64,000 bases of DNA from Clytia hemisphaerica (Eukaryota; Cnidaria; Hydrozoa; Leptothecata; Clytiidae), in contig CACVBU010000994.1 of assembly GCA_902728285.1 (NCBI GenBank), positions 1 through 64,000 on the forward strand, written 5' to 3'. How positions within the stretch are numbered: the first letter of the stretch is position 1; every line of letters begins with the position of its first letter. The position numbers were made by a program, and so were the translations under genes. A model generated the notes under the pieces. It ran no database searches. It saw nothing but the letters and a program-made list of their open reading frames with translations, and had not been told where the DNA came from. Shown here in pieces: positions 1-64,000 of the stretch.

Positions 1-113
1 TTTTTTGAGAAGCATAGTTCCTTAAAACAACAAATTAATTTGGCCTCGCCTTATATTAATAAAAGGTTCAGCATTCATGATAATCATCATCGCAAATTTT
101 CTTGTCATTTTAG

Positions 114-1115
114 TGATACAGAAACAATGAAAGTTAGTATTTGATTTATCGCCATTGAGAACCTCCAAAAATGGGAAGCAATACTTCAAAATGAGCTTAG
201 AATGCGAAATGGAAAAACGAAAGGCATTTGCTACCGTAAAAAAACGTCGTTTTATTCGAGGAAGCTGAGAGGAATGTGATTGGGGTAACAACCAAACCAT
301 AACGGTACGATAATGGGACAATAAGAAGATCGTAATACGACGGTGCGTCACGAAGTTGGAGTTCACCTGAAGCCATGCTGTAATGTCAAGTACTCTAAGT
401 AATTAATGAAATCTCGCTAACCAAGATGTGAAGGTAATAGGAAAAGTCCTATTACAAGACGGGAACAAGTCAATGTGTCGGGTTCACTCATCGACAGTGC
501 AAGGGGTACCTGGGACCGCTGATATATAAACTAGTGTTGTGGCGCGAGTACCCACTTTTAGCGATGAAAACCTATATTTCAATAATCTGAAGAAAGAATT
601 TGGAACAATGAAAGAATTGCATACATGCGGAGCAACTTTTTTAAGTTTGTTCCAATAAACAAAAATAGGCAATTCAAGCAGCCATTGGTGGATGAGAATA
701 TGATCCATTTCAATAATGAAATTGGTGGAACAAAATTGTTCATACTGTAAATGTTGTTTTGTGGGACACGTATCAACTGTTTGGGGCTTTAATGCAATAA
801 ATCAGAAGTTTTTGTTCCTCCAACTGCCAAGGACATCGGCTCTCTCAAGTTTAGCCAGCAGAAATACTGGAACGTTGTAGTCATCCCAAGGAAACTACAG
901 TCAAGTTGGATATCAATTAAAACATCTGCCGGAGATGGAGGACGACCAGATAAAAATATACCTCATCAATAAATACGTTTGATAACTGTATAGCGCTGTA
1001 TCGGGTATAGTCACACCTTTGCCGTTAATGAAATGACCCAAAAAGAAGACCCAACCAGAATCAAGCTTCGGTTACAGAAAACTCCACGCACGAAGAAAGT
1101 GAGCAAGACATGTAG
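114..1115 (+). pseudogene. RPA70-like OB-fold protein, left-arm copy, broken
   Basis: This is the inverted copy of the RPA-like exon at 12,147-13,209. It starts after the same splice acceptor (CTTGTCATTTTAG) and ends at the equivalent TAG. Many one-base deletions destroy the frame, so no long ORF remains. Fragments such as DKNIYLINN near 950 and EESEQDM at the end still match the right copy. Locally it keeps frame where the right copy has a TAA (near 705-725), so the two copies carry different lesions. The first coding exon would lie left of base 1. Confidence 0.8.
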
Positions 1116-1633
1116 TTGTATCATGTAGGTGATTTTGTGTTGTCTTTGGACATTTTTAAGATTATATTTTATTTTTTAGTTTTTTACATTGTTGAAAAGT
1201 GAAATTTTTTAAAGATGACATTCATGATTTTAAGACAGTAAGTTAGAGTTTTTACTCAGAGGATGAACCTACAAACAACATTGCGTCTTTTAAAATCTTT
1301 TATTAAATAATTACACGATGCTGATTTAATGCTGTCCACTTGATATTGATGTTGCTGTGTAAACCTAAATTTGAACAAGTCGATACTAAAATAAGTTGAA
1401 TTTTTTGAAGTGTAAATATTTTTTTCTGGTTCTATAGGTAGCCTATGCACTAATGCACAAAACAATTACATTCGTTTAAAAAATAGTAGAAAAAAACGTC
1501 GTAATCTATTAATCTTATCTTAGTCGTCCTGTACGAGTCGGTTGAAAAAATATTTTGTTACTTTTTTTTGCTACGAAAAGAAAAATTAAGCGACAAGGAA
1601 TAAAGACTTTCCTTATTGTTTACTTTTTCGGTA

Positions 1634-1933
1634 CTCTTAGGTTCCAAATAAACGGGGGGGTTCGAATAAACAGGGGGGTTGGAAAATTTTCTAGATTTCA
1701 ATAACGGGGGGGACCTAATTGCCGGGGGGGGGAAATTGTACTTCTGAAACCCAAAAATAAGGTAAAAGTAGGCTAAATCAGGCTATTTAGAGCAAAATAA
1801 GGGGTCTTCTCTTTGACAGCTGAAAATTTCTTAGAGAGTAATACGGGGGGGTCCTAATAAGGTCCGGGGGGGGGGTTGGAAAATTTTCGAAAATAACAAG
1901 CGGGGGGGGGCCCGTTTATTTGGAACCTAAGAG
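1634..1933. mobile_element. G-run MITE, 300 bp, left-arm copy
   Basis: The terminal inverted repeats are about 24 bp. The left end reads CTCTTAGGTTCCAAATAAAC and the right end is its mirror (1,910-1,933). Both ends are flanked by TA, as expected for a Tc1/mariner-type target duplication. The interior is built from runs of 7-10 G joined to GGTTGGAAAATTTTC words. It has no coding capacity. Homopolymer lengths differ from the right-arm copy. Confidence 0.75.
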
Positions 1934-2572
1934 TAAATTGCAAAAAAATTTAGTTTCCACCAGGGCATGTTTAGAAATTTTATATTTTTTGTAGTTATAA
2001 AATTATTATTATTTCTTGTAGTTATAATTATTGACCAACATTGGGTTTTTAAAGCAAAGTTATATTTTAAAAAACTTATATTTTCTGTGTTGTTCAAATA
2101 ATATATAGATTATGTAAACAGTGTTTAACATGAAAACTATATATTTACTGAAATACAACGCTTATTTTTGTAAGAATTGTGTTTTTTTATTTCATCATGA
2201 GTATACTCCTTTTCGGAAAGATCATCTAAAATGTTTTTATTCCATTCTTAGTGATAATATGGAAATATTTAATGCAATACTAGAAAGGTTTTTGCAATTT
2301 CAGGACTAATACTATTTCAAAATGGTGGCAAATACCTAAGCATGTCAAAACAAAAAATCAAAATTTATTTATTAATTTATGGTGGTCGTAGCACTTTTTA
2401 TCGGACCGACTATCCTACAAATTTTTACCCAGCTTTTTGTTACTGTTTCCCATTGGGCATGGTTCGGTTTTTTGATTTTGGTTCGCGCGAATTTTCGAAG
2501 GAATTCATATTCTCCTATTATCAGAATTTCCGCACTACGATGCCTTCCAATATAAAATTTCTACTTTAATTG

Positions 2573-2650
2573 GATTAATTTTCGCGTGGACAAAATTTCG
2601 CGAATCGAAGATCGAAAATTTTCGCGTGGACTAAATTTCGCGAATCAGCC
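2573..2650. repeat. TTCGCG fold-back repeat, left-arm copy
   Basis: The short repeat contains two units of TTTTCGCGTGGACAAAATTT type followed by CGCGAATC. The same word family recurs at 6,957-7,016, 10,604-10,680, 39,618-39,960 and 60,752-60,862, so it is an interspersed family. No gene is visible here. Confidence 0.6.
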
Positions 2651-3190
2651 TGTTTTACACCTAATTTATTTCGTTTTCCTGGTAGGCTGCTTGCATCCTC
2701 TAACGAATTCGTGCATCTTTTAGTAGGCTTTAAAAAGTACACTCGAAAAAGAAAAAAGTGCACTCTAAAAGTTTTTAAAGAAATCTATATAAGGAAAAAA
2801 AACAACCCACAAAATGTTTGTTATCTCATTCAAAGTTTCTTTCTGCAAGCCCCCGTCAGCCAAAAAAAGTTACCCCAACTCCACCATTTTCATTGGGGGA
2901 CTCAAAATACCTTTTTGTCTAATTAAAGCGAAGGGAGCAGAAAAAGTTGGACGAGCCAAAGAAATTTTTTTAAATGTAAGGTCAATTATGAAAATCTGAT
3001 GCGTAATATAAATTAACTTTATGAAAAATCACTTTTCAGCCTTGATAGAATTCTAATTTAACGTTCAAATAATGTTTTCCAAGTTTCAACTATATAGAAC
3101 GACATTGCCCAAACAAGTTTGGGCTACGTTCGAGTTTCAAAAAATGAACTGAATATTGGCCCAAATTAATTCAAAATTAAATCTCAAGTA

Positions 3191-4219
3191 GACACACATT
3201 TAGGGAGCGTCTCCAAATTGTTTCATTTTTAAACGAAAATGAAACGAAAGCTTCGTTATGTTTCGTTTTAGCTTTCGACGTTCGACTTCGTTTCGAATAT
3301 ATTCAGATAATGATGTCTGATTAACTTTAATTACTTAAGAAAAGAAGATAATTGAACTGAAAAAAGATAATATTTTGAAACGAATGGTGAAACGAAATAA
3401 ATTTTTTCTCTGAATTTCATATAATTTTCATGTCATCCAAAATTCTTTAGAACTTTTAGCATAGTCTGATTTTGTTACTACAACAATAGATAGTTCTTAC
3501 TTCCTCAAAATGCGTACAGTAATATTTTTTTTTCGATGTTTAAAGGGATTCAGTTTCTGTGAAGTTTCTTGCTTTCAAGCTTAACAATTTTTCTCATATC
3601 TTTTGCCCCTCATAAAAAATAAAAATTATGATAGAAGGCTGCGAAGGTACTTTCTGACATAACAACCCGAAACACTTTGCAAATTACTTCAATATAATTC
3701 ATACGGGAATATCGTAATTAATTACAACTAAGTTGGTAATAATTACAAATTGAGTCGGTAACACCGTCAAGACCTGTTAAAATTATTGCAACTAAATTAT
3801 ATCCCTATTAAGGTAGCCCCGAACAGTAAGAAAAACATATTTCAGAAAAAGTCTACATCAAAAATACGAAAGCAGACTTCAATTTGGATTGATCTTCAAC
3901 CAAATCATTCTGTTGAAAATAAAGTTTGGTCATATTATGATATATTCCTAAAAAAGCGTGCATATGTGAAATTAAACATGAACCCCATATCCTATCCGTT
4001 TCACAAAATTTTAAGTGAGAAGTTTCTCTAAACGAAATGAAACGAAATAGAAAAAACTCAGAGATAATACATATTAGATAATTATCTCTAAATTAGAACT
4101 AATTATGCATTTCGTTTGAGCTTCGTTTGAATTTCGTTTGTTCTTTGTTTTAATTCGTTTCATGAAACAATTTGAAACAAAAAATTGAAACAATATTTGG
4201 AGACGCGTCCTTATGTGTC
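3191..4219. mobile_element. AAACGAA-rich MITE, 1.03 kb, left-arm copy
   Basis: The left end GACACACATTTAGGGAGCG mirrors the right end CGCGTCCTTATGTGTC. The inverted repeat continues inward through TCTCCAAAT and TTGTTTCA, about 40 bp in all. TA dinucleotides at 3,189-3,190 and 4,220-4,221 fit a TA target duplication. The interior repeats AAACGAA and TTTCGTTT words on both sides and has no credible ORF. Confidence 0.7.
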
Positions 4220-5994
4220 TAGAGTGAAAAAGAGCTGCTGCAATAGACAGACTGTATCTTCAATAATAAAATTAAAGATTTGGTGCGTCCAGCCAAACAC
4301 GGATTTGATCCGCAGCTTGCGTGCTTCACCGTTTTCTCAATTGGTAAAAAATTGAGAACTATTGCCAAACATACTCTTTAAAAGTCTTAAAAAGCAAAAA
4401 ATCACAGAAATACACTACTACAATATAGTGTAAAATGTGTTTTATCTGACGTTTTTATCCTACTGCAATATAGTGTATAGTATAAAAATAACTGTGGACT
4501 ATTCCCAATTCAGAATTTGCAAATCCATAAAAGTCTCTTTGTTATCAATTCCCAGTGTAGTGAATTATACACAGCCTTATCTAATAATACCAATACACTT
4601 TAAGGTAAAATGGGTTGTAGGCATTGAAGTCAAATTTAAAACACAATTTTCCAGAGTTTTCCACTGTAAAGTTGAACAATGCAACAGGCCATACTCACTA
4701 GAAAATCTACAAAATAAAAGTTGAATGCAAATATATTCCCGAAAATCATAACCTGATCCTTTTACTACAGCATCAAAAAAACATAGCTTGGAATCTGTGA
4801 GCTCAAAGAAGACTCACTCTCAGGACAGCAGGACGCCTATATACTGTCGTAATATCTTCGATATCTGGGGTTAGGATACATTTCTTTTAGGCCCCTTCCC
4901 TTATAGACTTTCTTGCCTTACTTTATTATTATAACAGCTAAACATGGTTATGATGTAACCTATCATAAAGAATTTCATGTTGTGCTATTTTAAATTTCTA
5001 ACTTCCATAAATCCCTAACAAACCGATGACATAAACCCCAGAATAGTCCCCTTCTATCCATGACAGTTCCGTCAGCGCTCACTGACACTTGGTTGACTAT
5101 GAGCTTGCTTAGTGTCGACCACATGTTGTTGTTGGTTCTGTCCAAATTCCATCCCCGTTCCTACACCCCTTACTTGCCTCCCCTTTTGTTAGGCCTCAGC
5201 TATTTTCTTCGTGTGTATTATTATTATTACTTATTATGAATTGTATGTAGTGATATAAGATTTAAAAATATAGGAAAAATTATTCAGTGAGTGTAAAAAT
5301 TTAATTTTGAAGCATCGTAAATTTTACACGAAGCAAAGATATAACGATGTAAGTGTATTTTTTAGATTGTTTTAAGAGAAGCCCAAAATATAGGGTAAAG
5401 TTTTCATTCTTGTAGAATCAAGAAAACTGTGTGTTCTGTTTATTGTGTCTCTCTGTGTGCCTTCTCGTGACTTAGTCTACATTAGAATAAGGACAACTAC
5501 CATAGGTTAAAGAACTGAGATTCTTATTTTATTATATCAGCTGATGAAACTACTTCCGAGCCAATAATAAGATGAAGGGCAGGCTAGAACTTTCGACAAT
5601 ACACATCAAAAACTCCAAAACTCAAAAGCATGTTGTCAAAAAGTAGTTTCAGCAAAATAAACTTAGAACAGGTACTAAATGAGATATAATATCCTATTAT
5701 TCATACCAGAGCCTTGTGCTCATCCATGACCATGTCAACCGTCAACAATAGGTATGATCCCTCAACTTCAGAAGGTTTTTTGAGTTTCTCTATCATTCTT
5801 TTACATGACTGGCATAAAAGTTTCCTCAGCAACCTTGACAAAATATTTGGCCCCTGTATGATTGATGGTGTCTTGAAGGCTTTTAGTAAATTTATTTTTG
5901 TCCCAAGTGTTTTTTTACTGTTTTAGACATAAATAGCATTTTATTGCTTCCACCACCTCAGGCACAGGCAGGCGAGTGCTCCGCCATCTTGTTT

Positions 5995-7264
5995 AAATTA
6001 AGGTCTCCTTGTCTTTTGTCTTTTCTATTTGTCTATGGAATGTTCCTGTTTTTTTTTTTATATTCTATTTATGTATTTTTATTTATTTATTTAATTCATT
6101 TTTCTGATTAGAATAACTTGACTATAACAACAAGTTTGCATCGTTTGGTCCTAAAGTTTAAATATAAATCTACCGTAGAAAATAGGTACATATAATTATA
6201 ATATCATTCTTTCTAGTATCGTTCTATATAAATAGTTCCTGAGATTTTCATATACGATTTTGTGAAGTAGTTTTTTTTTATTTCTCTTTAATCATCATAA
6301 ATGATGTATAGAAAAAAAAATGAAACAGCTTTAATACAATATTTACAGTTATCGTTTTTGAAAAATTGATGAGAAATACTAGTTTGTAATTATGAGGTTA
6401 ATACTAATGCGAGCAATGAGGCGGGAACGTAAGACAGAGGGCGGACAACCGAAATTTTCCCGCCCCTGTGAGGAACTCACGAGAGAGAGCTGGGAATAAA
6501 ACAAACAGGGGAAGGCAGGAAAACCGCAAGATGGTAGATAGTAGATGGTGGAGACAATAGATTTTTTTTATAGGCAATTCCTAGCAATTTTGCACATAAA
6601 TATATTTATTTAGAAGTCTTATCTATTTCTAGTACACAAAACCTTTTGTTTTTCTATCCCTCAGTAACCATTAAAACTTTCTAAACATATAATTTTATAT
6701 GATTATATTACATCACATTTAATTGCAAATTACAAGACAAACCTTTAAAAAATGCCTAACACACAACACTCTCCCACTCAATAGCTGACGTAACCAATTC
6801 ATAGATAATTTTGATTACAGGGTAAATAACTGACAAGAAGCCGTTGCGGCGTGAAGGCCCAGCTGACGTGACAACGGTCAAATGTCCATTCGTTACGCGT
6901 GCCCAGGCACCAGCGGTTTAGCTTCCAAAAAACACCTCTGACCAGGTTCCTTAAGTGGATTAGATTTCGCGTGGATTAATTTTCGCGAAATTTTGTCCAC
7001 GCGAAATTTTCAAAATTGCAATTTTTGCCAAAACCCCCAGGAAAATAGTCTGAATCGCAGACCTCTACAAAACCGCTGGTAGTATAGGTCTGCTTAATAA
7101 ACTATCATCCGCTTTCCGATTCTGTTAATTTATTGTGCGTGTATTTCATGGAATGCTGGCGAGTTACAACAGAGAAGCGAGTTGTTCGAGTTGAAAACGT
7201 TACGTCATTTTTTATTTGCTCAGTACGTTTGAGAACTCAGTTTTAAAACGAGAGAGCAAGTTAC
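5995..7264. other. Unique spacer between the inverted arms
   Basis: This 1.27 kb stretch does not pair with itself, so the inverted repeat is not a simple zero-spacer fold-back. It is A+T-rich with a short G+C-rich patch (6,405-6,545). One copy of the TTCGCG fold-back repeat lies at 6,957-7,016. I see no convincing coding region. Confidence 0.7.
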
Positions 7265-9030
7265 AAACAAGATGGCGGAGCACTCGCCTGCCTGTGCCTG
7301 AGGTGGTGGAAGCAATAGAAATGCTATTTATGTCTAAAACAGTCAAAAAACACTTGGGACAGAAATAAATTTACTAAAAGCCTTCAAGACACCATCAATC
7401 ATACAGGGGCCAAATATTTTGTCAAGGTTGCTGAGGAAACTTTTATGCCAGTCATGTAAAAGAATGATAGAGAAACTCAAAAACCTTCTGAAGTTGAGGG
7501 ATCATACCTATTGTTGACGGTTGACATGGTCATGGATGAGCACAAGGCTCTGGTATGAATAATAGGATATTATATCTCATTTAGTACCTGTTCTAAGTTT
7601 ATTTTGCTGAAACTACTTTTTGACAACATGCTTTTGAGTTTTGGAGTTTTGGATGTGTATTGTCGAAAGTTCTAGCCTGCCCTTCATCTTATTATTGGCT
7701 CGGAAGTAGTTTCATCAGCTGATATAATAAAATAAGAATCTCAGTTCTTTAACCTATGGTAGTTGTCCTTATTCTAATGTAGACTAAGTCACGAGAAGGC
7801 ACACAGAGAGACACAATAAACAGAACACAGTTTCTTGATTCTACAAGAATGAAACTTTACCCTATATTTTGGGCTTCTCTTAAAACAATCTAAAAATACA
7901 CTTACATCGTTATATCTTTGCTTCGTGTAAAATTTACGATGCTTCAAAATTAAATTTTTACACTCACTGAATAATTTTTCCTATATTTTTAAATCTTATA
8001 TCACTCCTACATACAATTCATAATAAGTAATAATAATAATACACACGAAGAAAATAGCTGAGGCCTAACAAAAGGGGAGGCAAGTAAGGGGTGTAGGAAC
8101 GGGGATGGAATTTGGACAGAACCAACAACAACATGTGGTCGACACTAAGCAAGCTCATAGTCAACCAAGTGTCAGTGAGCGCTGACGGAACTGTCATGGA
8201 TAGAAGGGGACTATTCTGGGGTTTATGTCATCGGTGTTAGGGATTTATGGAAGTTAGAATTTAAAATAGCACAACATGAAATTCTTTATGATAGGTTACA
8301 TCATAACCATGTTTAGCTGTTATAATAATAAAGTAAGGCAAGAAAGTCTATAAGGGAAGGGCCTAAAAGAAATGTATCCTAACCCCAGATATCGAAGATA
8401 TTACGACAGTATATAGGCGTCCTGCTGTCCTGAGAGTGAGTCTTCTTTGAGCTCACAGATTCCAAGCTATGTTTTTTTGATGCTGTAGTAAAAGGATCAG
8501 GTTATGATTTTCGGGAATATATTTGCATTCAACTTTTATTTTGTAGATTTTCTAGTGAGTATGGCCTGTTGCATTGTTCAACTTTACAGTGGAAAACTCT
8601 GGAAAATTGTGTTTTAAATTTGACTTCAATGCCTACAACCCATTTTACCTTAAAGTGTATTGGTATTATTAGATAAGGCTGTATAATTCACTACACTGGG
8701 AATTGATAACAAAGAGACTTTTATGGATTTGCAAATTCTGAATTGGGAATAGTCCACAGTTATTTTTATACTATACACTATATTGCAGTAGGATAAAACG
8801 TCAGATAAAACACATTTTACACTATATTGTAGTAGTGTATTTCTGTGATTTTTTGCTTTTTAAGACTTTTAAAGAGTATGTTTGGCAATAGTTCTCAATT
8901 TTTTACCAATTGAGAAAACGGTGAAGCACGCAAGCTGCGGATCAAATCCGTGTTTGGCTGGACGCACCAAATCTTTAATTTTATTATTGAAGATACAGTC
9001 TGTCTATTGCAGCAGCTCTTTTTCACTCTA

Positions 9031-10057
9031 GACACATAAGGACGCGTCTCCAAATATTGTTTCAATTTTTTCGTTTCAAATTGTTTCATGAAACGAATTA
9101 AAACAAAGAACAAACGAAATTCAAACGAAGCTCAAACGAAATGCATAATTAGTTCTAATTTAGAGATAATTATCTAATATGTATTATCTCTGAGTTTTTT
9201 CTATTTCGTTTCATTTCGTTTAGAGAAACTTCTCACTTAAAATTTTGTGAAACGGATAGGATATGGGGTTCATGTTTAATTTCACATATGCACGCTTTTT
9301 TAGGAATATATCATAATATGACCAAACTTTATTTTCAACAGAATGATTTGGTTGAAGATCAATCCAAATTGAAGTCTGCTTTCGTATTTTTGATGTAGAC
9401 TTTTTCTGAAATATGTTTTTCTTACTGTTCGGGGCTACCTTAATAGGGATATAATTAGTGCAACAATTTTAACAGGTCTTGACGGTGTTACCGACTCAAT
9501 TTGTAATTAATTACCAACTTAGTTGTAATTAATTACGATATTCCCGTATGAATTATATTGAAGTAATTTGCAAAGTGTTTCGGGTTGTTATGTCAGAAAG
9601 TACCTTCGCAGCCTTCTATCATAATTTTTATTTTTTATGAGGGCAAAAGATATTAGAAAAATTGTTAAGCTTGAAAGCAAGAAACTTCACAGAAACTGAA
9701 TCCCTTTAAACATCGAAAAAAATATTACTGTACGCATTTTGAGGAAGTAAGAACTATCTATTGTTGTAGTAACAAAATCAGACTATTGCTAAAAGTTCTA
9801 AAGAATTTTGGATGACATGAAAATTATATGAAATTCAGAGAAAAAATTTATTTCGTTTCACCATTCGTTTCAAAATATTATCTTTTTTCAGTTCAATTAT
9901 CTTCTTTTCTTAAGTAATTAAAGTTAATCAGACATCATTATCTGAATATATTCGAAACGAAGTCGAAACGAAAGCTAAACGAAACATAAACGAAGCTTTC
10001 GTTTCATTTTCGTTTAAAAATGAAACAATATTTGGAGACGCTCCCTAAATGTGTGTC
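9031..10057. mobile_element. AAACGAA-rich MITE, right-arm copy
   Basis: This is the mirror copy of 3,191-4,219 with the same terminal inverted repeats and TA flanks (9,029-9,030 and 10,058-10,059). Its length is 1,027 bp against 1,029 bp for the other copy. It is non-coding. Confidence 0.7.
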
Positions 10058-10603
10058 TACTTGAGATTTTTAATTTTGAATTAATTTGGGCCAATATTCA
10101 GTTTCATTTTTTGAAACTCGAACGTAGCCCAAACTTGTTTGGGCAATGTCGTTCTATATAGTTGAAACTTGGAAAACATTATTTGAACGTTAAATTAGAA
10201 TTCTATCAAGGCTGAAAAGTGATTTTTCATAAAGTTAATTTATATTACGCATCAGATTTTTATAATTGACCTTACATTTAAAAAAATTTCTTTTGGCTCG
10301 TCCAACTTTTTCTGCTCCCTTCGCTTTAATTAGACAAAAAGGTATTTTGAGTCCGCCCAATGAAAATGGTGGAGTTGGGGTAACTTTTTTTGGCTGACGG
10401 GGGCTTGCAGAAACTTTGAATGAAGATAACAAACAACTTTGTGGGTTGTTTTTTTCCTTATATAGATTTCTTTAAAAACTTTTAGAGTGCACTTTTTTCT
10501 TTTTCGAGTGTACTTTTTAAAGCCTACTAAAAGATGCACGAATTCGTTAGAGGATGCAAGCAGCCTACCAGGAAAACGAAATAAATTAGGTGTAAAACAG
10601 GCT

Positions 10604-10680
10604 GATTCGCGAAATTTAGTCCACGCGAAAATTTTCGATCTTCGATTCGCGAAATTTTGTCCACGCGAAAATTAATCCAA
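10604..10680. repeat. TTCGCG fold-back repeat, right-arm copy
   Basis: This is the mirror of 2,573-2,650, with the words ATTCGCGAAATTTAGTCCAC and CACGCGAAAATTAATCC. It belongs to the interspersed family noted elsewhere in the window. Confidence 0.6.
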
Positions 10681-11309
10681 TTAAAGTAGAAATTTTATAT
10701 TGGAAGGCATCGTAGTGCGGAAATTCTGATAATAGGAGAATATGAATTCCTTCGAAAATTCGCCGAACCAAAATCAAAAACCGAACCATGCCCAAATGGG
10801 AAACAGTAACAAAAAAGCTGGGTAAAAATTTGTAGGATAGTCGGTCCGATAAAAAGTGCTACGACCACCATAAATTAATAAATAAATTTTGATTTTTTGT
10901 TTTGACATGCTTAGGTATTTGCCACATTTTGAAATAGTATTATGTCCTGAAATTGCAAAAAACCTTTCTAGTATTGCATTAAATATTCCATATTATCACT
11001 AAGAATGGAATAAAAACATTTTAGATGATCTTTCCGAAAAAGGAGTATACTCATGATGAAATAAAAAAACACAATTCTTACAAAATAAGCGTGTATTTCA
11101 GTAAATATATAGTTTTCATGTTAAACACTGTTTACATAATCTATATATTATTTGAACAACAACAGAAAATATAAGTTTTTTAAAATATAACTTTGCTTTA
11201 AAACCCAACTGTTGGTACAATAATATAACTACAAGAAATAATAATAATATAACTACAAAAAAATATAAAATATAAACATGCCTGGTGGAAATAATTTTTT
11301 TGCAATGTA

Positions 11310-11626
11310 CTCTTAGGTTCCAAATAAACGGGCCCCCCCCCCGCTTGTTAATTTTTCGAAAATTTTCCAACCCCCCCGGACCTTATTAGGACCCCCCGTT
11401 TATTAATCTCTAAGAATATTTTCAGCTGTCAAAGAGAAGACCCCTTATTTTGCTCTAAATAGCCTGATTTTAGCCTACTTTTACCTTATTTTTGGGTTTC
11501 AGAAGTACAATTTCCAACCCCCCCCCCCCCGGCAATTAGGTCCCCCCCGTTTATTGAAATCTAGAAAATTTTCCAACCCCCCCCCCTGTTTATTCGAACC
11601 CCCCCCGTTTATTTGGAACCTAAGAG
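11310..11626. mobile_element. G-run MITE, right-arm copy
   Basis: This is the mirror of 1,634-1,933. Its ends read CTCTTAGGTTCCAAATAAAC and the inverse, with TA at 11,308-11,309 and 11,627-11,628. It is 317 bp against 300 bp for the other copy. C-runs of 7-14 explain much of the difference. Confidence 0.75.
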
Positions 11627-12146
11627 TACCGAAAAAGTAAACAATAAGGAAAGTCTTTATTCCTTGTCGCTTAATTTTTCTTTTCGTAGCAAAAAAAAGT
11701 AACAAAATATTTTTTCAACCGACTCGTACAGGACGACTAAGATAAGATTAATAGATTACGACGTTTTTTTCTACTATTTTTTAAACGAATGTAATTGTTT
11801 TGTGCATTAGTGCATAGGCTACCTATAGAACCAGAAAAAAATATTTACACTTCAAAAAATTCAACTTATTTTAGTATCGACTTGTTCAAATTTAGGTTTA
11901 CACAGCAACATCAATATCAAGTGGACAGCATTAAATCAGCATCGTGTAATTATTTGATAAAAGATTTTAAAAGACGCAATCTTGTTTGTGGGTTCATCCT
12001 CTGAGTAAAAACTCTAACTTACTGTCTTAAAATCATGAATGTCATCTTTAAAAAATTTCACTTTTCAACAATGTAAAAAAATAAACAAATAAAATATAAT
12101 CTTAAAAATGTCCAAAGACAACACAAAAATCACCTACATGATACAA

Positions 12147-14569
12147 CTACATGTCTTGCTCACTTTCTTCGTGCGTGGAGTTTTCTGTAACCGAAGCTTG
12201 ATTCTGGTTGGAGTCTTCTTTTTGGGTCATTTCATTAACGGCAAAGGTTGTGACTATACCCGATACAGCGCTATACGAGTTATCAAACGTATTATTGATG
12301 AGGTATATATTTTTATCTGGTCGTCCTCCATCTCCGGCAGATGTTTTAATTGAATATCCAACTTGACTGTAGTTTCCTTTGGGATGACTACAACGTTCCA
12401 GTATTTCTGCTGGCCTAAACTTGAGAGCGCCGATGTTCCTTGGCATGTTTGGAGAGAACAAACAACTTCGGATTTATTGGCATTAAGCCCCAAACAGTTG
12501 ATACGTGTCCCACAAAACACACATTTAACAGTATGGAACAATTTTGTTCCCACAATCTTACATTATTGAAGATGGATAATATTCTCATCCACCAATGGCT
12601 GCTTGAATTGCATATTGTTTGGGTATTGGAACAAATTAAACAAAGTTGCTCCGCATGTATGCAATTCTGTTTCATTGTTCCAAATTGATTTCTTCAGATT
12701 ATTGAAAATATAGGTTGTGTCATTCGATAAAAGTGTGGCATACTCGCGCCACAACACTAGTTTGATATATTCAGTCTGGTCACAAAGGTACCCCTTGCAC
12801 ATGTCGATGAGTGAACCAGACACATTGACTTGTTCCACGTCTTGTAATAGGACTTTTCCTATTACATTCACATCTTGGTTTAGCGAGATCTCATTAATTA
12901 TCTTAGAGATACTTGACATTACAGCATGGAATTCAGGTTTGAACCCTAACACTTCGTGACGCACCGTCGTATTATCAGATATTCTTATTGTCCCATTATC
13001 GTACCTGTTATGGTTTGAGATTGTTACCCCAATCACATTCCTCTCAGCTTCCTCGAATAAACGACGTTTTTTATACGAGTAGCAAATTGCCTTTTCAGTT
13101 TTTCCATCTTCGAATTCTAAGCTCATTTTGAAGTATTGCTTCCCATTTTTGGAGGTTCTCAATGGCGATAAATCAAATACATAACCTTTCATTGTTGTCT
13201 GTACATCACCTAAAATGACAAGAAAATTTGCGATGATGATATCATGAATGCTGAACCTTTTTATTAATATAAGGCGAGGCCAAATTAATTTGTTGTTTTA
13301 AGGACTATGCTTCTCAAAAAAAGTGAGTCGGTCGGTCGACAAAAAAAACAACTTAATCATTCAAATTTGTAAATTAGTACCACAAATTTGTAAAATTTTA
13401 ATGAAAATGCTAACAAGAAAATTGGCAGACACAAAATTGTCGAATTGGCAGCAAAATGAAAAATGAAGCATAAAAATCTAATTTAAAAAGGCTACCGAAA
13501 ATTCAATAATACAGTCGTCATCAACATCTAAAATAAAAACATTGACTGTCTAAAGTCAATTTTATTTTCATTTCCATTTTAGGGTCAGTTGGGCCTGTAA
13601 TTGGCCTCGCCCAATGAAATTATTATAGAAGGTTAACTTTACATATCTTACCGTCAAAGTGCAAAAGATTCAGATTCCCGGACTATTCACTCTGATGTAT
13701 AGTGACACGTAATGTCCTGGAATCTGAATCAAATGCACTTTAACAGTTAGGACGTAATGTTGAGCCTGTTGTCTAAATTCATGCAAGCCTTAATTTTTGA
13801 AAGATTAATGAAATTAATGAAATTTTCAAAAATCAAAAAATTAGCACAGAACAACAAAGTTTAGTGAATAGAGAAAAATAACTGAGTAAACACTCTGGAC
13901 TTTAAGGTGGAAGCAGCAACTTTTGACCAGTTTTGACAAAAACAGAATTTTGTTGACTTTATTAGGAAGATATGGAAGGTGCTTTTAAAACATAAGGGGC
14001 CATCCACATAGTACGTACGCAAGGAAGGGGGGAGAGGGGGGTTTAGCAAAAGCATACGTGTATTGTTTAAAGTGACATCATATCTATTGTTCTCTGCATG
14101 GGGGTATCAAATATTTGGAAAATTTTTGCGTACGTACTATGTGGATGACCCCTAATATCAAAAAGATTTTTCGATTTTAAAGGTGATTTTTTAAGAATTT
14201 TCAATAATCAAAAATAACAAAAATCTGCTAAATCAGCAGTTTATTGTAAAAAGTTGCCTCTTTTGGCTCTATTTGCTGAAAATAGCAAAAATTGTTGTTG
14301 CCACCTTTAAGTCCTGACCGGCAATTTAACCAATCAACTGCACTGACTTCCAAAAATCATTGACAAATTTCTGACATTGATTTTGATCATGTGATGAAAA
14401 GGAATGGGCGAAACAAATCCCACTTCTAGACCAGGTTTGTTATTCAATTGACATTTATTGAAAACATACAGACAGAAAAATCCTTACTGGTGGGAGGAAC
14501 CGCTTCTTCATTTGGTTTTGCAAATTTGTGTTTTGATTCTTCCGTTTTTGAGGATTTACGCTTCGACAT
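12147..14569 (-). pseudogene. RPA70-like single-strand DNA-binding protein, spliced, probably Helitron-borne
   Basis: Exon 1 (14,569-14,488) begins MSKRKSSKTEESKHKF and ends at donor A|GTAAGG. Exon 2 starts at 13,209 after TTTTAG, and the joined codon keeps frame (VPPT-S-DVQTTMKGYVFDLSP). The MKGYVFDLSPLRTSKNGKQYF segment and following 200 residues fit an RPA70 OB-fold. A zinc ribbon follows (CVFC, then C-x4-C, about 12,430-12,525). One in-frame TAA at 12,563-12,565 separates the OB part from the zinc ribbon, and the last 90 codons lie in another frame, ending EESEQDM. RPA-like genes are known passengers of some Helitrons; the Rep/helicase body lies upstream on the same strand. The intron holds a TA-flanked MITE. 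The pairing with the Helitron is inference. Confidence 0.75.
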
Positions 14570-15061
14570 ATTGACTTTTTTAACTTGATACTAAAAATAG
14601 ATAGAAAAGATGTTTCAAAAAAGTTAAAAAAGACAAATTCCCCAGTATGAACTCTCGCTAATCCCTAGAGCCAGAGGGGAGGCACTTAGGTAAATAGAAT
14701 GGCGTACAAGAGGACATGCTTCTGGTAACGGTTCATTTTGTATCTATTTTCAGCCTCTGAAAATCTTAAGGCTGGGATACATTCCATAATTTCCTGCTCT
14801 GTTAACAGGGTAAACATTTTGTTTTTTAGCACTTTTTTACAAAAGAGATAGGGAGATTCTTTGAATTTTGATTCTACGGCTTACTGACACCATCTTTCAT
14901 CTCCAGCGGCACATCCATGCCTGTTGTCAAAGTTCTTGCCCCCCCTCACTCTGTGATGTGAAAACGATAATGATGCACTCTCAATGGCAATTATAGTATG
15001 TAAAATATCTAACTTTATTTACTTTTGATGCAATGTGCAATTCATGGAATTCAAAACACTT
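13322..15061. other. Helitron-RPA intergenic and intron region
   Basis: Apart from RPA exon 1 and one MITE, this stretch is A+T-rich. Minus-strand 14,960-14,740 shows short open segments, but I cannot tie them to the endonuclease domain that stops at 15,062. No clear Helitron 3' hairpin or CTRR end could be fixed by eye. Confidence 0.5.
13995..14152. mobile_element. GTACGTACGC MITE, 158 bp
   Basis: The terminal inverted repeats are AGGGGCCATCCACATAGTAC and the mirror of GTACTATGTGGATGACCCC. They are flanked by TA on both sides (13,993-13,994 and 14,153-14,154). The same family occurs at 51,111-51,277 and in fragments near 22,166-22,288 and 23,752-23,850. It is non-coding and probably moved by a Tc1/mariner-type transposase in trans. 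Confidence 0.75.
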
Positions 15062-16291
15062 TCAAAACTTAGAAACTATAATCAAAAATATGAAGCTTGA
15101 AATGTATTTACTTTTTCTGCTTCTGATGAAGGTGACCACTAAAGAGTCCGTGAGCCGACCGTGTAGTCGTGTGATCCCAGGTAAAATACGACTGCCCAAT
15201 ATTTCGATGCCTTCTTTGTAGAAAACAGCAGTGTTAGAATATACATGTTCTGCTACACTGTTAGCATACAGAGAAAAAGGTTTAAGGATATCTTTGATTT
15301 CATCAATATCAGAATGTTCGTCTAATTGCGTTTCAGTCATACATAATATGCAGCTCTGCATCAGAAATCTGTCACAACTTATATCTACGGCATGCTTTTT
15401 TAATGAGCGCACATTGAGAAGAGATACGATGAATTCACCTCCATTTCTTTCACGAGGGTTTTTTGTTTCGAGGCTCATATTTTCTCCCATCTCATTGTAT
15501 TCGTCTGTAGCTTTTGCATCACATTTTATGATATTCGGGTTGAAGCCGCCCAACAAGTACAATCCTTTCAAGGAAGTAACACGACTTAATGCAACATAAA
15601 CCTGACCTGACTTAAAACTTCTCTGGCCAAATAAAGTCACATTGAAAACAATTTGAGAGAATGTTTTTCCCTGTACTTTATGAACAGTGCACGCCCATGA
15701 AAGCATCAATGGAAACTGAATACGTTTGACAGAAGGATATGTTTTTGTTGCTTTAACTCCAAACTCCTTTTCTATTTTCTCTATTGGTACTAAATTGTTA
15801 GCTCGTCCATATGTATCCATGTTCTTTGCTTTAACACCAATATCATCACTTTCCATTTTTACGTATATGCGGTTTACTCTTCCCTCTTGATCAAATATTA
15901 TATGTTCGACTATTCCAATCTGACCATTGCAAAGCTTATCTTCGACGTCGATGTTCGATGTTATCATTACTTTATCACCAAGTTTAAAAACAAATTTATA
16001 AGCTAGACCTCCTGTTTTCATTTGACCGCGTCGATAAACTTCATTCTTATCTGAATTGCTTATGTTTTTAGGAAATATTTATCTATTGAGACAACTTCAA
16101 CTTGCTCTCCGGGAAGCCTATCTAGTTTCATTTTGTTGTGAGCATCAACTAGTTTATTTTCAGCCCATAAGTGAATGGCTTCTCTCGGGTAATCGGAATG
16201 GTTTTCAGTGACAACTCTCTGAGCAAGGATTTCCATGTCATTGTCTTGAGTTATTCCAATTCTAATGTTGTTTAAAACATCAATGAAAACT
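15062..16291 (-). pseudogene. Helitron: helicase C-terminal part and EEP endonuclease start
   Basis: From about 16,021 the frame runs through Pif1 C-terminal motifs: LSWACTVHKVQGKTFSQIV and GQVYVALSRVTSLKGLYLL. It then enters an endonuclease/exonuclease/phosphatase start: FIVSLLNVRSLKKHAVDIS and ILCMTETQL, the metal-binding Asn and Glu of the family. The EEP domain is cut off after about 110 residues, before the Asp-x-Asn and Ser-Asp-His motifs, at a stop at 15,062. A frameshift near 16,070 separates this part from the helicase core. Either the endonuclease is truncated or its end lies in an exon I cannot see. Confidence 0.8.
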
Positions 16292-17645
16292 TGATCCCCC
16301 CCATTTGCCTCATTACCTCAGTAAGTTCAACTATTTTGAAATTTCTCCAATTATGATCGATATTCAACAAAGGTTCTGGGAATGGTGAAAATATTGTTCC
16401 ACCTTGTATCGGGGGCAATTGGTAAAAATCTCCGCAAGCTATTATTGAAATACCAGCAAATGAAATGTCTTCACTGCATCCAAAGATATCACATAGTCGT
16501 TGATGAATGTGAAGTAAACGATATTTTGAGACCATTAAAATTTCATCAATAATGATCACTTTTAGCTCTGAAAGACGCTCTCTCAAATTTGACCTATATT
16601 GGTCAGGAAGACTAGGGATGTGCTTGGACCATTCATTACCGGGAATCAAACTGAAGACAGAATTTATAGTTGAGCCAGCTACGTTGACAGCTGAAACGCC
16701 TGTTGGTGCCATAATAAGCAATCTTTCTTTTGATGCATTTCTTGTTCCGTAAGTCAAAGCCTTCTGCAAATAGAATTTGATTGTGTTAAGCGTGTAAGAC
16801 TTTCCGCATCCTGCACTACCTGTTAAAAAGACATGAAAGGGAGCCGGTTTATCGAGTGCATTAGTTCTGAGTTGTTGCATTGATTTTCTACTCCACCGTA
16901 ATATGAAATCAAAAAATGCGCTTTGCTTTTCGTTAAGAGATCGAATTCTTAAACTTAATTCTTCATCTGAAATCAATGGTTGAATGGTTTGTACGGAAGC
17001 ACCTCCTCTGTACTCATTCTCGTTTTCCTCTTCATTATCCGTCTCTTCTTCGATTGCGTTGTTCAATTCTTCTTCTCTTACTTCATCATTTTCCTGTTCC
17101 CCGTAGATATCATAGCCTCTCGGATTCTCTTGGAAATTTAACATTGCTTCATCTACCATATCACCGAATGGTTCAAAAAGCCCTTTGTTTCTATTTATTT
17201 TTTCTAACACTTCGGGTAAAAGAAGCTTTTCAGTGTATCTTCCTGATTCGCCTTTGAGTTCGTTTTCATTTCTGAATGGAAAAAACATAAATAGCAAATG
17301 ATGAGCATAGTGTTCTGGTTTTTTCTCTCTACTCGGAACGTGATATCTCAAAACACATTTTGTTTTTCGCAATTTTAAACGTTCCTTTTTATTAGACATT
17401 AAAGGGAATGATGCTGGTAAACGTTGGTCCATGACTTCTGACGGATCTAATTCTTCAAGGATTTCAGGTTGATAATCATTTTCTTCTTCTTTTCTTTTAG
17501 TTTCCAGGCTGTAATTGGCTAAAAACTCAGCAAAACATAAGCGATCAAGTGCAGCATACCTTCCGTTCATGTATCTTGCATTTGGTCTATCTAAGTAGCG
17601 ATCTAACATGTTTTTCTTGAAGACATTTTCATCGTTTGCATCCAT
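16272..17645 (-). pseudogene. Helitron: Pif1-family helicase core
   Basis: This part begins near VFKKNMLDRYLDRPNARY, the usual Rep-helicase junction. Walker A is VFLTGSAGCGKSYTLNTI (about 16,800). Walker B is KVIIIDEILMVS and motif III is ACGDFYQLPPI. It unwinds DNA during rolling-circle transposition in the family. The true upstream frame joins ...QEEISNMDANDEN, so the ATG at 17,645 is internal to the polyprotein rather than a real start. The frame breaks at 16,291 in a run of seven C, after EVMRQMGG; removing one base restores DQVFIDVLNNIRIG. Confidence 0.88.
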
Positions 17646-19359
17646 ATTTGAAATTTCCTCTTGACTTTAAGTAAGGTAAGTTTAGGTAAGTTACTGTTTG
17701 CAAAGGTAACTCCTGGTGACGTTTTTCTTAGCCAGATTTCTGGGAGGACAATAGAAACAGCTTCCTGGATAGACATTTCCCTATGTGTTCTGTAAGCTCT
17801 TGATATTGATTTCATTTTTTCACGCAATGATGCATTTGATTCTAATGCTTCTTTTGCTGCTTGCTCCATTGCTTCAGTTGATTCATCTTCAGATTTGGAA
17901 ATGTAAGCACACATATTGGACACTGCTCGATGATAATCTAGAACAGGCTGAATGTCTATATTTGCTTCCCACGCACGCAATCCTTCTTCGAAATAGTTGT
18001 TCACAAAACATGCTGCTGGGGAGCGCTTGTAGTGAATTTGAAAACCTTTATCAGGAGAAATAGCAAGGTTTTTATAATAAATCTCTTTCGTGATTCCCAA
18101 TTCTGCTAAGATTTCTTCAATCGACTTTGGTTCTTTATAATTATCCTTTGATGGATCAAGTACGTTGTTATGTCTTGGATCAAAATACTGGTCGATATAT
18201 TCTTTCACTGGAGCTAGGATTGATTTTCTCGTTTGAAGTATTTCATCTTTGTCTGGTAGATCCTCATCTAAAGGGATGGCTATAAAGGTTTTTTCGGTAA
18301 AAAACTTGCCGAAATGATACCTACAGGACTGATTTTTGTACTTTCTACAAGACTTTGAATGACGATGAATTTGATATGTTTTGACCAAATCAAATAGTTC
18401 ACTATTTGTATCTTCTGGAAGGTCGCATTTAATAATTTTATCGATAAATTCAGCATATTCGACAACGGTTTCCTGTGTTAAGATGGGAGCGTCTTCGATC
18501 CATATGAGACAGTGAGCGTGAGCACTTTCTCTAGCTTGAAATTCTATTCTAATAGCATAATGCTTTAATTTCCCCCCCCTAATGCTCCTTTAGCGATGAT
18601 ATGTTTGAAATAACATTCCAGACGGTATTGGAAATGCCTTGCTAGTACCACAGGATTAGATTGAAGAATCTGTGTTCTCTCCATATAACTCAGATTACTT
18701 ATTTCCTCTTCAGTCATTTCTTTCCCTTTTATTTTTTGAATGATTTCGACAATCTCAGGCCATCTTAAGTCGGCGCATGACAACGTATGAAAGAACGTTG
18801 GAAAACCTAATTGCTTTATCATTGCTAAAACTTCATATAGAAATCGTTTCCAATATGCTGGGGTGCCTTTTAAATTGTTCATAAAACTATACGCGTTGTC
18901 ATTAGCAACAATATTTGAAATTGTCTCCTTGAAATTCTGAGATAAATGGCCGGCTGTTAATCCTTCTGTTTGAATCTTTTTCAGAGCTGTGTTGATACTA
19001 TTATTCAAGTTTAAGTGCTGCAATAATGATTGTGCATAGAAAATGTGGTCACTATCCGAGGAAAACTTTTGAGAGTAGTTTAATAATCGCTGATTAAAGT
19101 ATTTGCAAGGGCTCAACTTTTCGTCTCTGTTGTGTGTGTACCCAAATTCACCGGTAGGAAATAAATGGGGATGGGCTAGCATTTCATTTTCGTCGCAGAT
19201 TATGGGTAAGGGTTTTTTATCTTATCCAGGTGCAATAATAACATTTGAGTTAACAATGTCATGTGCTAATTCGGGAACAAAAAGTGTTTCAGAAGCTGGA
19301 ATACGCAAATGATCTAAAGGGTTCTCATCTTCTTCTTCTTCATTTTCAACAGTTTTAAC
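17646..19359 (-). pseudogene. Helitron: HUH Rep nuclease domain
   Basis: The segment MLAHPHLFPTGEFGYTH opens the Helitron-like N domain. The HUH motif reads ESAHAHCLIWI, with the two His at 18,512-18,520. It lies in a frame that joins the upstream part only if the C8 run near 18,575 is one base different. A Cys/His cluster (HRHSKSCRKYKNQSCRYHFG) follows. The tyrosine region reads AVSNMCAYISKSEDES: Tyr at 17,904-17,906 is present, but the position where I expect the first catalytic Tyr is Asn (17,916-17,918). One TAA interrupts at about 19,224. Confidence 0.85.
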
Positions 19360-19864
19360 TTAATCGATATTTTCCTCGTTAACGAAACGAATTTCTCTAT
19401 TTTCGTCTTGACCATTGTTGTCGATGGAATTTATCCAGCATTCAGGTATAGAATTTATGTTCATTTCTATGTCAGAATACAAAGGATTATTATGTTTTAG
19501 ATAAGTCAAAACTTCTCTAACAAAGGTTGGTCGAACGGGTTCAAAGTAAACATTAGATTTGAAGTTCATCTTCTTTTTCAAAGCTACTCTAACGACTCCG
19601 TTATTGTCCATTCCACGCGGTAATATGTTGCAAATTTCATCTACTCTAATCAGAACATTACAAATAGCTCCTTTCATTTTTGCGGCTTGTCCTTTACTCA
19701 ATATTGTTATTCGTTTAAAAAGCAAGCGCTTTGCAATAATGATTTTTTCTAATTTTCTAATATCTGAAAATCTTTCGGGCAAGTTTATAATTTGCAAGTC
19801 ATTCGCGACTGCTTGGCACGGAACTTTATTTTTGAGAAGGTTTTTATGACATGTCTTACAAATC
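19360..19864 (-). pseudogene. Helitron: CKTCH zinc and pre-Rep region
   Basis: Reading from 19,862 gives ICKTCHKNLLKNKVPCQAV, a zinc-binding word typical of the segment before Rep in animal Helitrons. Next come LPERFSDIRKLEKIIIAKR and YLKHNNPLYSDI. It ends at a TAA, but the same frame continues as VKTVENEEEEDENPLDH into the Rep part. The upstream end is the 14 bp target duplication of the Penelope insertion. A homologous fragment lies at 63,541-63,804. Confidence 0.75.
19851..19864. repeat. Target-site duplication, left copy
   Basis: ATGTCTTACAAATC occurs here and again, base for base, at 20,763-20,776. It brackets the Penelope-like insertion exactly. Confidence 0.85.
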
Positions 19865-20580
19865 CTAATTCAGCTCATGACCCAAAGGTGTTGAAGAGTA
19901 TATTCTCTGGATTTCTTAATCGTGCGTACAGAATTTGTGATGACCGATTCCGTCAGGAAGAAATTGATTTCTTAATAAATAACTTTGTCGAGAACGGTTA
20001 TGATCGTAACACTTTAACCCTTATCGCAAACGATTACGACAGAACCAGGAACCAGACAACCGACAATCGAAATGATCCAGAGCAACTACCAATCGTTAAA
20101 TTACCTTGGATACCTGGTCTGAGCCCAAAACTGAGGAAATCCTTCCGAAATGCTGGGTACAGAACAGTGTTCAAGAGTGGTTCAAATCTAAAAACTTTGC
20201 TAACTTCTAAGAACAAAAGCCGACTACCACCTAACAGTCACCCTGGTGTGTATATGATAGAATGCGAATGTGGTAAAAGATATGTTGGCGAGACCGGGTT
20301 AAAGATATCCACACGTGTCAGCCAACACAAAAAGAACGTTGAAGATGAAAAATGGGACATTTCGGGTATAACTAACCATGCTAAAGACTGTACCCAAGGA
20401 CTTAATTGGAACGAAGCTAGGCTTTTAAAGACTGAAGAGAACAAATTTGATAGAAAAGTGCGAGAGGCATTAAAAATCCAATTCCGTCAGACGGCGCCAC
20501 ATAGTGACGATGGTCAGTATGTGACATCTAGGTTTTGGAAGCCAATGCTCTCACACATTAGGGAGAAGACACTACATTGA
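19865..20580 (+). pseudogene. Penelope-like RT thumb and GIY-YIG endonuclease, 5'-truncated
   Basis: The first residues, SAHDPKVLKSIFSGFLNRAY, and VENGYDRNT fit the region after the RT palm. The GIY-YIG nuclease follows: GVYMIECECGKRYVGETG holds the GVY and YVG pair, then KISTRVSQHKK supplies the conserved Arg, and DRKVREALKIQ the likely catalytic Glu. It ends at TGA 20,578-20,580. The frame stays open through the host TSD upstream, so the apparent ATG at 19,792 is Helitron DNA, not a start. The RT palm is missing. Confidence 0.85.
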
Positions 20581-20639
20581 CTTTTTTGACGTCAAAAAAA
20601 AGTCAAGGCAGCGCCTTCAACCGTTTGTATTGTTTAGAC

Positions 20640-20670
20640 CTGACGAAGACCTGCACCAAGCAGGTCGAAA
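20640..20670 (+). ncRNA. Hammerhead-ribozyme-like motif in Penelope 3' region
   Basis: CTGACGA (20,640-20,646) is followed by a perfect 7 bp hairpin, GACCTGC-ACCAA-GCAGGTC, then GAAA. This order of core box, stem II and GAAA is the hammerhead signature, and hammerheads are known in Penelope-like elements. One extra A sits between the core box and stem II, and I could not draw convincing stems I and III, so activity is doubtful. Confidence 0.5.
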
Positions 20671-20762
20671 TATTGTTTACACGAAAAATATATGCAGAAT
20701 GACCATTAAAATGTTATTTAAATTATAATCTACATTCGTATCAAAGTATGACACTAAAGGCA

Positions 20763-20776
20763 ATGTCTTACAAATC
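20763..20776. repeat. Target-site duplication, right copy
   Basis: This is the exact second copy of ATGTCTTACAAATC, at the 3' end of the Penelope insertion. Confidence 0.85.
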
Positions 20777-21328
20777 TAATCGTTCTTTCTCTCTTTTTTC
20801 ACTTTTTCGCTCTTCTGCTAGGTTTGCATGAGCATTTGCTTTTCGTAATCGTTCTTTTTCTCTTATTTTACGATTCTCCTCCTCTGTTAGATTTGCCCGG
20901 GAATTGGCCGTTGTTGAGAGATTTTTCTTTCTATTTGCGCTTTTTTCTTGCTCTGTCATATTTGCTCTAGCTGTAGCTTTTTGTGACGTGTCCTTAATTC
21001 TTTTTTCACTTTTCTCTTCCTCTGTCATTTTTGCCCTAGCTGTAGCTTTTTGTGACGTGTCCTTTATTCTTTTTTCACTTTTTTCTTTCTCTGTCATTTT
21101 TACTCTAGCTGCAGCTTTTCTCAATCGATCTTTTTCAGCCTTTTGAGTCTCCCCGGACTCATGGTTTTTCGAGTTTACACCGGATGATTTTCCGTCAACC
21201 ACTAACTTAGTAGATCTATACTTTTTAGACGGCCCAGGCTGCTGTTCATCGTTATTATCAATTGTTAGTTGTTTTCTTTTTTCGATATATCCGAAACTAC
21301 TACGGAGATTGTTTTTCAGAACGCTCAA
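20777..21328 (-). pseudogene. Helitron: N-terminal K/E/R tandem-repeat segment
   Basis: About 185 residues dominated by a 22-24 residue repeat of the type KATARAKMTEEEKSEKRIKD, in five to six copies. Such charged repeats are common at the N-terminus of animal Helitron proteins. The frame ends at a TAA in the target duplication (RLDL). Joining across the Penelope insertion would need a one-base shift to reach ICKTCH, and the Cys-rich stretch usually between these parts is absent, which suggests an older deletion. The start is uncertain. Confidence 0.6.
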
Positions 21329-23856
21329 GGAATCTTTTGAAATTAGCGTTTTAACGTTTTAACGTTTAATAGTTTGCTGTGTATGCTGAGTAAACTGAGT
21401 GAGTTGAGTAAGTTTATTAGTATGCTGTGTATGCTGAGTAAACTGTGTATGCTAAGTAAGTTGAGATTTTCCAAGTATGCCGAGTACTTCCAAGTATGCC
21501 GAGTATTTCCAATTATGTCTAGCTTTTCGAGTTTCCCTAGTTTACCGATTGATAACTTGATCCTTCCACAAAAAAGAAGGAAGATGGTTCCTGAAAAAAG
21601 GAAAAAAAACGTTATGGTATTGTCTCATTTCACCTAGCCTATACCACACCGTCCCGCCATAGTTTCTAGAGGGGTTGAGACCCCCCCTATAAAAGGTAAC
21701 CCCCGGAATTTTGAATCCCCCCCCTAAAAATATGAATGTCCCAAAATCACTTGAATGCAAGAAAATGTTCAAACAAATCTCTTTTTAGCAGCAGTCATTT
21801 TCTCTTGAAACAAGAAAAGAAAGAAAAAATCAAAAACAGAAAATAACAGAGCAAATAGGAGATAGCTTCCCTCATCTTACCATTACTTTGACATAATATG
21901 CTCTTTTTCAATGGAAAAAATACTAGAGACCACATGAGACAAAATATTTATATTTCATTTCAAATAATCATTTTTGTTGAAAAACCTTGTAGAAACATTG
22001 CTGAAAAGTATTTAAAAAACTTGAACCCCCCCTTGAAAAATTAGCGGAATGAATACCCCCCTTAAAAGACTTTTGGAAATTTTGGAATCCCCCCTAAATC
22101 TAAGGGGGTAGAAACTATGTCCCCCCACAGCTGGGCAATTTTTCAAATTAAAAAAAACCTTTCTGTAATTTGATACCCCATCTCCCTTGTACGAAGAGAA
22201 CAATAGAAATGACGTCATTTAAACAATAAATGTAGGCGCTAAACCCCCTCTCCTCCTTCACTGCGTCCATACTATATGGATGGTCCTGTATTAGTTACTT
22301 TTCAAAATTTTTCCACTCAGGACATTTCTATTCCAACCCCCACTTAGAAAGTCTTGAGAATTTTTCCAACCTCCCGTCTAGGAACCCAAGAGAATAGAAT
22401 AGGTATTTTTCTAACTAAGGTTTTATAGAGCTGATTAATGATCTCCTGTTCAAATTCCAATTTTAAAATTATATTACAGAATAACTTACCTGAATTTCCC
22501 AGGAAATAGGCACCAGTAAGTTCACGTGCCAAATTGGCTTCTGAGCTATCACGAGCTGAAAAAGTAAAGATAAAAAAATTATAAAATACAACATTAAAAC
22601 ATATTTATGATACTGTCGTTGGACAAAACTTTCCCATTTTCAGCCAGACATTCAAATGCAAAAATTCTGAGAATGCTGCGGTACAGCCAAGATAAGCCTA
22701 GCTGGCAACTAACACAAAATTTTGACCCCATGAAAAAAGGTCGAAAAATAATTTTTTTTCTCATAACCATTATGCCAGCTTGGTTCGTTTTTCAACATAT
22801 CAGAACTTTGCATTTTCCGGGCCATATTAACGTTTGAATAAAAAGGCTAAAATCAGTCAATCTAGAGCAAAATTAGAGCTCCTTTTGACAGCTGAAAAAA
22901 AAATAACGTCTAGGGATTGGAAAAATCAAAAAAATTCTAAACAGGTATTAAGCACCCGGGTTAACTTGGATTGAGAATTAAATTGGCTTTGATTGACTGA
23001 CATTCCCTGGCTTCAAGGGCGTTTGAAATTTAGTGCATTTGATTTTTTATTCTGAAAGTGATAGCCGGTTGATTTTAGTAGAACTCAGCTTGGTTTGAGT
23101 TGGAACGCCGAGAGGTAGAAAGAATGATTAACAAAAATTTACTGTATGGATTATTTTTTTGGAGTGTGGACGGTAAACAGAACATCAAAGTCCCATCACC
23201 TAAGTAATATGTTGTTTTTTGGTACTATTGCCCAGACGGTGTCAATCGAACATTTCACCAATTGAACGCAATCCACAGATATGTAAAACACCAAAGGGGG
23301 ATAGTCGCGCTTTTATTGAAAAGTGTCAAGGTTTAAAAGAATTTCCTACCGAAGTCATAATAAAAATATCGTTTACCGCCTACTTTATTTACGAAAACAA
23401 TGAAAATGCTAGATCCTATTCACATCACGAAATTCAAAAAGTCCATATCTAGACCTTTGGGCTTTACAGATCTGTGAGACAATCAAACATAGTTGTATTC
23501 TGTTATATTTGCCCTCATAAACGGTACTTAAAATAAAAATAGCTTTTTTTATGAAAAAACAACAGAAAAAGTGCGTCTCTATCGGACGCTACCCTGCCTT
23601 TCTAGAATTTGGCCACCGGCTGATGCATCATATTTTCTGCTGATTTTCCGGTGCGGAGAAGCATAAAACCAGACCTGATCAATCGAACTAATCGAACGAT
23701 TAAAGTTCGATTAACAAACTTAATCGAACCTAATCGAACACTCACAATTGGGGCCGTCCACATAGTACTTACACACTAAAGTGGGGAGGGGGGTGTCTTC
23801 TCAAAAGCGTATGCTTGCGTACAGCAGAGGGAGAGGGGAGAAAATATAAGTAGTAC
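21329..23856. other. Non-coding region with G/C-run repeat fragments
   Basis: 21,375-21,520 is a degenerate tandem repeat of TATGCTGAGTAAACTG and CCAAGTATGCCGAGTA words. 21,655-22,393 contains C-run fragments of the G-run MITE family, with a right end near 22,370-22,393 (CTAGGAACCCAAGAG). 22,166-22,288 and 23,752-23,850 are partial GTACGTACGC MITEs. 23,660-23,745 has scattered TCGAAC words. I see no coding region. Confidence 0.5.
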
Positions 23857-24349
23857 CAGGCGGTGTCAACCAAACCCTATCAAACCGATTTTCGTAATCG
23901 AACCATCAAACTTTATCGAACAAAATCGAACGATAGCTGTTCGATTATCGAACCTGATGGAACAGCTATCGAACTTTACGAAAATTTCTGGATAACTTCG
24001 ATTTAGTTCGATGACTGTTCTTCGTTCGATTGATGTTCGATGAGTTCCGTAAGGCAAATCGTAAAAGAGCTTGTAAAGCTTGTCCCATCCCGCCCGATGG
24101 GATATATGTTAATAGCCTATGAATAAAAAATTGGACGGCAAGGTATAAAGGGCGAAGGTATAAATCGAACTAATCGAACTCCGATCGAACTGATCGAACC
24201 TCAATCGAATTCGTCGAACTTAAATCGAATTTTATCGGACTATCATCGAACTTTACGAAAATTTCCCGGTTCAATAGATGTTCGATTGGGTTCGGTAATC
24301 GAACACCTATCGTTCGATTTAGTTCGATGAAATTGATTGACACCGCCTG
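23857..24349. mobile_element. hAT-like MITE made of TCGAAC words, 493 bp
   Basis: The terminal inverted repeats are CAGGCGGTGTCAA at the left and the mirror TTGACACCGCCTG at the right. The flanks are AGTAGTAC and GGTAGTAC, an 8 bp target duplication with one mismatch, as for hAT elements. The interior is a dense degenerate array of ATCGAAC and GTTCGAT words in both orientations. It is non-coding. Confidence 0.8.
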
Positions 24350-25693
24350 GGTAGTACGCAGAAAAAAAATTTTGACAGCATTATTTTGAAAAACAGGAAT
24401 CTTTCGAAATGCCCGCCTGCATGTATTTCTAACACCTGGGATGCGAAAAGAACAATTGTTTGATGACCGAAAGCAATTTCTGTGACACTGTCTGGATATC
24501 TTGAGTCAAAAAGCTAGAAAAATGTTGAACATTGCAGGATTGTGTAGACCTAAGTAAGCGGCCAGGAGATATGTCGAGTACAGGAAAGCTTAAAAAAATA
24601 GATTAGACTTTTCCCAAAAGTGTATAAATAAAAAGTCAAAAAATTTACCTTTGAATGATCTGTTTTCAATGCTCTTTAACCTTTAGAAGCCGCTGGTTTT
24701 AAGTAGTTTAGTACCCTGCGCCGCTCCCTGTTTTGCAAAATTATACGTTCTACGCAATTGTGCATAACTTTTGATCTAGAAAAGATTAGATCAAAAGTGA
24801 GCCCATTTTGGAAAGGTAATACACCCTTCTTTCCAATAAAAAAAGAATGAAACCCTTAGAGTTAACCAAACAAATATCAGAAAATTGTGAAAATGACTAA
24901 AAAAATTACAATTTTTTTCTTTTTCATATTTTTTTGAAATTTTTGAAAAAAAAAAAAAAAAAAGGTGGAAAGTCATTACTGAACAATTCCAATTATATTT
25001 TCTTATTTTATAGGTTACTATGGATCAACTTGGTAAAAAATATGACCCAATTCTTCATATTTGTCTCAATATTTCCAAATCTGCAAAGCATTCTTTTTAC
25101 GAAAAATTGAAAAAAAAAGGCCAAAATCTATTGAAGAATTATTTTTAGTAATTTTCATACCCAGTCCTAAAACATGGGTAAATTGATCCAAACTTTCAAT
25201 ACAAACTGTTTTCATAGCAAGAATATGAGCATGAATAGATTATAAAGAATGCAACTGACTTACTAGCTCCATGGAAAATCACCCTAGCCAACCACCGGAA
25301 AGAATTGGCGGACAACCAATACCGTAACTTTCTGATAACTTCATTTGCAACAGCTATTGTCATTTATATATTTTATTTTTGCTTTTGATTTTGCTGCTAA
25401 AAGAATAAACAGTATAACAGTATAGAAATGAAAATGAATGATTTCCTCAAAAAATTCACTCAAAAACTACAAACTACAGTAGCACTACGTAGTGCTAGTA
25501 CTTGGCGAGCCGGATGATTTTGATGTTTGAAAAAGCTTCAAAAATAGGGTCAGTCTAAGACTAAGTTTACAGATCTTTGTTATTGAAAAGAACCAAAGGC
25601 TGAAAAAAGGATACATAGAGACAACAGTAAAGCAGCAAATGTTTTCTTTCTAAACGATCAAAAATAAAATGGATAAACTAGAAATAAAATGAC

Positions 25694-28249
25694 CTATTCC
25701 TCTTGAAGTTCATTTGCTTCTTCATCTGGAATGTTATAGTGCAAAGTAGTATGATATCTTTCAAAACAATCAATGAGACACAAACTAACAGAGCAGTCAG
25801 GGCACCAGTATCTGGAATCCTTTCTTTTCTTTTGGGATCAACAGACAACACACGGACCTTGTGCACTTTTCTTTCCCAGTGTGCTGGGTCTTGGTCTCAC
25901 AAAATGACGCTCGATCAGCCGTAGAGGGTTATCAACTTTGGTTTTTGGCCCAGTTTGCGGTGAAGAGATACCAAAAGAGTGTTGGGTAATGAGACTTGAA
26001 ATCAATTTTCTGCGATATGTCAGGTGATCAACTTTATTTCCAGGGTTTAGATGTTTCCATACGACGAATGAATTATACACAGTAATATCTAGAAAAAGTT
26101 CTGCAAGCTTACGAAACCATTTGATGCCTCTTTTTTGGGAGCTGTATGGGATGAGGACACGACTCAAAGTATCTACACCACCCATGGTCTTGTTATAGTC
26201 AACAATCACATCTGGTTTCAAGACAGCAGCACCAGTTTGACGATTGACCTTGCCAGAATCCTTGAGTGAACCGGTGTGTATCGTTGATAGCATGGAGACA
26301 ATTTTTTCTTTTTTGGTTTTTGTTACGTCGTTCCATCTGAGTACCATAACATCCTTATTGAAAGCTTTTTTTGGTTCATCACCTTTGATTGGTTTCCACG
26401 TCCAAAAGTCACCTGGTAAACCCTTTTTATTTTTGAGTGTTCCGATACAATCAGTTTTTTGATGAAATAATTCCTGAGCAAGTTCGGGTGCGCTGTAGTA
26501 ATTATCTAGGGTTATCCAATAACCAAGATTTAAAAATTGATCTCCTAAAGACAAAACTATCTTTGAAGCTGTAGTATATTCATCCCATTTTTTCAGTAGA
26601 GTTACATTGTTAGGAGCTGGGTAGTCAGTGCTTTGTCCTGTGTAAATAATAAATGAGCTCAAATAAGCAGTGGAGCTTTCACAAAGCATATACAGTTTTA
26701 CCCCATACCGTTCGCGTTTTGTTGGAATGTAGATACGAAAGCTGAGACGACCCTTCCATAATGACAGATACTCGTCAACGGCAATGTTTTCATAATGGAT
26801 ATAATTGTCCCTAAATTTTCTAGAAATGTCACTAATAAAAGTTCTCAGCTTTTTCAAAGAGTCATCTGGATCAAATTCAGTTGGACTAGAAAAATGAATC
26901 ATGGTACGCAGAGCTTTGAATCTGGTACGAGGCATAAGTTGGCTGAAAATTGGGGTTGAGCATAGATGATCATTTGTCCAGTAAAGGTTAATTTCAGGTT
27001 TACTGACTATGCCCATCAAAAGCAACACAACATGATATATCCACATCTCGTCGCGATTAGTGGGCTTCCAATCTTTGAAAATACTTTTCTTTGTCACTGC
27101 AAGACGAACGCGTAACGATTGACTCTGGAGAAATATATCAGCATATTCATTGGTGTACTGAACAATCTTATCCATCAATTCATCAGAAAAGAAAGTTTTA
27201 AAGACCTTCAAAATATCAGTCGGGTCATCGGGAATGTTTTTTACCCCAGGCTGTCCTAAAAATTCAAAACGTCGCTTTTCCGTTCGCGCTTTACCAGACC
27301 AAGGATCGTCTTTCTTCTTTTCTCCATTGTTTTCTGCACTTGTGTCCTTATTACCCTCTTGCATGCCTCTGCCCATACGCATGCGTCCACGTCCGCTTTG
27401 TTTTCCTTGTCCTCGTACACTTCCACGACCTTGCCCACGTCCACGACCTTGCCCACGTCCACGACCTTGTCCACGTCCTTTTCCTCGGCCACGTCCTCTT
27501 GATGACGTTGCGCTCTTCATCTCTGGTTCTGTTTCTTCATCACTTGTATCTGCCATCATTGCTAGGGTTACAGCACTACCAGGACTTTTTCGGGTTCTTT
27601 TCGATATGGGTGAGTTTGCATCTGTATCGTCAATCTCTTGCTTTGGAGCTCTACATTCTTGCGTTGAAATGAGTCTATCAAATTTTGAACCAAAATCTTC
27701 CTCTGTCTCAAAGTCAATAGTGTCTCGACCCTCCCCAAGAATAGTAGTATCCTTATCAGATTGATCATCAGCATCAACAGACACAAAAATTTGAATTTCG
27801 GTCATCTCTTCATCAATGTTGTGCACATCATCAATGTTACCTCGCTGTTCGTCAGCGTCAATGACATCCGCCTCTGCGGCTGCTGCTTTGGAACAGCAAG
27901 GCTCGTCGTTGTTGTCATTATCGTCTTTATTGCCAGCTATTCGAGCATCAACCATGCTTGCAAAACTTGGTGATCCATCATCCAACACATTTTCAGAATC
28001 TAAAATAACATTATTTTCTGTTCAACTTGATCTTCCAAAGAAAGAAACTTTCTCGCTCAAGAAAGCGCGGAAACAGCATAAAAAAACAAAAAAAGTCTGT
28101 AGGATTTAGAAAAATATACCTGAATCTGAGTCCTCATCACTTTCAGAAAACTCTTCATCAAAATCTGACTCAAAATCAGATGGTATGTCATCAAGCAAAT
28201 CCAAAATTTGATCATCAGTTATCTCTTTACCTTCATACCGACCCGCCAT
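25694..28249 (-). pseudogene. piggyBac transposase, two exons, one in-frame TGA
   Basis: Exon 1 (28,249-28,120) starts AAG-ATG-GCG and encodes an acidic MAGRYEGKEITDDQILDLL segment. The donor is TCAG|GTATAT and the acceptor TTTTAG at 28,001-28,000; the joined codon keeps frame. Exon 2 has an acidic region, a GRGRGQ repeat (27,400-27,510) and the DDE domain. Catalytic Asp lie in IAVDEYLSLWKGR, ITLDNYYSAPELAQ and NKTMGGVDTLSR. A TGA at 25,838-25,840 follows CVVC. The same frame then continues 47 codons (YWCPDCSVSLCLIDCFERYH) to TAG at 25,694, completing the Cys-rich zinc module. Full length with the TGA read would be about 811 residues. Confidence 0.88.
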
Positions 28250-28446
28250 CTTGATTTTTTTCTCCGAATCGAAAGTGGTTTTGAGCTATGTTTTGTTTAT
28301 GCCGTTACCCAAGATGCATTGCGAATTGAAGTAGGCAAAGTATATATTTTCTGAAAGCTGAGCGCTTCTAGATAACATAAAAACCAATACTTTTATATGT
28401 GCGCGCCGCTAGTAGCCGCGAGCGGCGTTTAAAGCCGCCTACCTCA

Positions 28447-28513
28447 AAAAACGTATATATACGTGTTCTGGCTATAGGCAAACCGTATATATACGTGTTC
28501 TGGCTTCTAAAGG
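28447..28513. repeat. piggyBac right-end subterminal direct repeats
   Basis: CGTATATATACGTGTTCTGG occurs twice (from about 28,447 and 28,484), each containing the palindrome CGTATATATACG. Their place next to the terminal repeat suggests transposase-binding sites. No equivalent pair is seen at the left end. Confidence 0.65.
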
Positions 28514-31500
28514 TTTAAATTGTATCACTATTTAACAAATTGTATCAGTATTTAACAACTTCTTCAATGTATTGATAAGAGGAATCGCTTTTTGACGAAT
28601 CTTCTGAAACTACATGTGACTTGACTATATATTGGTAAGTTAACGTTTGCAGCTTCGACTTGTCGACTTGTCTAAGGGCTGATTCTCTGAGTTTTTCTCT
28701 CTTTCTGGCTAAAATTTCGATTCGGGTGTATCTATGACAACGAGAACCAAATCAATGGGTCTTGGCTTTTTCATATAGGTTTTCAAAATTAAGAGGTTAT
28801 TATACAATATAAATCAATGAGATATAAATAAGAGTTTTCAGTTTTGGGCGCAATTTAATCTTGAACAATACTGTTTTTAAAAGCCATTTATCAAAGGAAG
28901 TTTATTATCTAACTACTAAAGGTTCATTATATCTATTGAACATTTGGTACTCTTTTAATTTAATTAAATAGGTCTTTTATATCCTATAGGTTCCATTTAA
29001 CTCTATAGTTCTATTATCTATTTAAAACATTGTTTGCTCGTTACGTCAAAAAGAGATCTGGAAAGTTGGTCTGTAAAATCTTATCAGCAACGAAATGCTA
29101 CCAAATTACCTTTAAATCGTTATTGCATGGATAATATCAAAGTCTCTCGGAAAATTTCGCTTTCAACAAAAAGTAGTGTATAGTATAATAAGAATCGTAA
29201 CAATTTGCAAAGGTTTTATCGGCTCCAAACAATGGAATTGTTATTCTATAAAGGCTTACGTCAGTAGAAAAATGAAATTTTAGTCCGATTTAGTGAACTT
29301 TGAGCGCCAAAACTTCTCATCTATTAAGACTTTTCTATGCGAATTATTGAAAACACATTACAAAACATGGGTTTAAGATAATGTCAAATTTTCAATGCCC
29401 AATTAGAAAAATTACTCATGCAATTCAAAAATTCACTTAAAAATTTGAGAATTCTTGCATTTTTCCACAAATTAGTAAATATGTTTTAATAATTACCTTG
29501 ATCATATATACATCAAAAAACGCGAAATTTAATGGAGACTTCAAATATGTACTTTGTTTTGCCAAGATCGAATATTAGAATAATTTTATTTACGATTTAA
29601 AAATCTATATAAAAAGTCTTTTTCAAACATGTGTGTTCGCCCTTAAATACACCGAGCAGCTTTGTTTCCAGTCTTTTTTGACGAACCGAGTCGAGAACAA
29701 GCGGAAAGAGGCTTAGTCGGAAGTTGCTATTAGAGCGCGAAGAACACAAAAATACTAGTCTTTTATGAAGCGCCGGTTCTCTAAAAAAGGACAGACAGAC
29801 ACACGGAAGGAAGGACGGAAGGACGGACAGAGTTGCAAATGAAAGGCCCTATCGCTAGCGCTGGGCCAATAATGTTGATATACTGCAATTGATAGCTTGA
29901 CCCTAGGCCAAAAAATAGATTTGTTTCCAGAAAAGCAGGCAATGAAAAAAAAAGAACTCAACAGGTCGGCCGCAAAAATGGCCGAGGAAATGAAGGTCTT
30001 TAAAACAATTATTCACCAAAATAATACTTCTAGTAGTTGAACAGCACCTCCATCGTAACAGTGACCGGAGACTTCCACTAAATCCATCAAATATTCACTT
30101 GATTATGGTGGATGAGGAACTTCAGTTAATTAAAAAAATCAACTCCATTTTCCGCCATTTTCTCTGTTTGAAACTTTCAAAGAAAATACAAAACACAGAC
30201 CGCAACCAGAACACAGTAGTGAGGTTGAGGCCGTCAAGCAAAGCAGGGGTGCCCGCTGTATTTTGAGTAACTGGAACAATTACGGAACTATAGGAATAGA
30301 AAAAAAATCTGACCCGGCCTTTTTAGCGCTGAGAGTTAATTGGAGAACTGATACAAAATAAGTATTCAAAATCTCACTGCTAACTTGTGCGAAACGCATG
30401 CTCCACATCGGCTGTACTGGTTGTAGCAGTTTTAATACTGCTCAAATTCGCTAATTCATGATCAAAAATGTCCATAAAGATCATTTCTCATGCCCCGACC
30501 TAAACTTTCTTTCTAATCCGCTCATATATTTTCCTATTGTTATTCAGCCGGCATTTTAGTGTACTTTGTGCAAAGCGTAATTTTCGACTTTAAGTCGTCT
30601 TGCTTTTATTCCTTTTATGGAAATCATTGGATCATTGGTCTTGAAAACATTACATTTTATAACCGCCATTGATAACTGTTTGTCATTTTTGTGTTATAAC
30701 TGTTTGATTTTCAAGACTTATACTATCTCATTCTTTTTCCTGGTCCAGTTGTTGTTATTACGTTGAGTTCGGAAGAATCCGATGCAGCAGAAGGCGATGT
30801 TCATGGTTAAGTCAAAACCGAAGCTAAAGGTAAAGATGGGGAAATCTTCCTCCGTCGATATGCCTAGTATTCGGTGGGGGTACAGGTTTGGAGAGTGTCG
30901 GGTATCTGCATCAGATTGGACCTCCGAAAACCGACCCTTAAAGAGACTAAATCTTTGCGCAAAAAAGTTGCCTTTAGAGAGATTATTTCGACTTTTTATT
31001 GCGTTTTGTTACTCTTAGAGGTCAAAACCGACCCTTACTGTCTGCCTACATACCCAGTCAGCACTATATTTATTAAGTAAAATTATGATAGAAATCATAA
31101 AAAGATATTTTCTACCTTAAAAAAATAAATTTTGGCGGATTTTGCCAAAATCTGCCAAATTAAGTTCCTACCAAGTATAATTTTTCCAGCCATTCGCCAA
31201 ATTAAATCCCCTCCGAAATTTCTTCCCTTCAGGTATTCCAATCAAAAGTTTCAGGTTATCCAGCTCTCTTTTGTTGAACTGCTTCCTTCTCATATTATGT
31301 TCCCGTTTTGCGTAGATCCAATGTTTATTTCAAACACCATTAACCGTATTCGTACTAGGGGGGAAACTAATGTTAATAGCTCCTGAAATAATAGAGCTTT
31401 TGGCATGAAATTTTATGTTAATTCCTAACTATTATTCAGCTTTAAAAAATAAATTACACTTAAAGATTTTCAAAATCAAAATTTTTTTTATCAAAAGTTA

Positions 31501-32239
31501 CCTTGTAACAAGGATCATTTGCCAAATTTCATCCAAAAATACCTACTAGATCCAAAGTCAAGGGGTGGTACAGGAAGAGTTTAAACCCTAGTTTTGAACC
31601 GCCCTAAAAAGCCTAGTACGAATTGGATTTAAGGGAAAACACGTAAATTTTTTGGCGTACGCTCTCTAATATGTTTTTTATTATATCATGTCAATAGGGA
31701 ATATATGTTTCAATTTCACAGGGGGGATTAGACACCATTTAAGTTCAGGCTCTCCAGATTTCTGCAAAGTTCGTCTTTTATCTATTTGGCACGGCCGTTC
31801 AAAGAGCGCCCTAACCCAAACATACATATTTAGTGAAGAACCTAAAAGCATCTCTTTCTGCTTATACTGCCTCACACTGCACCTTCTTCTCACAGACCCA
31901 CTGGGAACCCTTCCCACTGGAAAAATTGGCCAAAATATCATCCCTGGTGGAAAATTATACAAATTATACAAATTTTTGTCCCCGCTAAAAACAATCAGAT
32001 AAGCAAATCCTCACTGCAAAGTATTGTGCTGTTTTTCCATACCCACCGAATTTTCCGGCTAGAAAACAATGGAATTCAAACCCTCCCAGCCATAAAGAAA
32101 CATGGGAATATCCACCCCCATCGAATTTCGGTCCGCTATTTCTACCCTCACTGGCTGATAAAATCCCACTGGGTCTTTGAGAAGGGGGTGTTACACTGTT
32201 TGTGTGAATCAGCATGTCCTATTGTCAGCACGTCTTTTT
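28514..32239. other. Non-coding A+T-rich region
   Basis: No convincing gene is seen. 29,790-29,835 has a GGAAGGACGGA short-word run, echoed near 37,645-37,670. 30,765-30,870 has an open acidic segment (SSEESDAAEGDVHG) that may be a transposase-gene remnant. 31,127-31,226 contains GCCAAATTAA words that look like a decayed TTCGCG fold-back repeat. 31,690-32,240 may be the 5' part of the following MULE, but I cannot assign it. Confidence 0.4.
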
Positions 32240-33173
32240 ATCGTTTCAGAATAAACTATCATGATGGCCTTCCATATCTTGTAAGAAAAAAATCACTATC
32301 AGTTCTTGAGATTTTGAACATATGCTATGAACCAATACCAGAACACACCATCCGTAAAGTGCCATCTCGTTGTCAGCAAAACGCCATTTTTATCATCGAC
32401 ATGAGTAATATGCATAGAACTGACATTTTGGCTGACGATAACGGTTTCATACCGTAACCATGGAACAAGCTACAGCCTGGTGACTGTGCGTTGTCAACCT
32501 CTCAATGATGAGAATGTAATCGTAAAGCCTCTGAAGAGGTCTAAGCTATCTTTGGATAGAAAACTGGAGGACAATCAGTTCATCATCACCAAAACTTTTT
32601 ACAGCAACCAGTCGTATTCGGGCTTCACAAGGCAAATGATAAGATGTTGTGCCAAAGGCAGAACTGTGCCATTACACGCCTTGCAATACAAATTTGCACA
32701 CAGATCGCAGACCAATTTTGAGATTAATCTCCACAAAAACGCAACGAAAAATCCCGAACCGTTTTGCACGAAAATCAAGCACCTTGACTGAAAAAACTTG
32801 TAATGCGGTCTCCAATACACGCAAAGGGCCTACAGAGCTTCACGGTAACTTGTTTGAAGAGGCTGGAGGGTTGTTTCAATTTGAAAGTGTGTCATCCTTC
32901 CCATCGATCAGGCAATTCAAATATTAAAGGACACTCCTTCGAAAAGCTCAAGAAAGTGAGAACAACGACATGGCTGCAGATTTTGTCCAATATGGTTTGC
33001 AAAACAATTATCAATTGAGTGATATCGTTTCGCTTTGCACGGATCCAAGCGAGTTCTCAGTTTTATCTATCGACACGACTTACAACGTATGCGAAGACCT
33101 TTATGTTACGCCGTTGACATATAAACATCAAAACATTTTTGATAAAAAGACAGGTAAATATTTTGTTCCTTGA
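32240..33173 (+). pseudogene. MULE-type transposase fragment
   Basis: Plus-strand pieces in several frames show an N-terminal part (YHDGLPYLVRKKSLSVLEIL, then FIIDMSNMHRTDILADDNG) and the start of a Mutator-like DDE domain: FSVLSIDTTYNVCEDLYVTP with the first catalytic Asp. It stops at 33,173 after DKKTGKYFVP, before the second Asp and the Glu. At least three frame changes and stops occur between 32,457 and 32,970. The similarity to cnidarian-type MULE proteins is from memory. Confidence 0.6.
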
Positions 33174-34284
33174 ATATGGTTATGGGAGGGGGATTTTCAC
33201 GGATATTAAATTTTCGGTTACATGGGGCTGAGCACGGCCACGAAAATTTCGTGAGGAATAACAAAGTTTTAAGATATTTTCATGCTTTTTGCTACCAAAC
33301 TTTGTACATGTTTTTCTTTTAATAAGCAAGTGTATGCCCCTTAGTCATGCTCGTGTATGCTTAAGCTTTCAAATCATCCAGGCATAGCATACATTTTGAA
33401 TTGAAGCTTTGGAAGCTTTAGAAGCAGAAATCTGAAAATTTAAAACTTAAGAACACTTCTTTTAAAAACACAGCATCCTGTATGTATATGTACAAAGCTA
33501 CTGTAAAAAGAACAATATATGTACAAGAAAAAGCAAGTGTATGTACAAGATAAAAATATACCTATCCTGCCAACCTTTTTTGTATGTCCCAGACAAAGAA
33601 AGAAAGTTTGTATGTCATACTGGAGATTTAACCCAGTTTAAAAGGTTCAGTTCAAACACTACAGTAGCTGTTGAGGCCTGTTTAAAGACTTACTAATGAA
33701 AACACGACTTTAACTGAATTCAAACGTATAATCTATGAATGTCAAAAAATACTACAGTACTGCAACACAAATGTTGAATGATAGACAGTAGCTGAAAATA
33801 AAGCAGAACAAACCTTTGATGGTAGTTTTTGCTCTCCTTCCTTGTTGATTTTAGTTAATTGAATTCTTTATTTCACTTCACGCGGAAAAAATTAGCATGG
33901 CCCTTTTTCAACTGGTTGTATTTGTACTGTTGCTTTCATTTCCCTCGGGATTTTCGCAAAAACCCCAATTTTAATCTTTTTCGCCAGTACTAAATCTCGT
34001 AAAAATGGCCAAAATTCGTGAAAATCGCGAACATTCGTCAGCAAGCACAAGGGCCAAAATAAATGTTCCTCGTGTGATCATTTTAAATTTAAATGTCTTT
34101 ATTGTTTATAGAAAATCATCGCCTTCAAATACTTTGGTACAACTTTGGTTAGTCTCGAGCCTAAAACGAGTGGCGTCCTTGCCGTTGGTTCTGACCGGGA
34201 TAAGGCCATGAATACCGGCTTTACGGCATCATTCCCTCCGGGGAGACTTTTGGCGTGTTTATTGAACAGTAAGATGCCGTACTA
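33174..34284. other. Non-coding stretch
   Basis: A+T-rich. Around 33,480-33,560 the words TGTATGTACAAG recur. No gene is seen. Confidence 0.4.
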
Positions 34285-35281
34285 ATGACGCTAGAAAGGC
34301 TCACAGAAAAGAGGCTACTAGGCAATGCTGATAAACGTGGTGCTGCTGACGGATTGTTGAAAACATTTCAAACAAAGCAATTCATGGCAACTGTTCAACT
34401 CTTCAAAGAAATCTTTTCTTTTACTTGTCCCCTGAGTCGAGTTTTACAGGGAATAAATATTGACTAAGGTAAAGCCTTGGTAATGCTGGATGAAACACTT
34501 GCCAAATTGGAGTCACTAAAGCCCGAGAATATTATTGCCAATGTTGAAGATCAGTTTGAAGAAATCGAATGGGAGCAGAAGCGCAAAGAAGATGATTCAC
34601 CTACAACTCCTGAAGCTAAGTGGCGGAAAGATGTTTTTCGAGTGGCTGTTGATGCGGATAGATTTTCTGAAAGCAGACATGTTTTAGAAGCTTTTGCTTT
34701 TTTTTCTCCACGTTCGTTCTCGACCTTCTATAAGGCTTTTCCGACTATCCGTTCATGTAGAAGAGAAGGTTAAAAAGTTCTGTAAAACGTACAGTATTGA
34801 TTCGCAACGATGTGCAAATGAGCTCTTCAGTTTTGCAGGGGCCTTCGACAAATTAATTTCTTCAGAGAAACCTGATAAATCTAATCACAGCTTTCCTCGA
34901 GCTTTCCAAGCAAGTGACAGTAGTGATGACGATGAAGTTGAAATCGATGAGAATGAAGAATGTTCGGATGGTGAAAGATCCTTTACTGATTGTTTGAAAT
35001 TGCTAACTAATACAAAATACAAATTGATAGGTGCCTATCCCACAATAGTCCGTGTTTATGGAATTTCAGTTGCCATCCCGATAACTTCTTGTTCAGCGGA
35101 ACGATCGTTTTCGACTCTCAAGCAAGTGAAGACACGTTTACGTTCAACTATGATTAAGTATAGACTGGAAGGGTTACTGCTAATGTCGATTGAAAGAAAG
35201 ATTTTATTGGGCTTGAATAAAGAAGAAATAATCGATAAGCTCGCAAAAACATCGAAAGAGCTAGAAAAAGCTCTTCTCTGA
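34285..35281 (+). pseudogene. hAT transposase, 5'-truncated, with C-terminal dimerisation domain
   Basis: Three open pieces are collinear: 34,285-34,467, 34,477-34,773 and about 34,770-35,281. The first ends GINID then TAA; the next continues GKALVMLDETLAKLESL in the middle of a hAT protein. The last holds the diagnostic hAT C-terminal block IPITSCSAERSFSTLKQVKT and MSIERKILL. A frameshift near 34,760 joins the second and third pieces. The DDE core N-terminal half and BED finger are missing. Confidence 0.8.
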
Positions 35282-36713
35282 AAATGTTGCATTTTGTTCT
35301 CAAATGTTTGATATTTTTTATCTTTTGTTAGGTGACAAAAGTAGTATATTTTCACACTTTTTAACGAAATTAGATATTGACGGATTAAAAGAAAAAAGGT
35401 ATTTGAATTTTGGTTTTCTGGTTCCTAGATGCACGATAAAGTTTTAAAATTCGGACAAGAGATTATAGAATAGAGTTAGTACTAGTAATCGTCAGTAAAC
35501 ATTCGAAAACCTCCTTTTTTTCTTTTGTTTAAAAAGAAAACATTGCAGTGTAATTTTTCTTTGTTCTCTATTAAAAGAAGCTATTGTAACGTAAAATTTC
35601 TTTGTGTCTCTGACACAGGACTTGGGAGACAAAGAATAAGGGGACAAAAGTATCCCCCCGTCGAAGAGTGCAAAAAGTGGTAATAGTGCAATTAACGATT
35701 AATCGCACTCCTCTATACCAATCAGATTCGAGTAATTTAGCACGGCTGACGATTACAATTAAAATTGTGCATATAGTTTAAATTTTTTGGTATTCTTTAC
35801 AGCGTTTACACAGGAGTAGTAATAGACTATTTTTTCAACTTATACAACTATATTGAGCTGAATATATTGTAGCAATCTTTCCTTCACATTTGTGAATAAT
35901 TTCGAAAGAACTTAGATTTTGAGTTCTCGTGAACTTAGATAGTTTTTTATATTTGGCCCAGAGATACCCTTTGTAGTCATGAGAAACAACTTCAAATATT
36001 TTTTACACAATCATTTTCCAGAGATTCCCTTTCGAAATATTTGAAAATGTGTCTCTACACAGTCTTTACGTTGAATTTCTATTGTTTTAAGTAAAAATTT
36101 GAAAATTTAAATCAAATATCTCAGCTTTGAAAAGTATACAGAGTCAAAAAAGTTGAAGATGATTCTCAGGACATTATTTACTCACGTTGTTATAATATAT
36201 TAGTCCGCAAACTTAAACACATCTTCAATTATTGTACATAAACTTAAACTAGACATTTCTATTGAAAATTTTCAGATCTTTGAGAAAACAACCACTACTA
36301 CTGTTATTCAAAAATGGTGGTCAAATTTCTATACTTTAATTTTGCTTCCCATACATTTTGATGGATTTCTTTGGTTTCTTCAATATATTTATTAACTTGT
36401 TTTTTCAAATTTTATTTAATGAATTTGGGCTAATTTATGTTGAAACAAGAGGATCTTATGCCAACTATGAAGGTCAATTTTCAACACTATGGTTGGCCTT
36501 GGATTGACATAAAGCAAAAATGATTCGCTAGAAAAACGAACAGAGTAAAAGAAAAAATTGAGCTCTTATTGTAAAGGGGCGCCAAAACAGTTTGGTTTAT
36601 AAAGGGGGCCGATTTTGTAGCTCGCACCCCTAGCAAAAATTTAGCCACACCGCTACTGGTCCTTGACAATTTAGTAAAGACTAAAGAGTGGAATCGGTAT
36701 TTATTTTCTCAGC
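35282..36713. other. Non-coding A+T-rich stretch
   Basis: I see no gene, repeat array or terminal inverted repeat that I can support here. Confidence 0.4.
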
Positions 36714-36890
36714 TGATGGGTTTAGAAGAACAACACCACCATCATGGATTTGTTGTTTATCTTTCAAAAAATGGAAGCGGGCATTCAATCGACCACAATG
36801 AGGAGGGCGCATTCTTTTCGTGGTTCTTGAAAGAGGACAATGAAGGAAAAAAATTCCTTCCTTACCTAAGGGATCGTTCTGTTGAGTGTG
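36714..36890 (+). other. Isolated exon-like segment, unknown product
   Basis: An open segment lies between an acceptor (TTTATTTTCTCAG) and a donor (GAGT|GTGAGT). It reads LMGLEEQHHHHGFVVYLSKN and later EEGAFFSWFLKEDNEGKKFL. The composition looks coding, unlike the hydrophobic run after the donor, which is probably intron. I do not recognise it, and no neighbouring exons were found. Confidence 0.35.
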
Positions 36891-38393
36891 AGTTATTCTT
36901 TATCTATATATTAATAGCCGTAGTCTGTATGTCTGTTTTTTGTGTGTCACTTTCGTTTTCGCAAGCAATGTTTTTTTTTGTTCTCGATAAGTTTGTTTTG
37001 ATTGACAGATCGGAAAGAGCCTGGTTTAGACTTTATTCAGCCTTTGTTTTGAAATTTAAGGCCCATGTACATTTAGTAATTTTAATTTCTGCCCAGGCGT
37101 GCCTTTTTCTCTCTTCTTTTGTTTTAAATGTTTTCGAATGTATTTAACGATCGTATTTATTAATGACATTCGAATTCTTTTCAAAACAAAACAAGTTTCT
37201 TTTATAGAAAAGAACATTTCAAATGTAAATCAAAACATAACAAGCTATATGCTGAATGGACCTACCTGATGATGAAAGTTAGATAGCAATGCGAAAAGAA
37301 AAATGAAAAAAAATCAGTCAGAAAAAATACACAACACAATAAATTCATCAATGATTGTTGATGGGGGGAGAGGGGAGGGTTGTAGGGAAAAAATAAATAG
37401 GAAGTTCTGGTCGCAAAATTCAGTTTTATTGACAATTGAATCATGCTTGATGGTGAGCATTGTTATCAATAATGTTTTTGTGTGAAAAATATAGAAATAT
37501 AAAGAAAAAATCCAATGAAAATCTGCAAAAATAAAGAAATTCAAGAAATACTGTCTTTCCGGCGTCACATTTTGGGCATTGCCATTTTGCATCTTTGTGC
37601 CAAAAATCAGAAAAAACTAATGAGCCAATCTCGAGAAAAGCTGGTAACAGACGAACGGACGGACGAACAGACACAGGTTAATTCATAGGACCTCCACCGG
37701 GGCACCCGGAGGTAGGTCCAAAAATAAAAACGTTTTTCGGACAATAACAGCATTGAAAGTATTAAGGCAGTTAACCTTAATTGAGTGAGTCTCAAGTCCC
37801 ACACAGCACTCTCACCATTTTGTAGTTTGTAATTTTCGTGTTTTCCCTTGTTTTCATCATGTTTGTTTACCTTTTTCAGTTTGGTCAGCATTTTACTCAC
37901 ATTCTCTACCATTTTGAATGTATTTCATATTTTCAGTTAAATTCACATTTGGTCAGTGTTTTGTATATTAATGTGTGTTAATTCAATTTGTAATTCACTT
38001 TTTGTCATAATTTATATTAGTTTTTCATAAATTATTTCTGGTCTGTATTTTATACATTCTATTCTGCAGAATGTATAAATAGCCACTTTCAGTTTTGCAC
38101 TTCACTTGAACAGAGACATTCAAGGAGTCAAGACATGTCAAGTCAACATTTTTCAAGTTACTTAACAATCAATTTCATTCTTTCATACACTTGGTGTTAA
38201 TCAACACACACACCCTGTGTACTGCTGCCTGCTTACAGCTTCTTATCTCAGGCTAGCTGGTGAGTTTTTCCTTTCTTTTGCTTTTGTTCTACAGTATGGC
38301 TTTTAAGTTAAGTTTTCATTACATATTTTTCTAATACTCAATTATTTTTCTAGTTCTCAATTATACTTAGCATTTACATTCACTTCCTTTGAT
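36891..38393. other. Non-coding region with TATA-like patch
   Basis: 37,645-37,670 has a GACGGACGAACAGACA short-word run. TGTATAAATAGCC near 38,090 followed by a possible donor CTG|GTGAGT near 38,270 resembles a promoter or LTR U3-R region, but I found no matching second LTR or primer-binding site. Confidence 0.3.
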
Positions 38394-38510
38394 ACTTAGT
38401 TCTTGTACTTTGTCAGCCACTTTTGTTTTCATTTTTTCATAAGACTTAGTTCATGTACTTTGTCAGCCATTTTGTTTTCATTTTTCATTAGACTTAGTTT
38501 TTGTTAAAAT
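38394..38510. repeat. Tandem repeat, about 50 bp unit, two copies plus
   Basis: Units begin ACTTAGTTCTTGTACTTTG (38,394) and ACTTAGTTCATGTACTTTG (38,444), with a third start at about 38,493. They differ by a few bases and T-run lengths. Non-coding. Confidence 0.7.
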
Positions 38511-39617
38511 TTTATATTTCAGTTTGAACACACACGCACTCAATACACTGAACAGTGTTGTTCCAAACACGGCTTATTTCCCTGACTCCTGTTCCTCTGA
38601 CACCATAGAAAGGGCATATAAAGCAGGATATAAAGCATAAGAGAAAATTTGTTCACCTCTTTCTTCCTATAAAAACATTCAAGTTGTCGTTACTGTTAAA
38701 AAGTGTGTACGTCATTTTACATGTTTTAAATTCAAAAGTTATAACAAGGGTTTAAAATAAACAATTTAGAATCGTCTTATTTTTTCCGATCTGATAAAAA
38801 CAAAGGGCTGAATTATTCTTTCGATTCTTTGCGACTTTCCCACTTTTTCTTGAAGAATTGTCATTTCAACTGGACGGCATATTTAACGCGAGCAAAGCGA
38901 GAAAAATAACTACCTGCAGAGTCGTTTCAAACGACACTGGTACATTAAACGATGCTCTTTCTGATAACTTTTGACTTAAACAAAAAATTATGTCACGGGG
39001 GGACAGTACACTCGTGATCCAAATATGGTTAAAAGATAAGACACCCAGGGAGGGTTAAAGTCAAACGTTGTAGAGATTTCGCACTTTTAGTGCGTTCAGC
39101 TACAGCCATCTAAGATAAGCACCATCGAAATTACTAATAATACTGGGAACGAGGGAAACTCTACAATATGTTTAGGGCTCCTGGTATAAGTGAATTTTTA
39201 TAATTCGATATGCACATAATTTGCTCTAAACCTGCTAAATTAAGTCTCGACCAACTCTAAATATTTCCATGCATCGTCCGATTTTTATAATCTAGGCTCG
39301 AAATTACACCTTTTTTAATACATTCAACCTAATTTCGACCAGTTTCGACCGAAACATCTTTTATTCGCGAAAATCTTACTGCTCATCCAAATTAAATCCT
39401 GCCTGTTAGTAGGGGGCTAAATCTTAGGATCCTTGACATCTTTTTTGCGATGCAACCAAAGAATAATAATTCAAAGACTTTTTTGCGAGGGGAGTTTTCT
39501 GCTAAGGCCTGGCAATTTTTTTATGGCCCAAAAACTGACGTGGTCACAGGCAAAACCCCTTAAGCCCGAAAATTCAAAGTTGATTGGCTCTCTACTGTAC
39601 TAGTTTGATGTTTTTAA
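38511..39617. other. Non-coding stretch
   Basis: Nothing beyond A+T-rich unique sequence is supported. Confidence 0.35.
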
Positions 39618-39960
39618 TTTTCGCGGGGATTAAATTTCGCGGATTATAGCCTCATCCGCGAAATTTAATCCTAGTGAAACTTTGAAAAGACGCCTTCTGC
39701 GAAAATTTATCCAAGCAAAAAATTTAAAAAATCCGCTTTTAAGTTATTCTATAAGTGAACCTTTACTCCCCTGACTAGCTAGAAAATTGAGACTTTTCAA
39801 TGATTGAATTGCTTTTTAGAACAAAAACTATTTTTAGAAATTAGTTCATTACTGTTCAAAAATAATTAAATCCAAGGAAACACAAAAATAAGTCCCCGCG
39901 AAAAATTTGAAAACTCGTCAACCGCGAAACTTAACCGCCGCGAAAATTTATCCCATTAAA
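39618..39960. repeat. TTCGCGG fold-back repeats, two clusters
   Basis: 39,618-39,690 holds TTTTCGCGGGGATTAAATTT and the mirror CCGCGAAATTTAATCC, a hairpin. 39,890-39,960 repeats the words as CCGCGAAAAATTTG and CCGCGAAAATTTATCCC. The same family occurs in the inverted arms and at 60,752-60,862. Confidence 0.65.
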
Positions 39961-40011
39961 GTATGCACGGTATTATAAAATGTGTGTCACTGCAAGCGAT
40001 TTGGAGCACAT

Positions 40012-40232
40012 TCAGTTCGGCCAGGATCGGCCAATAAAACCTTCGGCCAAGTTCGGCCTAGATCGGCCAGGTCCGGTCCAGTTCGGCCAGGTCCGGTCCC
40101 GATCGGACTGGAACGGTCCAAGCGAAACGTAAACTAAAATCCTAGGTTCGGCCCATGTAATAGATCGGACCTGGTCGATTTGGACCGGACCAGGCCGGAC
40201 TGGACCGGACCTGGCCGATCTACGGGAGCCGA
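40012..40232. repeat. CGGCC/CCGGTCC word array with mirror symmetry
   Basis: A G+C-rich island in A+T-rich DNA. The left half repeats GATCGGCCAGG, TTCGGCC and GTCCGGTCC; the right half repeats the complements GGACCGGACC and CTGGCCGATC. The array therefore folds on itself around 40,130-40,150. It is built like the TCGAAC array in the MITE at 23,857, but with different words. Confidence 0.65.
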
Positions 40233-41478
40233 AAATTCAAAACAAAGATGATGTAATGGATGTTGCTAATAAAGTGCAGAACATATTTGCTGTTTCTAGT
40301 TCTACTATTCTGACATTTCAAAGAATATTTTCTATCAAATTGTTACCAATATTGAAACATTAAAAAATATTGGTTTGCTGATATTTTTTCAGAAATAGCA
40401 CTTTTTCAATATCTATATCAATAAAAAACTTAGTGGAATTTTCGTTCTGTAAAGTATTTAAAATCGAATAATGCTCAACCCATTTTCCCTCGGACCTCAA
40501 ACACGAACCCACGTTTTGTTTGTTCCTTTGCCATTCAGTTTCTTCTCAGGAAGTGTGTGCCATCGACAGCAGATAGAAAATCCTGGACATAATGTTTTTA
40601 GCTCAAAGTAAGTTGAAATCAACTTCTCTTTTCGATTTAATGGTTTGCAATTTGAATGAACGTTAAGAGCAGCCACCTTCTCGAGGTCCTTTTCTCCTGA
40701 AAAATCTGACATCTGGTTGTGTTTTTCACAAGTATAGCTCCTGGATTTTTTTAACAGATTGTCCGCTGGAAAATTGTATGTGTTTTTCCTTAGTATGTGC
40801 TCCTGGATTTTATGAACAGAGTCTTTTAAGGCGACCTCTGGATTTTACCTGAGTGTTTAGAGGAAAGTCTCAGCAGCTGCTTTTGGAACCTTTGCGGATC
40901 ATTGATTCAAAATATTCAGACTAACGAATCATAGCTCTACAAGTTTTGGCACTATTTCAATTAACATCAAAACATTAACAATCTTACACTGGATTAAATG
41001 TGCTTTTCTTTTTGGAAGGGGCCATACTAACTTATCATAGAGGGACAATCATGGACGACATGGATTTTCCGTAGCATTTTTCTTTTGAGTAACATTTTCA
41101 GGATTTTACGAGAAAATAAAGCAAATTTTATGGATTTTCTGATACATATGCACTAAGTAATGGGAAAAAAATCCTGGATTTTCCAAAACTTTTTTCAAAT
41201 TTCTCAAGATTTCCAAGTGAAAAATAAATCTAAAAAACCTTGTTGTCCACAGGGGTTAATGATATTTTTCTGGAACTGCCCAGTGCAACTAAATACTTCG
41301 TAAAAGCCACTTTTTGAAATTCCTGACCTCAAACCAGCTTTTGCAACCGTAAATCGAAATGTCACAAAATGAATTCATTTGATTGATATAGACAAGAAAT
41401 GTGAATCAAAGCTGTGTGACAATAATAGAATTGTTTTTCCTGCAGAACAAACTTAAAAAAATTATTTCAACAAGAACA
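40233..41478. other. Non-coding stretch left of the new transposon
   Basis: A+T-rich sequence with no gene I can support. 40,730-40,870 repeats CTCCTGGATTTT words. Confidence 0.35.
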
Positions 41479-41552
41479 CAGGGGGGGGGTACATGGAGTA
41501 ATAACCTGATTTTCGGTAATTTTTGAAAAATCTGGGACCACCACCCTTTTTT

Positions 41553-41611
41553 AGTACATGGTACTAGTTTTTTCTGGGATTTTTTTAGGGGACCACCCCT
41601 TTTACTACCAT
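41553..41611. repeat. Subterminal repeat, left copy
   Basis: TTTTTTCTGGGATTTTTTTA followed by GGGGACCACCCCTTTTAC lies between TAGTACATGGTA and TACCATGTAGTA words. The same segment is present in the same orientation at 48,018-48,090 near the other end. Confidence 0.75.
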
Positions 41612-41830
41612 GTAGTAGCTATCACCACCAATTCGAATCCTTATACCACCCTTTAGTACCTTGTAATAGATATCACCGCCCATATAAATCTCTATACCAC
41701 CCTTTTAGTAACCTGTAGTAGCTATCACCACCCATTCCAATCCTCATACCACCCTTTTAATACCCTGTAGTTGCTACCATCATCTATTTTAAATCTTTAC
41801 AACACCCTTTTAATACGCTGTAGGAAACTA
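41586..41830. repeat. Subterminal tandem repeat, about 58 bp unit, four copies
   Basis: Diverged units each contain TACCACCCTTTTAGTA, CTGTAGTAGCTATCACCACC and an AATCC patch. The array lies just inside the left end of the transposon, the usual place for transposase-binding sites. Confidence 0.7.
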
Positions 41831-42529
41831 ACTACACCTGTACCATTTACTTTGTCTTTATTTTAACACAATTAACAATTATTTCTGGTTCTTTTGAAAA
41901 GTACTGAAAAGCAATAACAAATACAGCAATTGATACAAACAATGATTTTTTTCTAAAAATTGATACAGTGAAGCTTTCGCTGGCTCCTTGAACCTTGTTA
42001 AACTTATTGAAAAGTGAAAACAGAAAACTGAAAGATTTTTTTCTAAAGTATAAGGGGAATTGAGGAGGATCAAAAAGAATAGTAAGTTATTGTAAGTTGG
42101 GGTGCAACTCCCTTGCCAGGCAATTTACTAAGCAATGAACAGAGTTTGAAAGAAGTTTCGTTATATCAATATAGAGTTTTTTTGAGTTACATAGAATGGG
42201 CATTGCTTAGTTTAAGATCAGAAGAAAGTGGCCTGGTAGGCAGCTTACAGAAACTTAACACAGCAATAGGAAAAAAGTTAGTTTTCATTTATAAGCAAAC
42301 TTAGATTTAGTATTAATAACTAAAAAGATTTTGCTACTAAAAAGATTAAAAAAACTATTTTCACATTTCACTTGATTTCACTCCAAAATATTAGACCAAA
42401 GACTGTTCCAGCAGGTTCCAGGCATATTATTAATAGACCATAACTCAAAACCTCAATACTGAATTTTATGGAACATATAAATATAAGAAATGCTCCAAAA
42501 AATGGTTAGAAATCTAAAATATACTAGAC

Positions 42530-43165
42530 TACAAGTGTGAACCTGTGAAAAAACTTTAAAAAATGAGATAAACTGGTTAACAATGAGATTTAGACCTCTC
42601 TAGACTAATTGATTAGAAACTTCTTAATGAATTTCAGAATTACATCTATTTGATTCCAAAAAATAATTCTGTGAAGAAGTAAATCTGGGATAAGAAAATC
42701 ATTCGTGTTTAAGGCATGAGAGTGCAAAAAAAGGTTGCAAAATAACAACAAACGCAAGAATCCTTTTTAAGGCTTTCTAATAGGATTAACTCACATTATG
42801 CCAACAAAAAGGATAGGTTGGACCAAAACTATACATTATAACAAATCAGAATGAATCTAACAAATGTTCCAAAATCCTAGCAGTAGAATAAACTATGCAG
42901 AACTGTGAAAAAACCTTGAAAAAATCTAAAACAAACTTAACAATGAGATCTAGATCTCTTTAGAATAATTGATTTGAAACTTGAATGTCAGAGTTACATC
43001 TAACCTCAAAAAAAATCCAATGAGGAAGTAAATCTGGGATTAGGAAATCGTCATTCATGTTTATAACTTCATTATTTTTGATAAGGCGGACGAGGGCAGA
43101 AAAACAGATTTAAAATACCAACAAACACAACCCATTTTTTCATAAGGCTTTCTAATTTGACTGAC
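42530..43165. repeat. Diverged duplication inside the transposon
   Basis: Two units of roughly 280-300 bp (about 42,530-42,810 and 42,885-43,165) share the same order of landmarks: GTGAAAAAAC, TTAACAATGAGAT, AGTAAATCTGGGAT and AAGGCTTTCTAAT. Identity looks moderate. It is non-coding. Confidence 0.6.
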
Positions 43166-43621
43166 CAATCTGGACCAATGCCAGAAAAAGGATCATGAAA
43201 AAAGAGACCTTAAAATAGAATAACTAATTATATAACCTGGTATAACTAATATCAACAATAAAAAATGACTAACATGTGACTAAAGTATAAGACAAAACAG
43301 GCTTTAGCTTCAATTTTTCCTGGCCTTACGGTAGCTAAGTTTAAAAAAGTCCAATACTTTTTACCTTTAAAGCAAATAATGAACAAAGAAAACGCAGAAC
43401 AGAAAGAATAACTAACAAAAGAGATAACTTATTCTTGCAGTTCTATGACAAAATCCCATAAACTTGATGAATTTAAAATTGAGAGCTGTAGCAGACCATA
43501 GAATCAACAATAAACTTTGAATAAATCAACAACTATCAATAAACTAATGATAAATGAAAACGCATAAACTTTACTACCTTCAATAAGATATACTGTATAA
43601 AAAATAAATCCTCACAAATGC

Positions 43622-46600
43622 TCATCTCAAATGAAAATTAATCTCTTTGGGGTCTATAATACATTCTGCAGGAATATCTGTCTCAACATGTTTTTCATCA
43701 AAATGGCATTGGAAGTTATACAGCCATACATCAGAAAGGCAGCCCTGAACAGGACATTTTAGTAGGCGATTCGTGCATGGATTATTACTTTTGTGAAACT
43801 TTTTAGATCTTCCATAGTCAAAATAACATGAACAATCGCATTCTACAATTTTATAATACACTTTATTGGCATTTTTTCTTTGAAATTTTGCCATTCCAAA
43901 AGTAAATTTAAAGAAAAACAACAATGTTTTTAAAATTGAGCAAAAGCTTTTCGATTAAAAATCATCTTCAGTGCTACAAATGATGTTACTTTATTGGCAG
44001 TTCTGGAAGATGAGGTTAAACTCACCTTACATGTTTCTCGTCCACAGAAACCACAAACTCTGCTGCCTAACAAATCCTTTTTGATAATATGCCTTCCAAT
44101 ATGGGCCCTCAGGTCAGAGAGTGGAACCCACTTTCTACAATGAATGCAGCGTTTCTGAATGACTGAAGTAGTTCAAGATGAATGGCTTGCTGTTGGGGGT
44201 TGATCAGATTCATTTGGTTCTTGGAGTTCCAGATGCACTCCAATATCTCTAAGAAGATTTATATCAAAGTAGAATTTGGTATAACCTTGTGGGGGATTAA
44301 TATCGATAATTGGCTTGATAGGCATAGCCTGTGATCCTGAGGCTTTAAATGATTCTCCCACAACTTTTCCAGTCCAATAAAGTCGGTTATCTATTTCATG
44401 ACAGTCAACTTTCTGGAGGGTGAACTCATAATCAGCAATAGTCGATGAGCAGTCGATTTCCTTGAAGGGTTTGTTTCCTTTGGAGATGTTGATTACATTT
44501 GCAAGAAAAGGGGACTCTTCTACCCTTGCAACAAGCATTGGGTCACCAATGATCATCAGCGAGTCTTCATGTGAAGATTTGTGTTGGCGAACATCACTTT
44601 GCGACATACCTTTGACTCGACGTAAGCGATCTTTAGACAGGGTTTTTGACTCTGAGATTGCCTTAAGGCATGTAGCTTTATAAACCTTTTTGTCATCAAT
44701 CATAAAAAATGGTTCAGCCTTGTCACCTGGAGAAGTGATAAGTTCACTGAAATTTGGATCCTCCTGTTGAATGTTGATCTCTTCCTCCACGGTTTCAGAA
44801 ACTTCAGCACTCCAATCTTCTTCGTCATCCGAATCTGAATTAGTGAGTGTGACGCCTACAGGTGTACCTTTTTTAATAGGACACCTCAGAGTTACTGTTT
44901 CTAAGTCATTCAACTTTTCCATTTCCTCAACGTCATCAGTTGAAAGATGTGATATGGCTTTATAATAACCAGATCTCCATGCCACTTTGATTTTCAAATC
45001 TTTCGCAATGAGCTTGTTACGATCCCAGTTGGAAACGCTCGAATAATCAAGGGCGAGCCTTCTTTGAGCACGATTCTTTTGCCCCCATTGAGGATGGTCG
45101 ATCAAGAGAATTTTGTCACATTCAACCATTGATCGAGCAGCATTGATCATTTCGAGAACGTTATAGTTAGAACCTTTAAATCTCATTCTAATGTTCCCAA
45201 AAAATCTTTCCAATTGGTCGCTACCATCCTTAATCAAAAACAATGGATGATCAGGTGTATTCTGCTTCGACTTCGCACAACAAAAAAGTGCGTCAGTAAA
45301 TGAAGCTATGATGTCGTGGTACAGCTGTGATGGGATGAGTTTTGTTTTGTACTCGCGGTAAAGGAAAAAAAGCAAATAGGAAGCAGTTGACATGCATTTC
45401 AGTTGGTCAGGAAGCGATTGGTATACATAGACATAAAACGATAATAAACCCTCAAAAATTAACCCAAGCATGTTTATTTCGCTTCTGATCGGTACCATGT
45501 TGTATGGAAGGTCTGCTTGACTTGACATTTCTATAAATGCCAAAAGAAATCTCGTAGCAGATTCAACGTTTTGTTTGTCTTTTGGGTAAAGGTGTGTATC
45601 AGTAACGTTGTACTTGTTACCTTTCAGAAACTCTTTCAGTAGATTTTTCGTAATAGCAACATCATTGATGATCATGTTACCTGATATCACAGCACGCCAA
45701 ACTCTTTTCGCCATATGTTTTGGGTCAAAATTAACTGTCATGCCATCCGGACCGACGTGGTAATCAATCAAGGGTAATTCACTCACATGATGGTACCTGA
45801 AAAAAATCGAATTTCACGAAATAATTCCTCATAGCAATTCTTAATCCTTGTCATGGATCCTTTCTTATTCAAAATCATACTGCACATTCAAACAGATTCG
45901 AACAAATGAATATAGATAAAATAAAATAATTCAAAAAATTATTTTTTAGTCTTTTTTGTCCCTTTTGGCTCAATTGGAATATTTCAAAGGCCATGGAAAG
46001 TCTTCAGCTTTTTCTGTCATCAGACTATTTATTGCCCTCCTTCGTGTTGGATCCCCATCCGTACAAAAGTTGACTAGAGGAAATACAGTTTCTCCTTTCA
46101 ATTTTCTGTTAATTAATTCGATTAGATTTATTGTTCCATCAAAATCTTTTTTCGAGCACGATGGCCAAAGAATCAATGGCTGCAAAGGGGTATCCTCGTT
46201 TAGAGAAGTTAGCCCGATGGCTAGACAATCTTTAGGGATATGAATGCTACCTTTTTCAACTAAGTTCTGAATGTTTTCACAATCAATAAAATCGTCCAAT
46301 GAGGTTTTTACTGTTGACCCGTGCTGGTAGCATAGACCGTAATCTCCATTGTCTTTTGAATTGTAAGCTAAGGCAGGTGTCGTAAATGACTCATCCATCT
46401 TTAATGACATACTTGACTTCCCCACCTCTGATGTGGAGATATTGGATTCAAAACATTTGTTTACTGAGCTTTTGATTGACGACTCTATAGGAGGACATTG
46501 CTTATTTATCTTATAAGCAGTTGAAACACTTGGAAGCTTACCAGCTCTATATAAAATGGCAAGAAGGCTTGGTCCACCAAACTTTAAGGTCAAGTACGCT

Positions 46601-47481
46601 AGGTCTTTGTCTTCCTTAGTTGGGTTCGGTCGGTAAATTCCATCAATGGCAGCAAGAACTCTGTCTATAATATGGATGATTGATCGGTTACTTTTCAATG
46701 CTTGACTAACCAATTGATTTAATCGAGTGACGTTATTCTCGGAGATAAGCACCAAAAATCTTTCGTGCAATTGGATTGTGGCGCAAAGTTTTGAGTTCTT
46801 AAAGCTTTTGTTCATTAGTTGTAAGCGCATTTCACGGTTTTTGCTTTGACTCAATCGAACTTTATCACTTAGTTGGTCATTTACTTATCATTCTAAGTTG
46901 GTCGCTTTCAATGATTCGTCTTCGGTATACTTTTTAAGTCCTCTGTCAAGTATGCTCGTAAGAGTTTTACTCGTTTTCAAATTTTGGCACCATTGCGACA
47001 TGCCTTGTGACGAGTGATAACCATTTTTGGCACAGGAAATGCTATGCAAAGAATCATTTTCAATAACAATTCCATTTTTCCTCAAAAAGCCACCTGGCAG
47101 GTCACAGTAAATATCAAGTAACTTTGGGGAAATTCCAGAACATTGGTCATGATCATCTTTGAGCTCTATAGTGTCAATTGTTGTCAAGGTGTTTTTGCAA
47201 ACCTCATCTACTAAATCATCCACCAATTCCTTTATGTCATCAGCATCATTAGTTTCTTTTGATAAAAGAAAAGTGAAGTCAATATCATCTTCCATGTCTT
47301 CAAAATCATTAGGTTTAGCTAATTTTTTAAACATGTCTCGAATGTCTTTGTTCTTTCTTTTGCGTCCTGACTTGACATCCTGACATGACTTGACTTGACA
47401 GCTAGATACATGCCTTTCCCAATTCTTGGAGTTAAGACTCCCTTTTTCTCGGTCACAATTTGGACATTTTACATTTTCCAT
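43622..47481 (-). pseudogene. Large multi-exon transposase of the 6.7 kb element
   Basis: Reading starts at ATG 47,481 (MENVKCPNCDREKGSLNSKN), a C-x2-C...H-x4-C finger. The frame continues through TGA-TAA at 46,890-46,885 to 45,970. Exon boundaries seen are acceptor TTTTTTTCAG at 45,797, donor AAG|GTGAGT at 44,026, and a last exon ending TGA 43,622. Candidate catalytic residues are Asp in SLKMDESFTTP, Asp in NFCTDGDPTRRR and Glu in DGSDQLERFFGNIR. A TGA at 44,173-44,175 is followed in frame by CIHCRKWVPLSDLRAHIGRH and CGFCGRETCK, then NPCTNRLLKCPVQGC in the last exon. The donor after KYSN near 45,970 is unclear. Length would be about 1,200 residues. From memory, the DGSDQLE, WRSGYY and CGFCG words resemble basidiomycete hypothetical proteins. 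Confidence 0.75.
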
Positions 47482-47730
47482 TCTATATATTATTTTTAAC
47501 ACTGTAAAACAGAAAAATTCTAGATTATACAGTCTTGGATGGATCATGATGGGTGTTGACTGACTTGTTTATTTTTATTTTGCAACCATTTCCTAAATAA
47601 AAATTCAGATTCATTTTTATTGGAGAACAAATCGAATCAAAAATATTAAATGTTGAACATTCTTTCTTTCAATAAATGTTCTGATACAATCGTTAGCTTT
47701 TCTTTCTCCAAAATGAAACCGATTTATGTA

Positions 47731-47818
47731 AACATTCGAAATTCGAATATTTCAAACATTCGAAATTCGAATATTTCAAACATTCGAAATTCGAATATTT
47801 CAAACATTCGAAATTGAA
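47731..47818. repeat. 24 bp tandem repeat upstream of the transposase gene
   Basis: CATTCGAAATTCGAATATTT plus CAAA is repeated about 3.6 times. Each unit holds overlapping TTCGAA palindromes. It lies about 250 bp upstream of the gene start, inside the element, so it may act in promotion or transposase binding. Confidence 0.8.
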
Positions 47819-48017
47819 ATTTCTAAACATAACAAAAAGAAAGAAAGAGAAAAATAAACAGATAAAAAAAAGAAGAAAAAAAGATTTTAGTTATGGCACA
47901 TGCAGTACAGTGTAGTACCATAATACAACTGGCAGTTTTTCGATTTGGTTTGATCAAATCTAGCTGAATATACTACATTGTACTATGCTTTGAAATTAAA
48001 GTTTACTTTGGTACCAC

Positions 48018-48090
48018 CCAAATTAGTACATGGTAGTAATTTTTTCTGGGATTTTTTTAGGGGACCACCCTTTTTACTACCATGTACTAA
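48018..48090. repeat. Subterminal repeat, right copy
   Basis: This direct-orientation copy matches 41,553-41,611, including TTTTTTCTGGGATTTTTTTA and ACTACCATGTACTA. Because it is direct rather than inverted, it is separate from the terminal inverted repeat. Confidence 0.75.
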
Positions 48091-48161
48091 ATGGAAATAA
48101 CTTTGAAAAACCACCACCCCACCGGCCATGGGTCACTACACTGAACATGTACCCCCCCCTG

Positions 48162-48587
48162 AAGAACATGATATTCTAATTAAAGAACATAACACAACTA
48201 TGAAATGTTGTAAAAAATGGAAAAAAAATCTGTCCTGTACGTATAATTGTAATGCATATTTATCCTTGTTAGCTATAACTTTCTCAAAGTAGAAGTTATT
48301 GATTGAAGCTAAAATTCAGAATCTAAAAGGCACTTATAGTCAAAAGCACCCAATTTTAGGCAAAAATTAACCAGTTAAATCATAATTGCAGTTTATTCCT
48401 GCTACCAGTTTCAAATTTTTAGATTAGACGAAATAAGTTCCCCCAAAATATTTAATCTGCCTTATTTGAACAGGTCTAAAGCTTTCTGCTAGACATAGAA
48501 ATCCTAGAAAAATCTAATTAAAAAATAAAAAAATTTATATAAATAAAAAACTATTTACAAATACTTAAATCTTTTTTCTATATTTTT
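48162..48587. other. Non-coding stretch
   Basis: It begins with the 7 bp target duplication of the transposon. The rest is A+T-rich with nothing I can support. Confidence 0.4.
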
Positions 48588-49511
48588 TTAATTTTTCCTG
48601 TATTTTTGACTCAAAAAAACGTGTCGACACATGTCATAATCCTGTTCTAGATCAAAATCGTGTTTTAACTTATTGTAAATCTCTGCCACCTTATCAGGAT
48701 TGAGTTTTTCAAATCCATGCCAGCCCTTTAAATTACATGTTTTTAATTCTTCAGGATGAAAATTATCAACCAACATCTTCAATCCTGCGGTTGCCATCTT
48801 GCCGACATCTTTTGTTTGTTTTGGGGGCCTGCTTTCCAGATTCATTTGCAAATCGTCAACGGAGATTGCAGGTAAGGTGTCCTCACCAGTGAAGATTAGT
48901 GGGTTGCGTTCAATAGCAGTCTTTATGTCTTTTAGTTGAGACATAATTTCAGTGTTCATGTTTGCTACAACATTTTTGAGAGAGATGACTTCTTCTTTTA
49001 ATTCGCTATTTTCGATCTTTAAAGCAAATACTTCCATTTTCAGGGATTTGAAGTCATCACCCTCGCAGTGGTCTTGTCCAGTCCTCGATTCGTTATATGC
49101 CTGGATGACCCCACTCAGCATCGAACCGGATGATGGTATGATCGAACCCAAATTTGTTAAAACTTCTCGTGTGTTCTGTGGCGTGGATTTCAAATGTGTC
49201 GGTCGGTGGATGATGGCTGCGATGTCAAGTGAATCGTCAACGTTTCTAGTTATCGCGTCTATCTTCTCTGTCATGTTAATGCTGTCATCATTGTCAGTGA
49301 AGGTCAATTTATTACAGTCCTCGTGATCAGTAACCGTATTATCAGTTGGTTCGTAATTACCTGACGTCTCAAAGATATTGTCGTTGTCAGCCGTGGCGTC
49401 AACAGTCTCGTTGGTTGGATGGTCGTTACGGAGCAAGCCTGTTGCTGTACTTGAGTCGTCAACACTGTCAGGATTTGTCACTTTGTCCAGTTGGGGGCTG
49501 TAACTTGCCAA
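48588..49511 (-). CDS. Coiled-coil protein with BEN-like C-terminus, open reading frame intact
   Basis: 307 codons stay open. The N-terminal 90 residues are Asp/Thr/Asn-rich and look disordered. Residues about 155-205 form a predicted coiled coil (LKMEVFALKIENSELKEEVI, then SLKNVVANMNTEI). The last 75 residues (GLKMLVDNFHPEELKTCNLK and DPDKVAEI-like helices, ending CRHVFLSQKYRKN) are reminiscent of BEN domains, which bind DNA; this is a weak call. An ATAG acceptor-like site precedes residue 1, and no ATG is at the start, so it may be the last exon of a longer gene. It could belong to a transposon or to the host. Confidence 0.45.
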   Translation of the reverse strand: MASYSPQLDKVTNPDSVDDSSTATGLLRNDHPTNETVDATADNDNIFETSGNYEPTDNTVTDHEDCNKLTFTDNDDSINMTEKIDAITRNVDDSLDIAAIIHRPTHLKSTPQNTREVLTNLGSIIPSSGSMLSGVIQAYNESRTGQDHCEGDDFKSLKMEVFALKIENSELKEEVISLKNVVANMNTEIMSQLKDIKTAIERNPLIFTGEDTLPAISVDDLQMNLESRPPKQTKDVGKMATAGLKMLVDNFHPEELKTCNLKGWHGFEKLNPDKVAEIYNKLKHDFDLEQDYDMCRHVFLSQKYRKN

Positions 49512-50139
49512 AGTTGAGAGCCTATTTCATAAGAATATCGAAATTAGAATGCGACACTCTCTAAAATTATTCGACACTTTTAAGTCAAAATTTAGAAATA
49601 TTAGTCTGAGTTTTGACAAGCTGACGATGATTTTGCCTCTGTTATCTTTGTTATGATATAGATAAACGAGTTGAGAAGAGTAGAACAACAGAGACTTTTG
49701 TCGAAGTTTTGACGTTGTTAGCAAGGTATTCCCAAGTGGTATATCATCAAAATCTATTGTTTCATCTTATGCTTTTAACGAGGCGGCAACGAAGCTAGCA
49801 GCCTTTTCTACAAAAAGACAAAGGAGATGGATGTCCAGTCGTTTATATGTTCATGGTTTATATTAAAACAAGTTTTATTAGCCAGAAAGAAGTGAATTGC
49901 TTTATAAAGGATATTTATTTCTCCGACCATGATGGAGTTTGTTTCACTATTGTGAGTGATTCTTAAATTGTTTTAACTGCCTGGACTGCTTGAACTGCTT
50001 GATATGGGGGGGTTTACAGTTTGGAAGGTGGGATACATAAGGGATACAAAATTCTTCAAGAACCAGTCCCAAGGCCCATAAAGTTTGAATTAAACTATAC
50101 CACTAAATTTTCTTTGGATCAATTCATCTGAAACATCGG
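49512..50139. other. Non-coding stretch
   Basis: A+T-rich. It may hold upstream exons of either flanking gene, but none can be supported. Confidence 0.35.
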
Positions 50140-53100
50140 CAGAGACTTATTGTGTATTTTGCTAAAATCACCGCAAGACATTGAGCGTAATGACAAAGTA
50201 ATGGGCATTCGCTCAAATTTTGCCTGCACATTTCACGAAGACAAGGTACCAATAGAGCATGTCAAGAAAGCTGACGGAAATGGGGCATATTTATACAGAG
50301 GGAATCCGAAACGCCTCTACTTCTTTGATGACAACCTATGTGTATCATGCCATTTTGATCGTGAACAAGAAAAATATTTCATCAATGAACGCATCAACTC
50401 AAGATACCAGCGGAAATATGTATTATCTGATAACGTGTTCGAATTGCAACGAACATACCATTCATCAAAGCTAAATCCTACCTTTCTCAGGATGATGGCC
50501 TTCATTCGACCAGTGGACCAAGCCAACCACACACCGTACTATTTTCTTTCTTATCAGTGGACTGATGGAGTGGAAAAGGAATTTCTTGTTGGTAGGCATG
50601 ACAACGCAAAACACCCCCATGCTCCAACTTACTTTCGTCAAACCAATGAAACAAAGAAAAAGGCTGAAGAAAAACTCGAAGCAGGCCATTCGTGTGGCAA
50701 GGTGTACCGGGACCTGATCAAAGATGCAAAGGTATAAATAAAGAAGTTTGTGTGTTTACGTGTGTGTGTTGGAAAAGTAAATTCATGCTCACTAGTGTTT
50801 TTTTTTTGTTTTGTTTTTAATTTTGCAGGCACATGCTTGGGTCTGTCTACCTTATTAAATGGGTTAATTTTTGTGCGGACAAAATTTTGTGAAAAGGGGT
50901 TTTGGTAATAAAATTATGCCGCTGTAGAAGTCGTTAACATTTTGGTGACAGATGTGTCAAGAAAGGTGAACACATACCTTAAGGTAGTTCAAATTGACAT
51001 TCTTGAAAACCATTATTGAGAAATTGATTCTCATACTTGCGATCTTACAAAGTTCTTAAATTTTTTTGCAATTTCAGACGAAATAAAACGTTTCTATGAA
51101 CTAGCTTATAGGGGCCGTCCATATAGTACGTACGCACAAATTTTCCAAAAATTGATACCCCCTTCCCCCATGTACGCAGAGAACAATAGAAATTATGTCA
51201 TTTAAACAATAGATGTACGCTTTTGCTTTACTCCCCTCTCCCCCCTTCACTGCATACGTACTATATGGATGTCCCCCTAATAAAAATAAGATGTAAACCT
51301 TTGATATCTACATTGTAGGATCCAAGTCATGAACCACGAAATCCAACTTACATTTACAATATCAATAGAACCCTTGCACCCAAACCAGCTGCCTGTGACT
51401 TGAAAAGCGAAGAATGTGAAAGAATGATAAACGAGATGAAGCAAAGTGGACACATTACCTCTCCTCTGTCGTTTTATCTTCTGAGCAATACATTGCATTC
51501 CATGCCTCAAAAAGAACTCTGAATGATGTAAACAGATTTTGTGTCGACAAGGACTTTACTTTTGTGGTGGACACAACATTTGAGTTATCAGATGGATTAT
51601 GGTTGACTGATAGCTTCTTTGAGTATGGAGTATTGATCAATTCTGAAGGCAAACACCCTAGCTTTCCTGGCACCTACATGTGGCATTTCAAGAAAAATGA
51701 AGAAAACTATAGGTGAGCCACTTGTTTATCTCTCCAAAGATTAGATTTTCAACTTTATATTGTAAATGGTCCGATTTGGCTGTAATTTTGCACACATGAT
51801 GATCCTTGGGTGAATATCTGGGTTGTTTGTTTCATTTTTTCAAAATTTTGATTTTTGGGGCCTGGGGACAAGCTTTTTGCCAAAACGCTGTGGCAGCCTG
51901 GAGACTTTTCAAAAATGGTCAGATTTGGCTGAAATTTTACACAGTTGATTCTTGAGTGAATATTTGGAGGATTATTTTCATTTTTTGAAAATTTTCACCA
52001 AAAGGAGGCTAATAACCTTGGGGTACGCTAGAGACTTATGAATTGGTCTGATTTGGATGAAATTTGCATACTTTATCCTTGGGTAACTCCCTGGGTCCCC
52101 TAAGGTGAACTGACATTCACTTAGCTTAAGAATTTTCCAATTGGGCCTACAAAGAAAGAAAACGTTGATTTGAAAATGTTTTCTTCCATAATGGTGGAAA
52201 TTATGTAATGTAGCAAAATGTAATATCCTCTATACCCTAACCTTTCTTTTTAAGAGCAATTTATTTCTATTTTAATTATAGAAGGTTTGCAACAGAAATG
52301 ATTCAATCCGATCCAAGGATGGACATGACCTTGATAGTGCTATTAGCAATGGACTTGGTTCTGTCCTCTGCCAAGCTGAAAAATTGTACTGTACGCAACA
52401 TGTACAAAACAGAGATTCCTTTAAATTAAAGCAGTTGGGTGCAAACATAAGTACAACCAATCGTATTATGTCGGATATTTATGGAACCTAAAGTGGATTT
52501 GTTGCTGAGTTTGGTCTTGCTGATGCGTCAGATTCAGAGGACTTCGAAGTCAAGCTTGAAAGTCTTCAGACCATCTGGGATTCCTTGATTCCAGGATTCC
52601 ATGCCTGGTTCCTGTCAAACAGATCTACCATCTTCAAATCAAATCTTGTGCTGTCTGCTCGAAAACACTTGAATATCAAAGGGCGATTTTATTCCAATAC
52701 TGTAGAGAGCGAACACAGTCTCCAGGAGAAGTACCTGGCCGAGGAATTCGCTGGTGAAAAGGATATTGTCCATGTAAATCGACTCCTTATTGGCTTCATT
52801 GATGAGTTCTACTCTGAATTAGTGCGAAGCATTCGAGGTTTAGGCCGCTACCGTCTGGCTCCAGGTCATTAGCAGTTTTCCGTCGCACCACACAAATGGA
52901 ATCAGTGGTCGGCTGAAAGAATACAACAACATGTTGATGTATTTCTCAATTTCTCACCTTCAGCTGTTGGTTCATACACAAAGCCTGCTGCAGCTGGTTT
53001 AAAGAAGGTTCCTCGTGCCAATTGTTTGTTGAAAGAATCCAGGTCCTAAAAGAAGCTGTTACCCCTATCAAAATCAGCAAAAGAAATGGTCGAAAAGATG

Positions 53101-53530
53101 AATGGAAAGTCACGGAGAATGGAGCAGTTGCAAATGAAGGTGAAACTCCAACACACAGTCGAGACAAACTTGACCAAGAAATTGATCCATTAAATCCAGA
53201 CCGTCTAAACAGAAAGTCCTTTTTCCTTGTCCATCGAAAGGACTCTAAAAATTGTCCTTTGAGTGTCAAACGTTGTCATGTCTGAAGGCGATTGTTTGGT
53301 AAGGAAGATTGGGTTGTTGTGAAGACAGAAGGAGTTCGTAGTTTTACTGATTCCAAAGGAAATTCCAAGACGAGTGTTGGCAACGTCTACATACACTTTC
53401 TCAGAGGCTGCCTTGCAGAGTTCTAGCAAAACTTCAACTTCAGTATGGTGATTGTTTTGTTGAAAACTCTTGAACTCCTTCCAGCCAGTGCTGAACAACG
53501 GTTGAGACGCCTTGGGTGCAAATTCGAGTG
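50140..53530 (+). pseudogene. MULE-type transposase, spliced, decayed
   Basis: Exon A (to 50,731) encodes a 195-residue open part (FACTFHEDKVPIEHVKKADG). Its donor AAAG|GTATAA joins acceptor TTGTAG at 51,318 in frame (AK-DPSHEPRNP). Exon B has the first DDE Asp in DFTFVVDTTFELSDG and ends at 51,712 (AG|GTGAGC). Exon C starts 52,282 and carries DLDSAISNGLGS, then YSNTVESEHSLQEK, where the Glu is expected. C-terminal words (RKSFFLVHRKD, VVVKTEGVRSF) run to about 53,530. Lesions are frameshifts near 51,490 and 52,320, TAA at about 52,490, TAG at 52,870, and more near 53,030 and 53,283. A MITE sits in intron 1. Confidence 0.7.
51111..51277. mobile_element. GTACGTACGC MITE, 167 bp, in MULE intron 1
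   Basis: The ends are GGGGCCGTCCATATAGTACG and the mirror CGTACTATATGGATGTCCCC, with TA at 51,109-51,110 and 51,278-51,279. It belongs to the same family as 13,995-14,152, with the same internal AGAGAACAATAGAAAT and TTTAAACAATA words. Confidence 0.8.
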
Positions 53531-53984
53531 AGAACTTTAAAATTTCTACCAAGCTAAAAATCTATAAATAGTAATATCCAATTGCTCTGACTCTTCACAA
53601 ATACTTTTTTTACAATGGATATTACAATTTAACCTTTCTTCTTTGGATTCAGCGTTGAAACATTAGGTTCAAATTTTCCTGTGCACTTTTTGAAGACGTA
53701 GGTGGTTTTTTTAATCTTGGTGATTTTTGTTTTCTTGGTAAAAACGGTCTTAGTTTTTGTTAGTATTTTCATGTTATTTGTTAGTATTTTTAGAAATTCT
53801 GGAATACCAGGTTTGGTGGATAGTGTCTTAGATAAAACAACCAAGTTTAGAGTCTCAGACTCTTCTATATATTTGACTTCTAAGCTTGAAATGCATTCCA
53901 CGCTTGGTTTATTTTTTATTAGCTTTTGTTACATTTTATTTTTGTTTCCGGCTTTTAAAAACGAAAAGTAAAAGAAAACTTTAT
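53531..53984. other. Non-coding stretch
   Basis: T-rich and repetitive (TTTTTGTTAGTATTTT words near 53,755-53,790). No gene is supported. Confidence 0.35.
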
Positions 53985-54310
53985 ATATTATAATATGCAA
54001 TATATAGCAATGTGCCCTCCCGGTTATTACCATAATGGCTTTATGGCAACTCCTGAACTTGGGCACAGGATGTACGGTTACACATTTTGTGGATTGCATT
54101 GTGGAGTCACAAAAGTGCTCAAACTGCGAGCAGCGAGCAATGCATAATGCAAATAGTGAGCGTCTTAAATGAAGACTCTCCACCCAATCCAAGAGTGCTC
54201 AAACTACAAAAGCAGCGAGCCAATATACAATTATAGCAATGTGCCTCCGTTATTACCATATGGCTTATGGCAACCTGAACTTGGGCACAGATGTACTATA
54301 TTATAATTTT
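53985..54310. repeat. Imperfect duplication with doubled-base differences
   Basis: AGCAATGTGCCTCCGTTATT...GGCACAGATGTAC (about 54,233-54,295) repeats a segment at 54,007-54,077. The first copy has extra single bases every 5-12 bp, mostly doubling a neighbour (GTGCCCTCCCGG, CATAATGGCTTTATGG). A second shared word, AGTGCTCAAACT, occurs near 54,115 and 54,195. Confidence 0.7.
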
Positions 54311-54326
54311 TTAAATCATTACTCTT

Positions 54327-54567
54327 CTGTGCTTAATTGTAGGGGGCTTTGCAATTTTTGGAAAAAAATCACCCCATAGCATTTTATAATGACTCCCCCA
54401 TTTTATGAAATTTTCCTGAAAAAGTGCCAAAACCTTCATTTTCCTAGGTTTTTTTTGGGAAAATCACCCCAAAATCACTTAATAATGAGCCCCCCCCCGT
54501 TTTACGATTTTTCTTCCAGGGTACCCACCCTCCCTGCTTATTCCACGCCCCCTACAATTAGGCACAG
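54327..54567. mobile_element. G-run MITE variant, 241 bp
   Basis: The terminal inverted repeats are CTGTGCTTAATTGTAGGGGG and the mirror CCCCCTACAATTAGGCACAG. The interior has CACCCC runs and TTTTCCTGAAAA words. The right flank is TA; the left flank is TT, so the target duplication is imperfect. Non-coding. Confidence 0.65.
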
Positions 54568-54681
54568 TAGTGTACTTTACATTTTGGGTATTTTTTATTT
54601 TAAATGTTGTAAATATTGCACCAATTGGGGATAGAGCGTTAAACATCCGGATTAATTGTTTTTTGAATCTTTTTCTGTTTA

Positions 54682-54912
54682 CTCTCGGGTGCGTAATAAG
54701 CCCCCCCCCCCCGCGAATAAAATTTTTGGGTAAATTTTCAAGAAAATGTGTTTTAAAGTTCCCATTTTTATCCTAATCTTGCTTTCCTTTTCTTTTCACA
54801 AACTTTCCACCCAGTTCATTTTCTTCCAACCCCTCTCCCCCGCCACCACTTAACTGAGATTTTTCCACTCACCCCCCTTATTTCAACCCCATGTTTATTA
54901 GGTATCCGAGAG
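54682..54912. mobile_element. G-run MITE family member, 231 bp
   Basis: The ends are CTCTCGGGTGCGTAATAAGC and the mirror GTTTATTAGGTATCCGAGAG, flanked by TA (54,680-54,681 and 54,913-54,914). The end sequence is related to the 300 bp MITE of the inverted arms (CTCTTAGGTTCC). A C14 run follows the left end. Confidence 0.65.
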
Positions 54913-55936
54913 TAGGTAGACAGTAAAGTCTTGTTGTTTTTTATCACATGCTTAATAGCAGACGTAATAAAGGTTTTGTCTCGCTTGTTCCTCTTTCAAA
55001 TTTAAAAGCGAAAAGTAAAGAAAATATTTATATTTTTAATGTATTTTGAACAATTTTAGGTACTTTTTTGTCTTGTAAATATTGTCTAAACTTGGAAAGT
55101 CAAAAAGATTTAGGTATTTTGGTCTTATATTTCGTAAATATATTGCTTCAAACTAATAACGCAAACTAAAGAAAAGTTTGATAATATCTGTAGTCTAGAA
55201 TTCATGATATTCATGATGTAATCTTTTATAAGGAAGCACACAAAATAATCCGGAACTAGTGGCAAAATTTGCCTGAAGTCACCGCACCTTTGTTGATTCA
55301 TTTTTTGTTTTCTTCTCCTGTCAGTCTACCTGGAGTTTGTTGTCATCTTGTACAGGCCGCTGAGGTAATGTCGCCTGACTGTCTTAAATGACAGCCAGCC
55401 TGTCCCAAGCCAGGATAAAGACAGAGGGACCCAGAGAGGACTAATTACCCTTTCATTGTAACATCGTCTCTCTAAGAGGAAAAAGAATTCGGCCACTCTT
55501 TGTTGTTTGTAGGTCTGACAGGAGAAAACATTTTATATTTTCATACTATATATATAAAAAAAATTGAAAAAAAAACGTATAATTATAAAAATATTAGTCC
55601 CTTTTTATGTTTCATCTTTATTTTATTTAGTATTATCAACACTTTCTCTCCTTGAGGTCAGATCTCTGATCTTCACCATATATATGTAAATCCTGTACAT
55701 ATGGTACAATCAACGATATTAAAAAGTACTACTCCTTCGAGCAAGCTGCAAGTATATAAATAATGTTATCTTTAAAACCACAAGAAAAAACTAACAAATA
55801 CAATTAAATAGTGTTTAAATTTTTAAAACGTTAGTTAATATTTGGTGCATGAAACAAAAAGCAATCAATCTCTAAAGGTTGTTTGCCTGCGTAGATGAGT
55901 TTCCTCCTCGGTCAAAGCTAAATCTTCCTCGGGTAC
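54913..55936. other. Non-coding stretch
   Basis: A+T-rich, with a small patch near 55,370-55,440 of CCTGTCCCAAGCCAGGATAAAG type. No gene is supported. Confidence 0.35.
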
Positions 55937-56345
55937 TTATCCTGTGCATTTGAGAATCTCTGCCTGAGGAAGTGTGTATTGGATACATCTCAAATTGACA
56001 CAAAATCGAAATGTTGAGTTAACTTGGAATGTCTGGTCTGGTGGGGGTGTAGAGGCATCCGTCACCACATGAAGGTCACCGATCATTATCACTCTTTTGC
56101 ATCGTTTACATTTTTGGGGCTCTACCTTTTTGCTTCTTAAAGTAACAGAGTATCCAATCTGCACCTTCAACGTTCACTATCCCAGCATTCACACCACCAA
56201 CATTTGCATTTGCTCTACCAACATTAACAGTTACGTTTGGTCCACCAACGTTCTCATTTGCATTCACTCCATCAACGTTCCAATTTGCATTCTCTCCACC
56301 ACCATTTTAATTCGCTCCATCAACATTCGCTACACCAGCCTCGAC
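55937..56345 (-). pseudogene. NVGG-repeat and Cys-rich protein fragment
   Basis: The upstream half encodes a tandem repeat of GVNANENVGGPNVTVNVG type, from a 24-36 bp DNA repeat. The downstream 77 codons encode KVEPQKCKRCKRVIMIGDLH and FRFCVNLRCIQYTLPQAEIL, a possible C-x2-C...C-x4-C zinc site. The two halves are in different frames, changing near 56,170, and the repeat part has a TAA near 56,308. It could be an exon of the small-gene cluster at 56-60 kb. I do not recognise the family. Confidence 0.4.
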
Positions 56346-56771
56346 AGTATTACTGGCTCCACTTCCAACCAAATATTTGTCTTTTGTCATTCAATTCCAA
56401 ATCTATAAATATGAATTGAAAAAATGTATGTCACTCCACCTTATCTATTAATTTTTGAAGTGGTCTGAAACACTATGACTCTCACCAAATATTTAAAATG
56501 CTCTCAAATTACAAAAAACAATACTAAGGGTACAAGAGTGGTGATCTTATTAACTTTTTGCAAAAATACAGTTAGTAGGCATATTGTCTTGTACAAACTG
56601 CTTGACCCCTGCTAAAAAAGTATTTTGCTAAACATTATGAATGCTCACAAAAATTACTACTCAATCATTACTTATTTTCAAAATTTGCCTAACAATCGAT
56701 GTAAAGTTCTCATGTATTTTTTTCAAATACCAATACTTTCCAATGCTTTAAATATAATAAATATTTCTTAC

Positions 56772-56985
56772 CATTTTTAGACATCAATTCAGAAGGAACT
56801 GCCTTCACTCCACTCAAAATCGTAATCTCTTGTTGTTGTAAAAGCAACTTGATAGAGGAGATTGCTGTTGTAATATCCATACAATATGCTTGCACACTTC
56901 TTGTTTTTTTCCCAAGAAAGAAAGGGCAATCACAGCTCGGTTGCTTGGATATTTTGACCAAATACATGTAAATAGTAATGATAAT
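56772..56985 (-). other. Exon-like segment, unknown product
   Basis: An open minus-strand segment encodes CDCPFFLGKKTRSVQAYCMD and SSIKLLLQQQEITILSGVKA, ending at a good donor, AATG|GTAAGA (56,772). The upstream acceptor is unclear. I do not recognise it. It may precede the NVGG/Cys fragment in one gene. Confidence 0.4.
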
Positions 56986-58035
56986 AAAATTCATTGTTTG
57001 CAAATTACCCCTGTTTATGTTCAACAAAAAGCTTCATTAGATGAAAACTAAAAACTAATATTGTTTGATAATCAAATTACAGTTATCTGAAGTGGACCCA
57101 TTCTGCCTATTTTTGCCCTTTTGTTAATTATACCTTTTTTCCTTATTAAAGAGCAATTTTAACTAAAATGAGTGTGGATATTGCCAATTATTTTGGAATT
57201 AACTTTACTCAAAAGTTAAAGGAGAAAAATATACCCCAACAACAGCCAACAAAATAAAAGCTATTTCAAACTGTTGCAAAAGAACTGACTGTAAGAATAC
57301 CTGTTGTAGTGCAATGTCTTATTTTGGGGAGGGATGAACAATGCCATTCTTGATCTCATCTTGATTGTACTTTCTTGATTTTCCTGATCGTGTTCAAGTG
57401 TTTCTATAAAAAGATTTCCGGTTTTATTTTTTTGATCACAGCTTGCTTGGTTTTGTACGTTTTCTACATAGTCTTAACTGTTGCTCTTTTTCTTCCTCTT
57501 CAGATTCTGAATCATATCCGCTCTTTCTTTGCTTTCTTTTTCGACCTAGAAAGCTAAATATAATAAGTATTAGTTATCGCATGACTTTGAGTGAAATACG
57601 ATAAATATTTCGTGAGTTCCGAGATTTTTCCGAGCCTTTAGGCGATGAAAAATCCGGAAGGAGTAAAATATTTGACTATTTCACGAGGCGCCGTACGATA
57701 ACTTATTTATTGTCGACCCTAAAAAATCTATTTGTTTTCGAGTTTCCAATATTTTTATTCAAAACAATAGAATCAATAGAATATTTTGAAAGAATTTTGG
57801 TTCGAAAGGAAAGTCAATCGAATGCTCTTGATTGATATTGTGTATTGACGTGTGTAAAAATGTTGCAAAACAAAAGGAAAAGTTGCAGAACAAAGAGGAG
57901 AACAAAAGAAAATGTAGGAAAAATGTGATTGATTAATGTCAAAATATTAAAACGTTGGATTCTCAAAAATATTCCATTCAAAACAAATCATTTACAAACT
58001 GACTTCGTTGAGTCAAGACATAAACAAAAACAAAT
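56986..58035. other. Non-coding stretch
   Basis: A+T-rich. T-rich plus-strand open segments near 57,375-57,557 look like antisense low-complexity sequence rather than genes. Confidence 0.35.
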
Positions 58036-58251
58036 TCAAATTTCTTGAGAAGATTCAGAGTCTGAATATATGATGCGTCTACGTTTTTTTGGACGTGGTG
58101 GTGAACATAGAACGTTGGATGGTGTATGTGACTGGTTATAAAAATTGACAGTGCATCCATGAAAATTAAAAGCTGAGGTGCGTGGGTACAAAACTTGTTG
58201 TTGTTGATCGAAAAAGCTGAACGTTGGGTTTTGGATTCTTTGGTTCGACAT
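58036..58251 (-). CDS. Small protein, 71 aa, with C-terminal nuclear-localisation-like motif
   Basis: An intact ORF starts MSNQRIQNPTFSFFDQQQQV, holds SAFNFHGCTVNFYNQ, and ends PPRPKKRRRIIYSDSESSQEI-like, that is, a strong basic cluster then an acidic Ser tail. The frame stays open upstream to 58,440, but that part is antisense to the neighbouring gene repeats, so ATG 58,251 is preferred; an acceptor-like TCGTAG at about 58,277 would allow an upstream exon. It diverges from the gene at 58,341 with 90 bp between starts. Confidence 0.45.
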   Translation of the reverse strand: MSNQRIQNPTFSFFDQQQQVLYPRTSAFNFHGCTVNFYNQSHTPSNVLCSPPRPKKRRRIIYSDSESSQEI

Positions 58252-58340
58252 TGGATTTCTTGGTACAATTTGATTACTACGAGATGAGCAAGGGACGTTA
58301 TCGATAGCGTGAGATATATAATAAATTATATTATTTAGAT

Positions 58341-58690
58341 ATGGCAAAACGCAAACGTTCAAATGCACAAAAATCTTCAAATGCAATGAAAATTGCCCCT
58401 GATAATGTTCCAGCAATCGCCCCTGATAATGTTCCAGCAATTGCCCCGAAAACTCCCAACAAAGTTGCTGCTACCCCAAACAAAAGAACCATTGATACCC
58501 CGAACAAAATCGAAAGTAAAGCATTGTCTATAAACAATACAATAAGAAATATTCGTATAAAAGTCTCCTCAATAAACTCATGTTTGAGTTAAAACAACAG
58601 CAAAATCGTAACGACAATATCATCTTGGATGAAGATGTCTTGGATGAAGAGGAGATTTCTCTGTTAGAAGAAGATATCGCCGTGATTTAG
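58341..58690 (+). pseudogene. Small basic-then-acidic protein with IAPDNVPA repeats, one frameshift
   Basis: It starts MAKRKRSNAQKSSNAMKIAP and has two exact IAPDNVPA units (24 bp DNA repeat). The middle is Pro/Lys/Thr-rich. The frame stops at 58,590, but a shift of one frame near 58,570 gives KSLLNKLMFELKQQQNRN and an acidic end, DVLDEEEISLLEEDIAVI, to TAG 58,688-58,690. The family is unknown. The divergent layout suggests a shared promoter. Confidence 0.45.
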
Positions 58691-59187
58691 AAAGTCACAA
58701 TAGTATTTTCTAGTGTTATTTTTGTTTTACTTCGGTCAGTCACTTTACTATAACTCAAACTAACTAACTTTTTTTCAGCTTTGAAGATTTACAATTTCGA
58801 ATTCAATTAGTTAAATCGAGGAAAACCAGACTTTCTAAATCACAGTTGGCACGTTATCGTTTCTTTTCTATTTGTTTTTTTATCTGAGTTCAAATATTTT
58901 CAGTTTGGAATTAACTCAGCTTTGAAGATTTGCACTTTCGCTTGTTTCGTTTTCAGTTTTAAGTTTTAAGGTGATTAATGATTATTTTGTTGTATTTGCT
59001 TTCAATAGTATATCACATTAGTGTATTCACTAGTGATTTTATTTGAAATGGGTAGGACAACAAAGTTTTATTTTTATTTTTCACTTCCTGTTCCTTCGGT
59101 TTTCTTTTTCTCCCACTAAGCTACGAGATGAAGGTCTTGTTTTAATTATGTTTATGTTTTTCACATATTCAATTTATTTACTTTCAG
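58691..59187. other. Non-coding stretch
   Basis: CAGCTTTGAAGATTT appears twice (about 58,778 and 58,918) as part of a loose direct repeat. No gene is supported. Confidence 0.35.
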
Positions 59188-59250
59188 AGATTCAGATTAA
59201 AAATAATTCGATAGCAGAAAGAGAGAAAATAATTCTTGACATTGTGTACA
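59188..59250 (+). other. Exon-like segment, 63 bp
   Basis: The segment lies between acceptor TTACTTTCAG and donor ACA|GTAAGT. It encodes EIQIKNNSIAEREKIILDI. Further acceptor-like sites (TTTTCAG near 59,355, TTTGTAG near 59,407, TTTTAG near 59,612) lie before the USP-like frame, so it could be an upstream exon of it. Confidence 0.35.
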
Positions 59251-59621
59251 GTAAGTTATTTGACATTGTTTCATTTTGTGAAGTCATTCCGTTGGCATTT
59301 TTGGCATTTGTGTTAAAAGTCCTATTAGTGTTGATGTTGTTCATTTATTTTCAGGAAAAAAGCATCTTTATCATGAATGTCTTTATCTTTCTTTATTTCT
59401 TTTGTAGGATTGATCCTGTAGTCAGATTAATTGGTATTTTGCAGAACAGTTGCGGTGTTGCTCATTTTAGTTTTTCCGGTTGATTACTTGTACATATATA
59501 GTAAGTCAAGTTAGGCATTTGTGTAAGAAGTTCAAATAGTGTTAATGTTTTTTGTGTAGTATGCGTTTTATTAATTGAATTTTATTAATTTTGCATTTCA
59601 AATTTATTTTAGATTTACGCC

Positions 59622-60573
59622 ATGGCTACCCCAAGTAAAAAACGGAAGGCAAGCTTTTCAAGGCTCAAGGAGATGGCACAAAGTAAGAGAGAGCTATTTC
59701 TCCCACCTGCAAATTCAACCACACCAATTAATTCGTCAATATCAACCAATATTCCGTGTCCATTAATGAATGAAGGAGTCGATGTGTGCTTTTTTAATGC
59801 AGTCATCCAAAATCTCTACACAGTACCTGAAATACGTCAAAGCTTCGATGAGCTCATACCGAAGAACAATATTGCAAAATAGATGAAACAATTATTCACA
59901 AAGTTAGCACCACAGAGAACGGTGCAAACATCAAAGTATTTACGAAACATGAACTTACCACATTATATTTTTGGTAGCCAGCATGATGCCCAAGAGTGTT
60001 TTTCTTACATAATGGAACATTGTTTTGATGGAAACGATATTTTCGAAATTTCAATAAAACGGTCAATTATATGCGAAGCTTTTCTCGAGGATAACACCCG
60101 CTGTAATCGAACGATCAAGAAGTGACGAGATCAGTAATTATTATCATTAGGCGTCGAAGAGATTGAAGAAGAACAAACGATACAGTCATTGCTTGATAAC
60201 TATTTCAATCCTCAAGGGTTTCCACAAGTTGATTATGTATGTGTGAGAGAGCATGGTGGGTGTGGAAATCTTGGACGTTTTACGAAATCATTCCTGTTAA
60301 ATGATGTTAACAATATTTTATTGATACAATTGAAAATCTTCAAATACAACATGACCGACGAAGATGTTTCCAAATTTGAAAATCAATCAGTCTCTGACAC
60401 AATTCGAAGAAATGACATTAAAAGGCATCATCTGGCACAGTGGACGAAATTTGTCCACCGGACATTATACAGCATCTGTATTTTGCAATGGAACTTGGTA
60501 TTTAACTAATGATCAATCCATCACCCGAAGTCAGATGTTTTCTTCAGATCTAGATTGTGATATGATAGCATAG
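59622..60573 (+). pseudogene. Ubiquitin-specific-protease-like (C19) protein, broken
   Basis: It starts MATPSKKRKASFSRLKEMAQ after a splice-like TTTTAG. The Cys box is EGVDVCFFNAVIQNLYTVPE, with the catalytic Cys in CFFN. YIFGSQHDAQECFSYIMEHC is the conserved Gln-Asp-Ala-Glu block. A C-x4-C pair (CVREHGGCGN) and LLIQLKIFKYN follow. The His box is STGHYTASVFCNGTWYLTND. In-frame stops are TAG 59,880-59,882, TGA 60,123-60,125 and TAA 60,135-60,137. A frameshift near 60,400-60,420 is needed to reach the His box. It would remove ubiquitin from proteins if intact. It is short (about 315 residues) for a USP and lies among transposons, so it may be a captured gene. Confidence 0.75.
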
Positions 60574-61811
60574 ATGTTGCTATATCAAAAATCAAATGGA
60601 AGTGCAGCATTCACATCGGGGTCGAATTTCAAAGATGTTTCTTCGTCCAGCCAAAATGAAAAGATACATTAAAAAGTCACCAACATATTTCGAAAAAATC
60701 AACGTTTTGGTGATTAATTGCCAAACAAAGATTTGTCCTCCTACTTTAATGGGATAAACTTTCACGGGGATTAAATTTCGCGGATTTCGCGGATTTGGGT
60801 GTCATCCACGAAAATCCGCGAAATTAAATCCCAATGGAAATTTGGAAGGGCCTCATCCGCGAAATATTTCTAAACAAAACTCAAAATATGTCAAACAAAT
60901 ACTATTTGAATGTTTACTTGCATCAAAGAAGCGCTAATAATGTGTATTTCAAAACAGTCAAAATGCATGATTTGACAGTAAAAGTCACAAAATCGTGAAA
61001 ATAATGCCACCCCATAGACAAGATAACAACGCTCAGCAAACAGCCACATCAAGCACTCTTTTTTTTCAATCACTTTACTTCTACACATTGTCGTTTTTCA
61101 ACAAGTATTTTACGTATCCCACTTAAGCCAAGCTTTGTTAAAAGTATCAAGACGGTCCAAAGACGCCTGAAGAAATCATTGAAAATATAGGTAGTGCACA
61201 AGTAATATAGACATACTTTAGGAAAAGATTTTCAACTAATTTCAACGTTTCTCTGACACTCATCTATTTCAATACAGTCACATTCAATTCTTTTTAACAG
61301 AATTCTTGGATACTCACAACTTGAATTGCAAATTTCGATGTAGTCGCAAAAGAATTTGTACACTGGTTCTTCTTTTTCATATTTACTTGAACCTTCTGGT
61401 TGGAAATTAGGCTTCAAAATAATTTTGCACTCAAGAATGTCTTTTCAACGAGCACAAAATCGCAATTCAATTCGACTTTTTTGTCTCAACTGCAGATTAT
61501 TTTGATTGGTGTTCGTTTGATATTAATAATATAAAATACAAACGGTGTGTTTCATTGTTAAGCTCTGAAGTGAAAAAAACATCGATATTTTGACGGATTG
61601 TAATGAGTTATAATTTAAATTCTTTATAAATTTCAGTGAATTATGTACTGGGAAATCATCTTCAAGAAAGGCAAATGATCTCTTAAGCGGCTAAAGAGAC
61701 TGGGTATTTGACCTCGCTAAAATCAAACTTTATCTGGGTTCTTCAAGCATTTAACGGTGTTTTAAAGGATCATAATGAACTTTCAATTTTAGCCAGTATA
61801 AGTAAAATAAA
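60574..61811. other. Non-coding stretch with one fold-back repeat
   Basis: Apart from the TTCGCGG repeat at 60,752-60,862, I see no supported feature. A short minus-strand open segment near 61,232-61,417 is Cys/Glu-rich (CDYIEICNSSCEY) but too short to call. Confidence 0.35.
60752..60862. repeat. TTCGCGG fold-back repeat
   Basis: GGGATTAAATTTCGCGGATT pairs with the mirror AATCCGCGAAATTAAATCCC, making a hairpin. It is the same family as 39,618-39,960. Confidence 0.7.
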
Positions 61812-63474
61812 ATGTCGAAACGGGCAAGATCAACAATTTCCAAAACCAAAGAGCAAGTGAGCAATCCTTAATGAGTATTACAAACAAGGAATGACGTCGT
61901 ATGGCAAGGATCATGAGGATGCAAGGCAGATGATATCAAAAGCAGTTGAGGAGACTGGTCTCACTGAACAGCAAGTAAAGGTATGAGAAATCCTATTTGT
62001 AAATTTACAATACGTCTTACTTTCTACAATATTCCCAGGGTTAGTGGATTAGCCTTGAAAACCTATAAAATATTTTGCTACCAAGCTAACAAAATGCTCT
62101 GTTTTTTTTATTTCTTGCTTTTTATTGATATGTTCTTAACTTCTTTAGCATCTCATAATAAAAGCCAACTTAAATTAAGTTCAATTTATCAATATGATTG
62201 GATCAATAACCAGAACAAGCCTCCCAAAGCCTCAAAGACAGAAAGGGTTTACACAAAAAAACCGACGGGGTACGATTTATTCAAGAGAAAGTACTACATT
62301 TTAAAAGGTTTGTATTGAATATTAATTCATTTAATGCGCGAGAGTTAACGTATCTGTGAGTGGCTATGAGTGGATATTGCAGATGATATATTTCCTTGTC
62401 TACTTTAAGGTGAAAATTCTTTTGACCAAAAACGCTATTTAATTAGAAAAATTCTGTTTTAAGGGCCTCAGATAACACACAAGTTTGCGGGAAACTTGGT
62501 TTGCGGATTCTGTCCAAAAGTTCGCCTTATCCTCTCTCCGCAAAAATATCCACTCTAAAAAGCTCAATTTGAATGTGATTTTCTTTTCCCTTTTCGCCTA
62601 AGGTACTGTATATGATCCAAAAATTGCCATGGCAAAAGCTAATGAAAAATGGAGACAGCTTTCGGATATCGAGAAAAAGATTTACGAGGAAGAAGCTGCT
62701 TCAATCGTTATTGCGGGTTTTGATGACTTGCCTGTTGACGAGCAAAAAGCAAAAATAAACGACACCAGGAAAAAAATGAATAGAATGGTATGTAAAAAAT
62801 ATGATTTTTCTTTTCATTCTTTAAATACTCTGTGGAAGATAAATTTTCAAGCACTTAGTATCAGAACCACGGAATCAATTTTTTTTTAAATTCTTTGGAG
62901 TTAATTCTTTCCCTAGCCCATTTATCATTCTTCCAATTTAGTATCATGAAATTATTTCAGCCGAATCAAAGGAATTATATTTACCCATCTCATTGACATT
63001 ATACTATATTAGTCTACTTTTACCCTTTTCTGATCTCATCTTTTACAGTGTAGGTTAAATTTTATTTAAAATCAAGTATTTTTGCATCCCAGTGTCAAGA
63101 GCTCGAAAGTTGTAGAGTGGAGGTACTTGTTATGGATTATGACCTCAACGATGCAAGAGCCACGAAAGAGAGTGTAAATTCCTTTGGAAGTAAGAGATCT
63201 GCCGACTTCCTTGAGGCTAATGACCTTTTGGAATGGAGATTTGCTCAATTCATGGACGGTGAGTCTAGGTCACGTGTGTTCAAAGTCTATAAAAGTCAAT
63301 AAATGTCTTTGAAGAAATATTTTTGACATGTACGGTATCTGTAACACTGCAATGTGAATTACTGTAATGTTCATTCTTTTATTACAGAAATAACATCTAA
63401 AGCTGTGGAGAAAATGCAAGAACCTTTCCCGAAAGAAAGAAAGCAAGTTGCAGACATGTTGAATAGTAAAATTC
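61812..63474 (+). pseudogene. Five-exon homeodomain-like plus HMG-like DNA-binding protein
   Basis: Exon 1 (61,812-61,980) starts MSKRARSTISKTKEQV, then, after a frame break, AILNEYYKQGMTSYGKDHED and ETGLTEQQVK, ending at donor AAAG|GTATGA. Exon 2 (about 62,192-62,308) resumes DWINNQNKPPKASK, completing a homeodomain-like helix 3, and starts an HMG-like box (KKPTGYDLFKRKYYILKG). Exon 3 (62,603-62,787) completes it: KANEKWRQLSDIEKKIYEEE. Exon 4 (63,093-63,258) and exon 5 (63,388-63,474) keep frame across both introns. The exon 2 acceptor lacks AG (reads CAATAT). No full 3' end is seen. It could be a transposon-borne or host DNA-binding protein. Confidence 0.6.
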
Positions 63475-63540
63475 GTATGTCCTGTTTATTTTATTCGTAA
63501 TTTAAGTTTTCTTCAATTTTTTAACCCTGTTATTTCGCCA

Positions 63541-63804
63541 CAAGTAAGACGACAAAAAGTTTTTGAAACTTTGGACTTTTTAGTGAATAATAATCCTTTG
63601 TATCATGATATAGATATTGATATGTCAATCATCGACCAAGTGACTAATGATGAATATGTTGAAAGGGTTTTATCAAATAATGATCCCGTATCAAGCGCTT
63701 CTTCCAATGATATAAGATTTGTAGATGATACAACAGTTATTTTAATTAAGCCTTTTGAAGAGCAATTAGAGAATGAATTTGATTCTGATGATCTACTGAT
63801 ATGA
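63541..63804 (+). pseudogene. Helitron pre-Rep fragment, second copy
   Basis: The frame VFETLDFLVNNNPLYHDIDI, then NDIRFVDDT and an acidic tail, matches the Helitron segment at 19,360-19,600 (YLKHNNPLYSDIEMN and REIRFVNEE). It is on the plus strand and is cut at about 63,805, where a Penelope RT fragment begins on the other strand. Nothing of the Rep or helicase is seen. Confidence 0.6.
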
Positions 63805-63805
63805 T

Positions 63806-64000
63806 ATGTGTTTCTTCAAATGTTCCAAGGAATAAATCCGCGTAGGCCGGCGCTAGCCTCGTTCCCATGGCGGTTCCCCATAGTTGTTTATATAGTGTCG
63901 ATTTAAATAAAAAATAGTTATTTTGTAACACAAAAAGAAACAGGGTTTTTAGTATTGTTGTATTGGGAACAAATTTTGGTAGTATGTTTCTATATTTTTC
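63806..64000 (-). pseudogene. Penelope-like reverse transcriptase fragment, runs off window
   Basis: Minus-strand frame: LQNNYFLFKSTLYKQLWGTA then MGTRLAPAYADLFLGTFEE. The GTAMGT and AP-YA words are typical of Penelope RT. A stop or frame change occurs upstream of 63,931 and the element continues past the window. It is a different part of the protein from the GIY-YIG remnant at 19,865. Confidence 0.75.

Follow-up and report, generated by a model that had tools for sequence, protein, structure and literature searches.

The stretch between positions 41479 and 48161 of a 64,000-nucleotide window of Clytia hemisphaerica DNA (the window being the whole stretch that was analysed) was described in the initial annotation as a complete DNA transposon that fits no superfamily. 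The locus therefore raises the question of which known transposases, if any, its product is related to. We read it, with a probability of roughly 0.75, as a decayed full-length copy from a family of cut-and-paste DNA transposons, a deeply branching relative of the P-element superfamily that lacks a THAP domain.

The element is 6683 bp long (41479-48161) and carries inverted ends with G-run termini, CAGGGG...CCCCTG. Its ends and the adjoining target site comprise the following features.

41472-41478, no strand: left target site duplication (TSD) AAGAACA, single copy at four paralogous empty sites
41479-41495, plus strand: left terminal inverted repeat (TIR) CAGGGGGGGGGTACATG, 17 bp in the window copy
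41551-41617, plus strand: left subterminal repeat of 67 bp, 94% to 48023-48089, carrying TACATGG/TACCATGTA motifs
41597-41809, plus strand: subterminal unit of ~52 bp in four tandem copies (repeat family D2)
48023-48089, plus strand: right subterminal repeat of 67 bp, a direct copy of 41551-41617
48146-48161, plus strand: right TIR CATGTACCCCCCCCTG, 16 bp
48162-48168, no strand: right TSD AAGAACA, single copy at four paralogous empty sites

The TACATGG motif occurs five times in the element, always within ~140 bp of an end, compared with 0.8 occurrences expected from base composition. A 24-bp unit, AAACATTCGAAATTCGAATATTTC, forms a short tandem array within the element, upstream of the gene (47730-47825). 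The flanks of the element are part of a repeat, and a query in which both flanks were joined with one AAGAACA gave 11 genome matches. Two of these are pieces of the filled site, two end short of the junction and seven lie at other places and span it (C558, 94%; C70, 87%; C786, 86%; C850, 83%; C250, 83%; C882, 83%; C128, 81%; the matches at C128, C70 and C882 cover only part of the query). A single AAGAACA without the element was observed at all four places retrieved (C558, C786, C850 and C250), which is direct evidence for the 7-bp duplication. The ends, the coordinates and the exact AAGAACA duplication originally assigned to the element were confirmed, and the empty sites match them.

Further copies that share these ends and the 7-bp duplication, for which the initial annotation had proposed a search, were found. 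The right-hand 212 bp gave at least 42 genome matches including the window (40 of 163 first-pass candidates scored), thirty of which were retrieved. In a scan that was not conditioned on a TSD, 15 of the 29 non-window loci with the window's right end were found to possess both ends; 13 of these 15 have an exact 7-bp TSD, L023 has a TSD with one mismatch and L029 has no TSD. Looser patterns added L037 (TSD with one mismatch), and a scan requiring at most one TSD mismatch added L033 (exact TSD). The two-ended copies from the unconditioned scan are 1.06-1.48 kb long, and their TSDs differ from copy to copy. In the five short copies compared with the full element, the retained outer parts amount to ~400-500 bp at the left end and 360-385 bp at the right end, and the middle differs. 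The TIRs of the short copies are longer than those of the window copy, with ends that agree at 21-23 of 24 bases after the G-run. The original view of a cut-and-paste transposon of the DDE type, with complete end structures, a 7-bp TSD and further copies bearing the same ends, is supported.

Coding relatives were also abundant. The 546-codon and 304-codon exons of the window gave 46 and 34 genome matches, respectively, window included, and the matches of both searches fall at about 30 places by our count. Two loci are divergent full-length relatives, L054 (6119 bp, exact 7-bp TSD ATGGAAT) and L055 (6436 bp, exact 7-bp TSD GATGAGT), which start with the same CAGGGG as the window element and have different inner TIR sequences. 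A further copy, L053, is 97.7% identical to L055 over 6 kb, and the right flanks of the two differ. Six exon stretches of this pair (918 codons) contain no stop or indel and 8.5 synonymous versus 7.5 nonsynonymous differences (pN/pS 0.23). These few differences, over part of the gene, fit a transposase that was kept functional until recently, and the presence of near-identical copies of one subfamily at two sites makes this subfamily a candidate for a bench trial. Precise insertion, shared ends, internally shortened relatives and several divergent coding subfamilies are thereby shown for the family. No relative was found by tblastn among 40 viral-contig and 96 genome-contig stretches that match peptide patterns.

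Two of the copies are associated with other mobile sequences. Compared with L055 (C38 copy), L053 (C261 copy) carries ~2 kb of extra sequence at ~113-2125, a nested insertion with the edges TAGGGA...TCCCTA beside GTAGTAG-like repeats. L051 (C3 copy) seems, by eye from the open reading frames, to be inserted into the DIRS-like coding sequence of a tyrosine recombinase (551-1078 and 7521-8171), which resumes on the other side. Neither a right end nor a TSD was detected for L051, nor for L052 within the limited scope of one pattern scan.

The one long gene reported between the ends of the window element is present, though encoded on the minus strand and no longer intact. The joined reading comprises 1171 positions with in-frame stops at 46888-46890, 46885-46887 and 44173-44175 (positions 198, 199 and 1038), and the window copy is therefore dead. 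The gene is divided as follows.

45991-47481, minus strand: coding part 1, with the N-terminal C2HC-type finger, a helical region, D363 (46393-46395) and D475 (46057-46059); adjacent stops at 46885-46890
45797-45990, minus strand: putative intron or insert, missing from the aligned L051, L006, L007, L008 and L053; boundaries approximate
44026-45796, minus strand: coding part 2, with D521-x2-H524 (45715-45726), the helical insertion domain, E693 (45208-45210), a linker, a predicted beta-barrel (~44218-44634) and the CIHC and CGFCG zinc modules; stop at 44173-44175
43622-43876, minus strand: coding part 3, with the CDCSC and CPVQGC...H...H modules and the terminal stop; upstream junction approximate

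Judged by eye, the putative intron has an acceptor that looks good and a donor, the first of the gene, that seems decayed (GC); given this donor and the uncertain last junction, the C-terminal join is approximate (~20 residues). From its N-terminus, the protein contains a C-x2-C...H-x4-C finger of the C-x2-C-x14-H-x4-C type, a long predicted helix, D363, D475 and D521-x2-H524 in this order. The helical insertion domain, E693 in QLERFFGNIR, the linker, the predicted barrel and the modules CIHC...H...H, CGFCG, CDCSC and CPVQGC...H...H follow towards the C-terminus. The protein thus carries both the D-D-E candidates and the C-terminal cysteine modules noticed earlier, and relatives show almost no variation at the D-D-E motifs. 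Counted over the rows present at each column of a merged alignment of 14 loci, conservation in the catalytic region is 8/8 for D363, 10/10 for T474-D477, 8/9 for D521 and 9/9 for H524; in the insertion domain and E motif it is 11/11 for Q572-V574, 9/9 for D690, 9/10 for E693 and 9/9 for G697. Structure modelling predicts a Tudor-like barrel in the C-terminal part. The D1/D2 region was modelled at low confidence, and an RNase H geometry of D363/D475/E693 is putative.

A Pfam hmmscan of the window and the relatives, a check that had been proposed at the outset, gave sub-threshold matches only and no family above threshold, including the P, THAP, hAT and KDZ models. The view that the element fits no superfamily holds at this level, but a relation to P element/THAP9 transposases, though distant, is detectable by profiles and structures. 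When the family profile was compared with all PDB sequences, seven matches were obtained at E up to 5; the best was an RNA polymerase subunit (E 0.011) in another region, and P transposase was the only transposase (E 0.024). With a profile of exon 2, P transposase was the sole match (E 0.024), aligned over the P insertion domain, and a second stretch, weak by itself, places the E693 motif on the E531 motif of P (NQDIVEHFFGSMR). These two regions are thus colinear with their counterparts in P in the PDB profile search. A profile of classical P transposases from the same genome matched this family with a score of 34.2 (E 0.0072), although the HH probability was just 5%. The motifs brought into register are, in sequence, LPS, D1, D2, D(2)H and the QNV helix. 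D363 falls on D1 of P and D475 on D2, and the E motif is aligned in a second, weaker alignment. As controls for this score, column-shuffled P profiles reached at most 23.7 in the 194 of 200 runs that produced output, and 17.2 was obtained with the reversed profile. The D521-P-K-H524 segment aligns with D339-T-P-H of P. The insertion domain alone matched the P profile with E 1.3e-4 (local) and 3.1e-6 (global), and the alignment runs along the length of the two domains, taking in the QNV helix as well as the QLYHD segment. Judged from these alignments, the all-helical insertion domain is homologous to the GTP-binding domain of P.

Structure comparison points in the same direction. P was the top VIA-align match for two weak models, which share many alignment rows and are not independent. 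VIA-align re-ranks the Foldseek list, in which the first model had 267 matches at E up to 10 and none at E <= 0.001; Hermes (hAT) lies outside the matches listed, which excludes nothing. Classical P elements are found in the same genome. A PF21788 scan (150 of 160 candidates scored) listed at least 100 matches, none of them at a place of this family, which indicates that two P-related lineages coexist. Loci L056-L076 are classical P-type (PF21788) sequences, some with open frames of at least 700 codons.

P transposase is described with D230/D303/E531, D(2)H at D339, a GTP-binding insertion domain and a THAP domain, and the P element with 31-bp TIRs, subterminal repeats, 8-bp TSDs and internally deleted copies (PMC8230255, PMC7776569). 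The present family shares with P/THAP9 (PDB 6p5a/6pe2) the order D - D - D(2)H - helical insertion domain - E in a [D]xxE.FFG..R helix, and with P the TIRs, the subterminal repeats and the internally deleted or short derivatives. In contrast to P, it possesses a C2HC-type finger and no THAP domain, a TSD of 7 bp instead of 8 bp, a D1-D2 spacing of 112 residues compared with 73, a shorter insertion domain, an added C-terminal barrel with zinc modules, and G-run ends. The GTP contacts reported for P are K385, K400, V401, S409, F443, D444, N447 and D528, of which D444 is essential (PMC8230255, PMC7776569), and possession of a GTP-binding insertion domain is described as unique to P among transposases (PMC7776569). 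In the exon-2 alignment, V401 and D528 are kept in this family, whereas K385, K400 and S409 differ; F443, D444 and N447 of P fall beyond this alignment. No D or N column with at least 85% conservation occurs between Q572-V574 (QNV) and Q654 (QLYHD). Galileo, a member of the P superfamily in Drosophila, is reported to have 7-bp TSDs (PMC2775673), as well as long TIRs and a THAP domain (PMC3688188). The 7-bp TSD is a likeness between Galileo and this family, in which the combination of TIRs with 7-8 bp TSDs that marks the P superfamily is present. The Galileo TSDs have the consensus GTAGTAC, whereas no consensus is evident here by eye. The matched core order, together with the missing THAP domain and the few recognisable GTP contacts, suggests a divergent relative of the P superfamily that is P-like in its working and not a standard P element.

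Alternatively, the family could be a superfamily in its own right within the broader D/CxxH group (hAT, P, Kolobok, MuDR, Dada) and stand no nearer to P than to the rest of the group, the P match reflecting the shared core and the available P structure and copies. The D(2)H motif is described as common to the whole group (PMC3706591), but the VIA-align score of P (9.3) is above those of RAG1 (5.7) and Transib (5.5). P was the sole superfamily compared as a full profile; although the PDB also contains Hermes (hAT) and RAG1/Transib structures, no transposase other than P was matched by sequence. The absence of the THAP domain and the poorly kept GTP contacts would suit a separate superfamily, whereas the lengthwise agreement of the insertion domains argues for P. 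With individual P proteins the scores were 14.9-29.6 (n=8), compared with 11.5-22.3 (n=6) for unrelated window proteins; five of the eight P proteins lie above every control, but the ranges of these single-sequence scores overlap. We consider a separate superfamily unlikely and prefer the relationship to P.

Large transposases with cysteine-rich modules occur in KDZ/Zisupton elements, which is a likeness to this family. Membership in KDZ (Kyakuja-Dileera-Zisupton), in Dada or in the hAT7 type of hAT is nevertheless highly improbable. No Pfam match was obtained for KDZ or hAT in the element, whereas Pfam detects a hAT fragment elsewhere in the window (34688-35278), a comparison at the level of Pfam. 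hAT7 elements are reported to have 7-bp TSDs, as here, and Zisupton to have 8-bp TSDs (PMC12730594). Dada elements resemble this family in their 6-7 bp TSDs, introns, D(2)H motif and C-terminal zinc finger, but as described they lack TIRs and target small RNA genes (PMC3706591), whereas TIRs and diverse TSDs are present here. The D-D spacing of 68 residues given for Dada-U6_DR (PMC3706591) compares with 112 here. Chance ends around a host gene, conceivable only in that G-run termini are low in complexity, are contradicted by the paralogous empty sites and by 7-bp TSDs that recur together with these ends; their probability is negligible.

On the preferred relationship to P, a mechanism can be proposed. 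The N-terminal finger, the helical region or both would bind the TIR and the subterminal TACATGG sites, and a dimer or larger complex would pair both ends. An RNase H-like site formed by D363/D475/E693 may then excise the element and join it to the target with a 7-bp stagger, the repair of which would leave the TSD. The helical insertion domain between D(2)H and E could hold the transposon end as in P, probably without the exact GTP site of P. The C-terminal barrel and zinc modules may aid target choice or chromatin binding, and intact copies would be expected to mobilise the short relatives in trans.

These findings suggest that the P-type transposition machinery is more varied than Pfam recognises; with no Pfam model detecting the family, such elements may well be annotated as unknown repeats. 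P elements are linked to THAP proteins, and the same core order combined with a different finger, few recognisable GTP contacts and an added barrel allows one to ask which parts of P are ancestral. No description of the lineage was recognised in the literature as searched by title and start of abstract, a scope outside which most subscription journals fall. Similar proteins may occur in basidiomycetes, a lead towards the animal-fungus lineage suggested in the initial annotation. More tentatively, and with greater doubt than confidence, the family might be an unnamed superfamily-level sister of P, possibly common to animals and basidiomycetes. Such a sister lineage would combine an N-terminal finger of its own with a C-terminal barrel resembling a chromatin reader, and would transpose independently of the GTP cofactor of P. 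If this is true, an older P-type machinery acquired the THAP domain and its dependence on GTP in a single branch.

No Rfam match was found within the 64-kb window, which contains several other features. A 312-codon open frame on the minus strand (48588-49526) lies a short way outside the element and has no Pfam match above the curated cut-off. Helitron pieces occupy 12563-19869 on the minus strand, with Helitron_like_N (E 1.8e-23) and a PIF1 helicase (E 3.2e-25) encoded by neighbouring open reading frames that are broken by frame changes. The hAT fragment is a C-terminal dimerisation region on the plus strand (34688-35281; PF05699, E 1.2e-7). A 727-codon, apparently uninterrupted open frame on the minus strand (25838-28021) encodes a piggyBac-type DDE_Tnp_1_7 transposase domain (E 1.2e-72).
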